Shown: piece by piece, positions 1 to 52,307 of the stretch | Position numbering within the stretch: the stretch's first letter is position 1 | Layout of the letters: each line of letters begins with the position of its first letter | Assembly: GCF_003667345.1 (NCBI RefSeq) | Contig: NZ_RCWF01000016.1 | Span: 1-52,307 of the forward strand | DNA from: Poseidonibacter antarcticus | GTDB lineage: Bacteria > Campylobacterota > Campylobacteria > Campylobacterales > Arcobacteraceae | Length of the DNA stretch: 52,307 nucleotides | Direction of reading: 5' to 3' | Made by a program: the position numbers and the translations under genes | The notes under the pieces: model-generated | Databases searched by the model: none | What the model saw: only the letters and a program-made list of their open reading frames with translations | What the model was told of the DNA's origin: nothing

Positions 1-70
1 ACAGATACAGATTTAAAAATAATTTAAGTTTATATTAATGTTCATGTCCAATTTGACCAAATTGTTTAAA

Positions 71-157
71 CTTACTCAAAGATATAAAAGAAGACTATGT
101 AAAGAAACTTCTCAAGGTTTACTTGCAGTCATTGGTCTAGACTTTTTACTTGGATAA
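71..157 (+). pseudogene. 3' remnant of the 90-aa small membrane protein gene
   Basis: This stretch matches the last ~85 bases of the intact gene at 7665-7937, including the region encoding the GLDFLLG C-terminus and the following Shine-Dalgarno (TTAGGAGAAT). One base is lost relative to the intact copy (around 98-106), which throws the reading frame, so it is a decayed remnant. It marks the left end of a duplicated segment. Confidence 0.75.
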
Positions 158-177
158 TAAATTATTAGGAGAATGTA

Positions 178-462
178 ATGGAAGATAAAAAAGACAATCA
201 AATAAAAATTGAAGCAGCAAAAATAGATATAAAAGTTAGTCATATTAAAGATGATAATAGTAAAGGTTTTGCACCAAAAGTTGTTGTAATTGGTGTTGGT
301 GGTGGAGGATGTAATGCATTAACTCATTTAGCAAAAAATAGTAATTTAAAGGATGTAAAAATGATAGCTACTAATACAGATTTACAACATTTAGATTCAA
401 TTGATAATCCAAAAATTGAAAAGATTCAGTTAGGTAAAAAACTATGCAGAGGCTTAGGATAA
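178..462 (+). CDS. FtsZ N-terminal-like 94-aa protein
   Basis: Residues ~33-94 resemble the first part of FtsZ: a beta strand VVVIGVGG, the glycine-rich nucleotide-binding loop GGGGCN, a MIATNTDLQHL segment corresponding to FtsZ F(I/F)A(I/V)NTDAQAL, and QLGKKLCRGLG corresponding to FtsZ QLG..LTRGLG. The frame stops exactly there, before the GAGANPEVG segment, so the tubulin signature, the rest of the GTPase domain and the C-terminal tail are absent. FtsZ is normally 350-400 aa. A good ribosome binding site (TTAGGAGAATGTA) precedes the ATG. It is either a fragment of a horizontally acquired FtsZ-like gene or a small dedicated protein that could interfere with the host FtsZ; the sequence does not decide. 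A shortened 32-aa version lies at 7958-8056. Confidence 0.6.
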   Translation: MEDKKDNQIKIEAAKIDIKVSHIKDDNSKGFAPKVVVIGVGGGGCNALTHLAKNSNLKDVKMIATNTDLQHLDSIDNPKIEKIQLGKKLCRGLG

Positions 463-466
463 AAAC

Positions 467-619
467 ATGTTGAATTTATTATTTAGAACAAGCGCATATT
501 ATGTCATTTGGAAAAAGTTTAAAAAACAAATTATTCTTATTTCATTCTCGGTTGTTCTAATTGTATTGATTGGAATAATTTATGAAGATTTCTTTGATGT
601 ATTAAATGTTGTCGGATAA
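467..619 (+). pseudogene. Truncated copy of the two-helix membrane protein
   Basis: A 50-codon frame matches the first ~48 residues of the intact 117-aa gene at 8061-8414 (MLNLLF.T.AYYVIW.KFKKQI.LISFSVVLI) and then hits TAA shortly after DVLN. Only the first transmembrane helix survives. It lies 4 bases after the FtsZ-like frame, as in the intact operon. Confidence 0.7.
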
Positions 620-764
620 GGAAGCAACCTCACAGTCACTCCCCCCCCCTTAATAACTATACTTGCCACTTTCACGATATACAGCTCAAACACTGAACTA
701 AACTTTTGTGAGACTGGAGTGGTAACTAAAATCCAGACAAAAGACTAAAGAATTTATTTCCTCT
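620..764. other. Gap with a C9 tract and higher GC
   Basis: No gene is visible. Between the end of the duplicated segment and the 3' end of the first WYL gene lies sequence noticeably richer in G and C than its surroundings. It contains a run of nine C at 641-649 and short imperfect repeats of CACT/AGTG type. I cannot assign a function; it looks like a recombination scar. Confidence 0.4.
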
Positions 765-1721
765 TTATTTCAAATATTCTCTCAATTCATTTTCTATCTT
801 ATTTTTTAGTTCAATAGGCTTTACAACTTTTACAAATGGTAGCCATGATTTTATAAAACTTTCTATTTCCATAAATTGAGTCATTTTATATGATATTACT
901 AGGTTTCCATTTTCTTTTTTTTCTATAACTTTTTGAGATTTGAAATAGTTTTTTAGTTTAAAATATTTTGCCTTAACTGCATCTACTTCTACAACTATAT
1001 CTATTAGATATTTTCTAAACTCTTTTTGATATTTTGCAAAAGGTGTTTCCATCGTATCTATGAAGTTAATAATCTCTGGATTTTTTCTATAAGTCTTTTT
1101 TGTTTCTTTTATATTTTTAATATGTATTATTCTAAAAGGTGAAAATGAGAATACTTGATCTATAACTTCACTTGCTAAATAAAAGTTTTCATTCATTAGC
1201 AATATTTTATATGGATTTATTATATATTCTTCTATTGTTCCATTATTATCATAATCTATTACAATTTGCTTATTATATTTTATACTACGTTCTAGTGTTT
1301 GATATATTTCAAAACTATTTTTTCTAGTTTCAATTGCATCATTTTTAAAGCCATATAATTTTTTTGATTCTTTTAGTTGACTTTCTAGTAAAGATCTATC
1401 TTCTTTTGAGATATCAAAGTTTTTAAACATATCACTTCTTTGTGCTATATTAAATGTTTGAACAAGTAAAGACATATTTCTAGGGCTATTAACTAAATTA
1501 TTAAAAAGATCATTTGTAATTGCTTTATAGCATCCTTTTTCACCTTTTACTAAATGAAATGTATCAGGGAAAGAATGTTTAATTACATCTAAATCTCTTC
1601 TTATTGTTTTTTCACTCTTACCTTTCCAAAGTTCATCTTCTTGTAAATTAGAAATATATACTTTTTGACCTTCATTAAATCTTTTTAATAATTCTAATAC
1701 TCTTACTGTTTCATTTGTCAT
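765..1721 (-). CDS. WYL-domain transcriptional regulator 1
   Basis: 318 aa. The N-terminal ~60 residues form a helix-turn-helix (SEKTIRRDLDVIK is the recognition-helix pattern of HTH_11/DeoR-like domains). Residues ~140-210 fit a WYL domain and the last ~80 residues a WCX-type extension (MEIESFIKSWLPFVKVVKPIEL). WYL regulators are sensors often encoded in and controlling phage-defence loci (BrxR and CapW types). It is paralogous to the gene at 20973-21923 and to a truncated one at 39394. The start is supported by AAGGT a few bases upstream. A copy of the 17-bp island motif sits 44 bases upstream, so it probably regulates itself. Confidence 0.88.
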   Translation of the reverse strand: MTNETVRVLELLKRFNEGQKVYISNLQEDELWKGKSEKTIRRDLDVIKHSFPDTFHLVKGEKGCYKAITNDLFNNLVNSPRNMSLLVQTFNIAQRSDMFKNFDISKEDRSLLESQLKESKKLYGFKNDAIETRKNSFEIYQTLERSIKYNKQIVIDYDNNGTIEEYIINPYKILLMNENFYLASEVIDQVFSFSPFRIIHIKNIKETKKTYRKNPEIINFIDTMETPFAKYQKEFRKYLIDIVVEVDAVKAKYFKLKNYFKSQKVIEKKENGNLVISYKMTQFMEIESFIKSWLPFVKVVKPIELKNKIENELREYLK

Positions 1722-1748
1722 TCTTATTACCTTTTTTCTTATATATAA

Positions 1749-1781
1749 ATTATAACATAGTACTTAGACCTATTTTGTCCA
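1749..1781 (-). promoter_or_regulatory. Island promoter motif for WYL regulator 1
   Basis: Gene-oriented: TGGACAAAATAGGTCTA (1765-1781), 10 bases, TATAAT (1749-1754). This places the best candidate regulator gene under the shared motif. Confidence 0.8.
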
Positions 1782-1801
1782 AATAGTATATATTATAAAA
1801 T

Positions 1802-2977
1802 CTATCTTTTTAGTATATTTTTCTGAATTGTTAGATATTTAAAATCTTCATTTAATACTTTTATTTGAGCTGTCAATGATTTAAAATCAACATCCATATT
1901 TACATGGGCTAATTTGTTTCTAATTTTTCTAACCATTGTTATAACATATGCATATTTTTTAAATAAACCCTCATCGCCTTTATTTGACCATGTTTGATTA
2001 ATTCTTTTTAATTTATCTTTTATTTCTATATCAATATCTTTTACAACTTTATGATGTGGAAAAAATACTAGTTGATTTACTTTTTTATCTTCTAAAAATA
2101 AATTTATAAAAAAATCTTTTACTTGTGTATTTAGTTTAATATCATGTTGTTCTCCTATTAAACTTGTATATTTTGAGATTTTACTTGACATCTTTTTTGT
2201 AGATTCAATGATATAAATACCTGTTGCTTCATTTAATAAGGTGATTGCATTTAGTGTATATCCTTTATCTAGAAATAGAGTTGAATAAAATATACTTTGT
2301 TCAAAATAATTTAATTTAGATGCATTATCTATATTATTTAATATTTCAACAACTTCATCTAGATGCTTATTTACATTACTATTTGATACACCAAAGCTAT
2401 CTAACTTTTTTATTGTTTTTTTAATAATAGATGTTTCTTTTGTGAAGGAATAAAAAGAATTGGAAATTAATGATTCAGATATATCTTTTAAATTTTCTAG
2501 AATTTCTTTGATATTCTTATTTTTAAAATCACTTGATAATATTATAAGTCTTGAAGAAAATAGTTTTAAGTTTAAAGCAAAGCAATCTAATTCTTCTTCC
2601 TTTATTTCATTTAATTTAACTTGTGAAACTGTAGGTATTGGCATACATTCTAGTATTTCAAGAATAGCATTTTGTTTTGATTCTATTCTATTTAATTGAG
2701 ATGTACTTAGATTATTACTACTTACTGCATAATCAAGCCTTGGAGTTACTTCTTTATTTGTTTTTGGTATTTTTTTTTGAGTTTTTTCTTTTACTATATT
2801 TTTATCTATCTCTTCTAGATAGTCCAAGTTTAATGGATTTGAAGAAACAAGTATCTCTTTATCTTCTTTCATCTGAGATAAAAATTCTTCTTTTTCTACC
2901 TCTTTTATTTTATCAACTTGAGATTTATTCTCTTCAAAATATTTCTCTATATTTTTATCTTTAAAGTTTAATTCCAT
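1802..2977 (-). CDS. Protein with C-terminal HEPN-like domain
   Basis: 391 aa, no signal or membrane segment. The first ~95 residues are charged and low-complexity; residues ~100-270 are helical. The C-terminal third carries R353-NKLA-H358, the Rx4H motif of HEPN ribonucleases. The preceding LDKGYTLNAITLLNEATGIYI helix resembles the repeat-plus-HEPN arrangement of Csm6/Csx1-type CRISPR accessory RNases, but I see no CARF domain and no CRISPR array here. RNase activity is therefore a family-based inference. It is a single-gene unit with its own island promoter motif and an AAGGAAG ribosome binding site. Confidence 0.6.
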   Translation of the reverse strand: MELNFKDKNIEKYFEENKSQVDKIKEVEKEEFLSQMKEDKEILVSSNPLNLDYLEEIDKNIVKEKTQKKIPKTNKEVTPRLDYAVSSNNLSTSQLNRIESKQNAILEILECMPIPTVSQVKLNEIKEEELDCFALNLKLFSSRLIILSSDFKNKNIKEILENLKDISESLISNSFYSFTKETSIIKKTIKKLDSFGVSNSNVNKHLDEVVEILNNIDNASKLNYFEQSIFYSTLFLDKGYTLNAITLLNEATGIYIIESTKKMSSKISKYTSLIGEQHDIKLNTQVKDFFINLFLEDKKVNQLVFFPHHKVVKDIDIEIKDKLKRINQTWSNKGDEGLFKKYAYVITMVRKIRNKLAHVNMDVDFKSLTAQIKVLNEDFKYLTIQKNILKR

Positions 2978-3010
2978 TTTACTTCCTTTTTATAGTATTG
3001 TTTCTATAAA

Positions 3011-3043
3011 ATAATACTATATCATATAGACATATATTGTCCA
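3011..3043 (-). promoter_or_regulatory. Island promoter motif for the HEPN gene
   Basis: Gene-oriented: TGGACAATATATGTCTA (3027-3043), 10 bases, TATTAT (3011-3016); the ATG follows 50 bases after the motif. Confidence 0.8.
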
Positions 3044-3151
3044 CTATTATAGTTTACAAACCTTAATAGTTGTATTAAGATAAAAAAGAAGATCAAAGGC
3101 TATTAGTGAAATAAGAAAAAATGCTTCAGTATTTTCTTTGTTTATATATAT

Positions 3152-4966
3152 CTAAAAAATATAGTTTAACACAAATCCAAAATCATTATTATATTTTGAG
3201 GAAACTTGATTATTTTCAAACTTTATATCAAACCTGATATTTTCTTTTAATTTAATCGACTGTGTTAGATTTAGAGTATTTAATATATTATTCTCATTGT
3301 AATTATTATACTGAGAGCTATATGAAATAGTTGATTTCATATCGAAAACCTCATATATCATCATACCTAACTCATTTTTGATATATGTATAAGGTTTAGA
3401 GTTTCCATAAGCTAACCCTATTCCTATTAAATCATAAATTATTACATCTTCACTTAATTGTTTTGTTAAACCTTTTAAAAATGATATATTGTAAACTGAA
3501 TGTTTATTTAATTTTTTATCTAAGTGTTTTGTATAGTTTATTTCTAATTGTTTTGAAAACTGTTTTGTATATTTATCCCAGGGGATTAATGAAGTCATAG
3601 AAAAAAGATTAAACTCATCAATATTTATTTTATCATCAATATTTATTTTTAATTCAGCTATTTTTAGACTACTTTCACCATAATATTGTTTATTGTTGTC
3701 ATAAAGTGTGTGGGAAGCTGGTAATATTTTTAGACTAATTCCACCTTGTTCTTTTCTTCTTGAGATTGATATTTGTGAATCATTTTGTGTTTTAATTGGG
3801 TTTTTATATTTTGAGATATCTATTTGAATATCTTTTTCTATTAAAAATTTATAAATATATTCAAACTCTTTTGGTGTTTTATTTCCATTTTTATAAAAAT
3901 CATACTCTAAATAGGCTAATGCAAATAATCTTTTTAATTGACTTTTATCATTTTTTAGAAAGATTCCTAATTTATCTATATTATTTTTATCAATTGTTTT
4001 ACTTATTAATTCTGCATCATTTTTATTTATAGATTCTAATAGCATTTTAAAATTCCATAACTTAGATGGTTTTAATGATGTATTTTTTATTATCTCTTCT
4101 TTTTTGGCTCTTTTAATTACATCTTTAGGAGTTACCCATAAATTAAAACTTTTATCTTCATTTTTAATCTTTAGATTTAATATATTATTTACTATTGTTG
4201 CACAGTTAAAACCTGTGAAATAATATTCAATATCTGTTTGCTTTAATTCCCAGAAATGATATGTAATAAGTTTTAACTCGTAAGAGTTTAATTTTAAAGA
4301 ATATTCCCATATATTCCTATCTTCTTGTGTTAAATAAGAATATATTTGTTTTGAATAAGGTTTTAATACAAAATATCCATCCATTCCTAAAACAGTACTT
4401 TCTAAAGCAAGATAAGGAATATTTAAAGTATCAATCATAGTAAAAAATGAGATAGCATTTTGGACATGATTACCTTTATAATTGATTCCATCAAGTTTAA
4501 AAAACAAATGCCCCATCATACTAGAGGGATTACTTACATTTTCAGATACAAAAACCAATGATAACTCAGAAGTATTTGTATTTTTTATATATCTTTGAAA
4601 ATCATTACAAACAGAGTGTTTAAATTTTTTATCATCTAAATTTAACTCTTTTTTTAACCATAAATATCTTGCTGGATATTTACATCTTGATTTAGTATTA
4701 TCAAAAAAAAATTCTATTGTTTTAATAAGTTCATTCTTAGCTGAAAAATCATCATAAGAGAGTAAAAAGGACTTTGAGTCTATAGATGATTTTCTATTGT
4801 CTTTTTCTAGATGCAATAAACTTTTCCAAATAATATTCTTTGATAAATTCTTATCTAAAGCTTTATTTATTAAGTTTGATTTATAGTCATTAGAAGCAAA
4901 AGAAAAAAAAGGAATCATAAGTAAGAAAAGAAAAAATCCTTTCTTACTATTAAAAAAACAATTCAT
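3152..4966 (-). CDS. DUF4105 (Lnb N-terminal-like) exported protein
   Basis: About 604 aa from the ATG at 4966. An alternative TTG lies at 4987, but the ATG gives a clean signal peptide (KK then GFFLFLLMIPFFSFA). The N-terminal half shows the DUF4105 pattern: PARYLWL, C.DF..Y, LVFVSENVSNPSSMMGHLFFKLDG, and later FTGFNCATIVNNIL with the conserved NC. The C-terminal half (from ~residue 400) is beta-rich with regularly alternating strands and ends in an aromatic residue (LNYIF), consistent with an outer-membrane or periplasmic strand-rich region. The gene starts 4 bases after the stop of the lipoprotein gene and is probably co-transcribed with it. A C-terminal scrap of a paralogue lies at 30728-30865. 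Confidence 0.75.
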   Translation of the reverse strand: MNCFFNSKKGFFLFLLMIPFFSFASNDYKSNLINKALDKNLSKNIIWKSLLHLEKDNRKSSIDSKSFLLSYDDFSAKNELIKTIEFFFDNTKSRCKYPARYLWLKKELNLDDKKFKHSVCNDFQRYIKNTNTSELSLVFVSENVSNPSSMMGHLFFKLDGINYKGNHVQNAISFFTMIDTLNIPYLALESTVLGMDGYFVLKPYSKQIYSYLTQEDRNIWEYSLKLNSYELKLITYHFWELKQTDIEYYFTGFNCATIVNNILNLKIKNEDKSFNLWVTPKDVIKRAKKEEIIKNTSLKPSKLWNFKMLLESINKNDAELISKTIDKNNIDKLGIFLKNDKSQLKRLFALAYLEYDFYKNGNKTPKEFEYIYKFLIEKDIQIDISKYKNPIKTQNDSQISISRRKEQGGISLKILPASHTLYDNNKQYYGESSLKIAELKINIDDKINIDEFNLFSMTSLIPWDKYTKQFSKQLEINYTKHLDKKLNKHSVYNISFLKGLTKQLSEDVIIYDLIGIGLAYGNSKPYTYIKNELGMMIYEVFDMKSTISYSSQYNNYNENNILNTLNLTQSIKLKENIRFDIKFENNQVSSKYNNDFGFVLNYIF

Positions 4967-4970
4967 TGAA

Positions 4971-5369
4971 TTATTTACTACACTCAATACTTACAGTATC
5001 ATCATATTCCCACATTGCACCAGTAACTGCATCAACTGTACTACTTAATAAACTTGTAGCAACAACATTACCCCAAAACCAGGGATTAAGTTTTTTTTCT
5101 AATACTATTTCTTCACAGTTAGTATCAGTACTTTTAATAACAAGGTCTTTTGATTCTCTATTTACAGTAATAACCGATGGAGCGTTAAATGTTTGAATAA
5201 CATCTACACTGTTATCTTTTTCATTTAAATAACCAACAGACATATTTTTAGATTCATCTGAATTTACAGTAATCTTCTGCATATCCCCTCCTCCAAAAAT
5301 TGTCGCACAACCACTTAATGTAAAAGTAGCTGCAATACCTAACGATAAAACTGAATACATTTTCTTCAT
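4971..5369 (-). CDS. Small lipoprotein
   Basis: 132 aa. It has a signal peptide with lipobox LSGC (cysteine about 21), followed by ATIFGGG. The mature part includes QKITVNSD, an APSVITV strand, and the conserved block NPWFWGNVVATSLLSSTVDAVTGAMWEYDDTV. I recognise this pattern from a widespread family of small lipoproteins without a firm function. It is the first gene of a two-gene unit with the DUF4105 gene; ribosome binding site AAGGGAAATAA. Confidence 0.75.
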   Translation of the reverse strand: MKKMYSVLSLGIAATFTLSGCATIFGGGDMQKITVNSDESKNMSVGYLNEKDNSVDVIQTFNAPSVITVNRESKDLVIKSTDTNCEEIVLEKKLNPWFWGNVVATSLLSSTVDAVTGAMWEYDDTVSIECSK

Positions 5370-5417
5370 TTATTTCCCTTATATTTTTTGTATTTATGTG
5401 ATATAAATACTTTTAAT

Positions 5418-5450
5418 ATAGTAATATATAATGTAGACATATCATGACTT
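5418..5450 (-). promoter_or_regulatory. Island promoter motif for the lipoprotein/DUF4105 unit
   Basis: Gene-oriented: AAGTCATGATATGTCTA (5434-5450), 10 bases, TACTAT (5418-5423). The distal half is degenerate and the promoter-proximal half (ATATGTCTA) is intact. Confidence 0.6.
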
Positions 5451-5481
5451 TAAATTTTTTTTAGTATGGGAATTTTTATCA

Positions 5482-6255
5482 TCAAGCTTTTAAATACTCT
5501 TTCATAATAATTCTATTTTCTGCAATTGCAAAAAATCCAGAACTATGTACAAACTGCATTTTTGCATCTTGTTTTAAAGCTTTAGCATTTAGTTCAAATG
5601 AACCTAGTTTTTTTGGAGGAACTTTTACCTTCTAGTTGTTCTCATTTGTATCTTCCCAAACAACTGCTTTAATATTTGGCATTGTATTGCCATTTATAAA
5701 AGTACTCCAATGAGGAGTGTATTTATCTAATTCTATAATATGTTTATTTGATTCAAAGAAGTATGAATTATTTACAATATCTTTTGCTTCTAAAATATCT
5801 TCTTCCATAGTTTTCATAGAGTTTAATACTGTAATTGTAAAGTCTACAGCTTTATTAAAGCATATATTTTGTTCTTCATTATTGATTTCTTTAGAATTAA
5901 AAGCTCTAATTAATGAAGGGAATTCAAACTCCCCTGCTCTTTTGATTCCAACATCATTTTTATCAATAAGATTTATAAATCTTGAAACTTTTGGATACTC
6001 TTTTTCTAATCCTACATAATCCCAAATAAGACCAGCTGAGCTTTTACCACCTTTATATTGGTGATGATCAAAATATTTTACACCATCAAATTTTCTTCCA
6101 ATATCTATAAGCATATCAAAGTTTGAGAAATCTTCTGTACTATGATCTACTCTATTTACTACAATGGTATCTTTTTTAAATACTTTTAATAATGCAATTG
6201 CAGTAATTTCATCTGCATGAAATATTTTATTATGTGTTGCTATTTGTTTAATCAT
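5482..6255 (-). pseudogene. MYG1-like (UPF0160) gene with an in-frame amber codon
   Basis: The first 207 codons encode an MYG1-like protein: ATHNKIFHADEITAIALLK with the H.D metal motif, DIGRKFDGVKYFDHHQ, and SSAGLIWDYVG. A TAG at 5632-5634 interrupts it. The same frame continues for another ~50 codons (KVKVPPKKLGSFELNAKA ... FVHSSGFFAIAENRIIMKEYLKA) to TGA at 5482-5484, and this matches the normal MYG1 C-terminus. The simplest reading is one CAG-to-TAG change. It is a pseudogene, a read-through gene or a sequencing error. MYG1 proteins are DHH-related nucleases or hydrolases. Confidence 0.75.
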
Positions 6256-6279
6256 ATCTTTCCTTCTTTTATAAAAAAA

Positions 6280-6312
6280 ATTATATGATACTTTTTGGAC
6301 ATATAGTGGCTA
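6280..6312 (-). promoter_or_regulatory. Island promoter motif for the MYG1-like gene
   Basis: Gene-oriented: TAGCCACTATATGTCCA (6296-6312), 10 bases, TATAAT (6280-6285). It is a weak match to the repeat but has perfect spacing. Confidence 0.6.
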
Positions 6313-6505
6313 AATATTTTATTCCCCTTGGAATTGGGTCGGTGTTGTAATGTATAACTCTTATAGTTTTATAAAAATTATTAAATCTGATTATAAATTT
6401 ATCATTATGTTAACAACTGAACATATTACACATTTATAAACCTTTATAAAGAAACTAATCATCTCAATTTTTATTAAAGTTACACTTTTCTATTTTAATT
6501 ATATA

Positions 6506-6538
6506 TAGACAAAATATGTCTATTTTTTACATTATAAT
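6506..6538 (+). promoter_or_regulatory. Island promoter motif for the small-gene operon
   Basis: TAGACAAAATATGTCTA (6506-6522), 10 bases, TATAAT (6533-6538). This is the consensus form and drives the plus-strand operon starting at 6568. Confidence 0.85.
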
Positions 6539-6567
6539 TTCCACATAACAAATATAAAGGAAACAAA

Positions 6568-6804
6568 ATGATTATTACATACCATGCAGGACAAAGGTTT
6601 TTAGAAAGAGTTATTCATAAAATTGATTTTACAAAATATGAAGTACATAGAACAGTTGAATATCTGCAAAGGGTATTTAAAGATGTAGTTCCCTCTTCAA
6701 AGGTTGCATACTTACCTCTTCCAGGATTTGAGAGTAATTTTCATGCTGTTTATAAAGATAATACTATTTTAACAATAGTTCCAAAAAAGGATAAGAAATG
6801 CTAA
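6568..6804 (+). CDS. Small DUF4258-like protein
   Basis: 78 aa, first gene of an eight-gene operon. The N-terminus IITYHAGQRFLERV resembles the H.A..R..ER opening of DUF4258 and similar small RNase-fold or toxin-like domains. The remainder is a short alpha/beta protein ending in a basic tail. The resemblance is short and I do not claim a function. The stop overlaps the next gene's start by 7 bases. Ribosome binding site AAAGGAAACAAA. Confidence 0.5.
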   Translation: MIITYHAGQRFLERVIHKIDFTKYEVHRTVEYLQRVFKDVVPSSKVAYLPLPGFESNFHAVYKDNTILTIVPKKDKKC

Positions 6805-7028
6805 ATGATATACAAAAAGAATTCGATTCAAATATTAGAAAATTAGCTGAAAATAGTTTGTTAAAAAAACTAAAGAAGCAAGGTCTATGTAGAAGTGATA
6901 TTGCAGAAGAAAAATATGAGGAACTTATTGAACTAGAAATGGACATTATGAAATCTGATGGCAAGAAAGTAGGTACTGGATTAGCTATAGGTATTGGTAT
7001 TAGTATATTAACTGGTGGATTATTTTAA
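6798..7028 (+). CDS. Small helical protein with C-terminal membrane helix
   Basis: 76 aa. It has a charged helical region, KKQGLCRSDIAEEKYEELIELEM, then a glycine-rich hydrophobic end (GTGLAIGIGISILTGGLF). The pattern K..GL...(E/D)I....(Y/F)(E/D)..L followed by a C-terminal hydrophobic segment ending in G is shared with the proteins at 7665-7937 and 27417-27665, so these form one small family. The latter is the first gene of the ZorAB-like operon, suggesting a membrane-associated role. Ribosome binding site AAGGATAAGA lies inside the upstream gene. Confidence 0.6.
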   Translation: MLNDIQKEFDSNIRKLAENSLLKKLKKQGLCRSDIAEEKYEELIELEMDIMKSDGKKVGTGLAIGIGISILTGGLF

Positions 7029-7042
7029 TAAAGGAAAAATAA

Positions 7043-7324
7043 ATGAATACAAAAGAAGTAGAATTAATCATCGATGGAAAATCAAATAAATCAACAAGTG
7101 GAAAAATCTGGACTATTACAAAGTTTTTAACATCTTGTGGATGGAATACAGGAAAGTTTGTTGTAAAAAATACTCCTACTGCATTAGGTGCAGCTTGGGA
7201 AATAAAAAAAGAAGTAACTGAAACAATTGTTGATGTTCATAATGAATATATAAAAGAACAAAAAGAGTTAGCAATGGAAGAAAAAATCAAAATGCTTTCT
7301 AAACCTATAAAGGATATTAGATGA
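7043..7324 (+). CDS. Hypothetical 93-aa protein
   Basis: Not recognised. The N-terminus looks like a short strand-turn-strand (EVELIIDGKSNK). The middle holds a W/G-rich weakly hydrophobic stretch (WTITKFLTSCGWNTGKFVVKNTPTALGAAW), and the C-terminus is a charged helix rich in K and E. It is preceded by AAAGGAAAAATAA and its stop overlaps the next start (ATGA). Confidence 0.55.
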   Translation: MNTKEVELIIDGKSNKSTSGKIWTITKFLTSCGWNTGKFVVKNTPTALGAAWEIKKEVTETIVDVHNEYIKEQKELAMEEKIKMLSKPIKDIR

Positions 7325-7647
7325 TTTTTAAAAAAATATATGAAACTGTTGAATTTTTATATGATGTATATCTTTATAGGTTTAATTTTTGGGATAAGTC
7401 TCTAAATGAAGATGTTTATATTCCATTAGATATAAAAACAAGCGAAGCGTATCTTAATATAAAGAATAATCCATCTGAGAATACTTTATCAAAATGGGAA
7501 GAAATGAAAAGTAAAATCGATGAAAATAATAAGATATATCTTTTTAGGTCTTGCCCAAAGTCATGGAGACAATTATGTGGTAGAGAAGGTATTGCTTTAA
7601 TGAATAATAAAGAAATTAAAGCTTTTATTCAAACTCAAATGAATTAG
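7321..7647 (+). CDS. Hypothetical 108-aa protein
   Basis: Not recognised. It is a soluble protein rich in aromatic residues with a conserved-looking C-terminal block YLFRSCPKSWRQLCGREGIAL (two cysteines). It is translationally coupled to the preceding gene through ATGA. There is no membrane segment. Confidence 0.55.
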   Translation: MIFKKIYETVEFLYDVYLYRFNFWDKSLNEDVYIPLDIKTSEAYLNIKNNPSENTLSKWEEMKSKIDENNKIYLFRSCPKSWRQLCGREGIALMNNKEIKAFIQTQMN

Positions 7648-7664
7648 ATGAAAGGAGCTAATAA

Positions 7665-7937
7665 ATGAGCCCAGAAAAACTATTAGAAAATTCAATAAAT
7701 TCTATTAAAGAAGGTCTTAATACTGTTGGAAATAAATATGATAATCATATTAGAGAAAAAGCAGTAGAAAAAGTTAATGAAAAGATTCATGATAAAGGAT
7801 TAAATATTGACCAAATTGAACAAGATGATTATGAAGCTATGGTTAGTGATCTTTCAAAAGATATAAAAGAAGACTATGCAAAAAAAGCTTCACAAGGTTT
7901 ACTTGCAGTTATTGGTCTAGACTTTTTACTTGGATAA
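7665..7937 (+). CDS. Small helical protein, paralogue of the 76-aa protein
   Basis: 90 aa. It is mostly amphipathic helix, then DKGLNIDQIEQDDYEAMVSDL, the same motif as the 76-aa gene upstream and the 82-aa gene at 27417, and a hydrophobic end QGLLAVIGLDFLLG. Ribosome binding site AAAGGAGCTAATAA. A frameshifted remnant of a second copy lies at 71-157. Confidence 0.6.
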   Translation: MSPEKLLENSINSIKEGLNTVGNKYDNHIREKAVEKVNEKIHDKGLNIDQIEQDDYEAMVSDLSKDIKEDYAKKASQGLLAVIGLDFLLG

Positions 7938-8210
7938 TAAATTATTAGGAGAATATAATGGAAGATAAAAAAGATAATCAAATTAAAATTGAAGCAGCAG
8001 AAATAGATATAAAAGTTAGTCAATTAGGTAAAAAACTATGTAAAGGTTTAGGATAAGAATATGTTGAATTTACTATTTAAAACAACTGCATATTATGTTA
8101 TTTGGCAAAAATTTAAAAAACAAATTCTTCTTATTTCATTTTCAGTTGTTTTAATTGGTTTTATTGGAATGATTTATGATGATTTATTTGATGTATTAAA
8201 AGTTACAGAT
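7845..8210 (+). repeat. Right copy of the duplicated small-gene segment
   Basis: Counterpart of 71-624. Here the outer genes are intact and the middle gene carries the 186-bp in-frame deletion. Confidence 0.8.
7958..8056 (+). CDS. 32-aa deletion derivative of the FtsZ-like protein
   Basis: The frame encodes the first 21 residues and the last 11 residues (QLGKKLCKGLG) of the 94-aa protein at 178-462. The intervening 62 codons, including the whole GGGGCN loop, are missing in frame. The deletion ends fall in a TCA trinucleotide present at both borders. The ribosome binding site TTAGGAGAATATA is intact. Whether the peptide is made or matters is unknown. Confidence 0.5.
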   Translation: MEDKKDNQIKIEAAEIDIKVSQLGKKLCKGLG

Positions 8211-8414
8211 AAAGAAAGTATTGGAATTTTACTATTTACAAAATGGTTTTTTATATCTTTCATTATTGCAATAAATATTTATGCTCTAAGAAAAACTAAA
8301 ATTAAAGAAAAAAAAGAATTAAAACCTGTAAACCCAAAAACACAAGAAATTCTTAAAAAAGAAAAAGTTTTAACAAGAACAGATTTGATTTTAAAAAAGT
8401 ATTTAAATGAGTAA
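8061..8414 (+). CDS. Two-helix inner-membrane protein
   Basis: 117 aa, with hydrophobic helices at ~20-40 (ILLISFSVVLIGFIGMIY) and ~56-75 (ILLFTKWFFISFIIAINIYAL) and a basic cytoplasmic C-terminal tail of ~40 residues. Family not recognised. The stop overlaps the next gene's ATG (ATGAGTAA). A truncated copy lies at 467-619. Confidence 0.6.
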   Translation: MLNLLFKTTAYYVIWQKFKKQILLISFSVVLIGFIGMIYDDLFDVLKVTDKESIGILLFTKWFFISFIIAINIYALRKTKIKEKKELKPVNPKTQEILKKEKVLTRTDLILKKYLNE

Positions 8415-8766
8415 AGTATTTCTAATCTTAACTATCTTGGTTTATTTTACTTCTTGTTCTTCTGTAAAAAAGAATGAAAAATACTATCAAGCAAAATTTT
8501 GTAATGATTTAAATGGTGTTATGGAATATACATTAGTAGATAAAACAAGAGTAGATTGCTTAACAGACGAATATGCTATTGAGGTTGATTGGGCAAAAAA
8601 ATGGGCTCAAGGAATTGGACAATCACTTTATTATTCTCAAATGACAAATAAAAAAGCAGGTATAGCTTTGATTACATCATCTAAAGATAAAAGATTTATA
8701 AAAAGAGTTGAAAAACTATCTAATAAATTTGATATTAAAATTTTTATCATTGAAAAAGAGGATTAA
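8407..8766 (+). CDS. Small conserved protein with putative lipobox
   Basis: 119 aa. Short signal segment with FTSC lipobox (C ~17). The mature part contains the pattern GVMEYTLVDKTRVDCLTDEYAIEVDWAKKWAQGIGQSLYY. I recognise this (D-TRVDCLT--AIE-D---KW-E-IGQSLYY) as a widespread small family; the spacing of D, E and K is reminiscent of PD-(D/E)XK folds, but nuclease activity is speculation. It is the last gene of the operon. Confidence 0.6.
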   Translation: MSKVFLILTILVYFTSCSSVKKNEKYYQAKFCNDLNGVMEYTLVDKTRVDCLTDEYAIEVDWAKKWAQGIGQSLYYSQMTNKKAGIALITSSKDKRFIKRVEKLSNKFDIKIFIIEKED

Positions 8767-8781
8767 TTATAAAAAAATAAT

Positions 8782-8814
8782 TGGTCAAAATAGGTCTATG
8801 TCTTTTAATATAAT
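8782..8814 (+). promoter_or_regulatory. Island promoter motif before the 57-aa secreted protein
   Basis: TGGTCAAAATAGGTCTA (8782-8798), 10 bases, TATAAT (8809-8814). Read-through from here could also serve the penicillin-binding protein gene, which has no motif of its own. Confidence 0.75.
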
Positions 8815-8886
8815 TTTACAGTTTTTAATTAAAGACTAAATACAACTATATTATTTATAGTTAATTTACACACAAGGATGTTTTAA

Positions 8887-9060
8887 ATGAAAAAATTAGT
8901 TTTATCTACTTTAATGTTAGGTCTATTATCTATGTCAGCTTATGCAATAACAGGTTTTTTAAAAGGTGAGCAAATTTCTGGAATGAATAAGTTTTGTTAT
9001 TATTCTAATGATACTATTATTACAGTAAAGTCATATGAACTTTGTCCTCTATCTAATTAG
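8887..9060 (+). CDS. Small secreted protein, 57 aa
   Basis: It has a typical signal peptide (KKLVLSTLMLGLLSMSAYA), then ITGFLKGEQISGMNKFCYYSNDTIITVKSYELCPLSN. The pattern TGF..GE.ISGMNK.CYY ... S..LCPLS with two cysteines is one I know from small exported proteins of other proteobacteria. The cysteines could form a disulfide. No function known to me. The ATG is preceded by AAGGATG. Confidence 0.7.
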   Translation: MKKLVLSTLMLGLLSMSAYAITGFLKGEQISGMNKFCYYSNDTIITVKSYELCPLSN

Positions 9061-9080
9061 TTAAATATTAGAGTAAGAAG

Positions 9081-9110
9081 TAAACAATCATGATATATGA
9101 TGCTTGTTTA
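9081..9110 (+). terminator. Possible hairpin after the secreted protein gene
   Basis: TAAACAA (9081-9087) pairs with TTGTTTA (9104-9110) and TCAT with ATGA inside it, with a small bulge. There is no strong U-run, so termination is only a possibility. Confidence 0.3.
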
Positions 9111-9217
9111 TTACTGAATATAAAAATCTTAGTTAAATACTTTCAAAAAAACTTAAATAATATTTTAAAAATATGAAAAAATTAATAATCTCTAGATAAC
9201 AACTAATGGAGTTAATT

Positions 9218-11071
9218 GTGTTAAATCAAGAAGAGGATAAGCAAAGAGTTAAAAAGATATTTTGGACTTTGTTAACTATTATTGTTCTATTAAGCATCTT
9301 AATATTTTCAATTTTTAAAACTATAAAAAATGATAGAAGAATACCTACTTTAGATATTACAAAAAAAGAATTAGCAGTTAGAGGAAATATATATAGTAGT
9401 GATGGATTTAAAATGACTAGCTCAAAAAAACTATATAAAGCATCAATTGATACAAGATATTTAGATCTTGATAAGAAGGAGTTATTTATCACCCTATTTT
9501 CTATATATAGTAATATCTCTTATAAAAGAATATTAAAAAAAGTTAATAAGTCTTTAAAAAAACCTGGTAATTTAGTTTTATCTTACAACATTGATTCAAG
9601 AAGTGCAAAGAATTTAAAAGAGCTTGGATATAAACTTATTCAATTGAAAGTATTTGTTTCTAAAAGAGTCAATGGTAATAAAGTATTAAAAGCCTTAGAT
9701 GTAAGAGAAAGTGGTGAAAAAAGAGTTTATTCCTATGAAAATACATTAACACCTGTTGTGGGATATATTAGAAAATATGAATCTAAAAATGGAAAGACAA
9801 AAGTTAAAGGTATAAAAGGTTTAGAAAAGAAGTTTGATACGATTTTAAATAATACTACAGATGGAGTATTAAGTGGAAAAAGAGATGTTTTATCTTATAT
9901 CACATTTGATAAAGATTCTACAATGAAACAAAGAATTGATGGTGCTGATTTATATTTAAATATATCATTAAAACTACAAAAGAATGTTGAGATGATTTTA
10001 GATATTTATAAAGAACAATTAAAAGCAGATGAGATAATTGTTTCTATAATGGAAAGTAAAACTGGAAAAGTAATATCTTTTGCATCATCTAATAGATTTA
10101 ATCCAAGTAGAATTTTACAAAGTGATATTCCTTCTTTAAATGTAAAAGGAATTGAATATCCTTTTGAACCAGGATCTGTTATTAAACCAATTACAATTTC
10201 ACTAGTTTTAGATAAAAACAGAGTTAAAAAAAAACAACTTTTCTCAGCATATAATAAAAAAGGGAAAGCAAATAAAAAAGGTGAATATCCTAAAGGAAAG
10301 TATAAAATAGGAAGACATACAATAGGTGATGATCATAGATTTAAAAAGCATCTTCTTACAATTGAAGATATTGTAGTTTTTTCTTCAAATATTGGAACTT
10401 TACAACTAGCACAAAAATTAAGTGGGAAAGAGATATTAGAAGGAATGAAAAGTTACGGTTTTGCAAAAAGAAGTGGTATTGAATTACCATATGAAAGAAC
10501 AGGTATATTCCCTTCTTTAAAACAATTATCAGCAGGTGAAAGTAGAAATGAAGATAATGTTTATAAAGCAACTGTATCTTATGGACAAGGAATGACTTCC
10601 ACATTTATGCAAGTACTTAAAGCTTATACAGTTTTTAATAATGAAGGAAAGATATCTACACCTAGATTAATATCTCATATAAGTAATAATGAAGGGAATT
10701 ACACACAAATCAAAAAAGAACAAAAAACAATAATTTCTAAAAAAACTGCAAAAACAATTAAAGACTTTCTTGTTCAAACTGTAGAAAAAGGAACAGGACG
10801 ATCAGCAAGAATAGAAGGATTAGAAATTGGTGGAAAAACAGGAACAGCACAAATTGCACAAAGAGGTCAATATCAAAAAAAATATATTAGTTCTTTTTTT
10901 GGCTTTGCTAATGATAAAAAAACATCTTATACCATAGGAGTTACTGTATTTAACCCAAATTCAAAAGGTAGGAATTGGTATCAATATTATGCTTCTAAAT
11001 CAGCAGTACCTGTGTTTAAAGAATTAGTAAATATTCTTTTACAACAAAAATATTTAAAAATAAAGGATTAA
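9218..11071 (+). CDS. Class B penicillin-binding protein (PBP2/FtsI type)
   Basis: 617 aa from GTG at 9218, chosen because GGAG lies 6 bases upstream; the in-frame ATG at 9206 has no such site. One N-terminal transmembrane anchor (FWTLLTIIVLLSILIFSIF). The N-terminal dimerisation-type domain contains AVRGNIYSSDG. Transpeptidase motifs are complete: EPGSVIKP (S-x-x-K), SSN, and KTGTA. These enzymes cross-link septal or lateral-wall peptidoglycan. A chromosomal PBP in an otherwise accessory stretch, 4 bases ahead of an LRR gene, is unusual. It is probably an extra paralogue, though I cannot see the rest of the genome. Confidence 0.85.
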   Translation: MLNQEEDKQRVKKIFWTLLTIIVLLSILIFSIFKTIKNDRRIPTLDITKKELAVRGNIYSSDGFKMTSSKKLYKASIDTRYLDLDKKELFITLFSIYSNISYKRILKKVNKSLKKPGNLVLSYNIDSRSAKNLKELGYKLIQLKVFVSKRVNGNKVLKALDVRESGEKRVYSYENTLTPVVGYIRKYESKNGKTKVKGIKGLEKKFDTILNNTTDGVLSGKRDVLSYITFDKDSTMKQRIDGADLYLNISLKLQKNVEMILDIYKEQLKADEIIVSIMESKTGKVISFASSNRFNPSRILQSDIPSLNVKGIEYPFEPGSVIKPITISLVLDKNRVKKKQLFSAYNKKGKANKKGEYPKGKYKIGRHTIGDDHRFKKHLLTIEDIVVFSSNIGTLQLAQKLSGKEILEGMKSYGFAKRSGIELPYERTGIFPSLKQLSAGESRNEDNVYKATVSYGQGMTSTFMQVLKAYTVFNNEGKISTPRLISHISNNEGNYTQIKKEQKTIISKKTAKTIKDFLVQTVEKGTGRSARIEGLEIGGKTGTAQIAQRGQYQKKYISSFFGFANDKKTSYTIGVTVFNPNSKGRNWYQYYASKSAVPVFKELVNILLQQKYLKIKD

Positions 11072-11075
11072 TTAT

Positions 11076-12578
11076 ATGAGTCAAGAAATAAATAAAGAAA
11101 TAAGCTTTGGAAATATAAACATAGTTTCAACAGCAGAAGTAATAAAAATAAGAGATACTGAACAGTCAATTATTAATTGGATGATACTTTCATTTGATAA
11201 CTATAAATATATAAAAGAACATCTTACTTTTAAAGATTTTACTTTTAAAACTCATTCTATAATTTTTGAATATATAAACAGAAGTGAAGATAAATTTTTA
11301 GAAATGATTGATTCTAATAAGTTTAATAATGCACTATTAAGTGCTTTTATTGAAAGAAGTGCCTATGTATTAGGAAGTAAAAATATTGTAAAAGAAGAAT
11401 CTGTTTTAAATATACTTTCAAAAGCACCAAGTATTAATATTGATGAAGATATAAATTTTATTTTATTTTATGCAATGGAAAAAAAATATGCAATAGAAAA
11501 TAAAAAAAGTGAGAATCATATTGCTTTATTTACATTTGATGATTTAATTTCTAGATCAACTGCTAAATTTATTGATAATAGATTAGTTGAAGTAGAAACA
11601 AGTTATATAGAAAGTATTCCCTCTGAGTTATGTGATACTGCAATTGCTACATTTGAATCATTAATGGAACAGATTAATTTACAAAACTCTGATATAGAAG
11701 TTAATATATCCGATGATGTGATTAATTCAATACCCCATATATATTTTGAGATTAAAAAAGATATTAAGATTAAAAAAGACAAAGAACAAAAAGAGCAAGA
11801 AGCATTTAGAACTTTATATAAATGGGCAGATAAATATAACTTAAGTAAAGAAGAATTTCCAAGAGAACCTTTTGATCTTTTAGCACTAAAAATATTAGTT
11901 TTAGATCATAAAAAAATAAAAGAGATACCCAAAGAATTAGTTTTATTAAAAAAATTAGAATATATAGATTTAAGTTTTAATAAAATCACTTCTCTTCCTG
12001 AAGAATTTACGGAGCTTAAAAGACTTAAATTTTTAGTTCTAAAAGGAAATAATATCACTTCTCTTCCAAAGGATATCGATAAATTAAATCAATTGATATA
12101 TCTTTGTTTTTGTATGAATGCTATAAAAGAAATTCCTAATAAATTATATAAATTAAATCAATTAGCAAACCTTTGTATGCATGACAATAAGTTAACTTTT
12201 ATTTCTGAAGACATAAATAAGTTAAATAAGTTAAGAAAAGTATCTTTTTCAAACAACTATATACAAACTCTTCCTAATACAATTGATACATTAAAGAATT
12301 TAGAAAGATTAGAGTTTGAAAATAATCATATTAAAAAGATAGATTTTCATATTTTAAAATTATCAAAATTAAATCATATTGCTTTTGATGATGAATTATT
12401 GGAACCTATATTAGAAAATAAAGATTCAGTATTAAATGTAAATACAATCAACCTAAGTGAATCAAAATTAAACAAAGATTCTGAATTTATTAAAAATTTA
12501 TCCTTTGAAATCCAAGATACACAATGGGTTGAAAAAGAAGACAAGAGAGAAAATGGATGTGTTTTTTTATCAAATTGA
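11076..12578 (+). CDS. DnaB-N-like / leucine-rich-repeat protein
   Basis: 500 aa. Residues ~25-75 (TEQSIINWMILSFDNYKYIKEHLTFKDFTFKTHSIIFEYI) resemble the N-terminal domain of replicative helicase DnaB (E.SVLGALL...L...DFY...H..IF.AI). No helicase domain follows. Residues ~240-460 are leucine-rich repeats of the ~23-residue SLP.....L..L..L.L..N type, about seven units. The extreme C-terminus W..KEDKRENGCVFLSN matches the NGC-(I/V)-(F/L)-L ending of the paralogue at 29254. The gene is 4 bases downstream of the PBP gene and presumably co-transcribed. A cytoplasmic protein-recognition role is inferred. Confidence 0.7.
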   Translation: MSQEINKEISFGNINIVSTAEVIKIRDTEQSIINWMILSFDNYKYIKEHLTFKDFTFKTHSIIFEYINRSEDKFLEMIDSNKFNNALLSAFIERSAYVLGSKNIVKEESVLNILSKAPSINIDEDINFILFYAMEKKYAIENKKSENHIALFTFDDLISRSTAKFIDNRLVEVETSYIESIPSELCDTAIATFESLMEQINLQNSDIEVNISDDVINSIPHIYFEIKKDIKIKKDKEQKEQEAFRTLYKWADKYNLSKEEFPREPFDLLALKILVLDHKKIKEIPKELVLLKKLEYIDLSFNKITSLPEEFTELKRLKFLVLKGNNITSLPKDIDKLNQLIYLCFCMNAIKEIPNKLYKLNQLANLCMHDNKLTFISEDINKLNKLRKVSFSNNYIQTLPNTIDTLKNLERLEFENNHIKKIDFHILKLSKLNHIAFDDELLEPILENKDSVLNVNTINLSESKLNKDSEFIKNLSFEIQDTQWVEKEDKRENGCVFLSN

Positions 12579-12632
12579 TACGGGATTTATGAACAGCCCC
12601 AATTAAAACTTAATTATTGATCTTTTTTAAAA

Positions 12633-12665
12633 GTGTTCGGGAGTGTTCAAATAAACTCCGAACAC
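12633..12665. terminator. Hairpin between convergent genes
   Basis: GTGTTCGGGAGT (12633-12644) and ACTCCGAACAC (12655-12665) can pair with one bulged G. It lies between convergent LRR and hipA genes and may act as a bidirectional terminator, though without a U-run. The GGGAGTGTTCAA arm recurs, inverted, at 49098. Confidence 0.45.
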
Positions 12666-12704
12666 TGTTCAGATGAAACTGTTTTTATATTCATTGTTAA
12701 TACT

Positions 12705-13850
12705 CTATCTAGAAAAAGAAACTAATAAGTTTTTTAACACTTCTGTCTTATCAATATGTTTCTCTGTTTTTAATCTTTCTAGTATTGATTTTTTAATCTT
12801 ATTAATAGCTATATCACATTGATCTATAGCTTCTGCGATTTCTTGTTTTGAAAGGTCACAAGCTTGAATACCAAATCTTTCTAAATAGTTTTTATTCCAC
12901 CATTTTTTACTTCCAAGAAGAAGTAAGGCAGGAATATCTTTTTTTATATAAACTGTAGTTGATACTACATCATAAGCAGGTGCTAGTTTGATATCATCAA
13001 GATTATGATAAATAAGTCCAAAATTTTTAAGATGAGCATCACCATTTTTTAACATATAATTTAAATATGTCATTTTAAAATATTGAATAAGTGAAGATTT
13101 CTTATGTCTAGGTGAAACAAAAGTTTTTATAGCTTTTGCAACTTGTTCATATGAACCTTCATATTTATCATCTCTTTGCTTACCCATTAATACACACATA
13201 TCCTCAAATCCAATATATTTATTCTCAACTTTATCAAATCGTTTCATGATAAATAGCTTTTCATCATTTGATATGTAAAACTCAGGTACATCTATTTTGG
13301 ATTCTCTTACAATTTCCATGCAATAATATTCATTTATGGCAAGTTCTTTATAATCTTCTCCCCAAGACTTCACAATATAATCATCAATTTTCATTGTAGC
13401 TTTATTTCTAATTGTAGCTAATACCTTTGGCTGAACTCCACTAAGAGCTGAATTTAATGCAAATTTATTAACAAGCTCATCAAAAAGTGTATCTTTTTTT
13501 GAATGTAAAAGATCATCTAAAGTATAATCATTATTAATTTGTTCAAAGTTAGGTTTATATGATAATCTTCCTTTTATAGAATTTGACATTATATTTAATA
13601 AACCAAAATCATCAGTTTTTCTTAGCTTTGAAAAATGTTTTTTGATAATAGATAATAAATAACCTTCAGGTAAATGCATTTCAAATATAGGATGAAGTTT
13701 ATTATGTATAAATGGTTTATTTCGTACAGACATAATCAAAGATATAAAATCATTTTTATTAGCATTTTCATATGAAAATATAAACTCATCATCTTCTTTT
13801 ATTAATTTTCCAATAGACTTAGAATTTACTTTGATATTTAACTTATCCAT
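12705..13850 (-). CDS. hipA: HipA-family serine/threonine kinase toxin
   Basis: 381 aa, slightly shorter than E. coli HipA (440). It shows the HipA N-terminal subdomain, the phosphorylation/ejection loop SGVQPK (137-142), the nucleotide-binding lysine in YIVKSW, the catalytic loop NGDAHLKNF (269-277), and the metal-binding PAYD (D294). HipA kinases phosphorylate tRNA synthetases and cause growth arrest when not held by HipB. The start overlaps the hipB stop by 8 bases. Unlike its neighbours it has no copy of the 17-bp island motif. Confidence 0.92.
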   Translation of the reverse strand: MDKLNIKVNSKSIGKLIKEDDEFIFSYENANKNDFISLIMSVRNKPFIHNKLHPIFEMHLPEGYLLSIIKKHFSKLRKTDDFGLLNIMSNSIKGRLSYKPNFEQINNDYTLDDLLHSKKDTLFDELVNKFALNSALSGVQPKVLATIRNKATMKIDDYIVKSWGEDYKELAINEYYCMEIVRESKIDVPEFYISNDEKLFIMKRFDKVENKYIGFEDMCVLMGKQRDDKYEGSYEQVAKAIKTFVSPRHKKSSLIQYFKMTYLNYMLKNGDAHLKNFGLIYHNLDDIKLAPAYDVVSTTVYIKKDIPALLLLGSKKWWNKNYLERFGIQACDLSKQEIAEAIDQCDIAINKIKKSILERLKTEKHIDKTEVLKNLLVSFSR

Positions 13851-14082
13851 TTATAATATCCTCAAAAGTAGGAAAAGGAGATTTCTCTTTTAAACTTAAC
13901 TCATAACCTAAATAATCAACAAGTTGTAAAACCTTTTTTAAACCAATATCATTGAAAGAACCACTTTCAAAATTACTTATAGTTGCTCTTGATATATGTA
14001 AATCATTAGCAATAGTTTGTTGTGATATTTTTTTACTTTTTCTTAAACTTGCTAATTCTTTTCCTAGTTCATAAAAATCCAT
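13843..14082 (-). CDS. hipB: HipB-type XRE antitoxin
   Basis: 79 aa Cro/CI-type helix-turn-helix (ISQQTIANDLHISRATISNFESG) with a short C-terminal extension. It is first in the operon with hipA and expected to neutralise HipA and repress by binding the palindrome just upstream. Confidence 0.9.
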   Translation of the reverse strand: MDFYELGKELASLRKSKKISQQTIANDLHISRATISNFESGSFNDIGLKKVLQLVDYLGYELSLKEKSPFPTFEDIING

Positions 14083-14094
14083 GAAAACCCTTAG

Positions 14095-14152
14095 TGTATA
14101 AAATATTAGACATTATATAATTTAATATATGTCTTGTCAAATATTTTATACA
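14095..14152 (-). promoter_or_regulatory. hipBA operator: inverted pair of 18-bp sites
   Basis: TGTATAAAATATTAGACA begins at 14095, and the inverse of TGTATAAAATATTTGACA ends at 14152. The outer arms TGTATAAAATATT/AATATTTTATACA (14095-14107, 14140-14152) are perfect complements. They cover the promoter region just upstream of hipB, as expected for HipB autoregulation. Confidence 0.7.
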
Positions 14153-14259
14153 AAATTCATTGAGAAATACAATTATATTAAAATCTCATAATAAACACTA
14201 GGACCTTTACCATAGCTTTTAAATGTATCATTTTTAGAATATTTTGATTATGAGCTTAA

Positions 14260-14385
14260 TTAAAATTCTATCTTACAATTTTTTCTTGAGTATAGTTTTT
14301 TAGATTTTATTGTTCTTGTTACTGGATTAAATCCCCATGTAACTCTTTGTTTGAGTTTAGGGATTTTGATAGTTTGTTTTTTCAT
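14260..14385 (-). CDS. 41-aa basic protein downstream of receiver-HEPN A
   Basis: Sequence features: MKKQTIKIPKLKQRVTWGFN then PVTRTIKSKKLYSRKN. It is highly basic. It is clearly homologous to the 44-aa protein at 31183-31317, sharing IKIPKLKQR, WGFNP.TRT, and KSKKLYSR. The start is chosen at 14385 because GGAG sits 8 bases upstream, exactly as in the paralogue; another in-frame ATG lies at 14397. It has its own island promoter, which overlaps the stop codon of the receiver-HEPN gene. I know similar RxxWGFNPVTR small proteins from other proteobacteria but no function. Confidence 0.75.
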   Translation of the reverse strand: MKKQTIKIPKLKQRVTWGFNPVTRTIKSKKLYSRKNCKIEF

Positions 14386-14412
14386 AAGAGACTCCATATT
14401 TTTATTTATGGT

Positions 14413-14445
14413 AGTTTAACTTATAAGTGGGACATATTTTGACTA
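14413..14445 (-). promoter_or_regulatory. Island promoter motif for the 41-aa protein
   Basis: Gene-oriented: TAGTCAAAATATGTCCC (14429-14445), 10 bases, TAAACT (14413-14418). The motif includes the stop codon of the upstream receiver-HEPN gene. Confidence 0.7.
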
Positions 14446-16722
14446 GTTATATTCTTTTATCGTTTCAATCATTAATAATTTTGTATTAAACAACTCTTTA
14501 AGTTGCTGTGGTTTAATATGTACATCTTGTATATTTGAGTGTAGATAATTATTTCTATTTCTTATCATATTTTCAATATTTAAAGTATTTTTGCATCCTA
14601 GTTTTGTAAAAAGTTCTTCCAGCTTATCGTTTAAGCTAGTGGAATTTACATTAGTATTATCCCAAAACCTATCTGATTCATATCTCTGTTCTTTTATAAA
14701 GATACTATTGATTGCTTCAAAACTACTAATAATTGATAATAAGGCATATATGAATCTGTTGTCTAATTTACTATCAAGTATATCAAACACATATTGTGCT
14801 TCATTGTGAATTTTTATAGCAAACTTTATATAGTTTTTCTTTGATATATTGAATTTATGAAATATTTTACAATCAATCTCATCTTTTGGTAATGTGAAAT
14901 TTATATCTAGAATATTAATTACCTTTTGAGTTGTAGAATAAATCTCTATTAAGTATTTTCTTTCTAATCCTTCATCTACTAATCTTACAAACTTATTGAT
15001 ATTTTCCACTGTACTTATACTATTATCATCTGGATGTTCTTTTTTAATATATCCTAGTATCTTTTTTTCATACAGTTTTTCTAATATGGTACTTTTAGAA
15101 GTAGCTGTGAGCATTATCACTTGGATACCTGCATTTATTTCATGGATTTTTTCTAGTATTTTTATTCCTGTAAAACTATCTATATCTTTTTCATTATCAT
15201 GGTCATTTTTTGAAAGTCTTAAATCTAGTACTACAACATCTGGATTATACTCTTTTACTTTTTTTTGTATTTGCATATAAAGATTAAAAAGGGTTTTGTC
15301 TTTGTATTCATATTCAAAAGACTCAAACTCTAATCCATCTTTTTGAAGAGCAGCTTGTAAAATATCACTCCATCCTTTATCCCACTCATCATCTATAAGT
15401 AAAACTTTTCCATTTTTGCTAGGCTTTTTTATGCTTATATCTATCTGTTTATCTTTTTGGGCATAGTTTGCTTTGAGATATTTAAAATAAAGTGTATTTT
15501 CTATTTCTTCTTTATTTACATTTATTACTGCATTTTTTTGAATATTTAAAAACTCTGCCCATCTACTTATACTCCATTTATTAGCTATATCGTGAGTTCC
15601 TGAAGTGTCTTTTGGTGGGTTTACTTGGATTTTGTTTAAAAACTTATTATTGTATTTTTCTTCTGATAAGTTTTTTACATCAAGTTGTTGATATTTTTCT
15701 ATCTCTTCTTTTGTATTTTTACATAGATAAACATTTGGGGTAAATAGTATATTTGCCATATCATCAAATTTACAAAGCTGTTCAGTACTAAAATCACTCA
15801 CTATAACTATAGGAATATATCTTTTTATTCCAAGTTCACTAGAAAGTCTAATATGATAAGCAACTCTAAGACCTAAAAGTTCAAGATAGTTTGAAGAAAG
15901 ATTATCTTTGATAAAAATCATTTCAAAATCTTTCTCTTTTATCTCTAATAACATCTCGCTAATATACTTATCAATATCATTAGTGCTATTAAACTTTTCT
16001 ATACAATCAAACAGTTCAAAATCACAAATATTGTCATGGTGTATTATCAAAGAGTTGTTTTTATTAGCTTGTTTATCTTCAATCAAAAAGTAAGACTCTA
16101 AACTTTGTTTATAATTCTCTATCTCTTCAAGCGTCTTTTCATTGAGTGTATGAAACTGATAATTTACCTTGTTGATATTTCCATCTATTGTAAAATCGCT
16201 TGGGTTTATATTATAATTTTGGATATCAAATAAAAAAAGATTTACTTTTTCTAACACATTTGCTACTATATTTTCTTTCCAATGCTCACCATAACAAAGC
16301 ATCATAATATCATCATCTCTACTTCTTACAGCATCTAAAAACAGTGATAAATTTTTACTATAAAATGTTTTGGAGTTGAGCTCAAGATATTCAAACTCGC
16401 TTGTATCATAAAAGTTTGCAGATATCCCTCCTGAGAAGAATATAAGTGTTTTTTGTTCTTTTTTACAATACTCTTTGAGTCTAGTTACAATGATACTATT
16501 GCTATCATTATTTTCTTCTAGTTGTACTGATTTATGACAAATGATAATATCGTATTGAGATAGATTAAAACTATTATGGATCATCTCATTTGCAAGTTGA
16601 TAAAAATCATCTAAGATTATATTATCAAGTATATTTTTATATTGTTCAAAATCAAAGCTTAACTCGTTTTTAAAAAGCTCTTGTCTTTTGTATCTATCTT
16701 CTATTAGGAGTATTTTTTTCAT
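14443..16722 (-). CDS. Pseudo-receiver / receiver / HEPN protein (cluster A)
   Basis: 759 aa. Residues 1-~165: receiver-like fold starting LLIEDR, but the phosphoacceptor position reads CHKS (H63) and the later strand reads LIFFSGG, so it is degenerate. ~260-335: a conserved alpha/beta segment (IFIKDNLSSNYLELLGL..AYHIRLS). ~369-390: PPKDTSGTHDIANKWSI. 438-565: a canonical receiver with D444/D445, phosphoacceptor D500 in VVLDLRL, T539 and K560. 600-759: helical HEPN domain with R723-NNYL-H728. Receivers switch by aspartyl phosphorylation; HEPN Rx4H domains are usually metal-independent RNases. I infer a phosphorylation-gated RNase effector. The gene is the last large gene after the kinase-like protein and MNT gene, and starts inside the HepT-like stub (ATGA overlap). 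Confidence 0.78.
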   Translation of the reverse strand: MKKILLIEDRYKRQELFKNELSFDFEQYKNILDNIILDDFYQLANEMIHNSFNLSQYDIIICHKSVQLEENNDSNSIIVTRLKEYCKKEQKTLIFFSGGISANFYDTSEFEYLELNSKTFYSKNLSLFLDAVRSRDDDIMMLCYGEHWKENIVANVLEKVNLFLFDIQNYNINPSDFTIDGNINKVNYQFHTLNEKTLEEIENYKQSLESYFLIEDKQANKNNSLIIHHDNICDFELFDCIEKFNSTNDIDKYISEMLLEIKEKDFEMIFIKDNLSSNYLELLGLRVAYHIRLSSELGIKRYIPIVIVSDFSTEQLCKFDDMANILFTPNVYLCKNTKEEIEKYQQLDVKNLSEEKYNNKFLNKIQVNPPKDTSGTHDIANKWSISRWAEFLNIQKNAVINVNKEEIENTLYFKYLKANYAQKDKQIDISIKKPSKNGKVLLIDDEWDKGWSDILQAALQKDGLEFESFEYEYKDKTLFNLYMQIQKKVKEYNPDVVVLDLRLSKNDHDNEKDIDSFTGIKILEKIHEINAGIQVIMLTATSKSTILEKLYEKKILGYIKKEHPDDNSISTVENINKFVRLVDEGLERKYLIEIYSTTQKVINILDINFTLPKDEIDCKIFHKFNISKKNYIKFAIKIHNEAQYVFDILDSKLDNRFIYALLSIISSFEAINSIFIKEQRYESDRFWDNTNVNSTSLNDKLEELFTKLGCKNTLNIENMIRNRNNYLHSNIQDVHIKPQQLKELFNTKLLMIETIKEYN

Positions 16723-16838
16723 ATTTTCTTTTTATTCTCAAGTGCTTTTGTGATACTTCCAGTATTTTGAACTATTTGTTCAATATACTCTATTTTTTCA
16801 ATAATTAAATAGATTTTACTGATAGATTCTTTAGACAT
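16719..16838 (-). CDS. 39-aa HepT-like N-terminal stub
   Basis: A 39-codon frame (start 16838, stop 16719) overlaps the nucleotidyltransferase stop by 8 bases and the receiver-HEPN start by 4. Its sequence (YLIIEKIEYIEQIVQNTGSI) looks like the first helix of HepT/DUF86 HEPN toxins, which normally follow an MNT gene directly and are ~110-140 aa. It lacks the catalytic Rx4-6H region. I read it as the remaining N-terminus of a HepT gene whose rest was replaced by the receiver-HEPN gene. It may alternatively serve only to couple translation. Confidence 0.45.
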   Translation of the reverse strand: MSKESISKIYLIIEKIEYIEQIVQNTGSITKALENKKKI

Positions 16839-17148
16839 AAATTGCTCTATCTATTATAAATTTTTTTGCAGTTTTACCCATTCCTGAACTATCTGCAATA
16901 TCTACAGGTCTTTGAAAATATTCACTTAGTTCTTGCTTTATCTCTTCTAGTCTTGAGATTGCTTTAAAACCATATTTCATTGCAAAATCAGGTGTAGCTT
17001 CTACTAAAATATCTATATCACTATTTTCATCCGCTTCATCTCGTGAGTATGAACCAAAAAGTCCTTTTATATAAAAGCCTTCATTAGAATAGTTATTTTT
17101 TATCGTTTGAAGTTTTTCTAATATTTCACTTTTTTGTAAAATTGACAT
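16831..17148 (-). CDS. MntA-type minimal nucleotidyltransferase
   Basis: 105 aa. It has GSYSR (32-36), the acidic pair D44-I-D46 and the third acidic residue in VDIAD (D83), all of the polymerase-beta nucleotidyltransferase signature. MntA antitoxins neutralise HepT-type HEPN RNases by AMP transfer onto a tyrosine near the active site. Here the expected HepT is a stub and the next full gene has a HEPN domain, so the MNT may act on that protein. The order kinase-like, MNT, stub, receiver-HEPN with overlaps suggests one operon. Confidence 0.85.
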   Translation of the reverse strand: MSILQKSEILEKLQTIKNNYSNEGFYIKGLFGSYSRDEADENSDIDILVEATPDFAMKYGFKAISRLEEIKQELSEYFQRPVDIADSSGMGKTAKKFIIDRAIYV

Positions 17149-17187
17149 AGTAGTACCTTTAAATCGTATTGTTTTATTATACCAATT

Positions 17188-19662
17188 TTACTTATAAAAT
17201 CTCAAAATATGAGTAAATCCTTTTGGTTTTTCTTCTATTTCTATTATATCTTTGACATTGTTACTATATAAAAAGTTCACTCGAAAGTTTGTATCCTCGT
17301 ATCTCGATTCAATGCTATAATCACAAAGATTTTGAAGAGATGAAACTATATCAGCTATATCTCCTGCTTCTTTTGATCTTTGAAGAAGTTCATCAGCACT
17401 TCTACTACTTTTTGAGTCTATATGGGAGATTTTTATTTCTATTGATCTATCTTCTAGCTCTTTTGTAGTTACTTCTATATCTTTTAACTCTTCCCTTTTT
17501 TTAATCTCATCAAATATCTTACTAATAGCTTGAGAGAATTTAGATGTATCTGTATAAAACTGTCTATTTGATAGTTTTGCACTTGATAGGTCAAGATTGA
17601 TATTTTGAGATTTGAATATAGTTTCAAGATTGTTAAAATCAGCTCTTAGTTCTATCTCTTGTTTAAAAAGATTGATAATATCTCCAAAAGTTGATAAGTG
17701 CTTTCTAGGTGGAAGCATCACAGGTTTAGGAAGCTTAAAATCAAAAGGATTTTTCCCACTATCACAATGCTCTTTTAGTCCATCTAAGCTTGACCAACCT
17801 ATATTTATTTTAGCTTTACTACACCAGTTATATTCACTTGATGGCTCTTTTTCCATCAAAAAACAGTTTACTTTTTCATACAGATTTGGGCTAAGTATTT
17901 CAAGTTCAGTTTTCATACTCTCAAATTGTTTTTTAACCTGTTTCATATACCCATCAAAATTTCCATACTCTTTTTGTAACTCACCGAAATCCCATGTATG
18001 AGTTGTGTATTTGATTGGTTTATCTATAGTGAAGTTTGATAAAATTTTTACTAAATTTTGAGGAGTATTATTTTTAACTATATCAATATCATTTTTAATA
18101 TCTGTATTTAATGCTAAGTCATATGCAGTCATTTCACTTTTAACATTAATATCTGCACCTCTTTCAAGTAATGTCTTTACAAACATTCTGTTGCCTTCAA
18201 AAGAGTACTTCATAAGTGCAGTCATTCCCATATTATTTTTAGCATTTATATCTGTGCCATTATCTAAGAGAAGGTTAATTATTCTAATTGGTTTTATTAA
18301 ATCATGATTGTAATCTTCTTCAATTTTTTCATGTATTTCATCCCAGCAATCATTAGTATAATCAATGTATTGAAGGTCTACTTTTATATTCATAATCACA
18401 TTATTACCAAGCTTATCTTTATGATTTACATCAGCATCATTTTTTATTAAAATTTTTGCCACTTCAAAACCATTAGTTCTTTCTGTCGTATTCATTAAAA
18501 TACTTTTTCCTTTTTGATTAATAAAATTAACATCTGCTCCATTTTTAATAAGTAAAGAGACAATATTTAAGTTTACATCCGCTAAAAATTCACTTTCAAG
18601 ACCAGATTTTCTATAGAAAATATCTTCTTCAATCCTAAGTGAACAGGCTGACATCAATGGACTATCAAGGTTTAGATCAGCTCCATTTTGTATGAAATAA
18701 TTAATACAATTGAATATTTCATATTCATCTATTGTTCTTGCATTGCTTTTAGAACATACTATTGATAAAGGACTCATTTGAGATTTTTTAGCTTTCAACT
18801 TAGGGATATTAACATCGACTCCTGAATCAACAAGAAGTCTTATCATCTTAATATCTAGTTTTTTACATGCATTCACTAAATATTCTTCTTTTATAAAATT
18901 GCCTTTTTTAATAAGTAATTTTGCAAGTTTTAAATCACTTTCTTTACAAGCATAAAATAAAGCATTTCTATGTGAATCTGATATTTCTTTTGCTAAAAAT
19001 CTTTTTAAATTATCTATTCTGATTTTTTCATTAGGATTAAAACCATAATCAATTAACATTTTTATAATCTTAATATTTGAACACATCCCAAAAGAAGAAA
19101 CTTCAATATCTTTGATTTCTTTTATTTTAGTTTTAATGCCAAATTCACAATTAGGGTCTGTTTCCAGTATTTTTATTTTATATTTTGCTTTTTCAAATAT
19201 ATCAGCTCCTCTATCCTTTAATAATTTTATAGTATTTATATTATTCCCAACTACTGCAAACATAAAAGCAGTTAAACCTTGTTTTTTTGTTTGCACATTA
19301 ATATTACAACCTCTATCAAGTAATAATTTAACAATTTCATTATTACCAATTAAAGAAGCTATCATAAGTGAAGTAGGAGCTGTTGTCTCATCTTTGATTT
19401 TTTTTCTATCACTTGATTCATCTTTGAATTTAATTTTTATTCCAGATGATCTAGAAATTGTTTTGCATCCTTTAGAGTATATGTCTATATTATTTTTAAT
19501 AAGCTCCTTTATAAAGCTTACTTCAATAGAAATTTTTTTAATATATAATTTTATTAAGATATCAGTTAGTGAAATTTTAGATAAATCACCACCTTTTGAT
19601 AAAAATTTATTTAGTTCTTTAATATTTTGTGTTTTTACAATGTTTTTAAATTTAGTATTCAT
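17188..19662 (-). CDS. Ankyrin-repeat / degenerate kinase-like protein (cluster A)
   Basis: 824 aa. Residues ~90-530 hold about ten ankyrin-type repeats (for example NNEIVKLLLDRGCNINVQ). Residues 533-824 form a module shared with 33613-35067 and 35064-37991: (P)Q(N/S)LVKIL(S/T)NFT.DKP.K(Y/F)TTH.WDFGEL, SPNLYEKV, GWSS(L/M)DGLK, a strand-helix FYTDT.K....I..IF, and the end GFTHILRFY. Its order (helical hairpin, then D....L..VI..IF, alternating strands, final FTHILRF) is like a histidine kinase DHp/HATPase core, but I see no N-box asparagine or DxGxG glycines. I call it a degenerate kinase-like or adaptor module; the conserved TTH histidine is a candidate phospho-site. It is the first gene of its operon. 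Confidence 0.65.
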   Translation of the reverse strand: MNTKFKNIVKTQNIKELNKFLSKGGDLSKISLTDILIKLYIKKISIEVSFIKELIKNNIDIYSKGCKTISRSSGIKIKFKDESSDRKKIKDETTAPTSLMIASLIGNNEIVKLLLDRGCNINVQTKKQGLTAFMFAVVGNNINTIKLLKDRGADIFEKAKYKIKILETDPNCEFGIKTKIKEIKDIEVSSFGMCSNIKIIKMLIDYGFNPNEKIRIDNLKRFLAKEISDSHRNALFYACKESDLKLAKLLIKKGNFIKEEYLVNACKKLDIKMIRLLVDSGVDVNIPKLKAKKSQMSPLSIVCSKSNARTIDEYEIFNCINYFIQNGADLNLDSPLMSACSLRIEEDIFYRKSGLESEFLADVNLNIVSLLIKNGADVNFINQKGKSILMNTTERTNGFEVAKILIKNDADVNHKDKLGNNVIMNIKVDLQYIDYTNDCWDEIHEKIEEDYNHDLIKPIRIINLLLDNGTDINAKNNMGMTALMKYSFEGNRMFVKTLLERGADINVKSEMTAYDLALNTDIKNDIDIVKNNTPQNLVKILSNFTIDKPIKYTTHTWDFGELQKEYGNFDGYMKQVKKQFESMKTELEILSPNLYEKVNCFLMEKEPSSEYNWCSKAKINIGWSSLDGLKEHCDSGKNPFDFKLPKPVMLPPRKHLSTFGDIINLFKQEIELRADFNNLETIFKSQNINLDLSSAKLSNRQFYTDTSKFSQAISKIFDEIKKREELKDIEVTTKELEDRSIEIKISHIDSKSSRSADELLQRSKEAGDIADIVSSLQNLCDYSIESRYEDTNFRVNFLYSNNVKDIIEIEEKPKGFTHILRFYK

Positions 19663-19693
19663 TTTTTTAATTCCTTGTATTTTTTATAAAAGA

Positions 19694-19726
19694 ATTATAA
19701 TAGTTCTTTTAGTCATATATTGTCTA
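19694..19726 (-). promoter_or_regulatory. Island promoter motif for cluster A
   Basis: Gene-oriented: TAGACAATATATGACTA (19710-19726), 10 bases, TATAAT (19694-19699). The first three bases form the TAG stop of the decayed HD-type gene upstream. Confidence 0.8.
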
Positions 19727-20392
19727 GTTAATTTTTATTTCTATTAAAGCAAATACTTCATTTTTATTCGAGTTATAGAATTTTAGCTTTTTGATGTTAT
19801 TACTATTTTCTTTTATTATCAATGATTTCAATCCATTGTCTTGATAGTTTGAATGATTAGGACTATGCTCTTTTACTCTCCATATGTTATGTGTGACAAT
19901 ATCTACAGAAGCATAGCATATAACTCTTCTAAATCTTCTCCCCAGTATAAACCATATTCTTTATCTTTTACATTTTCTTTTTCTTAACTAAAGAGTTATA
20001 TAAACAAAGTCCTGCAGCGATTCCATGATCTATTTTATTTTTATTAAATCTATATGAGTAATATTTAGGGATACTTTTAAATAAAATATTTATATTTTTA
20101 CCATAATCTACATCTTGTTTGATTAAGTTATGCTCTATGTTATATTTATTAATAAACAACCAAGAAAAAATACACTATTTGTATATGATTTACATTTAAT
20201 TTTTTGAAAGCTATGGTTGATGATTTCATATTTATCCGCAATCTTCAGATATTCTGCTATTAAGTGCTTATGTTCCTCTATCAAATACCAATTTTTTATC
20301 TTTTTAAGTTTGAATTCATCTTCTCTTTTATAGTAATCCTATTCTTTTTGTTCTAACTCATTAATGTGATTTAATATACTTTTCCCTTCCAT
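19724..20392 (-). pseudogene. Decayed HD-type gene
   Basis: Reading across frames gives one protein: start at 20392 (MEGKSILNHINELEQKE), an in-frame TAG, a segment to ~20170, a shift into MFINKYNIEHN ... KIDHGIAAGLCLYNSLV, a shift into VKDKEYGLYWGEDLEELYA, and a shift into ASVDIVTHNIW ... ALIEIKIN, stop at 19724. The DHG..(A/G)G and (V/I)..HNIW elements are typical of HD-domain phosphohydrolase-like proteins. At least three frameshifts and one stop make it non-functional. It starts directly after the stop of the upstream membrane protein gene. Confidence 0.65.
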
Positions 20393-20920
20393 TTAATAAC
20401 CTTTATATTTAGCTAATCTTTTTGCGTCATCTTCTGAATAATCATATTGTTCAACTAAAATATCCTTTGTTTTTCTTTTTGTTTGAATTAATAGTTTATT
20501 AGCTAAACTTTTTCCGGAATATTTTACTTCATAAATATTTCTTTTCTTTTTTTCTACTTGGTTAATAGTATATAGTTCTTTTCCATAAAATTTTGATGAA
20601 TATAATTCACCATATTTTATTTTATAACCTTTCTCTTCCCACACTTTTTTAGTATGTTTTTCTTTTTTATTTGAATTATCATAGTAGTTATTTTGTATAT
20701 TTATATTTTGTTGTACATATATGTTTGTAATGTTTTGTTTTTCTTTTTTAGAATAAGTATCTTTAGTTTTTGGATAATCATCAATTATAAAATCATCAAG
20801 GTTTTGCTTACTTTTTTCATATTCTGGATAATGCTCTGGAGTATTAATTTTGTCTTTTTTAAAATACTCATAAACAGAGCCTACTAAATACAAAATAACA
20901 ATACCAATTAAATATTCTAT
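20393..20920 (-). CDS. Hypothetical single-span membrane protein
   Basis: About 166-175 aa. The N-terminal hydrophobic stretch (EYLIGIVILYLVGSVYEYF) is a likely membrane anchor. The middle is low-complexity and N/Q/K rich (NITNIYVQQNINIQNNYYDN), and the C-terminal ~90 residues form a basic soluble domain ending DYSEDDAKRLAKYKGY. The start is unusual: AGGAAATAAA is well placed for an ATA codon at 20920, and the only conventional alternative is TTG at 20893 inside the hydrophobic helix. The original ATG may have mutated. Function unknown. Confidence 0.5.
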   Translation of the reverse strand: MEYLIGIVILYLVGSVYEYFKKDKINTPEHYPEYEKSKQNLDDFIIDDYPKTKDTYSKKEKQNITNIYVQQNINIQNNYYDNSNKKEKHTKKVWEEKGYKIKYGELYSSKFYGKELYTINQVEKKKRNIYEVKYSGKSLANKLLIQTKRKTKDILVEQYDYSEDDAKRLAKYKGY

Positions 20921-20942
20921 TTTATTTCCTATTTTTTAGTTT

Positions 20943-20975
20943 ATTTTAAAATAATACTTAGTCAAAATATGTCTA
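20943..20975 (-). promoter_or_regulatory. Island promoter motif for the membrane protein gene
   Basis: Gene-oriented: TAGACATATTTTGACTA (20959-20975), 10 bases, TAAAAT (20943-20948). The centre is inverted relative to most copies. The first three bases are the TAG stop of WYL regulator 2. Confidence 0.65.
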
Positions 20976-21923
20976 TATATGATTTAAAATAGTCATATTT
21001 AGCCTTTTTATATATGCATCTTTTAACTCTTTTGGTTCAAGAATAATCATATTTGGCATCCAACTTTGTATAAAAGGTAAGATTTCCATATATTGAGTAT
21101 ATTCAACTGTAATTATAATACTCCCATCATCTAGCTTCTTCATATATCTCTGTGTCTTTAAAAATTTTTTCATATCTTTTTCAAAATATCTAGTTATATA
21201 AGGATTTATTTTTAATTTTGCAACTTTTAGTTTTACTCCAAAAAGTGTCATTGCATTTTGTAATTTTGAATTTAGAAAAAGCATTTGTTCTTTTACAGAA
21301 GATTTTTGAAATGATTCTAATTTTGAAGCATATCCAACATCCTTAATAAAAGAAACTCTTGAAAGTTGTAATTTATTGTCACTATCTATAAAAGCTAAAT
21401 ACCAGTTATTATCAATAAAAACAAGTTTTAAGCACTTTAAATTATCATACTCTTCATCAATATATTTATATCTTAGCTTTATATATTCTCTATTTTTAAC
21501 AGCTCTCTTTAAACTCTTAAAAATATCTTTTTCTTCTAAAGTAGATATATCTTCAAATGGAGAGTTTTGAAATTTATAAATATTTTTATTTTCATTTGTA
21601 AATTGTTCAAGCTCTTTGAATATATCTGGGTCTGCATCTTGAGCCATATTAAAAAACCAACCAATTTCTTCTGATTTATCAAATGTTTCTACAAATAAAT
21701 CAATTGGTTTTATGAGTTGATATGTTTTTCTTCTAGTTCCATTAACTTCTATTATATTATCAAACTCTTCACTGAGCTCTTTAATAAGTCTATCAATTTG
21801 CTTAGGACTTAAATTTAATATATCACTTAAAACTTCATCATATCCAGTTAGTTTTTTATCTTCTCTTTTTTCAAACTCTTCTAAAATGATTTTGTATTTT
21901 TTTAATGTAGAAATATCTGCCAT
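20973..21923 (-). CDS. WYL-domain transcriptional regulator 2
   Basis: 316 aa. N-terminal winged helix (LSPKQIDRLIKELSEEF), a WYL domain at ~130-200 (NREYIKLRYKYI ... VFIDNNWYLAFID ... LQLSRVSFIKDV), and a C-terminal extension (MEILPFIQSWMPNMIILEPKEL) like regulator 1. It has a good ribosome binding site (AAGGAAAAAGATT). A TATAAT lies upstream but the nearest island motif points the other way, so this gene may be regulated differently from regulator 1. Confidence 0.87.
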   Translation of the reverse strand: MADISTLKKYKIILEEFEKREDKKLTGYDEVLSDILNLSPKQIDRLIKELSEEFDNIIEVNGTRRKTYQLIKPIDLFVETFDKSEEIGWFFNMAQDADPDIFKELEQFTNENKNIYKFQNSPFEDISTLEEKDIFKSLKRAVKNREYIKLRYKYIDEEYDNLKCLKLVFIDNNWYLAFIDSDNKLQLSRVSFIKDVGYASKLESFQKSSVKEQMLFLNSKLQNAMTLFGVKLKVAKLKINPYITRYFEKDMKKFLKTQRYMKKLDDGSIIITVEYTQYMEILPFIQSWMPNMIILEPKELKDAYIKRLNMTILNHI

Positions 21924-21976
21924 AATCTTTTTCCTTATAATTAAAAAATTATTATATCTACATATTCTTTATTTTC

Positions 21977-22009
21977 TAGACAAATAATGACTACTGAATC
22001 TTTTATAAT
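21977..22009 (+). promoter_or_regulatory. Island promoter motif pointing rightwards
   Basis: TAGACAAATAATGACTA (21977-21993), 10 bases, TATAAT (22004-22009), oriented toward the Tn3-like fragment at 22118. Its position 54 bases upstream of divergent WYL regulator 2 would also let a bound protein influence that gene. Confidence 0.65.
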
Positions 22010-22117
22010 GAGAATTAGGTTATCATAAACCGCATATTAACTTGTATTATAATCTAAGAATAACTAAAGTATAGTAAAATTAGATAAGTTTACTATTTAT
22101 TATTAGGGATTACATTT

Positions 22118-22423
22118 ATGCTCACAATTTTAACAAAATACGAAATTTATAAATTTGAAAATGAATTACCAAATTTTAATTATCAAGAAAAAGTGTATTA
22201 TTTTAATATTCCAGAATCACTAATAGAAAATATTCAATACAATGATAATAAAATATTTATGATTTTGATATATGGATATATTAAAGCAACAAATAAATTT
22301 TATATACCAATACTTTCAGATGAAAATTTATTATTTCTTTCGAACAAATATAAGTATATAACTACTGATAACATTACAAAAAGAACTTTTTACAGATTTA
22401 CAAATCCAATCCCAACATACTAA
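22118..22423 (+). CDS. Tn3-family transposase N-terminal fragment (DUF4158-like)
   Basis: 101 aa. LTKYEIYKFENELPNFNYQEKVYYFNIPESLIENI ... FMILIYGYIKATNKFYIP follows the N-terminal pattern of some Tn3-family transposases (PP.F...ER..(Y/F)F.LP......(F/I)IL..GY(F/I)KA..KF). Full transposases are ~980 aa, so only the first tenth remains. The 3' end overlaps the convergent helicase gene by 26 bases. Its promoter looks intact, so the fragment could still be expressed. Confidence 0.6.
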   Translation: MLTILTKYEIYKFENELPNFNYQEKVYYFNIPESLIENIQYNDNKIFMILIYGYIKATNKFYIPILSDENLLFLSNKYKYITTDNITKRTFYRFTNPIPTY

Positions 22424-23813
22424 ACTGCTCATCTATGCTATTAAGTACATTGTCTTGATACTCACTTAATAGTGTATTCTTATTATCAGGTAGGAGTACT
22501 TTTACATCTTTTGAAGCTCTTGTAATTGCTACATATAGAAGCCGAAACATCATATCCTTGTCTCTCATGTTTTCTATCTCAGTTAGGTCTATATATACTG
22601 TTTCATAAGTACTTCCTTGAAGTTTATGAATAGTAGATGCAAAGATATATTTTACATCTATAAACATCTCCTTAATAGCATAAAATATCTTCCATTTTTG
22701 AGTTCTTAATCCATAGTCTTTTTCTTGTTTTGCTTCTTTTGCTATTTTGCTTAGTATCGTCTCAAATCTTCCTTTTGAGTTTGGATCTATAACTTTAAAA
22801 GGTCTCCCTGCTAAATCTTTACAGTCCCAAAACTCAACTTTTAGTTTTTTTTCAAAGATTTTAATAGTTGATGCGATTTCAACAATATCACTGTTTTGAT
22901 GTACAACCATACTATCTATTACATTTGCTTGTTGAAATATAACTTTGTCGCCTTTTTGAAGTATTTGGGGAGTTGATATACCTTGCTCTTGCCAGTATCT
23001 TTTTCTTATGGCTTTATTGTGTTGATCTACGCTATTATTTCTAAAACTTGCTATCACCTTATCATTTTTTGCCCATGTATCAGGTGTACAAAAATCGTCG
23101 TAAAATTCTTGTTTTGAGTTAATAAACTGCACTTTGTTTTTAAAACTTTCATCACTAAAAAACTCTTTTATTGAAATATATTGTTTTGATTTGATGATAT
23201 TTCTGGCTTTTGTAGCCATATTGATGATATAACTACCTTGTGCTTGTCTTACTATTTTGTCTAGTTTATATTTATGACTTATCTCAAAAACTTTGTTGTG
23301 TTGATTATCTACAGGAAGTAACTGAAACTCATCTCCTACATATAAAACAGCTTTTACTCTTAGTTTTTCTATAGCTTGGATTATATAAGCATAGATATCA
23401 GAACTTACCATTGAGCTTTCATCTACTATTAGAAGGTCTGTTTTTGTATCATCTTTATCTTTTGATTTAATTGGTTCAAACTTTTGTATTCCCTTATCAT
23501 AGTCTGTTACAAGTTTGATATTTAAAAAAGATTGAATAGTTTTTGTATCTACATTTTCAATCCCTTCTGTTAAAAGATTAGCTCTTAAAACTTGCAGGGC
23601 TTTATGTGTTGGAGCTGTGATTGTGATATGGAAAAATTCATCAAGTTTTTTTACTAGCTTTGTTGTTAAATATGTTTTACCAGTTCCAGCTGCACCACTA
23701 AGTGAGACTTCATTTTCCCAAACCATATTAGTTTTGATAATAGTATCAATTTTTTTTGCTATTTGTTCAAAGGCTTTGTTTTGTGTTGTTATTTGAGTTG
23801 ATGAAGTTTGCAT
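22398..23813 (-). CDS. Dda/RecD-like superfamily 1 DNA helicase
   Basis: 471 aa. Walker A GAAGTGKT (40-47), APTHKALQVL, TIQSFLN, Walker B DLLIVDESSM, GDEFQLLPV, and the C-terminal UvrD_C_2 block FASTIHKLQGSTYETVYIDL plus LYVAITRAS. This is the compact 5'-3' helicase type found in T4 Dda and in many mobile elements. It has its own consensus island promoter and lies just downstream of the reverse transcriptase gene (89-bp gap). Ribosome binding site AAAGGATTATAAAT. Confidence 0.9.
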   Translation of the reverse strand: MQTSSTQITTQNKAFEQIAKKIDTIIKTNMVWENEVSLSGAAGTGKTYLTTKLVKKLDEFFHITITAPTHKALQVLRANLLTEGIENVDTKTIQSFLNIKLVTDYDKGIQKFEPIKSKDKDDTKTDLLIVDESSMVSSDIYAYIIQAIEKLRVKAVLYVGDEFQLLPVDNQHNKVFEISHKYKLDKIVRQAQGSYIINMATKARNIIKSKQYISIKEFFSDESFKNKVQFINSKQEFYDDFCTPDTWAKNDKVIASFRNNSVDQHNKAIRKRYWQEQGISTPQILQKGDKVIFQQANVIDSMVVHQNSDIVEIASTIKIFEKKLKVEFWDCKDLAGRPFKVIDPNSKGRFETILSKIAKEAKQEKDYGLRTQKWKIFYAIKEMFIDVKYIFASTIHKLQGSTYETVYIDLTEIENMRDKDMMFRLLYVAITRASKDVKVLLPDNKNTLLSEYQDNVLNSIDEQFSMLGLDL

Positions 23814-23842
23814 ATTTATAATCCTTTTATTTTTATATTAGA

Positions 23843-23875
23843 ATTATACTTTACAAGATAGACATATTTTGTCTA
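23843..23875 (-). promoter_or_regulatory. Island promoter motif for the helicase gene
   Basis: Gene-oriented consensus TAGACAAAATATGTCTA (23859-23875), 10 bases, TATAAT (23843-23848). Here the palindrome extends to arms AGATAGACA/TGTCTATCT around 5 bases. Confidence 0.88.
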
Positions 23876-23902
23876 TCTTTTTTCTATTTTAGAAATAAAC
23901 TT

Positions 23903-25117
23903 TTAATAAAACTCAACATCATCTTTTAAATCGATTTCCAAAATAACAGGATTTATTTTATATAAACTAGAAGTTACTTTCATATACTTGCTATTTGGAT
24001 TTTTCATCTCAAAAATTGCTCTTGAAAATTTCTTTAATTTATTATATTTTAGATCATATTTATCACAATTTTTCTCTATAAAAGCATCAAGATTATAAAG
24101 AATGCTATGGTCGTTTAGATGACTAAAGAAATTTAACCAACCATATCTTTTGCCTTTTATTTCACAGCCTACTATTTTGAAGTTTACGCTTGTGTATAGC
24201 TGCTTTTTTGTACTTATTTTGTTTTGCTTATATTGTGTGAAAAGTTTATTTATATTTTGATAGAGTTTTTGTATAGAACTCTCTCTTACACTTACAATAT
24301 CACCATCAAAAACATATCCCAGAAAATCAAATTTACTTTGAATGTCTCCAAAAGATGACTTATTAGAGTCTTTTTTAAATGCATGCGTAGATAGCTTTAG
24401 TTTTGCAAAGTTGTTAGATACTCTTTTTGCAAGACCCTTAATATCTTTGTGCTTAGATAATATGAGTATATCATCTACAAATCTGTAGTACTTTATCTTT
24501 TTATTGTTAGTATATTTTTTATCTAATACTTCCAGATATATATCAGCAAGAATTCCAGATATAGACAAGCCTTGAGGAATTCCTATTTTGTTATTATATT
24601 TTACTCTTTGTTTTGAGGGTGTACTTATATCTACTGTTGTTTGGGTTATAGCTTTTTGTATAAGTTCTAATATTTTTTTATCTTTTATTTTTATTGCTAA
24701 AGTTTTCATTAGTATTGCATGGTTAATAGTTGGGAAAAATGTTTGTATATCTAGTTTTAAGTAGCTGCTGTACTGAGCTTTAGATTCTTTAATATCTTTT
24801 ATCATAGTTTTTATAGATGGTTTTTGAATTTTACTATCATAAAAAGTATCTAATAGATAACTTGAAAGGTATTTTAAAAGTAATTTATCTCTTAAAGTTG
24901 GTATAGATATTTCCCTAGTTTTATTTGTAGATTTTACTAAGAGCTTTTGTTTGTAGTATGAAAAATCATAGCTATCATTTGAAACTTTTCTTACTATTGT
25001 GTCTATTTCTTGAGTAAGATTTTTATCAAATGTATTTTTATCTGTTCCATCTATTCCAGCAGTTTGATAAGAGTTGAAATCTTTGTAAAGTACTTCTAGT
25101 TTTTCTTTTGATAGCAT
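23903..25117 (-). CDS. Reverse transcriptase (defence or retron-like)
   Basis: 404 aa, a stand-alone RT. It has AGIDGTDKNTF (19-29), SIPTLRDKLL, the catalytic block YLKLDIQTFFPTI (D123), IPQGLSISGILADIYL (180-195), YRFVDDI (D215/D216) and FDFLGYVF. There is no maturase or endonuclease domain, so it is not a complete group II intron protein. The retron NAxxH and VTG hallmarks are not obvious. The 5' leader holds a candidate structured RNA, as in retrons and several DRT-type anti-phage RTs. I cannot assign a class. Ribosome binding site AGAGGAAAACAA. Confidence 0.85.
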   Translation of the reverse strand: MLSKEKLEVLYKDFNSYQTAGIDGTDKNTFDKNLTQEIDTIVRKVSNDSYDFSYYKQKLLVKSTNKTREISIPTLRDKLLLKYLSSYLLDTFYDSKIQKPSIKTMIKDIKESKAQYSSYLKLDIQTFFPTINHAILMKTLAIKIKDKKILELIQKAITQTTVDISTPSKQRVKYNNKIGIPQGLSISGILADIYLEVLDKKYTNNKKIKYYRFVDDILILSKHKDIKGLAKRVSNNFAKLKLSTHAFKKDSNKSSFGDIQSKFDFLGYVFDGDIVSVRESSIQKLYQNINKLFTQYKQNKISTKKQLYTSVNFKIVGCEIKGKRYGWLNFFSHLNDHSILYNLDAFIEKNCDKYDLKYNKLKKFSRAIFEMKNPNSKYMKVTSSLYKINPVILEIDLKDDVEFY

Positions 25118-25142
25118 TTGTTTTCCTCTTTATTATTTTATG

Positions 25143-25262
25143 CAAGTAGCCTGTTTTATCTATCATCACCCTACACTAAAGTAGAATCTATTTTAAAAAT
25201 GTTTGTGTTTACCTTTGTATTACTACAAAAATCTACTACTATAAAAGTAGTAAGGCTACTTG
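25143..25262 (-). ncRNA. Candidate structured RNA upstream of the reverse transcriptase
   Basis: Read on the minus strand, the predicted transcript starts near 25262, about 7 bases after the TATAAT at 25270-25275. It begins CAAGTAGCC (25262-25254) and contains perfectly complementary GGCTACTTG at 25151-25143. Inside are a hairpin with stem TACTAC/GTAGTA (25234-25252) and a shorter CTAC/GTAG hairpin (25171-25184). Pairing of 5' and 3' ends around hairpins immediately before an RT start is the layout of retron and some DRT RNAs. I infer an RT template or primer RNA. Confidence 0.5.
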
Positions 25263-25269
25263 TGAAATG

Positions 25270-25302
25270 ATTATACTTTTTAATATAGTCATATTTTGTC
25301 CT
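25270..25302 (-). promoter_or_regulatory. Island promoter motif for the RNA/RT unit
   Basis: Gene-oriented: AGGACAAAATATGACTA (25286-25302), 10 bases, TATAAT (25270-25275). The RT ATG is 169 bases from the motif, far more than the usual 43-67, which leaves room for the leader RNA. Confidence 0.75.
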
Positions 25303-25322
25303 TTTAATATATTTACTTGTGA

Positions 25323-25457
25323 GTTGATAATATGAAAATGCTAGGAAATAAATCTGAAGAGTATGAACAAGAATATAAAAAACCATATGAGTCCAAAAGT
25401 GATATTGAGAATAAAGCACCAAACTTAGATGAGATTCCTGATAAAATTCCATTTTAG
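25323..25457 (+). pseudogene. ssb: C-terminal scrap of a single-stranded DNA-binding protein gene
   Basis: The frame reads VDNMKMLGNKSEEYEQEYKK ... APNLDEIPDKIPF. The MLG(N/S)K segment after the OB-fold and the acidic DEIP-D-IPF tip are SSB hallmarks. A TGA directly upstream and the absence of the OB-fold show that only the tail remains. An ATG at 25332 could still give a 41-aa peptide carrying the SSB tip. Confidence 0.65.
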
Positions 25458-25558
25458 GATTGATTAAAACGATAAATAGTGTCGAAAATTCTTACGGTCT
25501 TATTTGATGCTTTAAAATATTTAATAATAGCACTACAATTACTTAGAATGTCATTATT

Positions 25559-26182
25559 TTATAAATGCTCTTTTGTGAGCACTTTAAACTCAACTCTTCG
25601 TGATCTTAGTTCATCTTGGCTAGTTTTATTTTCATCTTGATATAAAAGATTTGAAGAACTCATTCCATTAGCTCGAAGTTTTTTTTGAAGCCATTTTATA
25701 TTTGAAGATATGATGCTATCTTCAAGATTATAACAATATGTTAAAACATTACTTGCTCTTTTTTGAGATAGATTCATATTATATATATACGATTGTTTTT
25801 GGCTAGCTTCTCCCCAACCATTTGAGGTGTGTCCCTCTACTCTAATCTCTGCTATTTCTTTAAAAAATTGCCGTCCTGATAATAGTTTTATATATCTTGG
25901 GAAAAACTCATTTAAGATATTTTCAAAACTTTGAGGAATCTCATCACTTCCCATAGAAAAGGGAGAATCAAATCGTATAATATTATCCTTCGTAATGATA
26001 GCTTTCCACTCTTCTAAATCTTTGTCAAACTCTTTATGAAGTGCTTTGTTTAACTGTACTTTATATATTTCTTTTTCATTTAGAATTTGATATAAAAATG
26101 CAATAGCTATAAACATAAATATCATCATCAAAGCAGACATCACATCAGCAATATTTATCCAAGAAGTGTCATTTTCTTTCAC
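25559..26182 (-). CDS. ZorB/MotB-like OmpA-domain stator protein
   Basis: 207 aa, GTG start at 26182 (AGGAG upstream; overlaps the previous stop as TAGTG). One N-terminal transmembrane helix with the conserved acidic residue in SWINIADVMSALMMIFMFIAIAF (D13, equivalent to the MotB/ZorB proton-path aspartate). The periplasmic part is OmpA-like: IAEIRVEGHTSNGWGEASQ ... NLSQKRASNVLTYC ... ELRSRRVEFKV. It pairs with the ZorA-like gene to form a proton-driven stator-type complex, as in Zorya anti-phage systems. Confidence 0.8.
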   Translation of the reverse strand: MKENDTSWINIADVMSALMMIFMFIAIAFLYQILNEKEIYKVQLNKALHKEFDKDLEEWKAIITKDNIIRFDSPFSMGSDEIPQSFENILNEFFPRYIKLLSGRQFFKEIAEIRVEGHTSNGWGEASQKQSYIYNMNLSQKRASNVLTYCYNLEDSIISSNIKWLQKKLRANGMSSSNLLYQDENKTSQDELRSRRVEFKVLTKEHL

Positions 26183-26820
26183 TATAGTCTCCTATTTGCT
26201 TCTCTTAAAAGCAGTTGCATCTGCTCTTTGACTATTGAAGTAGATTGTTCTAGGGAGTTTTTTACTTCATTACTTGAACTAGAGAGGTTTAAGATAAGCT
26301 CTTCAATAGCTTTTTTCTCTTTGTCTTTTACTATCTCTACCTTTTCAAGTTGAGATAAAATATTTTCAAGATTCTTTTCACTTCTTGATATATGCGTTTT
26401 ATAACCCTCTTGCCATAAAATCATATTCTTTACAGCCTCATTTAACTGCTTGAAGTTGTCTCCAAATTGTTCTGTAAGGTTATGATTAAACTCTGTTACT
26501 ACAATCTCAAGGGCTTGCATTGTTTCACTTTTACTATCATGTTTTATAGGCTTAAATATAGAAAGTATTATAGAGAAGAATATCCCAACACCACTTGTTA
26601 TAAATGCAGTTTTAAGACCATTTAAAAGGTGGGGCATACTTGTCTTTATATCTGTTACATCAAAATGAAAAAGCCCTATAGCAATACCTACAAAAGTACC
26701 TAGAACTCCTAAAGATACTATTTCATTTTTATAGTTTCGTTTACTTTTTTTTTGAATACTTAGTGCAAATAGTACTAATATCCAAGATGTAATTCCTACT
26801 GTTATCATTGTATTGTTCAT
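26182..26820 (-). CDS. ZorA/MotA/ExbB-like proton channel protein
   Basis: 212 aa. Membrane helices at ~5-22, ~35-50 (VSLGVLGTFVGIAIGLFHF) and ~70-90 (LKTAFITSGVGIFFSIILSIF) carry the MotA/TolQ/ExbB core pattern LLNGLKTAFITSGVG. The cytoplasmic tail (~100-212) is a coiled coil. Zorya ZorA proteins usually have a much longer tail (700 aa or so in total), so this is a short-tail version. Confidence 0.75.
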   Translation of the reverse strand: MNNTMITVGITSWILVLFALSIQKKSKRNYKNEIVSLGVLGTFVGIAIGLFHFDVTDIKTSMPHLLNGLKTAFITSGVGIFFSIILSIFKPIKHDSKSETMQALEIVVTEFNHNLTEQFGDNFKQLNEAVKNMILWQEGYKTHISRSEKNLENILSQLEKVEIVKDKEKKAIEELILNLSSSSNEVKNSLEQSTSIVKEQMQLLLREANRRL

Positions 26821-26837
26821 GATTTTTCCTTTTTTAA

Positions 26838-27416
26838 TTACTTATGTGCATAAATAGCATCGAATTTTTTTACTTGAGCGTTGTATTTACTTACTACTAA
26901 TTTGTGGCTTAGTCTATATTTATAAGCTAGATGATTTGTATTGTAGTTTTGTAGTTCACTTAGCATAGAGCGAAATTCATTGAGTAATTTCCCATATTCT
27001 ATAAAGTTTACTATCATCTCCCCATCATTGATTTTAGTTCGTATTTGTTTGTGGATTTCATTTGTCTTTTCAAGGTTTGATAAAAGAAGTTTTTCATCAT
27101 CTTTTAAATCTTCTTCTTTTCTCTCCACTCCAAATATAGTTTTGTTTAAAAACTTTGAAAGAAATAATCCAATACCAAAAAACACTACCCCAAGAATAAA
27201 GCCACCTGAGTAAAGCCCAAAAAATGACAATAACCCTGTAAAGATATATACAAAAATAGAAGCGATGATGATACTTGCTATTTTTTCTTCCACATTTTTA
27301 CCACTTCCAGTTTGCAAAATATTATTTTTTATATCTTTTGAGCTGCTTATTAGTTTTAGTGTCCATAGCTTATATTCATCTAGAAGTTTATCTAGCAATA
27401 AAATTTGCGACATCAT
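26838..27416 (-). CDS. Membrane protein of the ZorAB-like operon
   Basis: 192 aa. A short helical N-terminus, then a hydrophobic double span (IASIIIASIFVYIFTGLLSFFGLYSGGFILGVVFFGIGLFL, ~47-87), then a long charged coiled coil with KLLLSNLEKTNEIHKQIRTKIN. Family not recognised. The start follows the 82-aa gene's stop directly (TAG ATG ATG). It probably belongs to the same complex as the ZorA/ZorB-like pair. Confidence 0.6.
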   Translation of the reverse strand: MMSQILLLDKLLDEYKLWTLKLISSSKDIKNNILQTGSGKNVEEKIASIIIASIFVYIFTGLLSFFGLYSGGFILGVVFFGIGLFLSKFLNKTIFGVERKEEDLKDDEKLLLSNLEKTNEIHKQIRTKINDGEMIVNFIEYGKLLNEFRSMLSELQNYNTNHLAYKYRLSHKLVVSKYNAQVKKFDAIYAHK

Positions 27417-27665
27417 CTACCCTAAAAGTTCTAAAAATAATATCGCACCACCAGCTACCATTGCACCTTTGCTAAAAGATCTTGCTTGGTTTACCTTATC
27501 TTTTAAAAGATCATCAAATTCACTTTGGGGTATTTCATCCTTAGATAAACCTGCATCTTTTAGATCTTTAACCACTTCATCATAAGCATATTTATCGATT
27601 ACTTTTTCATACTGTTCAGTTGTTGCATTTTTCATACTTTTTAGTTGATTTATTAGATCTTTCAT
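27417..27665 (-). CDS. 82-aa helical protein, first gene of the ZorAB-like operon
   Basis: DLKDAGLSKDEIPQSEFDDLLKDKVNQARSF then a hydrophobic end GAMVAGGAILFLELLG. It shares its motif with the 76-aa and 90-aa proteins at 6798 and 7665, linking two otherwise unrelated operons. Ribosome binding site AAGGAATGAG. Role unknown; the membrane-anchored end fits the stator context. Confidence 0.6.
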   Translation of the reverse strand: MKDLINQLKSMKNATTEQYEKVIDKYAYDEVVKDLKDAGLSKDEIPQSEFDDLLKDKVNQARSFSKGAMVAGGAILFLELLG

Positions 27666-27691
27666 CTCATTCCTTTTTGTTTTATAAAAAG

Positions 27692-27724
27692 ATTATAGAT
27701 AAAATATTAGACATATCTTGTCTA
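27692..27724 (-). promoter_or_regulatory. Island promoter motif for the ZorAB-like operon
   Basis: Gene-oriented: TAGACAAGATATGTCTA (27708-27724), 10 bases, TATAAT (27692-27697). Confidence 0.85.
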
Positions 27725-27850
27725 ACTATATAAATATTTATAAAAATCTATTTTTTTTTAAACTCTTATATAAGTTCTATAAACACAATAGTTGTGAGAT
27801 AGTCTTATGAAAAATAAAATGATTTATGAGCTTTCTTTTTAGAATTATTC

Positions 27851-29155
27851 CTAATTATAAACCTTTGCGAATTTATCATTATTTACTAGCTGTTTTATAT
27901 TTTGTATAGCATCATACATTTGTACATAAGAGATGATCTTACTATGTACAAATTTATATCCATCATCAATATTATTTTCTAGTATCTGTCTTACTGGATC
28001 TAGATCTTTTGCTTGTATATAGTTAAAACCAAACCATATTTCATAACTTGCAAGGTTAAGATTTCCTATAGTTCTTTTTAAACTCATAGTTTTCATATAT
28101 TTATCATACTTATCTTTTGAAAAGTTGTTTGCACTTAGATTTATAGATTCTTTAAATAGTTCTAATAGTTTATTTTCATTGCCTCTTGTTACATCACAAG
28201 CAAAAGTTATATATGGTTTATAAGATATAATTTGTGTACGAAACTGTATTCCATATGTAAGACCATTTTTTATTCTAATGATATCATTCAAAGATGTATC
28301 TGTAGCTAGTTGAGATAGATAATTAAGTGTAGCACTCATTACAAGAGTATTTTCAACTCCATCCATAACTATACTTGTCATAGCTTGTTTTGAGTTATTT
28401 TGTACTTTTAAAGTTTTATTTGTAGGAAGTTTTAAATGTTCTTGATACTCCTTGTGACTTACTTTATATGTTTGTTTTGAAGATACTTTAAATCTAGCTA
28501 ATTCTTTTTCTATCTTTTCTATGATCTGATTTTCATCTATGATTGTATTATCATAAGTAATATTGTACATTATATTTTCATGTGATAAGAATATATTTTT
28601 TATATCTATAGCATCTTGAAGTGTAAATGTATCTATAGTTTCAGGGATTCCTATTACATTATCCTCTATATGATAATCTAAAAGTTTTGTTTTTACATCT
28701 CTATAGAACATCTGTTGGAAATTGTCTTGACCTCTTTTTGCTTCATTATAAACCACATCTTTTTCTATATTAAATTCATCTTGAGATATTTTAGTTAGAT
28801 CATTTTGTGCTACATTACATACAAAGTTTATAGCTGTATCTATATTTGAAGCTGTTGTTTTAAACCAGTAGTTGATTCTATCATGATTTGTAGAAGCATT
28901 AAATACACCTTCATTTCTTCCAATATTCATAAGTTCATCACTTGTAAAATCAACTGGTGATTTAAAAGAAAGATGTTCGATAAAGTGAGATATACCATAG
29001 ATATTCTTAGCAGTTTTATTTTCAATAACTCTTTCAATATTTGATCCATACAAATTAATTAGTTCAAATTTAAAAAAGCCAGTACCAGGAAGTGCTAAGA
29101 AGTTGTATTTTTTACCATTTTTTTCTACAGTTTTGAAAGTTTTATTTGTGTTCAT
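27851..29155 (-). CDS. M16-family metallopeptidase
   Basis: 434 aa. Zinc motif H57-FIE-H61 (HxxEH inverse motif) in YGISHFIEHLSFKS, with the third ligand E138 in EKDVVYNEAKRG, 81 residues after the first histidine as in pitrilysin-type enzymes. N-terminal strand rich in L.G.G...F elements; C-terminal M16_C-like region. There is no signal peptide, so it is probably cytoplasmic. It forms its own unit with a strong island motif. Ribosome binding site AAAGGACCCAA. Confidence 0.85.
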   Translation of the reverse strand: MNTNKTFKTVEKNGKKYNFLALPGTGFFKFELINLYGSNIERVIENKTAKNIYGISHFIEHLSFKSPVDFTSDELMNIGRNEGVFNASTNHDRINYWFKTTASNIDTAINFVCNVAQNDLTKISQDEFNIEKDVVYNEAKRGQDNFQQMFYRDVKTKLLDYHIEDNVIGIPETIDTFTLQDAIDIKNIFLSHENIMYNITYDNTIIDENQIIEKIEKELARFKVSSKQTYKVSHKEYQEHLKLPTNKTLKVQNNSKQAMTSIVMDGVENTLVMSATLNYLSQLATDTSLNDIIRIKNGLTYGIQFRTQIISYKPYITFACDVTRGNENKLLELFKESINLSANNFSKDKYDKYMKTMSLKRTIGNLNLASYEIWFGFNYIQAKDLDPVRQILENNIDDGYKFVHSKIISYVQMYDAIQNIKQLVNNDKFAKVYN

Positions 29156-29181
29156 TTGGGTCCTTTTGTTTTTGTTTTGTA

Positions 29182-29214
29182 ATAATATAGTTTTTAATAG
29201 ACATATCTTGTCTA
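29182..29214 (-). promoter_or_regulatory. Island promoter motif for the M16 peptidase
   Basis: Gene-oriented: TAGACAAGATATGTCTA (29198-29214), 10 bases, TATTAT (29182-29187). The palindrome extends to 13-base perfect arms TTTTTAATAGACA/TGTCTATTAAAAA (29191-29203, 29209-29221). Confidence 0.88.
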
Positions 29215-29253
29215 TTAAAAATTAAACTCATCTTCTGATTCATATATCTTTTT

Positions 29254-30669
29254 TTAAAGTAGGATACATCCATTACCTAAATAATCTTTCTCTTTCATCC
29301 AACTTTCATTATCAAATTCTAATCCAAGATTAATAATCTCTTCATCAAGCTCATTATATTTACTATGAATGATATTAATAGTGTTAATATTTATAAGCTT
29401 ATGGAAGTTTTTTATGAACCATGGTAATAATTTATCATCAAAACATATTTTTTCTAAGTTTTCTAAATGAAGATATTCTAAAGATTTTTCATTAATTAGA
29501 GTGTTTTCAATATCTATCTCTTTTAAAGATTTCATATTTGATATAGATATAGGAAACTCCTTTATTGCGTTATTTGATATTGAAAGAGTTTTTAATTTTG
29601 TTAAACGATCTATATCTTCTGGTAAAGATTTTAGTTTATTACTATGTAAACAAAGTAATTCAAGCTCTTTTAATTCATATACACTTTTTGGAAACTCTTC
29701 TATTTTATTATTACAAAGTATAAGAGTATTACATTTTGAAATACCTATATCTTCTGGTAATAATTTTATTTTATTATTTATAAAATTAAATGAGAAGCTA
29801 TTTTTTTTAATTTCAAAAAGCTCTTTTGGAATCTCTTCTAATTCAAAGTCTTCAAAGTTTTCAAATACATTACATTGACGAACAAATCCTTTTTCTTTTG
29901 GAAATATCATCTGTTCTATATTATATTTATCTGCCCATTTTATTAGTTTTTCTATTTGCTCTATTTTGTCTATATTCTTTTTAAAAGAAATTCCGTATAT
30001 ATCTTCAAGGTCATCTTCATTTACTATTAAATTTACTTCATAATTGTTTGTTTGAACATGTGATAGTATTTTTTTATTTGTATATTCAAAAGTATCGCAC
30101 AGCTCATTTGGAAGATGGAAAATATAAGTAGTTTTTATATTTATAACAATTCCATTAAAATATGTTGCAACATAAGAACCATACTCATCTTCAATCTTTA
30201 CATCTAAGTAATTCTTTTTATCATCAATATTATGAGATATTATCTCTTGTCGTTTTTTAGAGAAATCTAAAAGTTCAAAAATATCAAGATCAACTTTCTT
30301 ATCTACTTCATCAGGTATAATAAATCCGATATCATCTAAATGCATAGTTAAATTACTAAAAATATTTTTTGTTGTATTAGGGTAAATATGATAAATATCA
30401 AATATATTTAAAGCAATTTTAGTTATCTTTGAATCATCACCAAAAAATTCATCCTCTTGTGTATAGAATACCAAATATTCATAGATTTTTTTATTTACAA
30501 TAAAAGTAAAATCATCAGCTTTGATTTGGCTTGTAATTTTTTCAAATAACTCTTTTGACTTCTACATACAAGCTATAATTCTAAATTTAACATCTCTTAA
30601 ATGCATAATATCTACATATGATTCATATTGCCAATTTTGTGATTCGATTGTGATTGTTTTTTCTTCCAT
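29254..30669 (-). pseudogene. LRR protein gene with one in-frame amber codon
   Basis: The frame opens at 30669 (MEEKTITIESQNW), 45 bases below an island promoter. It has a TAG as codon 36 (30562-30564) and then continues uninterrupted to 29254. An internal ATG at 30474 gives a 406-aa protein. Without the stop the product is 471 aa, paralogous to the 500-aa LRR protein: a DnaB-N-like start (SKELFEKITSQIKADDFTFIVNKKIYEYL), WADKYN linker, ~six leucine-rich repeats, and the same C-terminal end (ESWMKEKDYLGNGCILL). Single amber change, read-through or sequence error are all possible. Confidence 0.75.
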
Positions 30670-30697
30670 ATATGTTTGCCTTTTATTTTAATAAAGA

Positions 30698-30730
30698 ATT
30701 GTATCTACAACTATAGAGATATTTTGTCTA
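30698..30730 (-). promoter_or_regulatory. Island promoter motif for the interrupted LRR gene
   Basis: Gene-oriented: TAGACAAAATATCTCTA (30714-30730), 10 bases, TACAAT (30698-30703). The 45-base distance to the ATG at 30669 supports that upstream start rather than 30474. Confidence 0.78.
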
Positions 30731-30865
30731 AAATAAATAACTTATTCCAATTCTAAAACTTTCATCTTGAAATGAATTTATTTGATTATGATACTACCCT
30801 AAATCAACTCTTATATTTTTGTCAAACTTTATAGATTGAGTTATATCAAAAGTATTGATAAACTT
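30728..30865 (-). pseudogene. C-terminal scrap of a DUF4105-like gene
   Basis: Reads INTFDITQSIKFDKNIRVDLG, stop, YHNQINSFQDESFRIGISYLF, stop. This aligns with the last ~43 residues of the 611-aa-type protein at 3152 (LNTLNLTQSIKLKENIRFDI ... FGFVLNYIF). It is fused to the IS256 scrap, and its final stop lies inside the next promoter motif. Confidence 0.6.
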
Positions 30866-31128
30866 TTTTGATTAGTATGATATGTGGTTGATAGACCAGT
30901 TACTAAGTGGTGTACTTTTACTTTGCACTTGACAGTCTTTCCATTCTTTCTATTTTTATCTCCAGCAAATACATCTTGAGTTATATGAGAATCTATTTCT
31001 GCTTCTAAAGCAGCTTCTACTAATTGTTTTACTAGAGGAGCAAGTACTCCATCTTTACCATTAATATTTTTACCTGCAAGTAAATCTTGTACTGCTTCAT
31101 TAAAATCAAATTGTTTCTTCCCTTCCAT
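30841..31128 (-). mobile_element. IS256-family transposase N-terminal fragment
   Basis: FDFNEAVQDLLAGKNINGKDGVLAPLVKQLVEAALEAEIDSHI ... NRKNGKTVK is the typical start of IS256/mutator transposases, which are ~400 aa. Recognisable similarity ends near residue 65. The rest of the element is gone and it is joined to the DUF4105 scrap. Not functional. Confidence 0.8.
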
Positions 31129-31182
31129 CTATATCAATCCTTATAATATTTATTATACGAGATTTTCTAACACTCTCTTCAA

Positions 31183-31317
31183 TTAATAATCTTGGGATTC
31201 AGCTTTGAATTTTTCTCGACTGTACAATTTCTTAGATTTCATAGTTCTTGTAGTTGGGTTAAATCCCCAAGAAATTCTTTGTTTAAGTTTTGGAATTTTT
31301 ATAGTTATTTTTTTCAT
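31183..31317 (-). CDS. 44-aa basic protein downstream of receiver-HEPN B
   Basis: MKKITIKIPKLKQRISWGFN then PTTRTMKSKKLYSREKFKAE. It is a homologue of the 41-aa protein at 14260-14385 and sits at the same place relative to its receiver-HEPN gene. GGAG precedes the ATG by the same distance. The island promoter again overlaps the upstream stop codon. Confidence 0.75.
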   Translation of the reverse strand: MKKITIKIPKLKQRISWGFNPTTRTMKSKKLYSREKFKAESQDY

Positions 31318-31342
31318 GATATACTCCATTTATATTTATTGG

Positions 31343-31375
31343 AGTATATCTTATATTTTAGACATATTTTGTCTC
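31343..31375 (-). promoter_or_regulatory. Island promoter motif for the 44-aa protein
   Basis: Gene-oriented: GAGACAAAATATGTCTA (31359-31375), 10 bases, TATACT (31343-31348). It overlaps the first base of the receiver-HEPN stop codon. Confidence 0.78.
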
Positions 31376-32961
31376 TATTTGTGATTAAACATATTTTGTA
31401 AGTTTTCTAAAACATTAGTTACATTATAAGTTCTAATTTTTGGTGGGTTATCTATTATTTGTATCATTTTTTCAAGTTTCTTAAACCATTTAACAATTTC
31501 TTTATCAGTGACAAGTATATTTCTTCTTGAGTGAAGATAATCATTTCTTTTGTCGATTAACTTTTTCATATCAAGATTATCCTTTGTACCAAATTTCTCA
31601 AATAGTTTAACAATTCTACATCTTAATGCATTATACTGGCAATCATATGGTTCTTTATCCCAAAATGTCATTTCTTTTTCATTTATAAATATACTTAATA
31701 TTGTTTCTAAACTACTTGCAATTGAAACCATTGCATAAATAAACTTATTCTGACTATTATTATCTAAAATATCAAAAATATTTTGTGTTTCTTTTTCTAA
31801 TTTAATCCAGAATGATTCATATTTTTCTATAGAAATATTGTATTTATTAAATATATCTTCATCTAGAATCATTTTTATATTCACAGTAATGTCATAAATA
31901 GATTTTAGATATTTTCTATCTAGCCCCTTATCAATCAAACTTACTAACTTGTTAATATTCTCTATTGTATCAATATTTTTATCATCAGGATGTTCTTTTT
32001 TAATATATCCTAATATCTTTTTCTCATAAAGTCTTTCCAATATAGTACTCTTACTTGTTGCAGTAAGCATTATCACCTGAATACCTGCATTTATTTGATG
32101 TATTTTTTGAAGTATTCTAATTCCAGTATAATCATCTATATTTTCAGTTTCATGATCTCCTTGGGCAAGTCTTAGATCCAAAATTACTACATCAGGATTA
32201 AAACTTACAACTTTTTTTTGTATTTGCATCAAAAGATTAAATTTTGTTTTATCTTTAAAATCATAATCAAAATAATCAAAGTTTATACTCTCACTTTTAG
32301 TTATTGAAGTTAAGACATCAGCCCAACCTTTATTCCATTCGTCATCAATGAGTAAAACTTTACCTTCTTTAGTAGCAGATAGAATTTCAATATTTTCATG
32401 TACTTTGTTATTATTTAAAACTTTTAGATATTTAAAATAAAGTGTATTTTCAATCTGGTTTTTATTTTTATTAATTACATCACTTTCTATAGATAGAAGG
32501 TTTGACCATTTATATATACTCCATTTATTTGCAATATCATGATTTCCTGAGGTATCTTTAGGGCGTTCAATTATAATTTTATCTAAAAACTCATTTTTAA
32601 AATTAGTATTATTTAATTTCATATATTTACTTGGTAAATTATTTACAAATATACTTTTAGTAAAAAGTATTTTAGCAAATGAAGTTATTTTATTTAATGT
32701 AAAACCATCCAAGTCACTTATTATAACAATTGGTACAAATTTTTTATATCCTAATTCTGTAGAAAGACGTATATGATAAGCTAATAATAAACCTGTAAAC
32801 TCCATATAGTTTGTTGTCAAACGGTCTTTTATATAAATGATATCAAATTCTTTTTCTTTTATCTCATTCAGAATATTCTTAATTTTTGAAAACTTTAGAT
32901 TTACATCATAAGTATCTATTTTAGATACATTATTATTATGTATAAGTAGTTTTTTATTCAT
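31375..32961 (-). CDS. Receiver-HEPN protein (cluster B)
   Basis: 528 aa, equivalent to residues ~225-759 of the cluster A protein. 35-105: IIYIKDRLTTNYMEFTGL..AYHIRLS segment. 132-150: ERPKDTSGNHDIANKWSI. 200-326: canonical receiver with D206/D207, phosphoacceptor D262 (VILDLRL), T300 and K321. 355-500: HEPN with R472-NDYL-H477. It starts 8 bases inside the 220-aa gene, so the fused protein of cluster A is here two coupled genes. Predicted RNase output of the system (inference). Confidence 0.78.
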   Translation of the reverse strand: MNKKLLIHNNNVSKIDTYDVNLKFSKIKNILNEIKEKEFDIIYIKDRLTTNYMEFTGLLLAYHIRLSTELGYKKFVPIVIISDLDGFTLNKITSFAKILFTKSIFVNNLPSKYMKLNNTNFKNEFLDKIIIERPKDTSGNHDIANKWSIYKWSNLLSIESDVINKNKNQIENTLYFKYLKVLNNNKVHENIEILSATKEGKVLLIDDEWNKGWADVLTSITKSESINFDYFDYDFKDKTKFNLLMQIQKKVVSFNPDVVILDLRLAQGDHETENIDDYTGIRILQKIHQINAGIQVIMLTATSKSTILERLYEKKILGYIKKEHPDDKNIDTIENINKLVSLIDKGLDRKYLKSIYDITVNIKMILDEDIFNKYNISIEKYESFWIKLEKETQNIFDILDNNSQNKFIYAMVSIASSLETILSIFINEKEMTFWDKEPYDCQYNALRCRIVKLFEKFGTKDNLDMKKLIDKRNDYLHSRRNILVTDKEIVKWFKKLEKMIQIIDNPPKIRTYNVTNVLENLQNMFNHK

Positions 32962-33616
32962 CTGCTAACTCTTTGACAACATTTATTATGCTATCTCTTA
33001 GTTTAAGTATCTCTGTTAAATAAACCCAGTTGTTTTCTATCTTCATTTCATAAAACTTTTTGTCAAGACCAAGTATTAAATTAATTTTAGTTTTATTAGC
33101 AAAATCATCATAATCTATGTCTTCATCAGCATTATTATCTATAAAGATATTCACATTTTCCAATATATTTAATATAATATTTAACTTCCATTGTTTACCA
33201 AAACTTAATATCCTAATATTAATACTATCCTGTCTTAAATCTTCCAAAAATAATATTAAATTTTTACTATAAAAATCCTCTGAACTCAAATGTAATAATT
33301 CATAATCCTCACGGCTATATGATGTTTCATTTCCACCTGAAAACAGTACTAAAGACTTTTTATTTTTTTTACAATAACTCTGAAGTTTTCCTAAAATCAC
33401 TCTATCTTCATTTATAAAAATAGATTGATGTGCAATAACTACTTCATATATGTTTAAATCAAAATCATCTTTTTTAATCTTTAACATAAAGTTTGTAAAA
33501 TCTGAATCTATCTTATTATCTAAAACATCACTATATGTTTCTAAATCTATATTTGCTGACTCTAAAAAATCTTTTTGTCGCTTCGGTCTATCTTCTATTA
33601 ACAATACTTTTTTCAT
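32954..33616 (-). CDS. Stand-alone pseudo-receiver (cluster B)
   Basis: 220 aa, matching residues 1-~215 of the cluster A fusion: LLIEDR start, the phosphoacceptor aspartate replaced by histidine (VVIAHQS, H63, same position as in cluster A), LVLFSGG, and SEDFYSKNLILFLEDLR. The retained histidine in two diverged copies suggests it matters. The gene is coupled by ATGA to the kinase-like gene upstream and overlaps the receiver-HEPN gene downstream. Confidence 0.7.
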   Translation of the reverse strand: MKKVLLIEDRPKRQKDFLESANIDLETYSDVLDNKIDSDFTNFMLKIKKDDFDLNIYEVVIAHQSIFINEDRVILGKLQSYCKKNKKSLVLFSGGNETSYSREDYELLHLSSEDFYSKNLILFLEDLRQDSINIRILSFGKQWKLNIILNILENVNIFIDNNADEDIDYDDFANKTKINLILGLDKKFYEMKIENNWVYLTEILKLRDSIINVVKELADE

Positions 33617-34442
33617 TTGTTATAAAACCTTAATATATGTGTAAAACCGTTTGGTTTATAATTTAATTCTTCTATATTTTGAGAAGTATTACTTGTTAAA
33701 TAATTTACTCTATAGTTTTTATCTTCATAACTACTCTCAATACTCCAGTCACAAAGGTTATTTAAATTTTCTTTGATACCAGCAAAATCTCCATTCTGTA
33801 CTTCTTCTAGCATAACATAAGCATCACTTCCTGCTTGTGCTCCTAATTGCATAATTTTTAATTCAATAAATTCTTTTGTTGAATCTCCTAATACCTCTAC
33901 TATTATATTTGTATATTCATGACGTTCCACCTCATGCATTTGTGAAAAAATAGTTTTTATTACATTAATTAATTTCTCAGTATCAGTATAAAATGTAACA
34001 CCTTTTAATTTTATCAATTCTACTTTATATTTTCTACCTAATTTTTTTCTCTCTTGAATAAAAATATCTTCAAGCATTGTATCTTTACGAATTTCAATCT
34101 TTCGCTTGAAGACATTTACTATTTCTTTAAAATCTTTAAAATCAAAAGGTTTATTTCCTGCATTACACCAATTTTTTAATCCATCCATTGAGGACCAACC
34201 TAAAGCTTCTGTTGAATCTGTTTCCCATAAGAAATTATAAACTTCTTTATATAGATTAGGAGATAGTGTTTTTAAATCATCTTTAATCGCTAACCATTGT
34301 GTTTTAACTTCAGCCATATATCCATCAAAATTTTTATAGTCACTTTTTGACAATTCTCCAAAATCCCAATCATGTGTTGTAAATTTCATTGGTTTATCTT
34401 CTGTGAAGTTTGTAAGTATTTTTACTAATGATTGAGGATTGT
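33608..34442. repeat. 835-bp direct repeat, copy 1
   Basis: Covers the kinase-like module of the 484-aa gene and its stop. It is identical to 35059-35893 except for two bases in the SNTS(QN/ET)IEEL codons, with no gaps (constant offset 1451). Confidence 0.9.
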
Positions 34443-35067
34443 TTGAAAGAAAAATATTTTTTTCTTTTTTTAAATTTGGTTGTAGTTTTCTTACATAAAT
34501 CAATGCAAAATATACTAACAACATAAAAATTAAACTTCCTTGACTTCTCATATAAATTTGATTTGATATATACCAGTCAAATGTTTCATCAATATTTGAT
34601 TCTTCTATATGTTTTATTATATCTGTAATCGAAAATGTTATCGATCGAAATACACTCATTGGAATATTAGGAGTAGAATGTTTTGCAACATAAAAATTAT
34701 AATCATATTCTTTTAAAGTTCTTAAATACTCTGGTATAATTACTAATTCTCTATTTTGATGCCTTGGCTTTGTTTTATTATAATTTATTAATAATTCATT
34801 GTCTTTAATAACCTTAACAATTCCATCTGGTTTTATATAATTTAAGTCTTTTTTTATTTCTTCAATACATAAAATATTATCAGTATGGTTATCTAAACAT
34901 TTTTTCAAGCCAAGACTTAAATTCTTAGTCAATAATTTTATTTCAATAGAATCAGAAATTTTTTTAGAATTGTAATATGAATAATTACGAATAAAAGATA
35001 ATATTAAGACTACCATTAAAAATATCATCCAAAATACAAACTTATTGTTTAAATTTATTTTTTTCAT
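33613..35067 (-). CDS. Membrane sensor / degenerate kinase-like protein (cluster B)
   Basis: 484 aa. Transmembrane helices at ~11-26 (FVFWMIFLMVVLILSF) and ~178-193 (LIFMLLVYFALIYVRK) enclose a ~150-residue periplasmic domain with two cysteines (C57, C67), the layout of a classical sensor kinase. The cytoplasmic ~275 residues are the same module as in the ankyrin proteins, here virtually identical to that of the neighbouring 975-aa protein. It lacks recognisable N-box and glycine motifs. Coupled to both neighbours by ATGA. It probably brings an envelope signal to the same receiver. Confidence 0.68.
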   Translation of the reverse strand: MKKINLNNKFVFWMIFLMVVLILSFIRNYSYYNSKKISDSIEIKLLTKNLSLGLKKCLDNHTDNILCIEEIKKDLNYIKPDGIVKVIKDNELLINYNKTKPRHQNRELVIIPEYLRTLKEYDYNFYVAKHSTPNIPMSVFRSITFSITDIIKHIEESNIDETFDWYISNQIYMRSQGSLIFMLLVYFALIYVRKLQPNLKKEKNIFLSNNPQSLVKILTNFTEDKPMKFTTHDWDFGELSKSDYKNFDGYMAEVKTQWLAIKDDLKTLSPNLYKEVYNFLWETDSTEALGWSSMDGLKNWCNAGNKPFDFKDFKEIVNVFKRKIEIRKDTMLEDIFIQERKKLGRKYKVELIKLKGVTFYTDTEKLINVIKTIFSQMHEVERHEYTNIIVEVLGDSTKEFIELKIMQLGAQAGSDAYVMLEEVQNGDFAGIKENLNNLCDWSIESSYEDKNYRVNYLTSNTSQNIEELNYKPNGFTHILRFYNK

Positions 35068-35893
35068 TTGTTATAAAACCTTAATATATGTGTAAAACCG
35101 TTTGGTTTATAATTTAATTCTTCTATAGTTTCAGAAGTATTACTTGTTAAATAATTTACTCTATAGTTTTTATCTTCATAACTACTCTCAATACTCCAGT
35201 CACAAAGGTTATTTAAATTTTCTTTGATACCAGCAAAATCTCCATTCTGTACTTCTTCTAGCATAACATAAGCATCACTTCCTGCTTGTGCTCCTAATTG
35301 CATAATTTTTAATTCAATAAATTCTTTTGTTGAATCTCCTAATACCTCTACTATTATATTTGTATATTCATGACGTTCCACCTCATGCATTTGTGAAAAA
35401 ATAGTTTTTATTACATTAATTAATTTCTCAGTATCAGTATAAAATGTAACACCTTTTAATTTTATCAATTCTACTTTATATTTTCTACCTAATTTTTTTC
35501 TCTCTTGAATAAAAATATCTTCAAGCATTGTATCTTTACGAATTTCAATCTTTCGCTTGAAGACATTTACTATTTCTTTAAAATCTTTAAAATCAAAAGG
35601 TTTATTTCCTGCATTACACCAATTTTTTAATCCATCCATTGAGGACCAACCTAAAGCTTCTGTTGAATCTGTTTCCCATAAGAAATTATAAACTTCTTTA
35701 TATAGATTAGGAGATAGTGTTTTTAAATCATCTTTAATCGCTAACCATTGTGTTTTAACTTCAGCCATATATCCATCAAAATTTTTATAGTCACTTTTTG
35801 ACAATTCTCCAAAATCCCAATCATGTGTTGTAAATTTCATTGGTTTATCTTCTGTGAAGTTTGTAAGTATTTTTACTAATGATTGAGGATTGT
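35059..35893. repeat. 835-bp direct repeat, copy 2
   Basis: Partner of 33608-34442. It encodes the C-terminal module of the ankyrin protein. Near-identity ends abruptly at the border with the ankyrin region, pointing to recent duplication or gene conversion. Confidence 0.9.
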
Positions 35894-37991
35894 ATTTGTT
35901 GACAACATACTTAATTATCAATGACCTAATATCATTATTTGCAAAATCTTTGGCTCTTCTACCTTCTTTATTCTTAAGTTGCTTTTTTGCACCTTTATCT
36001 AATAGTAACTTTATTAAATTACTATTATTTTCTTTTGCAGCAAACATAAGAGGTGTTATTCCATCATTAGTTTCAGTATTGATATCATTAGATTGTCTAA
36101 TTACTTCATAAATAAAATCTGATGGATATTTATTAATAAATAAATCATTTATGTTAATTCCTTTTAAATCAAAATTATATTCAATTAATTTTTGTAATCC
36201 AACAACTGATTTTTCATCAATGGAATCTTTTAAGAATGGAGAGAAATTTATTATTTCAATCAATCTTAATATAGAATCTTTTAGTTCATCATTAGAGTTT
36301 ACTAAATCTTGTTTTAACATTTCATGTGATGTTAATTCTGAATCCTTTTGTTTATTTTTAAAGTTTACTAAATCTTGTTTTAACTTAGAGGTTTTTTTTT
36401 CAACTCTTGGATTATTAATATTAGCTCCAGAAAGTTCAAGTAAATCCTCAATTTCTCCGTATCCTTTCAAATGAGCTACATTGTACAATGATAAACTATT
36501 TATTTGATCTTTTATATAAATATCATTATCAATAAGTAAATGAATAATTTCAAAATGCAATTCTAAACTATTTATTTGACCATTTATTTGGTAATTTATA
36601 TTATAATTTGCATCAGCACCATTATCAATAAGTAATTTTGTAATTTCTAAATTATTAACTAATATGGCATAAAGAAGACAATAATTCATCAATTTTTTAG
36701 AGTTATCATTAACTATGTATTTTATAAGAAGATTAATTAATTTAATGTCTTTAATTCTTATAACTTCAATACATGATTTTAAATCAACTCCTATGCCTTT
36801 TTGCAATAGGTGTTCAAGAGTATTATAGTTATTACTTTTTATTAAGTTAAAGAGAATAGTTGAACTATCTACAGTATTCAAGTATTCATTTATAGTATCA
36901 ATATATTGCAACAAGAACTCAATAAGTTCGATATCATGTAGTTTACTTGCAGTAATAAGATATGATGCAATATTTTCTTTATAATTACTTATTTCAATAT
37001 TTTTTAATAAAAAAACAAGTGTATTAAATTTAATATCAAAAGTATTAAAAATTAAGATTCCTTTAATTTTCTCACTATAATTTATATTCATATTATTTAT
37101 TTTTGGAATAACAAAATTTTTATTTCTAAATAGAAACATACTGAAAGCTGCATCAATTATTTCCATACCAATTTCTGCACCATATTTAATAAGTAACTCA
37201 CAAACTTGAAGTTTATTTTTCTCAAAATTTTTAATCATGATTTCAAATAGAACTTCCGGTATCTTATTATCAAAAACTAATCTAAAAATTTTGGAGGAGA
37301 TGAGTAAAAAGAGGAAAAAGGACTTGCCTTTTATTGATATATTAGGATTGGCACCATTTTCTAATAATAACTTTACCATCTTAATATTTCCAAATATACA
37401 AGCAAAAGCAAATAAAGAGAAGGTATTATTAATTTTACTATTGAGATCTGCTCCATTATCAATGAGATATTGAATTAAATCTAAAATATCTTGTTCAGAG
37501 ATATCATCATAATAACTAGATACATATTCAATATTATTAAGATATGACTTATCACTTAAGATAAGTAAGTAAGAAAAGAGTGAAAATCCGTCTTCGGCCT
37601 GATAGTTTATATCAGCTCCTTTTTCTACAAAATATTTAATAAGTTCAAAATTATTATTTTCTGCATCTAAAGAACATAGAAGAGGTGTTGAGTCATCTTT
37701 TGTTATATTATTAACATCACCTCCATATTCAACCAAAAGTTTAACAATATCAAAATCACCTTTTAGTGTCGAAACTATTAATGCCGAATATCCGTCCTCG
37801 TCTATTTTATTAATATCTACTTCATTTTCTATTAAAAATTTTAAGAAGTTAACATTAATATAATCTCTATCCTCATAAATTTTGTCAAATAAAGAAACTA
37901 AGTTAATATCAGTTATTTTCATGCCATTATTTGTAAGTTCTTCTATTTTTTTTATACTTTGTTCTTTTAATATTTTATAGACATCATTCAT
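35064..37991 (-). CDS. Large ankyrin-repeat / degenerate kinase-like protein (cluster B)
   Basis: 975 aa. Residues 1-~695 are ankyrin repeats of variable quality (clear ones near 66-95, 105-134 and 640-690), with a charged insertion near 520-560 containing a KQDLVN(S/F) repeat. Residues ~700-975 are the shared kinase-like module (TTHDWDFGEL, GWSSMDGLK, FYTDTEKLINVIKTIF, GFTHILRFYNK). It is first gene of a four-gene overlapping operon (ankyrin sensor, membrane sensor, pseudo-receiver, receiver-HEPN). A cytoplasmic sensing role for the ankyrin part is inferred. Confidence 0.68.
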   Translation of the reverse strand: MNDVYKILKEQSIKKIEELTNNGMKITDINLVSLFDKIYEDRDYINVNFLKFLIENEVDINKIDEDGYSALIVSTLKGDFDIVKLLVEYGGDVNNITKDDSTPLLCSLDAENNNFELIKYFVEKGADINYQAEDGFSLFSYLLILSDKSYLNNIEYVSSYYDDISEQDILDLIQYLIDNGADLNSKINNTFSLFAFACIFGNIKMVKLLLENGANPNISIKGKSFFLFLLISSKIFRLVFDNKIPEVLFEIMIKNFEKNKLQVCELLIKYGAEIGMEIIDAAFSMFLFRNKNFVIPKINNMNINYSEKIKGILIFNTFDIKFNTLVFLLKNIEISNYKENIASYLITASKLHDIELIEFLLQYIDTINEYLNTVDSSTILFNLIKSNNYNTLEHLLQKGIGVDLKSCIEVIRIKDIKLINLLIKYIVNDNSKKLMNYCLLYAILVNNLEITKLLIDNGADANYNINYQINGQINSLELHFEIIHLLIDNDIYIKDQINSLSLYNVAHLKGYGEIEDLLELSGANINNPRVEKKTSKLKQDLVNFKNKQKDSELTSHEMLKQDLVNSNDELKDSILRLIEIINFSPFLKDSIDEKSVVGLQKLIEYNFDLKGININDLFINKYPSDFIYEVIRQSNDINTETNDGITPLMFAAKENNSNLIKLLLDKGAKKQLKNKEGRRAKDFANNDIRSLIIKYVVNKYNPQSLVKILTNFTEDKPMKFTTHDWDFGELSKSDYKNFDGYMAEVKTQWLAIKDDLKTLSPNLYKEVYNFLWETDSTEALGWSSMDGLKNWCNAGNKPFDFKDFKEIVNVFKRKIEIRKDTMLEDIFIQERKKLGRKYKVELIKLKGVTFYTDTEKLINVIKTIFSQMHEVERHEYTNIIVEVLGDSTKEFIELKIMQLGAQAGSDAYVMLEEVQNGDFAGIKENLNNLCDWSIESSYEDKNYRVNYLTSNTSETIEELNYKPNGFTHILRFYNK

Positions 37992-38041
37992 TTCTATTAT
38001 CCTTATATTCCATTATTTTATCAAAAATAATCTTTATTTGA

Positions 38042-38074
38042 ATTATATATTAATATTTAGACATATATTGATTA
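38042..38074 (-). promoter_or_regulatory. Island promoter motif for cluster B
   Basis: Gene-oriented: TAATCAATATATGTCTA (38058-38074), 10 bases, TATAAT (38042-38047). The distal half is weak and the proximal half perfect. Confidence 0.7.
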
Positions 38075-38083
38075 ATTAATACT

Positions 38084-38761
38084 TTAAAAATTAAACCCTA
38101 GTTGCACAGGATCTTTTTTATATACTATTTCAATAAAGTCTGCTTTTGTTTTCATAGCTTTATCAAGTAAATCTTGCTTAATTAAAGAAACAAGAATTGC
38201 ACATGTCTTTGCTTGACAGTTTATAGATCTCTTTGGATTAAATTCAATATCGGTAAAAGTATCAAATTTTATAAGTTCTTCAATAATCTCTGGGTAATTT
38301 GAATAAAGAGTTTTTATATAAAGATAATCATAAAATGCTGTTTTTGGCTCATTCTCCCAAAAGACACCTTCATATTCAAAACCAATAATTTCTCCTGAGT
38401 TTCTAATTCTTATGTCCTTTTTAGCTTTTATACTCTCAACAAAATATAAGTCTTCATATTGAATATTTCCTTCAAATACTTTACTACCTTGAAAAGCACA
38501 CTCTAATGATATTTTTTTATCAAAATCAAAATTAACTAAAAGATTAAAGGCACTTAAACTCCATCCTAATTTATTATCTGATTTAGTAGAAACTTCTAAT
38601 ATATTTCCATAACCATTTTCTCTTGCATTCTCATGTAAAGATTGAATAGATTTCAGTTTTTGAGAAACGGCAAAACCATTATAAAATTTAAAATCTATAT
38701 TTATTTCTCTAAAAAAAGATTTTTTAGTTAATGTTGTTGTAAAAATTGGTCTAGTTGCCAT
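38084..38761 (-). CDS. Probable DarT-associated partner protein
   Basis: 225 aa. Recognisable elements are GNILEVSTKSDNKLGWSLSAFNL, SLECAFQGSKVFEGN, EGVFWENEPKTAFYDYLYIKTL and an internal C-x-x-x-x-C (CQAKTC). I believe this is the DUF6977 type seen next to DarT-like genes, but that assignment is from memory. It is not a macrodomain DarG. It overlaps the DarT-like gene by 11 bases, so an antitoxin or co-factor role is inferred. Confidence 0.55.
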   Translation of the reverse strand: MATRPIFTTTLTKKSFFREINIDFKFYNGFAVSQKLKSIQSLHENARENGYGNILEVSTKSDNKLGWSLSAFNLLVNFDFDKKISLECAFQGSKVFEGNIQYEDLYFVESIKAKKDIRIRNSGEIIGFEYEGVFWENEPKTAFYDYLYIKTLYSNYPEIIEELIKFDTFTDIEFNPKRSINCQAKTCAILVSLIKQDLLDKAMKTKADFIEIVYKKDPVQLGFNF

Positions 38762-39260
38762 ATGTAATTCCTTTTATTTTATTTGTTTGAATATTATTTA
38801 AAGCCATTATCTCAGCTTTTCTTGCTTCAATTCTTGTCCAAAAGTCTTTTTCATAAACCAAGGTCTGAAAATCTATAAATTCTAATATATTGTTTAATTT
38901 AAATAAATTAGAATTATTTTGATTTGCAACTTTATCACAAAATATAGTATCTTCATCAAATAGAATAGAAACATCTAATTCTATCCATACAGGTTTTATA
39001 ATACTATTTCTTTTTTTTGCTGTATGATACATAGGGTGGTCTTTTATAAAAGAAAGATGAACATATTTATCAAGCCCTCTTCTTATATCTAAAGTATGAC
39101 TAAGAGACTCAGCTCCAAATCTTGAAACATCAATGCTTTGCTTTATAATATTTGATAAAGACTGAATACCATATTCTTCAATTGATCTTAAATTTGATTC
39201 ATCTGTGAAATGATAAATTGAATTAATTCCGTAATTTGATAATGTTTCTCTTATACTCAT
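38751..39260 (-). CDS. darT: DarT-like DNA ADP-ribosyltransferase toxin
   Basis: 169 aa from the ATG at 39260 (AAGGATAAGAAG upstream); the in-frame ATG at 39314 lies inside the promoter motif and is unlikely. DarT features: SIYHFTDESNLRSIEEYGI (NAD-binding start), SRFGAESLSHTLDIRRGLDKYVHLSFIKDHPMYH, and the C-terminal catalytic glutamate in RKAEIMALNNI (E150). DarT enzymes modify thymidine in single-stranded DNA and act in TA and phage defence. It is first in a two-gene unit. Confidence 0.75.
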   Translation of the reverse strand: MSIRETLSNYGINSIYHFTDESNLRSIEEYGIQSLSNIIKQSIDVSRFGAESLSHTLDIRRGLDKYVHLSFIKDHPMYHTAKKRNSIIKPVWIELDVSILFDEDTIFCDKVANQNNSNLFKLNNILEFIDFQTLVYEKDFWTRIEARKAEIMALNNIQTNKIKGITYGN

Positions 39261-39289
39261 CTTCTTATCCTTAATGTTTTGATAGGATA

Positions 39290-39322
39290 AGTTTAGTATT
39301 AAATATAGACACATATTGTCTA
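39290..39322 (-). promoter_or_regulatory. Island promoter motif for the DarT-like unit
   Basis: Gene-oriented: TAGACAATATGTGTCTA (39306-39322), 10 bases, TAAACT (39290-39295). Palindrome arms extend to AAATATAGACA/TGTCTATATTT. This is the last copy I find before the recombinases. Confidence 0.83.
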
Positions 39323-39393
39323 TATTTAAAAGAGTTATTTTTTATTGAAAAGTGTTATAAATTAGTTCTTTAAGTTTAATTTATAAAATAAAT

Positions 39394-39808
39394 TTATGCA
39401 GACAGATATGTAATTAACTGATCATCAATAGCTTTTTTAAGTGATAATGGTTCTAAGACTTTTACAAAAGGTATCCATCTTTTTATTAAATCTTCCATTT
39501 CTCTTTCTTGTGTTAATTTGTACTGAATAATTAAGCTACCATCATTATTCTCATTAATTATTTCTTGAGAAATTAAATATTTTTTTACTTTAAAAAAATA
39601 TGCTTTTTCTTTACTTACTTGTATTGTTATATCTATAAGTTTCGACTTATAATCAACTTGATATTTGCTAAATGGTGTTTGAATATCTTTTATAAATTGC
39701 TCAATTTCTTTATTTATTGTAAATCTCTTACCAAGGTTTTTAGCATTTTTAATTTTAGATATTGGTTATCAATCAACAAACAGCTTTTTTGTGCCATCGC
39801 TAAATTGT
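39394..39808 (-). pseudogene. Truncated third WYL regulator
   Basis: The minus strand reads PISKIKNAKNLGKRF ... TPFSKYQVDYKSKLIDITIQVS ... EMEDLIKRWIPFVKVLEPLSLKKAIDDQLITYLSA, the last ~125 residues of a protein like regulator 1. Stops TAA/TGA at 39766-39771 interrupt it and only a few more matching codons (FSDGTKKLFVD) precede them. The N-terminal helix-turn-helix is gone. The remnant abuts the recombinase gene at 39812, so the break coincides with the recombinase insertion edge. Confidence 0.75.
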
Positions 39809-39811
39809 AGT

Positions 39812-40423
39812 TTAAAGTTTTAGTACTTTTTCTCCAAATTCTCTTAATTCACCATTAGGTCCAACATATCTATATAAAGTTGCTCTTGTGACTCCTAACT
39901 CAACTGCTAACTCTGTTGCACTAGTATCTCTATTTTTCATTGCGACTTGAGCAAGTCTAACTTGTGCTTTTGAAAGTTGAAATTTTCTACCACCTTTTCT
40001 TCCTCTTGCACGAGCAGCTTTTAATCCTGCAATGGTTCTCTCTCTTATTAATTCCCTCTCAAATTCAGCAAATGCTCCAAATATTGAAAATATCATCTTA
40101 CCAGCTGGAGTAGTTGTATCAATTGATGCACCTTCACCTGTTAAGACTTTAAATCCAATTTCTCTTTTATTTAGATTATCTATAGTTGATATGAGATGTT
40201 TTAAATTTCTTCCTAATCTATCTAATTTCCATACAACTAAAGTATCTCCTTTTCGAAGTGCTATTAAACAATTATCTAATCCTGGTCTATCCTCTTTAAC
40301 TCCAGAAATTTTATCTGTATAAATATTTTCATTTTTAATGCCTTCATTAACAAGAGCATCAATTTGTAAATCTAAAACTTGTGAATCATCTGCTTTTGAA
40401 ACTCTTCCATAACCAATCAACAT
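39812..40423 (-). CDS. Serine recombinase (resolvase/invertase family) 1
   Basis: 203 aa from the ATG at 40423 (AAAGGAAATGAA upstream). N-terminal catalytic domain MLIGYGRVSKADDSQ (catalytic serine S9), IYTDKISG, RPGLDNC, LVVWKLDRLGRNLKHLI, FSIFGAFAEFERELIRERT; C-terminal helix-turn-helix of Hin/Tn3-resolvase type (TSATELAVELGVTRATLYRYV). Probably the resolvase of a Tn3-like or invertible element. Divergent from the second recombinase. Confidence 0.93.
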   Translation of the reverse strand: MLIGYGRVSKADDSQVLDLQIDALVNEGIKNENIYTDKISGVKEDRPGLDNCLIALRKGDTLVVWKLDRLGRNLKHLISTIDNLNKREIGFKVLTGEGASIDTTTPAGKMIFSIFGAFAEFERELIRERTIAGLKAARARGRKGGRKFQLSKAQVRLAQVAMKNRDTSATELAVELGVTRATLYRYVGPNGELREFGEKVLKL

Positions 40424-40484
40424 TTCATTTCCTTTGTGTATATCAAACCACCATTTAAAATACACTTCTTATCAAAGGACAAAA
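40424..40484. promoter_or_regulatory. 61-bp intergenic region between divergent recombinases
   Basis: It contains inverted elements CCTTTG ... CAAAGG and GTGTAT ... ATACAC around the centre. These include both Shine-Dalgarno regions. It may double as a recombination (res-type) site; the dyad is all I can see. Confidence 0.4.
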
Positions 40485-41096
40485 ATGCTAATAGGATATG
40501 CTCGTGTTTCAAAATCAGATAGTTCACAAGTTTTAGACTTACAAATAGATGCACTTAAAAATGCTGGAGTAGATGAGAAAAATATCTATTCTGATAAAAT
40601 CTCTGGGATCAAAGAACAAAGACCTGGACTAGAAAATTGTCTAAAAGCTTTAAGGAAAGGTGATATACTATTTGTATGGAAACTTGATAGACTTGGAAGA
40701 AATTTAAAACATCTTATTGCTACCATAGAAGAGCTTGCTAAAAATGATATAGGATTTAAAGTTTTAAATGGTCAAGGGGTAGATATAGACACCACAACAC
40801 CTGCAGGAAAAATGATATTCTCAATATTTGGAGCATTAGCTGAATTTGAAAGAGAACTTATTCGAGAAAGAACAAAAGCAGGTATTGCTGCAGCACGAGC
40901 TAGAGGTAGAAGGGGTGGAAGAAAGTTTGGTTTATCTAAAGCACAAGTAAGACTTGCAGAAGCTTCAATGAAAAATAGAGATACGAGTGTTACTGATCTT
41001 TGTAAAGAACTCAATATCACAAGAGCAACTTTATATCAGTATATATCACCTACTGGAGAATTGAGAGAACATGCAATTAAGGTACTTGAGAAATAG
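40485..41096 (+). CDS. Serine recombinase (resolvase/invertase family) 2
   Basis: 203 aa from the ATG at 40485 (AAAGGAC upstream). The architecture is the same as recombinase 1 and it is a close paralogue: MLIGYARVSKSDSSQ (S9), FVWKLDRLGRNLKHLI, TTPAGKMIFSIFGALAEFERELIRERT, then a C-terminal helix-turn-helix (TSVTDLCKELNITRATLYQYI). Two non-identical divergent copies suggest two elements or an old inverted duplication. Confidence 0.93.
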   Translation: MLIGYARVSKSDSSQVLDLQIDALKNAGVDEKNIYSDKISGIKEQRPGLENCLKALRKGDILFVWKLDRLGRNLKHLIATIEELAKNDIGFKVLNGQGVDIDTTTPAGKMIFSIFGALAEFERELIRERTKAGIAAARARGRRGGRKFGLSKAQVRLAEASMKNRDTSVTDLCKELNITRATLYQYISPTGELREHAIKVLEK

Positions 41097-41449
41097 ATTT
41101 AAACTATATTTAAATTTCTTTGTCGCATTTATGCTAAATGTGCCGACTTAACCATACTATTAGTTATTAGTAACTACAAGAATTTAATAAGTAGCTATCA
41201 GTCAATTTATTAGTTCTATGCAAACATTATCCTCTACATCGTATTTTGGAAACTACCCCTTGCTTTTGAGCAGTTTTTATTAATGAAAAAGTTTTTTCCA
41301 GAAAGACTTGAAATTTTGAAAATGTTCAATAAGTACATGTTGTTGAACAGTCCTAACTTCTTATTTCTATTTAGGATACTCATTACGATAATAATATACT
41401 TTTCAGTTCCAAATAAAAAGGCATAATCGTAAGTGATTTTGAAATAATA
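41097..41449. other. Non-coding gap right of the recombinases
   Basis: No gene is visible. Just after the recombinase, an imperfect hairpin (GTCGCATTT ... AAATGTGCCGAC, ~41122-41148) may terminate transcription. GTTGTTGAACA at 41339-41349 recurs at 49093-49103. The rest is unremarkable AT-rich sequence. Confidence 0.4.
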
Positions 41450-42253
41450 TTAATAACAATCAAATAATATTAACTCAAGTATGATTTTTTTAGATGAATC
41501 ATCGGCATTTTTAAAAATATATGAAATTGAAGTTTTAGAACTATCTTTAACATATGAATCAAAATTCTTATGTTTTATCATTGCCTTCTTTGCAGTTTCA
41601 ATTAATTTTGAAAAAGCTTTAATATCTTTATTAAAAATAATTAAAGCTGTATATTCATCTCTCCATGTTACATATCGCATGAATAATTGGTCTATTGCTT
41701 TTAATAATTCACTTTCTCCGTGCCAAATTTTACATTCACCAATAAAAACATTCTCACCATCATTATTTTGTATTAGAATATCAGTTTTACCTATCTTATT
41801 AAATGTTTCCCCTGTTGTGGTATGAGATGTCGAAATAGAGTTCAAATGAGGTAAAAAATAATCTCTATAACCTTCTTCATCAAACTTTGATTTTAAAGAG
41901 TTTAGTTTTTCAATATTTCGACCAAATGTGTTCATCTCTAAAACAATTTGTCTGTATGATTTTTCACTCATCTCTGATAATTTATCTATAATAAAAATTG
42001 GGTCGAAAGGTCTTGATTCAAAAAAACAATCTAATTGTGATATAACCTCTTCTTCCGTTTCTTCAATCTCATAAAATTCTGCAGGATAAAGAGTTAAATC
42101 TATTCTATTATTTTCTGTAATATTAACTTTTTTAATAGATTGAAGTTCATTTAATAATTTCTGAATAGTTTCTAATTTATCATTGTTTCTCAGTTTAACT
42201 TTTAAATAGTTTTTATCATATACACTTCTTTGTTCAATTGTATAATTTACCAC
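41450..42253 (-). CDS. PD-(D/E)XK nuclease-like protein
   Basis: 267 aa. The C-terminal domain has DEEGYRDYFLPHLN, TTTGETFNKIGKTDILIQ (D158) and VFIGECKIWHG (E173, K175), the D...ExK core of restriction-endonuclease-like folds, followed by AIDQLFMRYVTWRDEYTALIIFNK. The N-terminal half is unassigned. It lies downstream of the Hsp90-like and SNF2 helicase genes on the same strand, with a 330-bp gap, so membership of the same system is probable but not certain. Confidence 0.7.
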   Translation of the reverse strand: MVNYTIEQRSVYDKNYLKVKLRNNDKLETIQKLLNELQSIKKVNITENNRIDLTLYPAEFYEIEETEEEVISQLDCFFESRPFDPIFIIDKLSEMSEKSYRQIVLEMNTFGRNIEKLNSLKSKFDEEGYRDYFLPHLNSISTSHTTTGETFNKIGKTDILIQNNDGENVFIGECKIWHGESELLKAIDQLFMRYVTWRDEYTALIIFNKDIKAFSKLIETAKKAMIKHKNFDSYVKDSSKTSISYIFKNADDSSKKIILELILFDCY

Positions 42254-42284
42254 TTATATTTCCTTTTTAACTAAATTATTAGAA

Positions 42285-42478
42285 TTATTCTGAGGATGGA
42301 AATTCTGACTGCAACAAATCTTTTTGAGATAAAGCTTCTTTAGTTTCTTATTTAAGTTGCAAAAGTTCATCTTCTTGTTTTTTTCTAATATTTCGATTTT
42401 GAACATACATTATACCGATTACAATAATCGCAAATAGAGCGATCACTATTGTTTTATAGGTTTTATCCCTTTTTATTT
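42285..42478 (-). pseudogene. Remnant of a small membrane protein gene
   Basis: The frame reads KTYKTIVIALFAIIVIGIMYVQNRNIRKKQEDELLQLK, a TAA (42348-42350), then ETKEALSQKDLLQSEFPSSE and stop. A single hydrophobic helix followed by a coiled segment, no start codon. It explains most of the 42254-42585 gap; the remainder holds nothing I recognise. Confidence 0.4.
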
Positions 42479-42585
42479 TAATCTAATTCTTGTGATTTTA
42501 ACAAGTCAAAAAACATCACTAAGTGTCGTTCCGCAAAATAGTTTTTTCATTTTTAAATGACTTTTTCAATTATTTCAAGAAATTT

Positions 42586-45500
42586 CTAATTTTTTAAACA
42601 CATTAAATTAAAAAAATCTGAAAAATGTTCTTCAGTATAGAAAATATATTCATCTTTATTTAAAAGTCTTATAGGTATTTTATACATATCCATTTCTATA
42701 AAATCATAACATTCTGGTATTTTTATTTCTTTAGTTTCATTAGTTGTTACCTTGCAAAAATCATCAAAAGAGAAATTACTTAAATCTATATCTTTTTTTT
42801 CTAAATTTGATAAAAACTTTGATTTATAGTCTCCATACTTTAAAATTGAATGACATCTAGAACATAAACATAGCGAACTTCCTGATTCTATTATATTTGA
42901 TGATTGTTTTGTAATTTTTTGACTTAACCAATCGAATATTTCAAAATATTTACCTTGATTATCCTTTTTATCAAATGTAAAACCACATATTTGGCAATAT
43001 CCATGATATTCTTTAGCTAAAAAGTTTTTAGTCTCATCTAAACCAAATTTTATCTTACTACTTGAATGTTTTTTTCTTATTTCTTGATTAGATTTTTGTA
43101 AATTTTCTTGTAATTTCTTTTTAGATCTTTCAATATATTCTTTTTGATCTTCCAATATTGAAGGATTTAGATCTTTTTCTCTTTTTTCAATATCTTTATC
43201 ATGAGATTTCATAGCTTCTAATAAATTAGGATTATCATCTTTTCTAGATATATTTTTTTCTTGATTGATAAATTTCTTTAATTTTTCTGGTGTTATTCCT
43301 GCATTTTGTGCATCCTCCAATAGATCTCGAGAATAACCTGTACTATCTTGAATTATTTTATCTGTTTTTTTATATTCTTCTTGATTTCTTTTAATATTCT
43401 CTCCAAATCCAATTGCTGTCATCCAGCCTTTTGAATCATCATATATAAATTCTTTGGGGAGCATATTTTGTTCAATATCTGCAGGTTTGTGAAATACATT
43501 ATTTTTATCAGGAATCCATTCTATTTCTTTCAAATTGTAAATTAAACTTGAGGGTGCAGAGTTTAAGGATGATGTTTTAATTCTTCTATATCTGGCTAAT
43601 TGTTTATTTTCATCACTTGCAATAATTGTTTGCCATAATATAAGACTTATTTCATATTTAGGCTCTTTAAATAGTTTTGATAAGTCTTCAATATCAAAAT
43701 CTTCATCAATTGTGTAATCAGATTCATTTCCATACTCTTTTATCTTTGCTCTATCAGGATGCTCCCAATATATATATTGTTTTTTAATTGGAATTGTTGT
43801 TAATACACCCATTTTTTTTATGAATTCTAAGAAAAATTTTTGACTTGACAATTCTTTGTAACACTCATGCAGCGTATAACAACCATCTATACCATTTATA
43901 AAATTTAAATCATTGTCTATATATGGTTTTGAAAATAGTATCTTATTTGCATTTACTAATTTATTTTGATTATTAAATAAAATAGTTTTATTTTTAAATA
44001 AATCAAGATTATTTAGTCCAGTTCTAAAATATTCTAAAAATAGATTCCAATGTTCTAAATGCCTCACTTTTGAGACTTTTGAATTATTATTTTCATAATA
44101 ATTACAGTTGTAAGCTTCATGATCTAAAATAAGTTTTATCTCTTCTTGTAAATCTATTGTTTTTACATCTAATAATTCTAAAAAACCTCTCGATTTACTT
44201 GAATTTAAATACGTCAAGGGTTCAACAATATAATTTTTATTGATATATTTAGATGTTGATTCAAAAAAACAATTTTTTTGCTCAAAATTTACTTTGCCAT
44301 TTTTAAGTTTTATTACACTTTTGAATAAATCAGAGTCAATAATATTATACTTCATCTTTATATTTATATCATAAAGTAATTCATAGAATTTTTTAAACCA
44401 TTCATTATCTTTATCTTTTAAGAATAACTTATTTATAGAACCTTCCTCGCAAATATGGTTATCTATAGTATCAATAAAATCTTCATCCGTTATTGATTTT
44501 ATTTCCAATTGTTTTAAAAACTTATCCTCTCTACTATTAAGTTGTGATGGATTCCTAGCCCAATAAATTGAATTATCTTCATCAATTATATATTGCAAAT
44601 CATCTTCACTAATTAATTTTTTTATTTTACTTGAAGCTCTGTAGCACATATTTGCAGGCATAAAATTCTTATTTTCCGTTAACACATAAGGTTCCCAATT
44701 AAATGTGTCTATTATTTCAAGTAAAATAGGTTCATAAAACTCTTCTAAATTATCTTCATGTATTGGTAAAACTTGTAAAAAATTAAAATCTAAGTAATCA
44801 TTCTTTTTCATATATTCAATAGATTCTATTATTAATTCTGAAATTAAATCTCTTAATTGACTATTTTCCTCCAAGTTTTTTATACTATCTCTTGCAACTG
44901 TTGAAGCAAAGGGTGCATGAATATGAAATTTTAATTTACTTGACTCTTTTTCTGCAGGAAAATAAATTGAAACTTTCCCATTGATAGGAATTGTAATTTC
45001 TCGTTGAGTTTTTTCATCTACTTCTAATTTGAAAGCTGTTGATACAAATAATGTCTCGCTATTTGGTAAGTACTTTTTAAATCTCAACCATTTAGAGGAT
45101 GTTTTCTTATATTGGTTTGATATAAAAACTCTCTCTGGAGTTATTTCTTCTCTTGCTAATGTATTACTTTTATCATCATGACGATATATAATCTTTTGAA
45201 TATTATTTAAAAATAAAAGAGTATTGTCCTGAATATTTAATAGTCCTTTTTGTATTTCAGAAAATGCATTAGTTTTACTCTTTTGAATATTATTAAATGG
45301 AAATATCATAATTGTTATAGATGAATCATGCCTATCTAAAGGAGTGATTTCTATTGGAACTACAAGATCATTAATTTCAAAATTATATTTCCCAGAATAG
45401 ATTTTGGGACTGTTTGTATATGTAAATACAGCTTTAAAACCAACTCCAAATTTTCCTATCTTATTAATATCATTTGCTTTTGTACCTTGTCCTATACTCG

Positions 45501-45756
45501 TAATACCTTCTAAATCTTTATCTTCAAAAACTCTACCATTATGGGAAAACTTTAATTCATTTTGTTTTAATTCAAAACTTACCTCTGTTGCTTGTGCATC
45601 TTCTGCATTTTGTAAAAGTTCATAAATGAAATGTGCATTATCTGGATATAGTTCCGTAAGTAAATTATTAATTCCTGCATCAAAATTATTATCTTTTGTA
45701 CTGTCAACCCATAATTGTCTTTTATTATATAATTCTAATATCTTTTTATTACTCAT
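42586..45756 (-). CDS. Hsp90/sacsin-like ATPase with C-terminal zinc/HNH-like domain
   Basis: 1056 aa. The N-terminus is a GHKL ATPase of the Hsp90/sacsin type: FIYELLQNAEDA (E46, N50, D53), SHNGRVF, ITSIGQGTKA, GKFGVGFKAVF. The middle ~650 residues are unassigned. Residues ~850-930 are coiled coil, and ~960-1030 carry YCQICGFTF ... CLCSRCHSIL, a paired-cysteine zinc site of HNH-like type (nuclease residues not certain). The start overlaps the helicase stop by 8 bases (ATGAGTAA). Proteins combining this ATPase with helicases and nucleases are common in defence islands. Confidence 0.7.
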   Translation of the reverse strand: MSNKKILELYNKRQLWVDSTKDNNFDAGINNLLTELYPDNAHFIYELLQNAEDAQATEVSFELKQNELKFSHNGRVFEDKDLEGITSIGQGTKANDINKIGKFGVGFKAVFTYTNSPKIYSGKYNFEINDLVVPIEITPLDRHDSSITIMIFPFNNIQKSKTNAFSEIQKGLLNIQDNTLLFLNNIQKIIYRHDDKSNTLAREEITPERVFISNQYKKTSSKWLRFKKYLPNSETLFVSTAFKLEVDEKTQREITIPINGKVSIYFPAEKESSKLKFHIHAPFASTVARDSIKNLEENSQLRDLISELIIESIEYMKKNDYLDFNFLQVLPIHEDNLEEFYEPILLEIIDTFNWEPYVLTENKNFMPANMCYRASSKIKKLISEDDLQYIIDEDNSIYWARNPSQLNSREDKFLKQLEIKSITDEDFIDTIDNHICEEGSINKLFLKDKDNEWFKKFYELLYDINIKMKYNIIDSDLFKSVIKLKNGKVNFEQKNCFFESTSKYINKNYIVEPLTYLNSSKSRGFLELLDVKTIDLQEEIKLILDHEAYNCNYYENNNSKVSKVRHLEHWNLFLEYFRTGLNNLDLFKNKTILFNNQNKLVNANKILFSKPYIDNDLNFINGIDGCYTLHECYKELSSQKFFLEFIKKMGVLTTIPIKKQYIYWEHPDRAKIKEYGNESDYTIDEDFDIEDLSKLFKEPKYEISLILWQTIIASDENKQLARYRRIKTSSLNSAPSSLIYNLKEIEWIPDKNNVFHKPADIEQNMLPKEFIYDDSKGWMTAIGFGENIKRNQEEYKKTDKIIQDSTGYSRDLLEDAQNAGITPEKLKKFINQEKNISRKDDNPNLLEAMKSHDKDIEKREKDLNPSILEDQKEYIERSKKKLQENLQKSNQEIRKKHSSSKIKFGLDETKNFLAKEYHGYCQICGFTFDKKDNQGKYFEIFDWLSQKITKQSSNIIESGSSLCLCSRCHSILKYGDYKSKFLSNLEKKDIDLSNFSFDDFCKVTTNETKEIKIPECYDFIEMDMYKIPIRLLNKDEYIFYTEEHFSDFFNLMCLKN

Positions 45757-48649
45757 TTATCATCCCCACAATCCCTAAAATCTCAAAACTACTAGTAATC
45801 TCTTTTTTACTTTCTAAATCTTGAACCTTTTTGTCTCTTTGTATTTTTAGATTTTCAATCTCACCAATCCTCATTCTTTTTACATCTTCTTGTAATACTT
45901 TTTGTTCAAGTCTTTTTACTTTTTTAATTTGTTTATTAAAATAGTTTTGAATAGAACTGATTTTTATATCGATAAGCCTATTTTGAGCTTCTTTTTCTAT
46001 TTCTTTTTGTTTTTCAATATTTTTTATAATATATTTAGTAGATTTTGATTTGATATCTTCAAAGTTTATATCTGTTTTATTGTCTGTTTTAGAACAATCA
46101 TTGATAAAATCAAAGTAATCAAGTTCCTCTATATATGAGAAAGAATTATCAAGAATAATAGTTTTAATATATGACTTAGTTTTTAATTGTTTAAAATCTA
46201 CTCTATAGATAATTGCAAATCCTGAATGGTATTTACTACTATGTGTGAAAGAGTAAACAGTTTTATGATTTTTGTCTTTTGTGATGATTGACATTATAGG
46301 GTTATTTAAATATAGATATAAAGTTTGTAAATTATCATTGTTGTTACTTGTAAATGTTATTTTTAATTCTTTGTATCTGTGTATTTTTTGAAGTAATATT
46401 CGCTCTTCTTTATATTTTAGAGGCTCTTTTCTTTTATCGCTCATATTTTGTTTTAGAATATTAAAAAATTGTTTTAGGTTTTCAGATGAAAGCTTTATAC
46501 TTCCATCTTTTAACTTTAAGAAGTTTATTTCATTGTTTTGAAGATATTTACTTACTATTTGTTTGCTTTGTTCTTGTAGAATATTTACTTTTAATGGCTT
46601 TAATAAACTATTTTCTTGTTCTTTATAGTTTAAATCTTCATTTAACATCTTATCAAACTCTTTTGAGTGTTTAGATATCTCTAATTTTTTTCGCTCTAAT
46701 GCTAGTTCTTTTAGATTTAATTTTTCATCTATCTCTTCTTGAGATAATTTCATTAACTCAGAAATATTAAACTCTTTTTCTAACTCTCCTAATATCGGTT
46801 CTAATTCTCCTATTGAACTTTCAAATATATTTAATTTACCATATAATTTATTTAAAATTCTATCTTCAATTGAACCTATGATACAAAGATTAAAGATATG
46901 TAATTTATCAAACTTTTGACCAATTCTATCAATTCTACCAATACGTTGTTCAACTCGCATAGGATTCCAAGGTAAATCATAATTAATAACTACATTACAA
47001 AACTGCATATCAAGACCTTCACTTCCAACTTCACTTGAAAGTAAAATATCAAAGGAACCATTTTTAAACTCTTTTATTTTTGCAAATCTATCTTCTATTG
47101 AGAAATCACCATGTATCTTTCCTACACTGTAACCAAGTTTTTGAAGTTTAATTTCAAGATAATCTAGCGTTTTTTTGAAAAAAGAAAAAACTATCATTTG
47201 TTTTATCTTTTGAGATTTTAAGTCTTTTAAAATCTCTTCAAATTTTATGAATTTTGAATCATCTTGACCAATTAATTCACCTTTTATAATGATGTTATCA
47301 AGATATTTAATAGCTTCTTTACGAATATCAATATCTTCATGATAATCCTCTAAATCATCTATGTCTTTTATAAATAATTTACCACTTTTTTTAATCTCTT
47401 TAAAACTTTCTAAAGAAGCAATCATAGATGAACTAGCCATTCTTTCAGGCATTATTGTTATAAACCCTTGAGGAGTTTCTGGATTTAAAAACTTTACAAA
47501 CTCTATAACTGCATCATAATAAGCACTTTCTTCTTCTGTTATATTTACAATAATAGAAGAAGCATTTCTTGGAGTTGATAACCCTACATCTTTTTTCTTT
47601 GTTCTATTAATAATAAAACTTAAATGATCAGCTTTAATAAGATTATCTATAAATTCTATTTTCTGAATATTTTCAATGTTATTTGAGACTAGAATTTCAT
47701 TAAAAATAGTTTTTAAGAAAGTTGGATATTTATCATTTTCATTTTCACGTATAAATGTTTTTATATCATATAATGGGGTATTGTTACGAAGAAGTGAAAT
47801 AAGTTTATGTATCATTGAATTTGGTTTTAACATTTTTTCAAAATAATCATAATCTTTAAAATAATCATTATCTAATAACGATAAAATATTAAATAAATCA
47901 CTTAATGAGTTTTGAACAGGCGTAGCTGTTAAAAAGATAATATGCTCTGATAATGATGTTATTATTTCAGCACTATCAAATGTCGAAGTATCATTATTTC
48001 TCATAGTATGAGCTTCATCCATAATTAAAAAATCAACTTCAAAAAAACTATTATTTAATTTTTTCATAACTCTTTCATCTCTTAGAGTATGGTATGAAAT
48101 AATGATTTTTTCATGAATTAGTTTTGAATTACTATAATTTTCTACTTCATCTATAAAGTTTATAAATTGGTTTGTTTTATAAATAGTAAAATACTCATCA
48201 AATCTTATATTTAATTCTTCTTGCCATTTATATGTAAGAGAAGATGGAACAATAATCAAGGATATTTTTAATTCTTCTCTTTTATCTATTTCTTTGTAAA
48301 TCATACCAGCTTCAATAGTTTTACCAAGTCCTACTTCATCTGCAATTAGCACTCTATTATTTTCAGAATTTAGAAATTTAACTAAAGGTTTATATTGATG
48401 TGGTTCAGGAGTTAATCTATTTGTGTTAAAGGAATATAGTATATCACTTAGAGGATTTCTTATGCAATTAATAAAAATATTTTCTTGTAACTCATTTAAA
48501 GATGAAGTCTTGATATTAGATGATAAGAATTCAATTTCATTTTTTAAAACTGTTTTATATTCTCCATCAAGAAGTATTTCACAATATTCATCCAATTCTT
48601 CTATTATTATAATATTTTGATTGGTTTGTTTATATATTCCTTTTTTCAA
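45749..48649 (-). CDS. SNF2-family helicase/translocase
   Basis: 966 aa from TTG at 48649, with AGGAG 5 bases upstream. Motifs: I, DEVGLGKTIEAGM (104-116); II, DEAH (211-214); III, FLTATPVQNS; and the C-terminal lobe with VFSFFKKTLDYLE, SSEVGSEGLDMQFCNVVINYDLPWNPMRVEQRIGRIDRIGQ. Residues ~600-966 are helical and coiled. This is the RapA/HepA-like SNF2 type that appears with restriction and other defence genes. It is first gene of the three-gene set; no island promoter motif precedes it. Confidence 0.88.
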   Translation of the reverse strand: MKKGIYKQTNQNIIIIEELDEYCEILLDGEYKTVLKNEIEFLSSNIKTSSLNELQENIFINCIRNPLSDILYSFNTNRLTPEPHQYKPLVKFLNSENNRVLIADEVGLGKTIEAGMIYKEIDKREELKISLIIVPSSLTYKWQEELNIRFDEYFTIYKTNQFINFIDEVENYSNSKLIHEKIIISYHTLRDERVMKKLNNSFFEVDFLIMDEAHTMRNNDTSTFDSAEIITSLSEHIIFLTATPVQNSLSDLFNILSLLDNDYFKDYDYFEKMLKPNSMIHKLISLLRNNTPLYDIKTFIRENENDKYPTFLKTIFNEILVSNNIENIQKIEFIDNLIKADHLSFIINRTKKKDVGLSTPRNASSIIVNITEEESAYYDAVIEFVKFLNPETPQGFITIMPERMASSSMIASLESFKEIKKSGKLFIKDIDDLEDYHEDIDIRKEAIKYLDNIIIKGELIGQDDSKFIKFEEILKDLKSQKIKQMIVFSFFKKTLDYLEIKLQKLGYSVGKIHGDFSIEDRFAKIKEFKNGSFDILLSSEVGSEGLDMQFCNVVINYDLPWNPMRVEQRIGRIDRIGQKFDKLHIFNLCIIGSIEDRILNKLYGKLNIFESSIGELEPILGELEKEFNISELMKLSQEEIDEKLNLKELALERKKLEISKHSKEFDKMLNEDLNYKEQENSLLKPLKVNILQEQSKQIVSKYLQNNEINFLKLKDGSIKLSSENLKQFFNILKQNMSDKRKEPLKYKEERILLQKIHRYKELKITFTSNNNDNLQTLYLYLNNPIMSIITKDKNHKTVYSFTHSSKYHSGFAIIYRVDFKQLKTKSYIKTIILDNSFSYIEELDYFDFINDCSKTDNKTDINFEDIKSKSTKYIIKNIEKQKEIEKEAQNRLIDIKISSIQNYFNKQIKKVKRLEQKVLQEDVKRMRIGEIENLKIQRDKKVQDLESKKEITSSFEILGIVGMINE

Positions 48650-49147
48650 TGCAGCTCCTGAATGAAATGATAGAAATATATTATAATTAGATAATCATTG
48701 ATAAAAATATTTTCTAGAATAAAATAATAACATAAAACATTAATAATTATTAATCTTTTTACTAAACATGAATAAAAAAAGTTATTTTCTTACTATTATT
48801 CCCATAATCTAAATTAAGAAAATCTATTTATTAAAAAACGACTAAACTTCCGAATACTCTTTCTTGAGTAATATTTCACCAATTAATAAAACAATAATTT
48901 CATCATTCCTTTTAGTATTGTAAATTCTATATCATGAAGTTACTGGAGAGATAATTAAAATTCATACTCAGAATTAGAAGATTCTTAGACAAAACAAGAA
49001 ATACCACAACCTGTACTTATGGAGTTTGTTTAAAAATTCAACTCTTTTTGGAACAAGGTTTCCATTTGTAAAAAATGCTCCAAATATAAGAGGTTGTTGA
49101 ACACTCCCGCGACGCTCTTTTTGCGTTCGTTGCAAGCTTCTGTTAGG
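48650..49147. other. Non-coding gap with gene scrap and attC-like segment
   Basis: 48931-48990 encodes a scrap HEVTGEIIKIHTQN, stop, KILR on the plus strand; a related scrap lies at 52125-52179. 49093-49148 runs from GTTGTTGAACACTCCCGCGA to GTTAGGC, with an imperfect internal hairpin, ending at the TrlF-like gene stop. No full gene. Confidence 0.4.
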
Positions 49148-51832
49148 CTAAAGTTGTATCCCATACTTTTTTTCTCTCTTTTCAAAAGCAAAACTACCGC
49201 CTTCTAAAATATTACAAATATCAGCTCTAATCCCTTTATTATCTATTACATTTCCCTCTTCAATCGCACCTGCCTGATAACTAATTACTTCATTGTCATT
49301 ATTAGCTACGATTACTTGTTCAACATCTGTATTAACAACAAGATTTGCATTATGGGTAACAATGATAACTTGTCTGTACTTTTTAATTTTTCTAAAAAGT
49401 GGAACTAATTGTTGCATAATGAATTCATTATCTAAATCATCCTCAGGTTGGTCAAAAACAAAAGGACTACCAAAAGGATCAGTAGCTAGTTTTAATGAAA
49501 CATAAAATGTACCTCTTTGTCCTACCGAAAGTTTATTTACAGTCTTTCCTTTATATGTAAATATAGCATTAACATATAAATAGTTTTTAATACTATTTGG
49601 TGAAAACAAATAGTTATGAAGTTCAAATCTACCACCTTTATTAAAAAATTCTGATTGCCAAAACAAATCTTCTATTTTTTTATTTTCATTATTTATTTTT
49701 ACTATTTCTTCACCAGTTACTAATTTAAAATAATCTTCCTCTGATTCAACATTAAATGTTTCTTTTAGTCTATCAATAGTACTCTGTGAACCTTTTCCTC
49801 GAAACTTACCACTATTTAAACAGTTTTCTAATCCATGATAAAACTTATCAACATCAAATATCACTTGTCCTTGAATTTCAATATCTTGAAGCATTTCTTT
49901 TACTAAGTTATTTTGCTCTTCATTCCAATCAGGTTTCTTTTGTTTTAAAGATTGAAATGCCACATCAATATTTAACTTTTTATCTTGCATAAATTTTTCA
50001 TATTCTAATGATAGTTCACTTCTTCGTTTTACATAAGCTTTATATTGCATTGTTCTATTGTCTATTTCTGATAATTTTAATTTTGCATTATCTATAATTT
50101 TTTGATATTCAGTAACTTTGCTTAATAATGAAGATATATCCTGATGTATACCTTGTTCTTGAAATTTCAATACTATTATTTCATTATTTTTTTTGGTTGC
50201 TGTTATTTCAATTTCATACTTACTGATATTTTCTTTTATATTTTCAATTGTAGTATAAATATCAATTTTAGGTATTTGTTTTATGGTATAAGGATTTTTG
50301 TTTGTTATGTCAATATCTTGATTTATTTCATTTAAATTTCTTTCTATTTGAGATAAAAGATTTTTTAATTGCATAATGAAATTATTTCTTTCATTGATAT
50401 TTTTAGAGTTTAACTGATAGTCTTGTATCAACTTTTCATTTTGTGGACTAGTCAATGTACCTATTAGTTTTGTATTATTATCAATTAAATTATTTTGGTA
50501 GCCTGGATTATTTATTTTATTGCCATTTTCATCAATCGCTTTCCAGTAATCAACAACAAAACTTCTATATTTTCCAATTATATCAGCCATTTCATCAGCA
50601 AATATAGATGAATATTCTTCATTACTAATTCTAAGCATTTTTTTGATTTCATCACTTAAATCATCAGGTTTTTTACTAAATGTTTGAATATCCCCTTGCG
50701 ATACATGCAAGTAAGCATAAGTATCATCATCAGTAATAAACTCTTGCTCTGTCCCATCACCTTTATCCAATGTTATACTCAATTCTTCAACATTAACATC
50801 TCTAGCATTTAATGATCTTACAGTATTGAATTTTGAATACATAGCATCAAGAAATAAGCTTTTCCCCGTACCTCTACCACCTATAATGGCAACCATATTT
50901 TTATTTAAATCTATTTTTTTAGATAAAAATTTAATCTCTTGATTTTCGAATATTGTACCACTAATTTTTACAGCTTTGAAGTAAGGTTTTACATATGTTT
51001 TTTCTATAAAATCATCTGTTTGTTCAACTCTTCCTTCTGGCTCAATGACAACTTGTCTTAATCCTTCAAAAGTTGGTTTTGCTTTAATCCAAGTATATTT
51101 ATCTCCTATACCATAAATATCTTCTCCTAAACTGTTTACAGCATGTGCATCGGAACAAACAAAAACTGGTTTAGGCATTGAACCTATATATCTAGTATCT
51201 GATAAAAAGAAATCTCTATCACTTTCTCTTCCAAGTATAATTTGTCCATTTTTTTCTATTTCAATAGCTATGTCTGATGAACGTCCTCCTTTTCTATCAG
51301 GACGAAATCCACCATAACCATTTGGACAAACTGCTATTAAAAAATCAATACCAAATTTTAGTGATGACTTTAGATGTTTTATTAATTCTTTAAAATCTAC
51401 AGTAATATCTTCAATTCTTTTTTCTGCTGAAGTTAATGAATGTTTAGAACAATATACATTATGTCCAGTAGCTGTTGCTGTTGTCGCTAAAATTAGTTTT
51501 GAGATAATTTCATTAATGATAGTTGTATTTATGTGTTCAGCAAATATACAATGTACATTTATCCATTCTCCATCTTTATTTTGTTGAGAAACTCTAAATT
51601 CTAAATTACCTAGAACTGCTATATTGGCATCTTTTGATGCAATGGCTTCTCTTATATCTTCTAGTTCATTGTCTTCAAAATAAAAATAATTTGTTATTCC
51701 AATAAGAGCAAGGTTTTTTTGAATAATTTTATTAACAAATTGTTCTACGGTTATATTTTTATATTGATTATTCTGATGTGTAAGTGGTGAATGAATATGT
51801 AAATCCCATTTTTGCCATGTTGAACCTATCAT
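49148..51832 (-). CDS. PHP-domain AAA ATPase (TrlF-like)
   Basis: 894 aa. The N-terminus is a PHP-type metal-dependent phosphoesterase (KWDLHIHSPLTH, D10/H12/H14; later CSDAHAVNS). From ~300: MVAIIGGRGTGKSLFLDAMYSKF (Walker A of an SMC/RecF-type ATPase), a long coiled coil (~450-640), LSVGQRGTFYVSLKLA (signature) and FVFDQPEDDLDNEFI (Walker B), then VIIVTHNANLV. I know this architecture as the TrlF family, found in defence contexts; substrate unknown to me. Ribosome binding site GGGAGACAATTA. Its upstream region has its own, different repeats. Confidence 0.83.
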   Translation of the reverse strand: MIGSTWQKWDLHIHSPLTHQNNQYKNITVEQFVNKIIQKNLALIGITNYFYFEDNELEDIREAIASKDANIAVLGNLEFRVSQQNKDGEWINVHCIFAEHINTTIINEIISKLILATTATATGHNVYCSKHSLTSAEKRIEDITVDFKELIKHLKSSLKFGIDFLIAVCPNGYGGFRPDRKGGRSSDIAIEIEKNGQIILGRESDRDFFLSDTRYIGSMPKPVFVCSDAHAVNSLGEDIYGIGDKYTWIKAKPTFEGLRQVVIEPEGRVEQTDDFIEKTYVKPYFKAVKISGTIFENQEIKFLSKKIDLNKNMVAIIGGRGTGKSLFLDAMYSKFNTVRSLNARDVNVEELSITLDKGDGTEQEFITDDDTYAYLHVSQGDIQTFSKKPDDLSDEIKKMLRISNEEYSSIFADEMADIIGKYRSFVVDYWKAIDENGNKINNPGYQNNLIDNNTKLIGTLTSPQNEKLIQDYQLNSKNINERNNFIMQLKNLLSQIERNLNEINQDIDITNKNPYTIKQIPKIDIYTTIENIKENISKYEIEITATKKNNEIIVLKFQEQGIHQDISSLLSKVTEYQKIIDNAKLKLSEIDNRTMQYKAYVKRRSELSLEYEKFMQDKKLNIDVAFQSLKQKKPDWNEEQNNLVKEMLQDIEIQGQVIFDVDKFYHGLENCLNSGKFRGKGSQSTIDRLKETFNVESEEDYFKLVTGEEIVKINNENKKIEDLFWQSEFFNKGGRFELHNYLFSPNSIKNYLYVNAIFTYKGKTVNKLSVGQRGTFYVSLKLATDPFGSPFVFDQPEDDLDNEFIMQQLVPLFRKIKKYRQVIIVTHNANLVVNTDVEQVIVANNDNEVISYQAGAIEEGNVIDNKGIRADICNILEGGSFAFEKREKKYGIQL

Positions 51833-52190
51833 TAATTGTCTCCCTTTTATATATTGTTGCCTAACTATTTATTATCGGACATAATGTCCAAATATCAAAT
51901 TTATTCTTATTATTAGGACAAAAATATGTTCCTATAATAATTTAAAAATATAATAAAATACAATATTTTTAAATATAAAAAATAATTATATTAGAATAAC
52001 GATAAAAAATTACTTTTAATGTCCAAATAACTGAAAATATGAGTTATTTAGGACAAAATAATCGGATAACTTGAGTTATTTGGATAAAAGGACATTATGC
52101 ACTTTTTATTTTTGTAGAAGGATTTCATAGAAGTGGAGAGGTATCACAAATTCATACTAGGAATCATAAGATTCTGAGATGAAAAAACAT
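51833..52190. promoter_or_regulatory. Repeat-rich region upstream of the TrlF-like gene
   Basis: 51878-51890 is a perfect 13-mer GGACATAATGTCC. TAATGTCCAAAT occurs at 51883 and 52018, and GGACATTATG inverted at 52090. Between 52021 and 52080, GTCCAAATAACT ... AGTTATTTAGGAC and a further AATAACT/AGTTATT pair form nested inverted repeats. The half-site GACAT resembles the island motif but spacing and -10 placement differ. 52125-52179 encodes a scrap HRSGEVSQIHTRNHKILR. Confidence 0.5.
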
Positions 52191-52301
52191 AAACTGCTCT
52201 TTAAAAAAACCTTCCTTATACCTACCCTAGAATCATTTTCTAGATACAAACATAAATCATTTAAAATAAAAATCAATCCTCGTACAAATATAGAGCAGTT
52301 T
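52191..52301 (+). ncRNA. Candidate structured RNA or long-loop terminator
   Basis: AAACTGCTCT (52191-52200) is perfectly complementary to AGAGCAGTTT (52292-52301), which runs into a T-stretch at the window edge. An internal hairpin CTAGAA/TTCTAG lies at 52227-52243. The paired ends plus T-run suggest an ~110-nt RNA ending in its own terminator. Strand is inferred from the T-run. Confidence 0.35.
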
Positions 52302-52307
52302 TTTTAA

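What the first reader, a model, noticed from the sequence alone, without database searches (positions are those of the whole stretch)
22398..25302. Reverse transcriptase with a leader RNA whose ends pair, next to a Dda-like helicase
The RT promoter is 169 bases from its ATG. The leader would start with CAAGTAGCC and contain the perfect complement GGCTACTTG ~110 bases later, enclosing hairpins. That is the geometry of retron and some DRT RNAs, yet the RT does not show clear retron hallmarks and carries AGIDG and FVDD motifs. The adjacent helicase is a separate unit with the same promoter type. This could be an undescribed RT defence type.
Basis: partly seen in the sequence, partly recalled or inferred. 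Interest (0 to 1): 0.72.

Follow-up and report, generated by a model that had tools for sequence, protein, structure and literature searches.

The report
Telomerase-like defence RT without its SLATT partner
A bacterial reverse transcriptase and the small structured RNA in front of it belong to a recently described antiviral, telomerase-like family, but to a lineage that has lost the membrane protein thought to be required, which offers a natural way to ask what the repeated DNA itself does.

Summary
A leader RNA (25143-25262, minus strand) lies 25 nt before the RT start. Its ends pair, and it encloses hairpins more regularly than 1000 of 1000 shuffles and 570 of 570 window tiles. The RT (23903-25117, minus) is not a new class: it is UG17, the RT of the DRT10 defence system (preprint PMC12632851: ncRNA + SLATT membrane protein + RT, telomerase-like tandem-repeat ssDNA). 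The departure is that no SLATT gene is present. I found six such loci in Campylobacterota and one gammaproteobacterial MAG. The five intact RTs form one clade (99/97) beside a SLATT-bearing Sulfurimonas system. All six keep the leader directly before the RT and end in D[VI][ED]FY, a candidate C-terminal priming tyrosine. All 19 other UG17 loci examined carry SLATT_5. SLATT_5 is absent from the three whole genomes tested, with a positive control. Most likely it is a two-part, DRT10-like ncRNA-RT that makes protein-linked short-repeat ssDNA and acts without SLATT. The window's template repeat is not statistically distinctive (p 0.38), and function is untested. The Dda-like helicase is a separate unit. 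It shares with most island operons a palindromic site at a fixed 11 nt from a TATAAT box.

The parts
25287..25302 (-). 16-bp near-palindrome AGGACAAAATATGACT (3 mismatches to TAGACAAAATATGTCT), putative operator or activator site of the leader promoter
   Evidence: 21 such sites in the window vs 2.6 expected; 11-nt spacing to TATAAT
25270..25275 (-). TATAAT -10 box of the leader promoter (predicted)
   Evidence: sequence; same spacing at 14 of 21 sites with at least 5 of 6 TATAAT matches; no standard -35
25143..25262 (-). leader ncRNA (120 nt as delimited by the closing stem)
   Evidence: fold z -4.6; descriptor 0/1000 shuffles, 0/570 tiles; same architecture in relatives
25253..25262 (-). closing stem P0, 5' arm CAAGTAGCCT
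25234..25252 (-). hairpin SL1
   Evidence: stem varies with pairing kept
25211..25232 (-). hairpin SL2
25168..25187 (-). hairpin placed like SL5 (template boundary) of DRT10
25153..25167 (-). candidate template loop GATGATAGATAAAAC; best direct repeat GATA x2 (predicted cDNA repeat TATC), not statistically distinctive
   Evidence: p 0.38
25143..25152 (-). closing stem P0, 3' arm AGGCTACTTG
23903..25117 (-). UG17 (DRT10-type) reverse transcriptase, 404 aa, ends DDVEFY
   Evidence: PADLOC RT_UG17 E 1.2e-116; tree
22398..23813 (-). Dda-like SF1B helicase; neighbouring but separate unit with its own site at 23860-23875

Best explanation
This is a two-part, SLATT-less relative of DRT10: a UG17 reverse transcriptase with its own leader ncRNA. 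The leader is transcribed from the island promoter, folds into a closed stem carrying SL1, SL2 and an SL5-like hairpin, and presents a short single-stranded template loop just 3' of the last hairpin. By analogy with DRT10 (inferred, not shown here) the RT binds this RNA, primes on a hydroxyl at its own C-terminus (here the terminal tyrosine of D[VI][ED]FY), copies the short template again and again, and makes protein-linked short-repeat ssDNA. DRT10 as described needs a SLATT membrane protein. This lineage lost it, most simply once, so the ssDNA would have to act in another way, most simply as in DRT9, where ssDNA is kept low by a host exonuclease and its accumulation upon infection harms the cell. 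Shown here: family, clade, absence of SLATT, conserved leader architecture, conserved C-terminal Tyr, defence-island setting. Inferred: RNA binding, priming, repeat synthesis, antiphage action, mode of action.
For: UG17 model 388 bits; apart from the generic RT model (142 bits) the next family model is UG4 at 108 bits. Tree of 26 RTs: 5 of 5 intact SLATT-less rows form one clade (99/97), sister to the SLATT-bearing Sulfurimonas RT (100/99), inside SLATT-bearing UG17. SLATT_5 in 16 of 16 other UG17 loci tested by Pfam; an own HMM finds SLATT in the other three, L049, L050 and L052. SLATT_5 absent from whole genomes G000, G090 and G479, present in G436. Leader directly before the RT in 6 of 6; descriptor reached by 0, 3, 0, 0, 0 and 1 of 1000 shuffles. 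DNA similarity between window and L066 covers RT plus leader plus promoter (23895-25311) and none of the window's genes adjacent to that stretch. C-terminal D[VI][ED]FY in 6 of 6. AlphaFold model pTM 0.81; DRT9 and DRT2 among the best PDB matches after group II intron and G2L4 RTs.
Against: No RNA, cDNA or phage data. The A-B-A' repeat is not distinctive in the window (p 0.38), L084 (1.0) or L085 (0.96); only L002, L043 and L083 reach p 0.02-0.03, and the same test has no power on SLATT-bearing controls (Fisher p 0.93, n=12). The window leader lacks SL3/SL4, hairpins of DRT10 whose scrambling reduced activity in the preprint. A covariance model of Vibrio-type DRT10 ncRNAs found several other SLATT-bearing ncRNAs but not the window, L002 or L043 leader. 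The model's last three residues have pLDDT under 50, so the priming position is not supported structurally.
Confidence: 0.7

Rival explanations
1. Ordinary DRT10 whose SLATT-like partner is supplied in trans or by a neighbouring membrane protein (the 2TM protein 26838-27416 or the ZorA/ZorB-like pair 25559-26820).
For: The three genes lie directly upstream on the same strand; ZorA/ZorB are membrane proteins, and the 192-aa protein looks like a two-helix membrane protein by eye.
Against: No SLATT hit up to E 1 for these proteins; SLATT_5 absent genome-wide in three genomes; no such pair seen beside the RT in the ORF lists of L043, L066, L083, L084, L085; the SLATT-less rows fall on one supported branch.
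Confidence: 0.13
2. A decaying or inactive DRT10 remnant: after SLATT loss the RT-ncRNA is drifting.
For: L085 RT is split in two frames; the window leader is reduced.
Against: 5 of 6 RTs are intact, with the same C-terminal end, although L002 and L043 are only 49% and 45% identical to the window; leader pairing is kept although sequence changes (21 of 31 shared pair positions change on both sides).
Confidence: 0.1
3. A group II intron-like or other RT with an incidental leader.
For: Best PDB fold and profile matches are group II intron RTs; TIGR04416 145 bits.
Against: Below the TIGR04416 cut-off of 300; no maturase or HNH domain; no Rfam match at gathering score; UG17 388 bits; leader architecture conserved.
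Confidence: 0.02

Closest known systems
DRT10 (UG17 RT + SLATT + ncRNA; preprint PMC12632851)
   Same: RT family; ncRNA with long closing stem, hairpins, an SL5-like hairpin before a loop; C-terminal hydroxyl residue (Tyr, as proposed for Eco1); defence-island setting
   Different: no SLATT gene; ncRNA directly before the RT; RT tail shorter in window and L002; SL3/SL4 missing in window and L002; short or unclear template repeats
DRT9 (UG28; PMC12483538)
   Same: RT plus upstream ncRNA, SLATT only occasional; L043 has a seven-U loop like a homopolymer template
   Different: DRT9 model far weaker than UG17 (2.5e-16 against 1.2e-116); window template is not poly-U
Retrons
   Same: short structured RNA with paired ends upstream of an RT
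   Different: no retron RT family among the hits listed; RT is UG17; no msr/msd was sought
Telomerase (TERT/TR)
   Same: proposed repeat copying of a short template inside an RNA (through DRT10, by the preprint)
   Different: distant; not compared here

Membership tests
DRT10 | UG17 reverse transcriptase | tested here: met
   PADLOC RT_UG17 E 1.2e-116; inside UG17 rows of the tree
DRT10 | adjacent SLATT gene | tested here: not met
   no SLATT_5 in the genome or in the 52-kb window by own HMM
DRT10 | ncRNA with closing stem, hairpins and an SL5 hairpin before the template loop | tested here: met
   descriptor, 0/1000 shuffles; but SL3/SL4 absent in the window, and covariance model R1 does not match it
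DRT10 | A-B-A' repeat in the template loop | tested here: inconclusive
   GATA x2, p 0.38
DRT10 | C-terminal Ser or Tyr primer | tested here: met
   terminal Tyr in 6 of 6 clade members; function not tested
DRT10 | tandem-repeat cDNA and phage defence | not testable with these tools
   needs sequencing and plaque assays
Group II intron RT | maturase domain and intron RNA | tested here: not met
DRT9 | UG28 RT with poly-U template | tested here: not met
   template GATGATAGATAAAAC
Retron | retron RT | tested here: not met
   no retron RT family among the hits listed (one search lists 25 of 42)
Retron | msr/msd RNA | not tested
   no retron RNA was sought beyond the Rfam scans

The most novel reading that the evidence does not exclude
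A SLATT-free branch of the telomerase-like RTs rewired from a membrane effector to ssDNA handling: short-repeat ssDNA works through single-strand DNA-binding proteins (own or phage SSB). SSB genes lie within about 1.2 kb of the leader-RT unit in 3 of 6 SLATT-less loci and in 0 of 19 SLATT-bearing ones, and an SSB-like C-terminal remnant abuts the window's leader promoter.
Probability: 0.15. Interest if true: 0.8.

Novelty: new variant of a known kind. Interest (0 to 1): 0.6.

Why it matters
DRT10 defence is reported to require SLATT, and how its repeat DNA acts is stated to be unknown (PMC12632851). A natural clade that kept RNA and RT but lost SLATT separates the two and makes the question testable. 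It is also a minimal telomerase-like RNP (120-nt RNA, 404-aa RT).

Tried and rejected
Retron and group II intron readings: rejected by models and domains. Known RNA family for the leader: none in Rfam (the only hit with E<1 is a snoRNA at 0.98 outside the leader). MAFFT alignments of the ncRNAs were poor, so the covariation count rests on helices lined up by hand from their ends, with four sequences (window, L002, L043, L027). The covariance model R1 from five Vibrio-type ncRNAs found L021 (E 0.002), L054 (0.17) and, with filters off, L023 (0.025), L027 (0.044), L053 (0.26) and L029 (0.58) at the predicted places, but not the ncRNAs of L025, L051, L056, L002 or L043, nor the window's; it also gave reverse-strand hits on its own training loci. 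The window was searched with default filters only. A second model was not built. Viral-contig scans gave one close SLATT-bearing relative (L029) and no SLATT-less one; phages gave one weak hit. Genome searches are samples: matches in 2 of 104 genomes of the family (includes G000), 3 of 397 of the phylum (includes G000; one SLATT-bearing, one other RT), 2 of 398 of the order (includes G000), 2 of 369, 1 of 195, 4 of 228. The genome-contig scan used two short patterns and gave 17 loci; L047 (same contig range type and scores as L046), L058 and L059 were not studied. L085 was left out of the tree because its RT is split. In the tree the outgroups are RTs of unnamed type, several SLATT-bearing rows are long branches, and L049, L050, L003 and L057 were not included.

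Helicase as partner of the RT: rejected as a fixed partner. Its 69-76% orthologues in G006, G090 and G059 sit without the RT next to them, although a 41% relative lies 1 kb before the leader in L083.

Full report
Observation. The RT (23903-25117, minus) and helicase (22398-23813, minus) are real ORFs. The leader 25143-25262 has a 10-bp perfect closing stem and three hairpins, z -4.6. A descriptor for closing stem, two stacked hairpins, third hairpin and loop scores 70.0; 0 of 1000 shuffles and none of 570 window tiles reach it. A TATAAT box places the RNA start at the first base of the stem (inferred from the sequence; no standard -35).

Identity of the RT. PADLOC names RT_UG17 at E 1.2e-116, 388 bits; apart from the generic RT model (142 bits) the next family model is UG4 at 108 bits. 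UG17 is the RT of DRT10 (PMC12632851; abstract, Results, Discussion and part 1 of the figure legends read). There, ncRNA, SLATT protein and RT are all required for defence; the RNA templates tandem-repeat ssDNA through an A-B-A' pattern next to hairpin SL5, primed on a C-terminal serine (or, likely, a tyrosine in Eco1).

The departure. No SLATT gene is present. The leader stands directly before the RT. A relative in the same taxonomic family (L002/L066, 49% identical) and a gammaproteobacterial MAG (L043, 45%) show the same, and a search of the family of G436 added L083, L084 and the frame-split L085. By contrast SLATT_5 is found in 16 of 16 other UG17 loci tested by Pfam, and an own HMM finds it in L049, L050 and L052 and in none of the six SLATT-less loci above a stray 14.7-bit hit in L084. 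SLATT_5 is absent from the whole genomes G000, G090 and G479 and present in G436 as control. G479 is a MAG, so its absence is weaker; the genomes of L083-L085 were not searched whole.

Phylogeny. With 26 RTs the five intact SLATT-less rows form one clade (99/97), sister to the SLATT-bearing Sulfurimonas RT (100/99), within SLATT-bearing UG17. One loss of SLATT is the simplest reading. with three SLATT-less rows agreed (98/96).

RNA conservation. The same element order is found in SLATT-less leaders and upstream of SLATT in other UG17 loci (16 loci, 3 of them SLATT-less; L023 12 of 100, L025 2 of 100, L051 2 of 100 and L021 1 of 100 shuffles reach the observed score, the rest 0 of 100; for L054 and L023 the descriptor chose a frame that differs from the one). 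For the six SLATT-less leaders 0, 3, 0, 0, 0 and 1 of 1000 shuffles reach it. In four hand-aligned leaders 31 pair positions are shared and 21 change on both sides with pairing kept. MAFFT could not align them, and the covariance model R1 did not recognise the window, L002 or L043 leaders. The window and L002 lack room for SL3 and SL4 (22-23 nt between SL2 and the SL5-like hairpin).

Template. Best direct repeats: window GATA x2 (p 0.38), L002 CAAAG x2 (0.03), L043 seven T (0.03), L083 ACAAAC x2 (0.02), L084 none (1.0), L085 none (0.96); Fisher 0.02 for six, against 0.93 for 12 SLATT-bearing controls, so the test has little power. This part is suggestive only.

Priming. The six end in DDVEFY, DDIEFY, EDIEFY, EDVDFY, DDIEFY and NDVEFY. 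Of 18 SLATT-bearing UG17 rows 11 end in S and 4 in Y, the others in G or R. The model's C-terminus is unreliable.

Unit. DNA similarity between window and L066 runs 23895-25311, that is RT, leader and promoter, and none of the window's adjacent genes; the only other match is a gene at window 5508-6255, 18 kb away, whose relative lies just downstream of the RT in L066. The helicase is a separate unit.

Literature on SLATT loss. A 2021 survey reports SLATT_5 beside 81-82% of UG17 RTs in complete and 76% in draft genomes (PMC8934634, passages), so UG17 without a neighbouring SLATT has been counted, but I found no description of such a lineage. Searches. The UG/Abi survey (recalled; not held) and the supplements of PMC12632851 were not available. 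DRT9 has SLATT only occasionally, and its poly-dA is kept down by ExoI; sbcB was reported essential with UG17 (PMC12483538, passages).

Mechanism. See Best explanation. The step from ssDNA to defence without SLATT is the least certain one; I give a DRT9-like action of the DNA itself about one half, given that the system is active.

Setting. The window is a dense defence island: DarT/NADAR, TmtA-like, DrmD-like, HipA, ZorA/ZorB-like, conflict histidine kinases, WYL.

Noticed in passing
window, 21 sites, e.g. 6506-6521, 23860-23875, 25287-25302, 27709-27724, 29199-29214: A 16-bp near-palindrome TAGACAAAATATGTCT precedes most operons of this defence island: 21 sites with at most 3 mismatches vs 2.6 expected. 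13 of the 16 matches (at most 2 mismatches) in the 2.92-Mb genome lie in this 52-kb window. 14 of 21 have a TATAAT-like box at exactly 11 nt, other spacings at most 2. This looks like an island-wide regulon or cassette promoter.
   Followed up: partly
L077 (G006), L083 (G1319), L084 (G1311), L085 4072: The same site recurs in other Campylobacterota defence islands: 7 vs 0.94 expected in L077, 9 vs 0.30 in L083 and in L084, 3 vs 0.45 in L085, in front of the RT leader in L083, L084 and L085; none in L043 and 1 in SLATT-bearing L044.
   Followed up: partly
L084 4434-4943, L083 4749-5220, L043 6573-7007: SSB genes near the SLATT-less RT: 3 of 6 loci vs 0 of 19 SLATT-bearing loci (Fisher p 0.009; Pfam). 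L083 and L084 are close relatives, several controls are near copies, and locus lengths differ, so the p is too optimistic.
   Followed up: partly
window 25332-25457 (+): 41-aa ORF MKMLGNK...PDKIPF, divergent to the leader promoter, resembles the C-terminal tail of SSB (blastp-short E 1e-4 to L083 SSB in a 3-sequence comparison; no Pfam hit): possible SSB remnant.
   Followed up: partly
L084 1786-4350; L083 2949-4451; L043 1631-3796; L085 4158-5408: Helicase or exonuclease genes next to the SLATT-less RT: PIF1-like plus ExoX-like, Dda-like (41% to the window helicase), DinG-like (name recalled; Pfam Helicase_C_2), DnaB_C fused to LRR.
   Followed up: partly
L084 6493-7275; L066 11189-11968; L083 8008-8790; window 5632-6255: A related protein of about 260 aa starting M-K-K-[IL]-I-A-T-H-N-K-like lies one to three genes downstream of the RT in L084, L066 and L083, and a relative lies in the window 18 kb away: a recurrent island cassette.
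   Followed up: no
window 25559-27416 (-): ZorB2-like protein (PADLOC 3.7e-68), a short 212-aa ZorA-like protein and a 192-aa protein of unknown family: a possible reduced Zorya-like unit.
   Followed up: no
window 14443-19662 and 31375-37991 (-): Two related blocks of ankyrin-HisKin-conflict, iREC and response-regulator proteins, a repeated two-component-like conflict module.
   Followed up: no
L085 2645-3882 (-): UG17 RT split in two overlapping frames: frameshift or sequencing error.
   Followed up: no

What the first reader, a model, noticed from the sequence alone, without database searches (positions are those of the whole stretch)
31183..38074. Cluster B: second, independently arranged version with two sensors and a split effector
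The same components recur with different architecture: ankyrin sensor, membrane sensor, stand-alone pseudo-receiver (220 aa) and receiver-HEPN (528 aa), all overlapping by 4-8 bases. 220 + 528 aa equals the 759-aa fusion of cluster A. Two divergent versions in one island show a conserved functional set, and a natural fusion/fission pair (Rosetta-stone evidence) that the two proteins act together.
Basis: partly seen in the sequence, partly recalled or inferred. Interest (0 to 1): 0.82.

Follow-up and report, generated by a model that had tools for sequence, protein, structure and literature searches.

The report
Two-sensor kinase relay controlling HEPN toxin
Four overlapping bacterial genes form a signalling relay in which two alternative sensors share one near-identical kinase-like domain and appear to switch on a predicted RNA-cutting (HEPN) protein; the same relay is found elsewhere wired to retron reverse transcriptases, which suggests an undescribed plug-in-sensor immune module, although no part of it has been tested in the laboratory.

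Summary
On the minus strand, 31375-37991, four genes overlap by 4, 4 and 8 bp: ankyrin-kinase (975 aa), membrane-kinase (484 aa), pseudo-receiver (220 aa) and iREC-REC-HEPN effector (528 aa). The 220- and 528-aa proteins are co-linear with cluster A's 759-aa fusion (40% and 49% identity).

In 47 non-redundant effectors, mainly Campylobacterota and Bacteroidota, 44 have the kinase upstream; the other three start near contig ends. In 397 Campylobacterota genomes, HisKin-conflict and iREC families exceed cut-off in the same seven. Fused and split forms interchange at least 4-6 times.

The input end is exchangeable: ankyrin, membrane sensor, fused retron-type RT, or (Bacteroidota) a separate RT directly upstream, with retron-like inverted repeats in many. 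The phospho-acceptor site of REC, the kinase His and the HEPN Rx4-6H motif are essentially invariant, but canonical ATP motifs are lost and the pseudo-receiver has an invariant His instead of Asp.

Best reading: a Detocs-like defensive relay with a HEPN output. Phosphotransfer and RNase activity are inferred. New variant of a known kind.

The parts
35064..37991 (-). Sensor 1: ankyrin-repeat protein with C-terminal HisKin-conflict domain (975 aa); invariant His = residue 723
   Evidence: relative with 30% identity over the whole input part in L034
33613..35067 (-). Sensor 2: two TM segments (near residues 4-22 and 177-195) flanking a predicted extracytoplasmic region, then HisKin-conflict domain (484 aa); invariant His = residue 232
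   Evidence: input part 46% identical to the single-sensor protein of L015
35064..35893 (-). 830-nt repeat copy 1 (HisKin domain of sensor 1)
   Evidence: 99.76% identical to copy 2, 2 mismatches
33613..34442 (-). 830-nt repeat copy 2 (HisKin domain of sensor 2)
32954..33616 (-). Stand-alone pseudo-receiver PsR (220 aa): receiver fold, acceptor Asp replaced by invariant His63, conserved Asp9/Arg13
   Evidence: secondary structure of the homologous part of the cluster A fusion
31375..32961 (-). Effector iREC-linker-REC-HEPN (528 aa)
32470..32955 (-). iREC (inactive receiver) region and following H-x3-N-(E/K)-W-x-I-x2-W linker
31906..32394 (-). REC receiver with complete phosphorylation site (Asp206, Asp207, Asp262, Lys322)
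   Evidence: receiver fold Z 12.5 in the cluster A homologue
31378..31923 (-). C-terminal all-helical HEPN domain
31531..31548 (-). RNDYLH, the Rx4H HEPN motif (residues 472-477)
14443..16722 (-). Cluster A: fused PsR-iREC-REC-HEPN protein (759 aa), fusion counterpart of 220 + 528
17188..19662 (-). Cluster A: ankyrin-HisKin sensor (824 aa)
38084..39314 (-). DarT1-NADAR toxin-antitoxin pair directly upstream of cluster B (92-nt gap, same strand); neighbour, not part of the relay

Best explanation
Cluster B is a defensive phosphorelay-type switch for a HEPN ribonuclease. Either of two sensors, a cytoplasmic ankyrin protein or a membrane protein with an extracytoplasmic domain, passes its signal through the same kinase-like transmitter to the REC domain of the 528-aa effector. 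The 220-aa pseudo-receiver and the inactive receiver (iREC) inside the effector hold the HEPN domain off, or position it, until REC is activated; HEPN then cuts RNA and stops growth, probably as abortive infection. The transmitter is a standard socket into which different inputs (ankyrin, membrane sensor, retron RT) have been recombined. In cluster B two inputs feed one effector, and their transmitters were made identical by recent duplication or gene conversion. Shown by sequence: the conserved gene set, fusion and fission, domain identities, invariant sites, exchangeable inputs, recent identity of the two transmitters. Inferred: His-to-Asp phosphotransfer, the inhibitory or scaffold role of PsR and iREC, RNase activity, phage as the trigger.
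For: Conserved order HK - PsR - iREC-REC-HEPN in 47 non-redundant effector loci, HK missing only in three that start near contig ends. PF22561 and PF22563 over cut-off in exactly the same 7 of 397 genomes. Kinase His 46/46; REC Asp17, Asp18, Asp73, Lys133 48/48. HK residues 118-279 fold as a histidine-kinase CA domain, Z about 12.5 to 4u7o and others, pLDDT 92.7. REC matches DivK and Spo0F at Z 12.5. Rx4-6H in essentially all complete tails; the recurring Pfam families of the tails are HEPN types, best 3e-5 for RiboL-PSP-HEPN. Retron-type RT fused to or directly upstream of the HK in 23 loci, with annotated plasmid copies showing RT - hypothetical - hypothetical - response regulator. WYL regulators, a RecD-like helicase and toxin-antitoxin modules around the loci mark defence islands.
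Against: The kinase lacks the canonical N-box Asn and G1 glycines in all relatives, so autophosphorylation in the usual way is doubtful. PsR has His where the acceptor Asp should be, so it cannot be a Detocs-type phosphate buffer in the usual way. HEPN Pfam scores stay under the curated cut-offs and no HEPN structure was matched. No phage-protection data exist. No phage trigger is known for the ankyrin or membrane input.
Confidence: 0.62

Rival explanations
1. The kinase-like domain is a pseudokinase: it does not transfer phosphate but releases the effector by conformational change or ligand binding; REC responds to nucleotide, small-molecule phosphodonors or another kinase.
For: Loss of the N-box Asn and of G1 DxGxG in all 46 relatives; the conserved His lies in a loop after a short helix rather than in a long DHp helix; pseudo-receivers flank the REC.
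Against: The kinase His (46/46) and the whole REC phosphorylation site (48/48) are invariant together, which is hard to explain without phosphoryl chemistry.
Confidence: 0.3
2. A toxin-antitoxin pair: the HEPN effector is the toxin and the PsR protein, or the kinase, the antitoxin, without specific phage sensing; the module is selfish or a stress device.
For: Compact overlapping genes; HEPN effector; toxin-antitoxin modules nearby and even inserted between HK and PsR in several relatives.
Against: Large, diverse, exchangeable sensor domains and retron RT inputs; natural fusion of PsR with the effector is unusual for an antitoxin.
Confidence: 0.15
3. A regulatory two-component system for RNA decay or gene control in the host, unrelated to defence.
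For: Complete receiver; membrane sensor.
Against: Patchy distribution (7 of 397 Campylobacterota genomes), location in defence-like islands, retron partners, no DNA-binding output.
Confidence: 0.1
4. The identity of the two kinase domains is an assembly artefact and cluster B has only one real sensor.
For: The window is one contig of a 55-contig draft; an 830-nt repeat exceeds short reads.
Against: The membrane-sensor sequence lies between the two repeat copies, so any assembly path must cross the repeat twice; the copies differ at two positions; the membrane input is a genuine kinase input in L015.
Confidence: 0.05

Closest known systems
Detocs (DtcA kinase, DtcB buffer, DtcC response-regulator effector)
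   Same: Three-part relay: histidine kinase, small receiver-like protein, REC-containing effector, in defence islands. The roles of DtcA, DtcB and DtcC are described in PMC11728103; the PNP effector that cleaves ATP in PMC11249213.
   Different: HEPN instead of PNP; an extra iREC in the effector; the small protein is a pseudo-receiver with His in place of Asp; PsR often fused to the effector; ankyrin, membrane or retron RT inputs. Homology to the Dtc proteins could not be tested, as the sequences were not at hand.
Pfam HisKin-conflict (PF22561) and iREC (PF22563) families
   Same: Both domains over the curated cut-off, so the domains are already catalogued as conflict-system domains.
   Different: Pfam names the domains only. 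No PADLOC or NCBIfam model recognises the whole module, and RefSeq names the kinase and PsR 'hypothetical protein'.
Retrons (RT plus ncRNA plus effector), nearest RT clades types XI, XII, I-C, XIII in PADLOC
   Same: In 23 relatives a retron-type RT is fused to or directly upstream of the kinase, with a1/a2-like inverted repeats before the RT in many.
   Different: Cluster B has no RT and no such repeats. The effector is reached through a kinase-receiver relay, which I know of in no described retron type (from memory; the main retron classification paper was not held).
HEPN toxins (RiboL-PSP, Apea, Swt1 types)
   Same: All-helical C-terminal domain with Rx4-6H; weak but recurrent Pfam hits.
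   Different: Placed behind a complete receiver domain; scores under the curated cut-offs.

Membership tests
Detocs | Kinase + small receiver-type protein + REC-effector encoded together | tested here: met
Detocs | DtcB is a phosphate-buffering receiver (needs acceptor Asp) | tested here: not met
   acceptor position is His in 42 of 42 PsR sequences
Detocs | PNP effector of the best-described Detocs | tested here: not met
   no PNP domain; HEPN-type tails in the loci
Detocs | Sequence homology to DtcA/DtcB/DtcC | not testable with these tools
   no Dtc sequence found; the E. coli yjcB-ssb islands looked at carried Avs4
Two-component system | Histidine-kinase catalytic domain fold | tested here: met
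Two-component system | Conserved phospho-acceptor His | tested here: met
   a His is invariant in 46/46, but in a loop after a short helix
Two-component system | N-box and glycine-rich ATP motifs | tested here: not met
Two-component system | Receiver with Asp-Asp, acceptor Asp and Lys | tested here: met
   48/48; fold
Two-component system | His-to-Asp phosphotransfer | not testable with these tools
   needs biochemistry
HEPN ribonuclease | Rx4-6H motif in an all-helical domain | tested here: met
HEPN ribonuclease | Curated HEPN family match above cut-off | tested here: not met
   best RiboL-PSP-HEPN 24.4 bits against a cut-off of 28.4
HEPN ribonuclease | RNase activity | not testable with these tools
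   needs biochemistry
Retron (cluster B itself) | Retron RT and ncRNA in the operon | tested here: not met
   no RT in cluster B; no upstream inverted repeat beyond shuffles
Retron (RT-linked relatives) | Retron-clade RT | tested here: met
   NAxxH and VTG motifs visible in L013 and L017
Retron (RT-linked relatives) | a1/a2 inverted repeats before the RT | tested here: inconclusive
   10 of 23 loci exceed all 25 shuffles against 3 of 15 controls; strong in L013, L027, L053 and conserved across L046, L047, L049, L052

The most novel reading that the evidence does not exclude
An undescribed family of immune relays with plug-in sensors: a retron (RT plus ncRNA) signals through a kinase-like domain and a receiver to a HEPN nuclease, the RT has been replaced by ankyrin or membrane sensors in Campylobacterota, and cluster B is a hub where two sensors with recombined, identical transmitters drive one effector. 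Its pseudo-receiver, with an invariant His at the acceptor site, may be a new kind of phosphoryl-accepting or gating receiver.
Probability: 0.4. Interest if true: 0.8.

Novelty: new variant of a known kind. Interest (0 to 1): 0.64.

Why it matters
If the relay works as read, it is a second kind of defensive two-component system beside Detocs, with an RNA-cutting output instead of ATP breakdown, and with sensors that are exchanged as cassettes on one transmitter. Because the same transmitter sits behind retron reverse transcriptases elsewhere, it links two separate fields (retrons and two-component signalling) and makes 'how does a retron tell its effector to fire' testable by phosphotransfer assays. 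The two-sensor arrangement, with kinase domains 99.8% identical, is a natural experiment in wiring a new input to an existing killer.

Tried and rejected
Detocs sequences: looked for in E. coli yjcB-ssb islands following PMC11728103; the four islands fetched carried Avs4, not Detocs. The Detocs paper, Burroughs and Aravind 2020 and the 2020 retron classification paper are not held. Viral contigs: no relative. Phages: one unannotated 7-kb record at 27% identity, not followed. Plasmids: two Chryseobacterium for the effector, none for the kinase. PDB sequence searches: nothing convincing for HEPN tail, PsR or HK; only receivers for the effector core. Structure searches of the 759-aa model were filled by receiver domains, so the HEPN fold was not tested there; absence of a HEPN match means nothing. 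Rfam: only tRNAs near the RT loci. Retron ncRNA upstream of cluster A or B: no signal. Promoter and terminator scan of 30.7-39.5 kb: no more sites than shuffles. One literature search on the Pfam names returned only unrelated papers.
Full report
Observation. The four genes exist as described on the minus strand between 31375 and 37991, with overlaps of 4, 4 and 8 bp. In transcription order they are an ankyrin-repeat protein with a HisKin-conflict domain (975 aa), a two-TM protein with the same domain (484 aa), a 220-aa protein without a significant Pfam match, and a 528-aa protein with iREC and a receiver. The 220-aa protein aligns to residues 1-184 (40%) and the 528-aa protein to residues 222-755 (49%) of the 759-aa protein of cluster A; the N-terminal match is far above shuffles. 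So the fusion/fission pair is real.

The kinase-like domains of the two sensors are 99.76% identical over 830 nt, with identity beginning where the domain begins and running to the stop codon. The sensor halves are unrelated to each other: the membrane half is 46% identical to the single sensor of L015 and the ankyrin half 30% identical to that of L034. Thus both inputs exist singly elsewhere, and cluster B joins them to one effector with a recently duplicated or converted transmitter. It is the only locus seen with two kinases in tandem, although several loci are cut by contig ends. The genome has just these three HisKin-conflict domains.

Is the set conserved? A scan of 84,980 species genomes with the effector profile gave 46 loci, five of which are the same as phylum-scan loci. 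Together with the phylum scan and the window there are 47 non-redundant intact effectors on the tree, mainly in Campylobacterota and Bacteroidota with single contigs labelled Planctomycetota, Bacillota, Altimarinota and archaeon. The kinase lies upstream in 44; the other three (L031, L036, L062) start near contig ends. PsR is separate, or fused at the N-terminus; in three fused Bacteroidota proteins (L050, L051, L053) the N-terminal part was too divergent for my profile. Independently, in 397 Campylobacterota genomes PF22561 and PF22563 exceed their cut-offs in exactly the same seven genomes. By hand, the chance of that overlap at random is about 3e-15. Fused (20) and split (27) forms need six changes on the tree, at least four forced by well-supported branches.

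Active sites. The kinase His is invariant (46/46) and the REC acidic pair, acceptor Asp and Lys are invariant (48/48). The kinase model (pLDDT 92.7) matches histidine-kinase catalytic domains at Z about 12.5 over residues 118-279. However, the N-box Asn and the glycine-rich G1 motif are absent in all relatives, so how ATP would be used is open. PsR has a receiver-type secondary structure in the cluster A model, but the acceptor position is an invariant His (42/42), with conserved Asp9, Arg13, Phe-Ser-Gly 92-94 and Tyr116: a maintained site, not a decayed one. The linker after iREC carries an invariant H-x3-N-(E/K)-W motif. The tail is all-helical with Rx4-6H in essentially all complete members, and the recurring weak Pfam matches are HEPN families.

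Inputs and the retron link. Seven kinases carry an N-terminal retron-type RT, and in 16 Bacteroidota-type loci a separate RT gene lies directly upstream of the kinase. Two annotated plasmids show the same order, where RefSeq calls kinase and PsR 'hypothetical protein'. Before the RT of L046, L047, L049 and L052 there is a conserved non-coding element bounded by CTTTGAAACACTTGCC and GGCAAGTGTTTTCAAAG (L055 has a variant), as expected of retron a1/a2 repeats; the fused-RT loci L013, L017 and L027 have repeats beyond all shuffles, but over all RT loci only 10 of 23 do, against 3 of 15 controls, so this is suggestive rather than proven for each locus. On the tree the RT/no-RT state changes twice; RT linkage on both sides of the deepest forks suggests, but does not prove, that the RT input is older and that ankyrin and membrane inputs replaced it in Campylobacterota. 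The tree is midpoint-rooted, so the direction is an inference.

Function. The most likely reading is a defensive relay: sensor, kinase-like transmitter, receiver, HEPN release. What is shown is the conserved composition, the invariant sites, the folds of kinase and receiver, the exchangeable inputs and the recent identity of the two transmitters. Phosphotransfer, the role of PsR and iREC, RNase activity and phage sensing are inferred. Detocs is the nearest known system in logic, but the buffer-receiver and PNP features are not met and homology could not be tested, so I do not file it as Detocs.

Novelty. The domains are already named in Pfam as conflict-system domains, so the parts are known. 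I found no model in PADLOC or NCBIfam and no paper in the held library that describes the whole module, its HEPN output or its retron link; several key papers were not held, so prior description cannot be excluded. I class it as a new variant of a known kind.

Noticed in passing
L013, L017, L027, L042-L045 (RT fused to kinase); L046-L056, L058, L059, L061, L063, L064 (RT gene directly upstream): Retron-type RT coupled to HisKin-conflict, PsR and REC-HEPN; looks like an undescribed retron type with a relay output.
   Followed up: partly
window 16831-17148; also L020, L022-L024, L026, L029: Toxin-antitoxin genes (MNT/HepT-like or VapBC-like) sit between the kinase gene and the PsR gene. In cluster A only the MNT nucleotidyltransferase is present, with no HepT-like partner beside it.
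   Followed up: partly
window 22398-23813 and 23903-25117: RecD-like helicase and a UG17-class reverse transcriptase (PADLOC RT_UG17, E 1e-116) between clusters A and B; a related helicase type (PADLOC PDC-M16A) lies directly downstream of the effector in many Bacteroidota loci.
   Followed up: partly
window 25559-26820: MotA/MotB-like pair that looks Zorya-like (ZorA/ZorB) from the sequence alone.
   Followed up: no
window 38084-39314; L016:12504-13680; L034:299-1466: DarT1-NADAR toxin-antitoxin pair next to this module in the window, and the same kind of pair near it in two other loci (the latter two recognised by eye from the sequence).
   Followed up: no
window 30841-31128: Short transposase-like ORF (95 aa, IS256-like by eye) just downstream of cluster B, possibly the remains of an insertion element.
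   Followed up: no
L039, L040 (Sulfurovum): Degraded copies of the module: PsR and kinase in short pieces, effector broken or altered.
   Followed up: no
MT837349.1 (7-kb 'Bacteriophage sp.' record): A 27% identical iREC-REC match in an unannotated faecal phage record.
   Followed up: no

Follow-up and report, generated by a model that had tools for sequence, protein, structure and literature searches.

The stretch of DNA analysed here (the window; 52,307 nt of contig NZ_RCWF01000016.1 of Poseidonibacter antarcticus, G+C 25%, from a genome of 2.9 Mb) carries a four-gene operon on its reverse strand. The first gene (35064..37991) encodes a 975-aa ankyrin-repeat protein (Ank_2, 3.5e-36) with a C-terminal HisKin-conflict domain (PF22561, 2.4e-51, residues 700-973) and is joined by a 4-nt overlap (ATGA) to the second gene (33613..35067), encoding a 484-aa membrane-sensor protein with the same domain at its C-terminus (PF22561, 5.8e-53, residues 209-482). 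In the latter protein, two hydrophobic segments flanking a predicted extracytoplasmic stretch were recognized by reading the sequence. The third gene (32954..33616), again with a 4-nt overlap with the membrane-sensor gene, encodes a 220-aa receiver-like protein (pseudo-receiver) for which there was no Pfam match above cut-off; its homologues come after the HisKin genes in related loci and form the N-terminus of fused versions. The last gene (31375..32961) encodes a 528-aa predicted effector comprising an iREC domain (PF22563, 4.6e-14), a canonical REC domain (PF00072, 4.2e-08) and a C-terminal helical domain with an R-N-x3-H motif. The operon is a HisKin-conflict/iREC-REC signalling system, of a type linked to biological conflict, and may serve in anti-phage defence.

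Neighbours of the operon include DarT1/NADAR and Tmt- and DrmD-like genes. The DarT1-type toxin and NADAR antitoxin pair (38084-39314; PF22397 1.9e-80, PF14487 3.4e-15) lies 92 bp upstream of the ankyrin-HisKin gene on the same strand. Two serine recombinase genes with 73% protein identity are arranged head to head at 39812-40465 (-) and 40434-41096 (+); together they make up an inverted repeat 514 nt long (74%). Between 101-610 and 7881-8204, at a distance of about 7.6-7.8 kb, there are direct repeats of 142 nt (94%) and of 185 nt (87%).

The whole system is present in the window a second time, in diverged form, at 14443-19662, with the downstream part fused into one protein. This copy consists, all on the reverse strand, of a gene for an 824-aa ankyrin-HisKin protein (17188..19662; PF22561 2.7e-56), whose kinase part is 43% identical to that of the membrane-sensor gene, an MNT-type nucleotidyltransferase gene at the HisKin/REC junction (16831..17148; PF01909 1.6e-10) and a gene for a 759-aa fused pseudo-receiver, iREC, REC and HEPN-like protein (14443..16722; PF22563 3.2e-21, PF00072 5.8e-08) with an RNNYLH motif. 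At the DNA level, this third HisKin could be aligned to the module of the operon over 140 nt only, at 76%. The second copy is flanked by genes for two related leucine-rich-repeat proteins (11076-12578 (+) and 29254-30474 (-), 33% identical) with similar Cys-containing C-termini, NGCVFLSN and NGCILL.

Output module and predicted effector

The modules shared by the first two genes had been described as kinase-like in an earlier note made from the sequence alone, a description which holds for the fold and can now be narrowed to a named Pfam family. Both genes matched PF22561, entitled "Histidine Kinase domain observed in conflict contexts", over profile positions 3-303 of 303 with 180.9 and 175.6 bits (cut-off 27). 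In an AlphaFold2 model of the membrane-sensor protein made with 17 relatives, the kinase part was mostly above pLDDT 80, and the modelled module has the histidine kinase catalytic (CA) fold, its best match among solved histidine-kinase CA domains being 4u7o_B (Z 13.8, 133 residues aligned, 2.3 A). A solved-structure profile search with the HisKin alignment gave chance-level matches only. His232 and D362 are invariant in the alignment of the HisKin family, and no Asn, that of the N-box included, stands in the invariant or nearly invariant columns of this alignment, which was sequence- and not structure-based. In the model, His232 precedes the helical hairpin and lies outside it. By sequence alignment, therefore, the module shows neither the conserved N-box Asn nor the phospho-accepting His in the dimerization hairpin that mark active histidine kinases, so that it is referred to here as a kinase-fold module and phosphotransfer is uncertain.

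The iREC domain was above the cut-off of 27 in both downstream proteins of the window, with 52.8 bits in the 528-aa protein (31375-32961) and 75.9 bits in the fused protein (14443-16722). The REC domain of the 528-aa protein (PF00072, 33.8 bits, cut-off 30.2; Z 13.3 in a fold search) retains the acidic pair, the phospho-accepting Asp and the Lys of REC as D206, D207, D262 and K322, all invariant in 18 sequences. Further downstream, R472, N473 and H477 of the R-N-x3-H motif are invariant in 18/18 effector homologues and agree with the R-x4-6-H catalytic motif of HEPN ribonucleases, the effector C-terminus being mostly helical in the model (332 to 504). Weak matches were given by the HEPN_Apea profile in 4 of the 18 members (best E 0.015) and by the HepT 5yep profile to the effector C-terminus (E 0.25), and an hhalign profile comparison of this region with three HepT proteins was not significant. 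The fold search barely covered the C-terminus, the REC domain filling the list. On the invariant motif and the weak profile matches, the C-terminus is provisionally assigned as a HEPN-like ribonuclease domain with predicted nuclease activity.

Two near-identical blocks in adjacent genes

The two HisKin domains of the operon lie in 835-bp blocks at a fixed offset of 1451, both on the reverse strand. Copy 1 (33608..34442) covers the HisKin domain of the membrane-sensor gene, its stop codon and the start of the pseudo-receiver gene, and copy 2 (35059..35893) the HisKin domain of the ankyrin gene, its stop codon and the start of the membrane-sensor gene. The earlier note had reported two base differences between them, both non-synonymous and within 5 bases, and comparison at offset 1451 showed this to be exact, with the coordinates correct. 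The mismatches are at 33677/35128 and 33681/35132, leaving uninterrupted identical runs of 69 and 761 bp and a DNA divergence within the pair of 0.24%, and on the coding strand they change adjacent codons (CAA to GAA, Q/E, and AAT to ACT, N/T). The non-synonymous share (2/2) carries no statistical significance. If independent, two changes as close as 5 bases in a block of 835 would have a probability of about 1%, so that both may stem from one mutational event. In a scan of the whole window, this pair was the only repeat of at least 100 nt with more than 95% identity, and its near-identity is far beyond chance.

Identity begins at the opening N-P-Q-S of the PF22561 domain (first conserved residues N-P-Q), in agreement with the sharp border at the domain edge described earlier, and ends 5 nt past the stop codon, beyond the ATGA stop/start overlap, so that the block takes in the next gene's start codon and, before it, AAGG as a possible ribosome-binding site. 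Protein comparison of the ankyrin and membrane-sensor genes gave no match outside the module, bearing out the claim that their N-terminal parts are unrelated, and both block borders coincide with the limits of homology between the two genes. Since a homologous tract could not have reached further, the sharp borders need no special explanation and are the expected outcome of any homologous exchange here. The repeat spans the whole homologous block together with the stop/start overlap, and recombination between the copies would therefore excise the membrane sensor in frame; the 1451-bp membrane sensor and HisKin unit would be lost and a perfect ankyrin-HisKin-receiver operon left.

A duplication of one HisKin by the assembler could give a similar picture, given that the genome is a 55-contig draft and the 761-bp exact repeat is longer than short reads. 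However, each copy of the block is bordered on both sides by unique sequence, and the two differences sit no more than about 75 bp from the unique flanks downstream, a distance over which a single read can link a variant to the flank that belongs to it. If the flanks are single-copy, the pieces could otherwise be joined only as an ankyrin-HisKin-receiver operon and, apart from it, a 1451-bp circle. The two reading frames and the two ATGA junctions are intact, and an assembly artefact is considered very improbable.

Relatives in the Campylobacterota and origin of the pair

Scans of Campylobacterota genomes, about 1,300 in all with certain genomes counted more than once, gave 24 other usable loci, a few of which are broken or cut by contig ends (e.g. 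L071 and L072). In these relatives a single HisKin gene precedes the pseudo-receiver and iREC-REC genes, which are either fused or separate. The HisKin N-terminal partner is an ankyrin region in most, or else a membrane sensor, both of these, or a retron-type reverse transcriptase (RT). The ATGA overlap between HisKin and receiver genes is present in 11 of the 24 and is reused in the window between the two HisKin genes. A tandem HisKin pair was absent from all 24 related loci of other genomes and was seen only in the window, and no orthologous tandem pair was found in any strain or species covered by the scans; two HisKin loci also occur in genome G578, each on a different contig. A scan of named genomes yielded two relatives only. 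The full membrane-sensor-HisKin protein had no match among plasmids and a single one, distant (28%), in a faecal contig that is labelled as phage and unannotated, and viral contigs gave pattern matches without any confirmed relative.

Toxin-antitoxin-type genes occupy the HisKin/receiver junction in 6 of the 24 loci, in addition to the lone MNT gene at 16831-17148 of the window. These include MNT with HepT in three loci (L018:7122-7778, L027:1199-1874 and L047:8837-9512), an antitoxin-like gene in one (L048:9114-9323) and genes judged PIN-like by eye, without Pfam match, in two (L049:2719-3370 and L019:1451-1957). In three further loci (L024:2681-4786, L025:3437-5941 and L053:7539-9530) a retron-type RT is fused to HisKin-conflict and followed by pseudo-receiver and iREC-REC-HEPN-like genes. 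The nearest retron models to these RTs are the fused-effector types XI and XII, and the loci possibly represent a retron type not yet described. In neither the RT-containing loci nor the window did any Rfam ncRNA, retron msr for instance, reach the gathering score.

The N-terminus of the second gene, termed membrane/periplasmic in the earlier note, can be further specified as one member of a small sensor family. The sole other lone membrane-sensor-HisKin gene known is that of locus L017 (genome G090), whose sensor is 46-47% identical to the window sensor, with a linker of nearly the same length. Two other loci (L021 and L022) encode a single chain in which a membrane sensor, ankyrin repeats and one HisKin are combined, and in L051 a free-standing membrane-sensor homologue (15056-15718, 27.6%) lies about 4 kb from a separate ankyrin-HisKin gene.

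The kinase modules gave a different picture from the sensor. By tree path, the nearest other HisKin to the window pair is that of L067, on an ankyrin protein, at about 50% protein identity. Set against the divergence of 0.24% within the pair, this bears out the proposal that one output module was recently copied under two inputs, for which either one recent event or the ongoing gene conversion suggested in the earlier note may be responsible. An AU test rejected grouping of the window kinases with the L017 kinase, at modest strength (p 0.036 for 19 rows and p 0.035 for 26 rows). With a sensor related to that of L017 and a kinase that is not its sister, sensor and kinase appear to differ in history, which supports a kinase module not co-inherited with the membrane sensor and makes it more likely that a membrane-sensor-HisKin gene already present had its kinase block replaced than that the fusion was a fresh one. 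Two pre-existing architectures would then have had their kinase block lately copied or overwritten, probably in the direction from the ankyrin gene to the membrane-sensor gene. The HisKin block, the possible ribosome-binding site and the next start codon would have been copied or overwritten together by homologous recombination, either through gene conversion or through a crossover in the shared block that inserted the sensor and HisKin unit.

A fresh fusion would require that a free-standing sensor such as that of L051 entered the HisKin/receiver junction and gained a duplicate of the HisKin of the ankyrin gene. A sensor homologue of this kind does exist in L051, and the junction accepts other insertions, as seen for the toxin-antitoxin genes. 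However, sensor and HisKin are already fused in L017, the sensor being 47% identical and the linker of similar length, which indicates that fusion probably preceded the copying, and such an origin appears improbable. More weight, while still on the unlikely side, can be given to long-standing concerted evolution, in which an old tandem would have had its blocks kept identical by repeated conversion for the sake of shared receivers or mixed dimers. The reading frames are intact in both genes, the whole homologous block is identical except for two bases, and a comparable state has been reported for Campylobacter jejuni Tlp2/3/4 (PMC9769880). Against this, a tandem was present in none of the 24 related loci of other genomes, so that the pair looks young. 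Moreover, direct repeats so long and so spaced should readily be lost by recombination. On balance, it seems probable, with some reservation, that the operon feeds equivalent HisKin outputs from two sensors to a shared HEPN-like effector and that the block was recently copied by recombination.

Proposed signalling and relation to known systems

We infer a flow of signal from two sensors to a shared effector. The ankyrin protein would report a cytoplasmic signal and the membrane-anchored protein, through its extracytoplasmic domain, an envelope signal; the equivalent HisKin modules of both would probably drive the same receiver proteins, whose HEPN-like ribonuclease end, once released, would arrest the cell. 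Joint use of the two inputs is supported by the chains of L021 and L022, where both stand on one HisKin and thus form an established combination. Mixed ankyrin/membrane dimers are possible. A more speculative proposal, which we hold to be doubtful, is that the identical HisKin modules permit such dimers and let the effector read cytoplasmic and envelope signals together, and that recombination between the repeats excises the 1451-bp unit, with re-entry possible, making the sensor set switchable within a population.

The pair would represent sensor exchange caught in progress in a predicted bacterial immune-signalling family, a single operon combining one output with two inputs that are unrelated. 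Excision of the repeat, if it occurs, would offer a simple test of whether recombination of output modules is how such systems change what is sensed.

The domain families, and identical outputs under different inputs as in Tlp2/3/4, are already known; new is the tandem pair, in which a single HisKin-conflict operon has wholly unrelated inputs. Among the papers searched by Pfam name, none described HisKin-conflict or iREC by name. The window operon resembles other HisKin-conflict (PF22561)/iREC (PF22563) systems in its defining domains, all above cut-off, and in gene order, but has two near-identical modules where the other loci found have one HisKin. The retrons of types XI and XII, with an effector fused to the RT, are similar to L024, L025 and L053 in that the latter have an RT N-terminal to the HisKin. 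The C-terminal partner in types XI and XII is a protease or TIR, whereas in these three loci it is a HisKin, with separate iREC-REC-HEPN-like genes; the window genes, in contrast to these retrons, are without RT. In C. jejuni, Tlp2, Tlp3 and Tlp4 have identical signalling domains and sensory domains that are about 30% identical (PMC9769880), and extensive recombination among Tlps has been reported (PMC6433261). Like the window pair, they are paralogous sensors of the same phylum with a common output domain. However, Tlp2/3/4 are chemotaxis receptors with related dCache sensors, whereas the window pair joins wholly unrelated inputs in one operon and has as its output the kinase-fold module of a predicted defence system.
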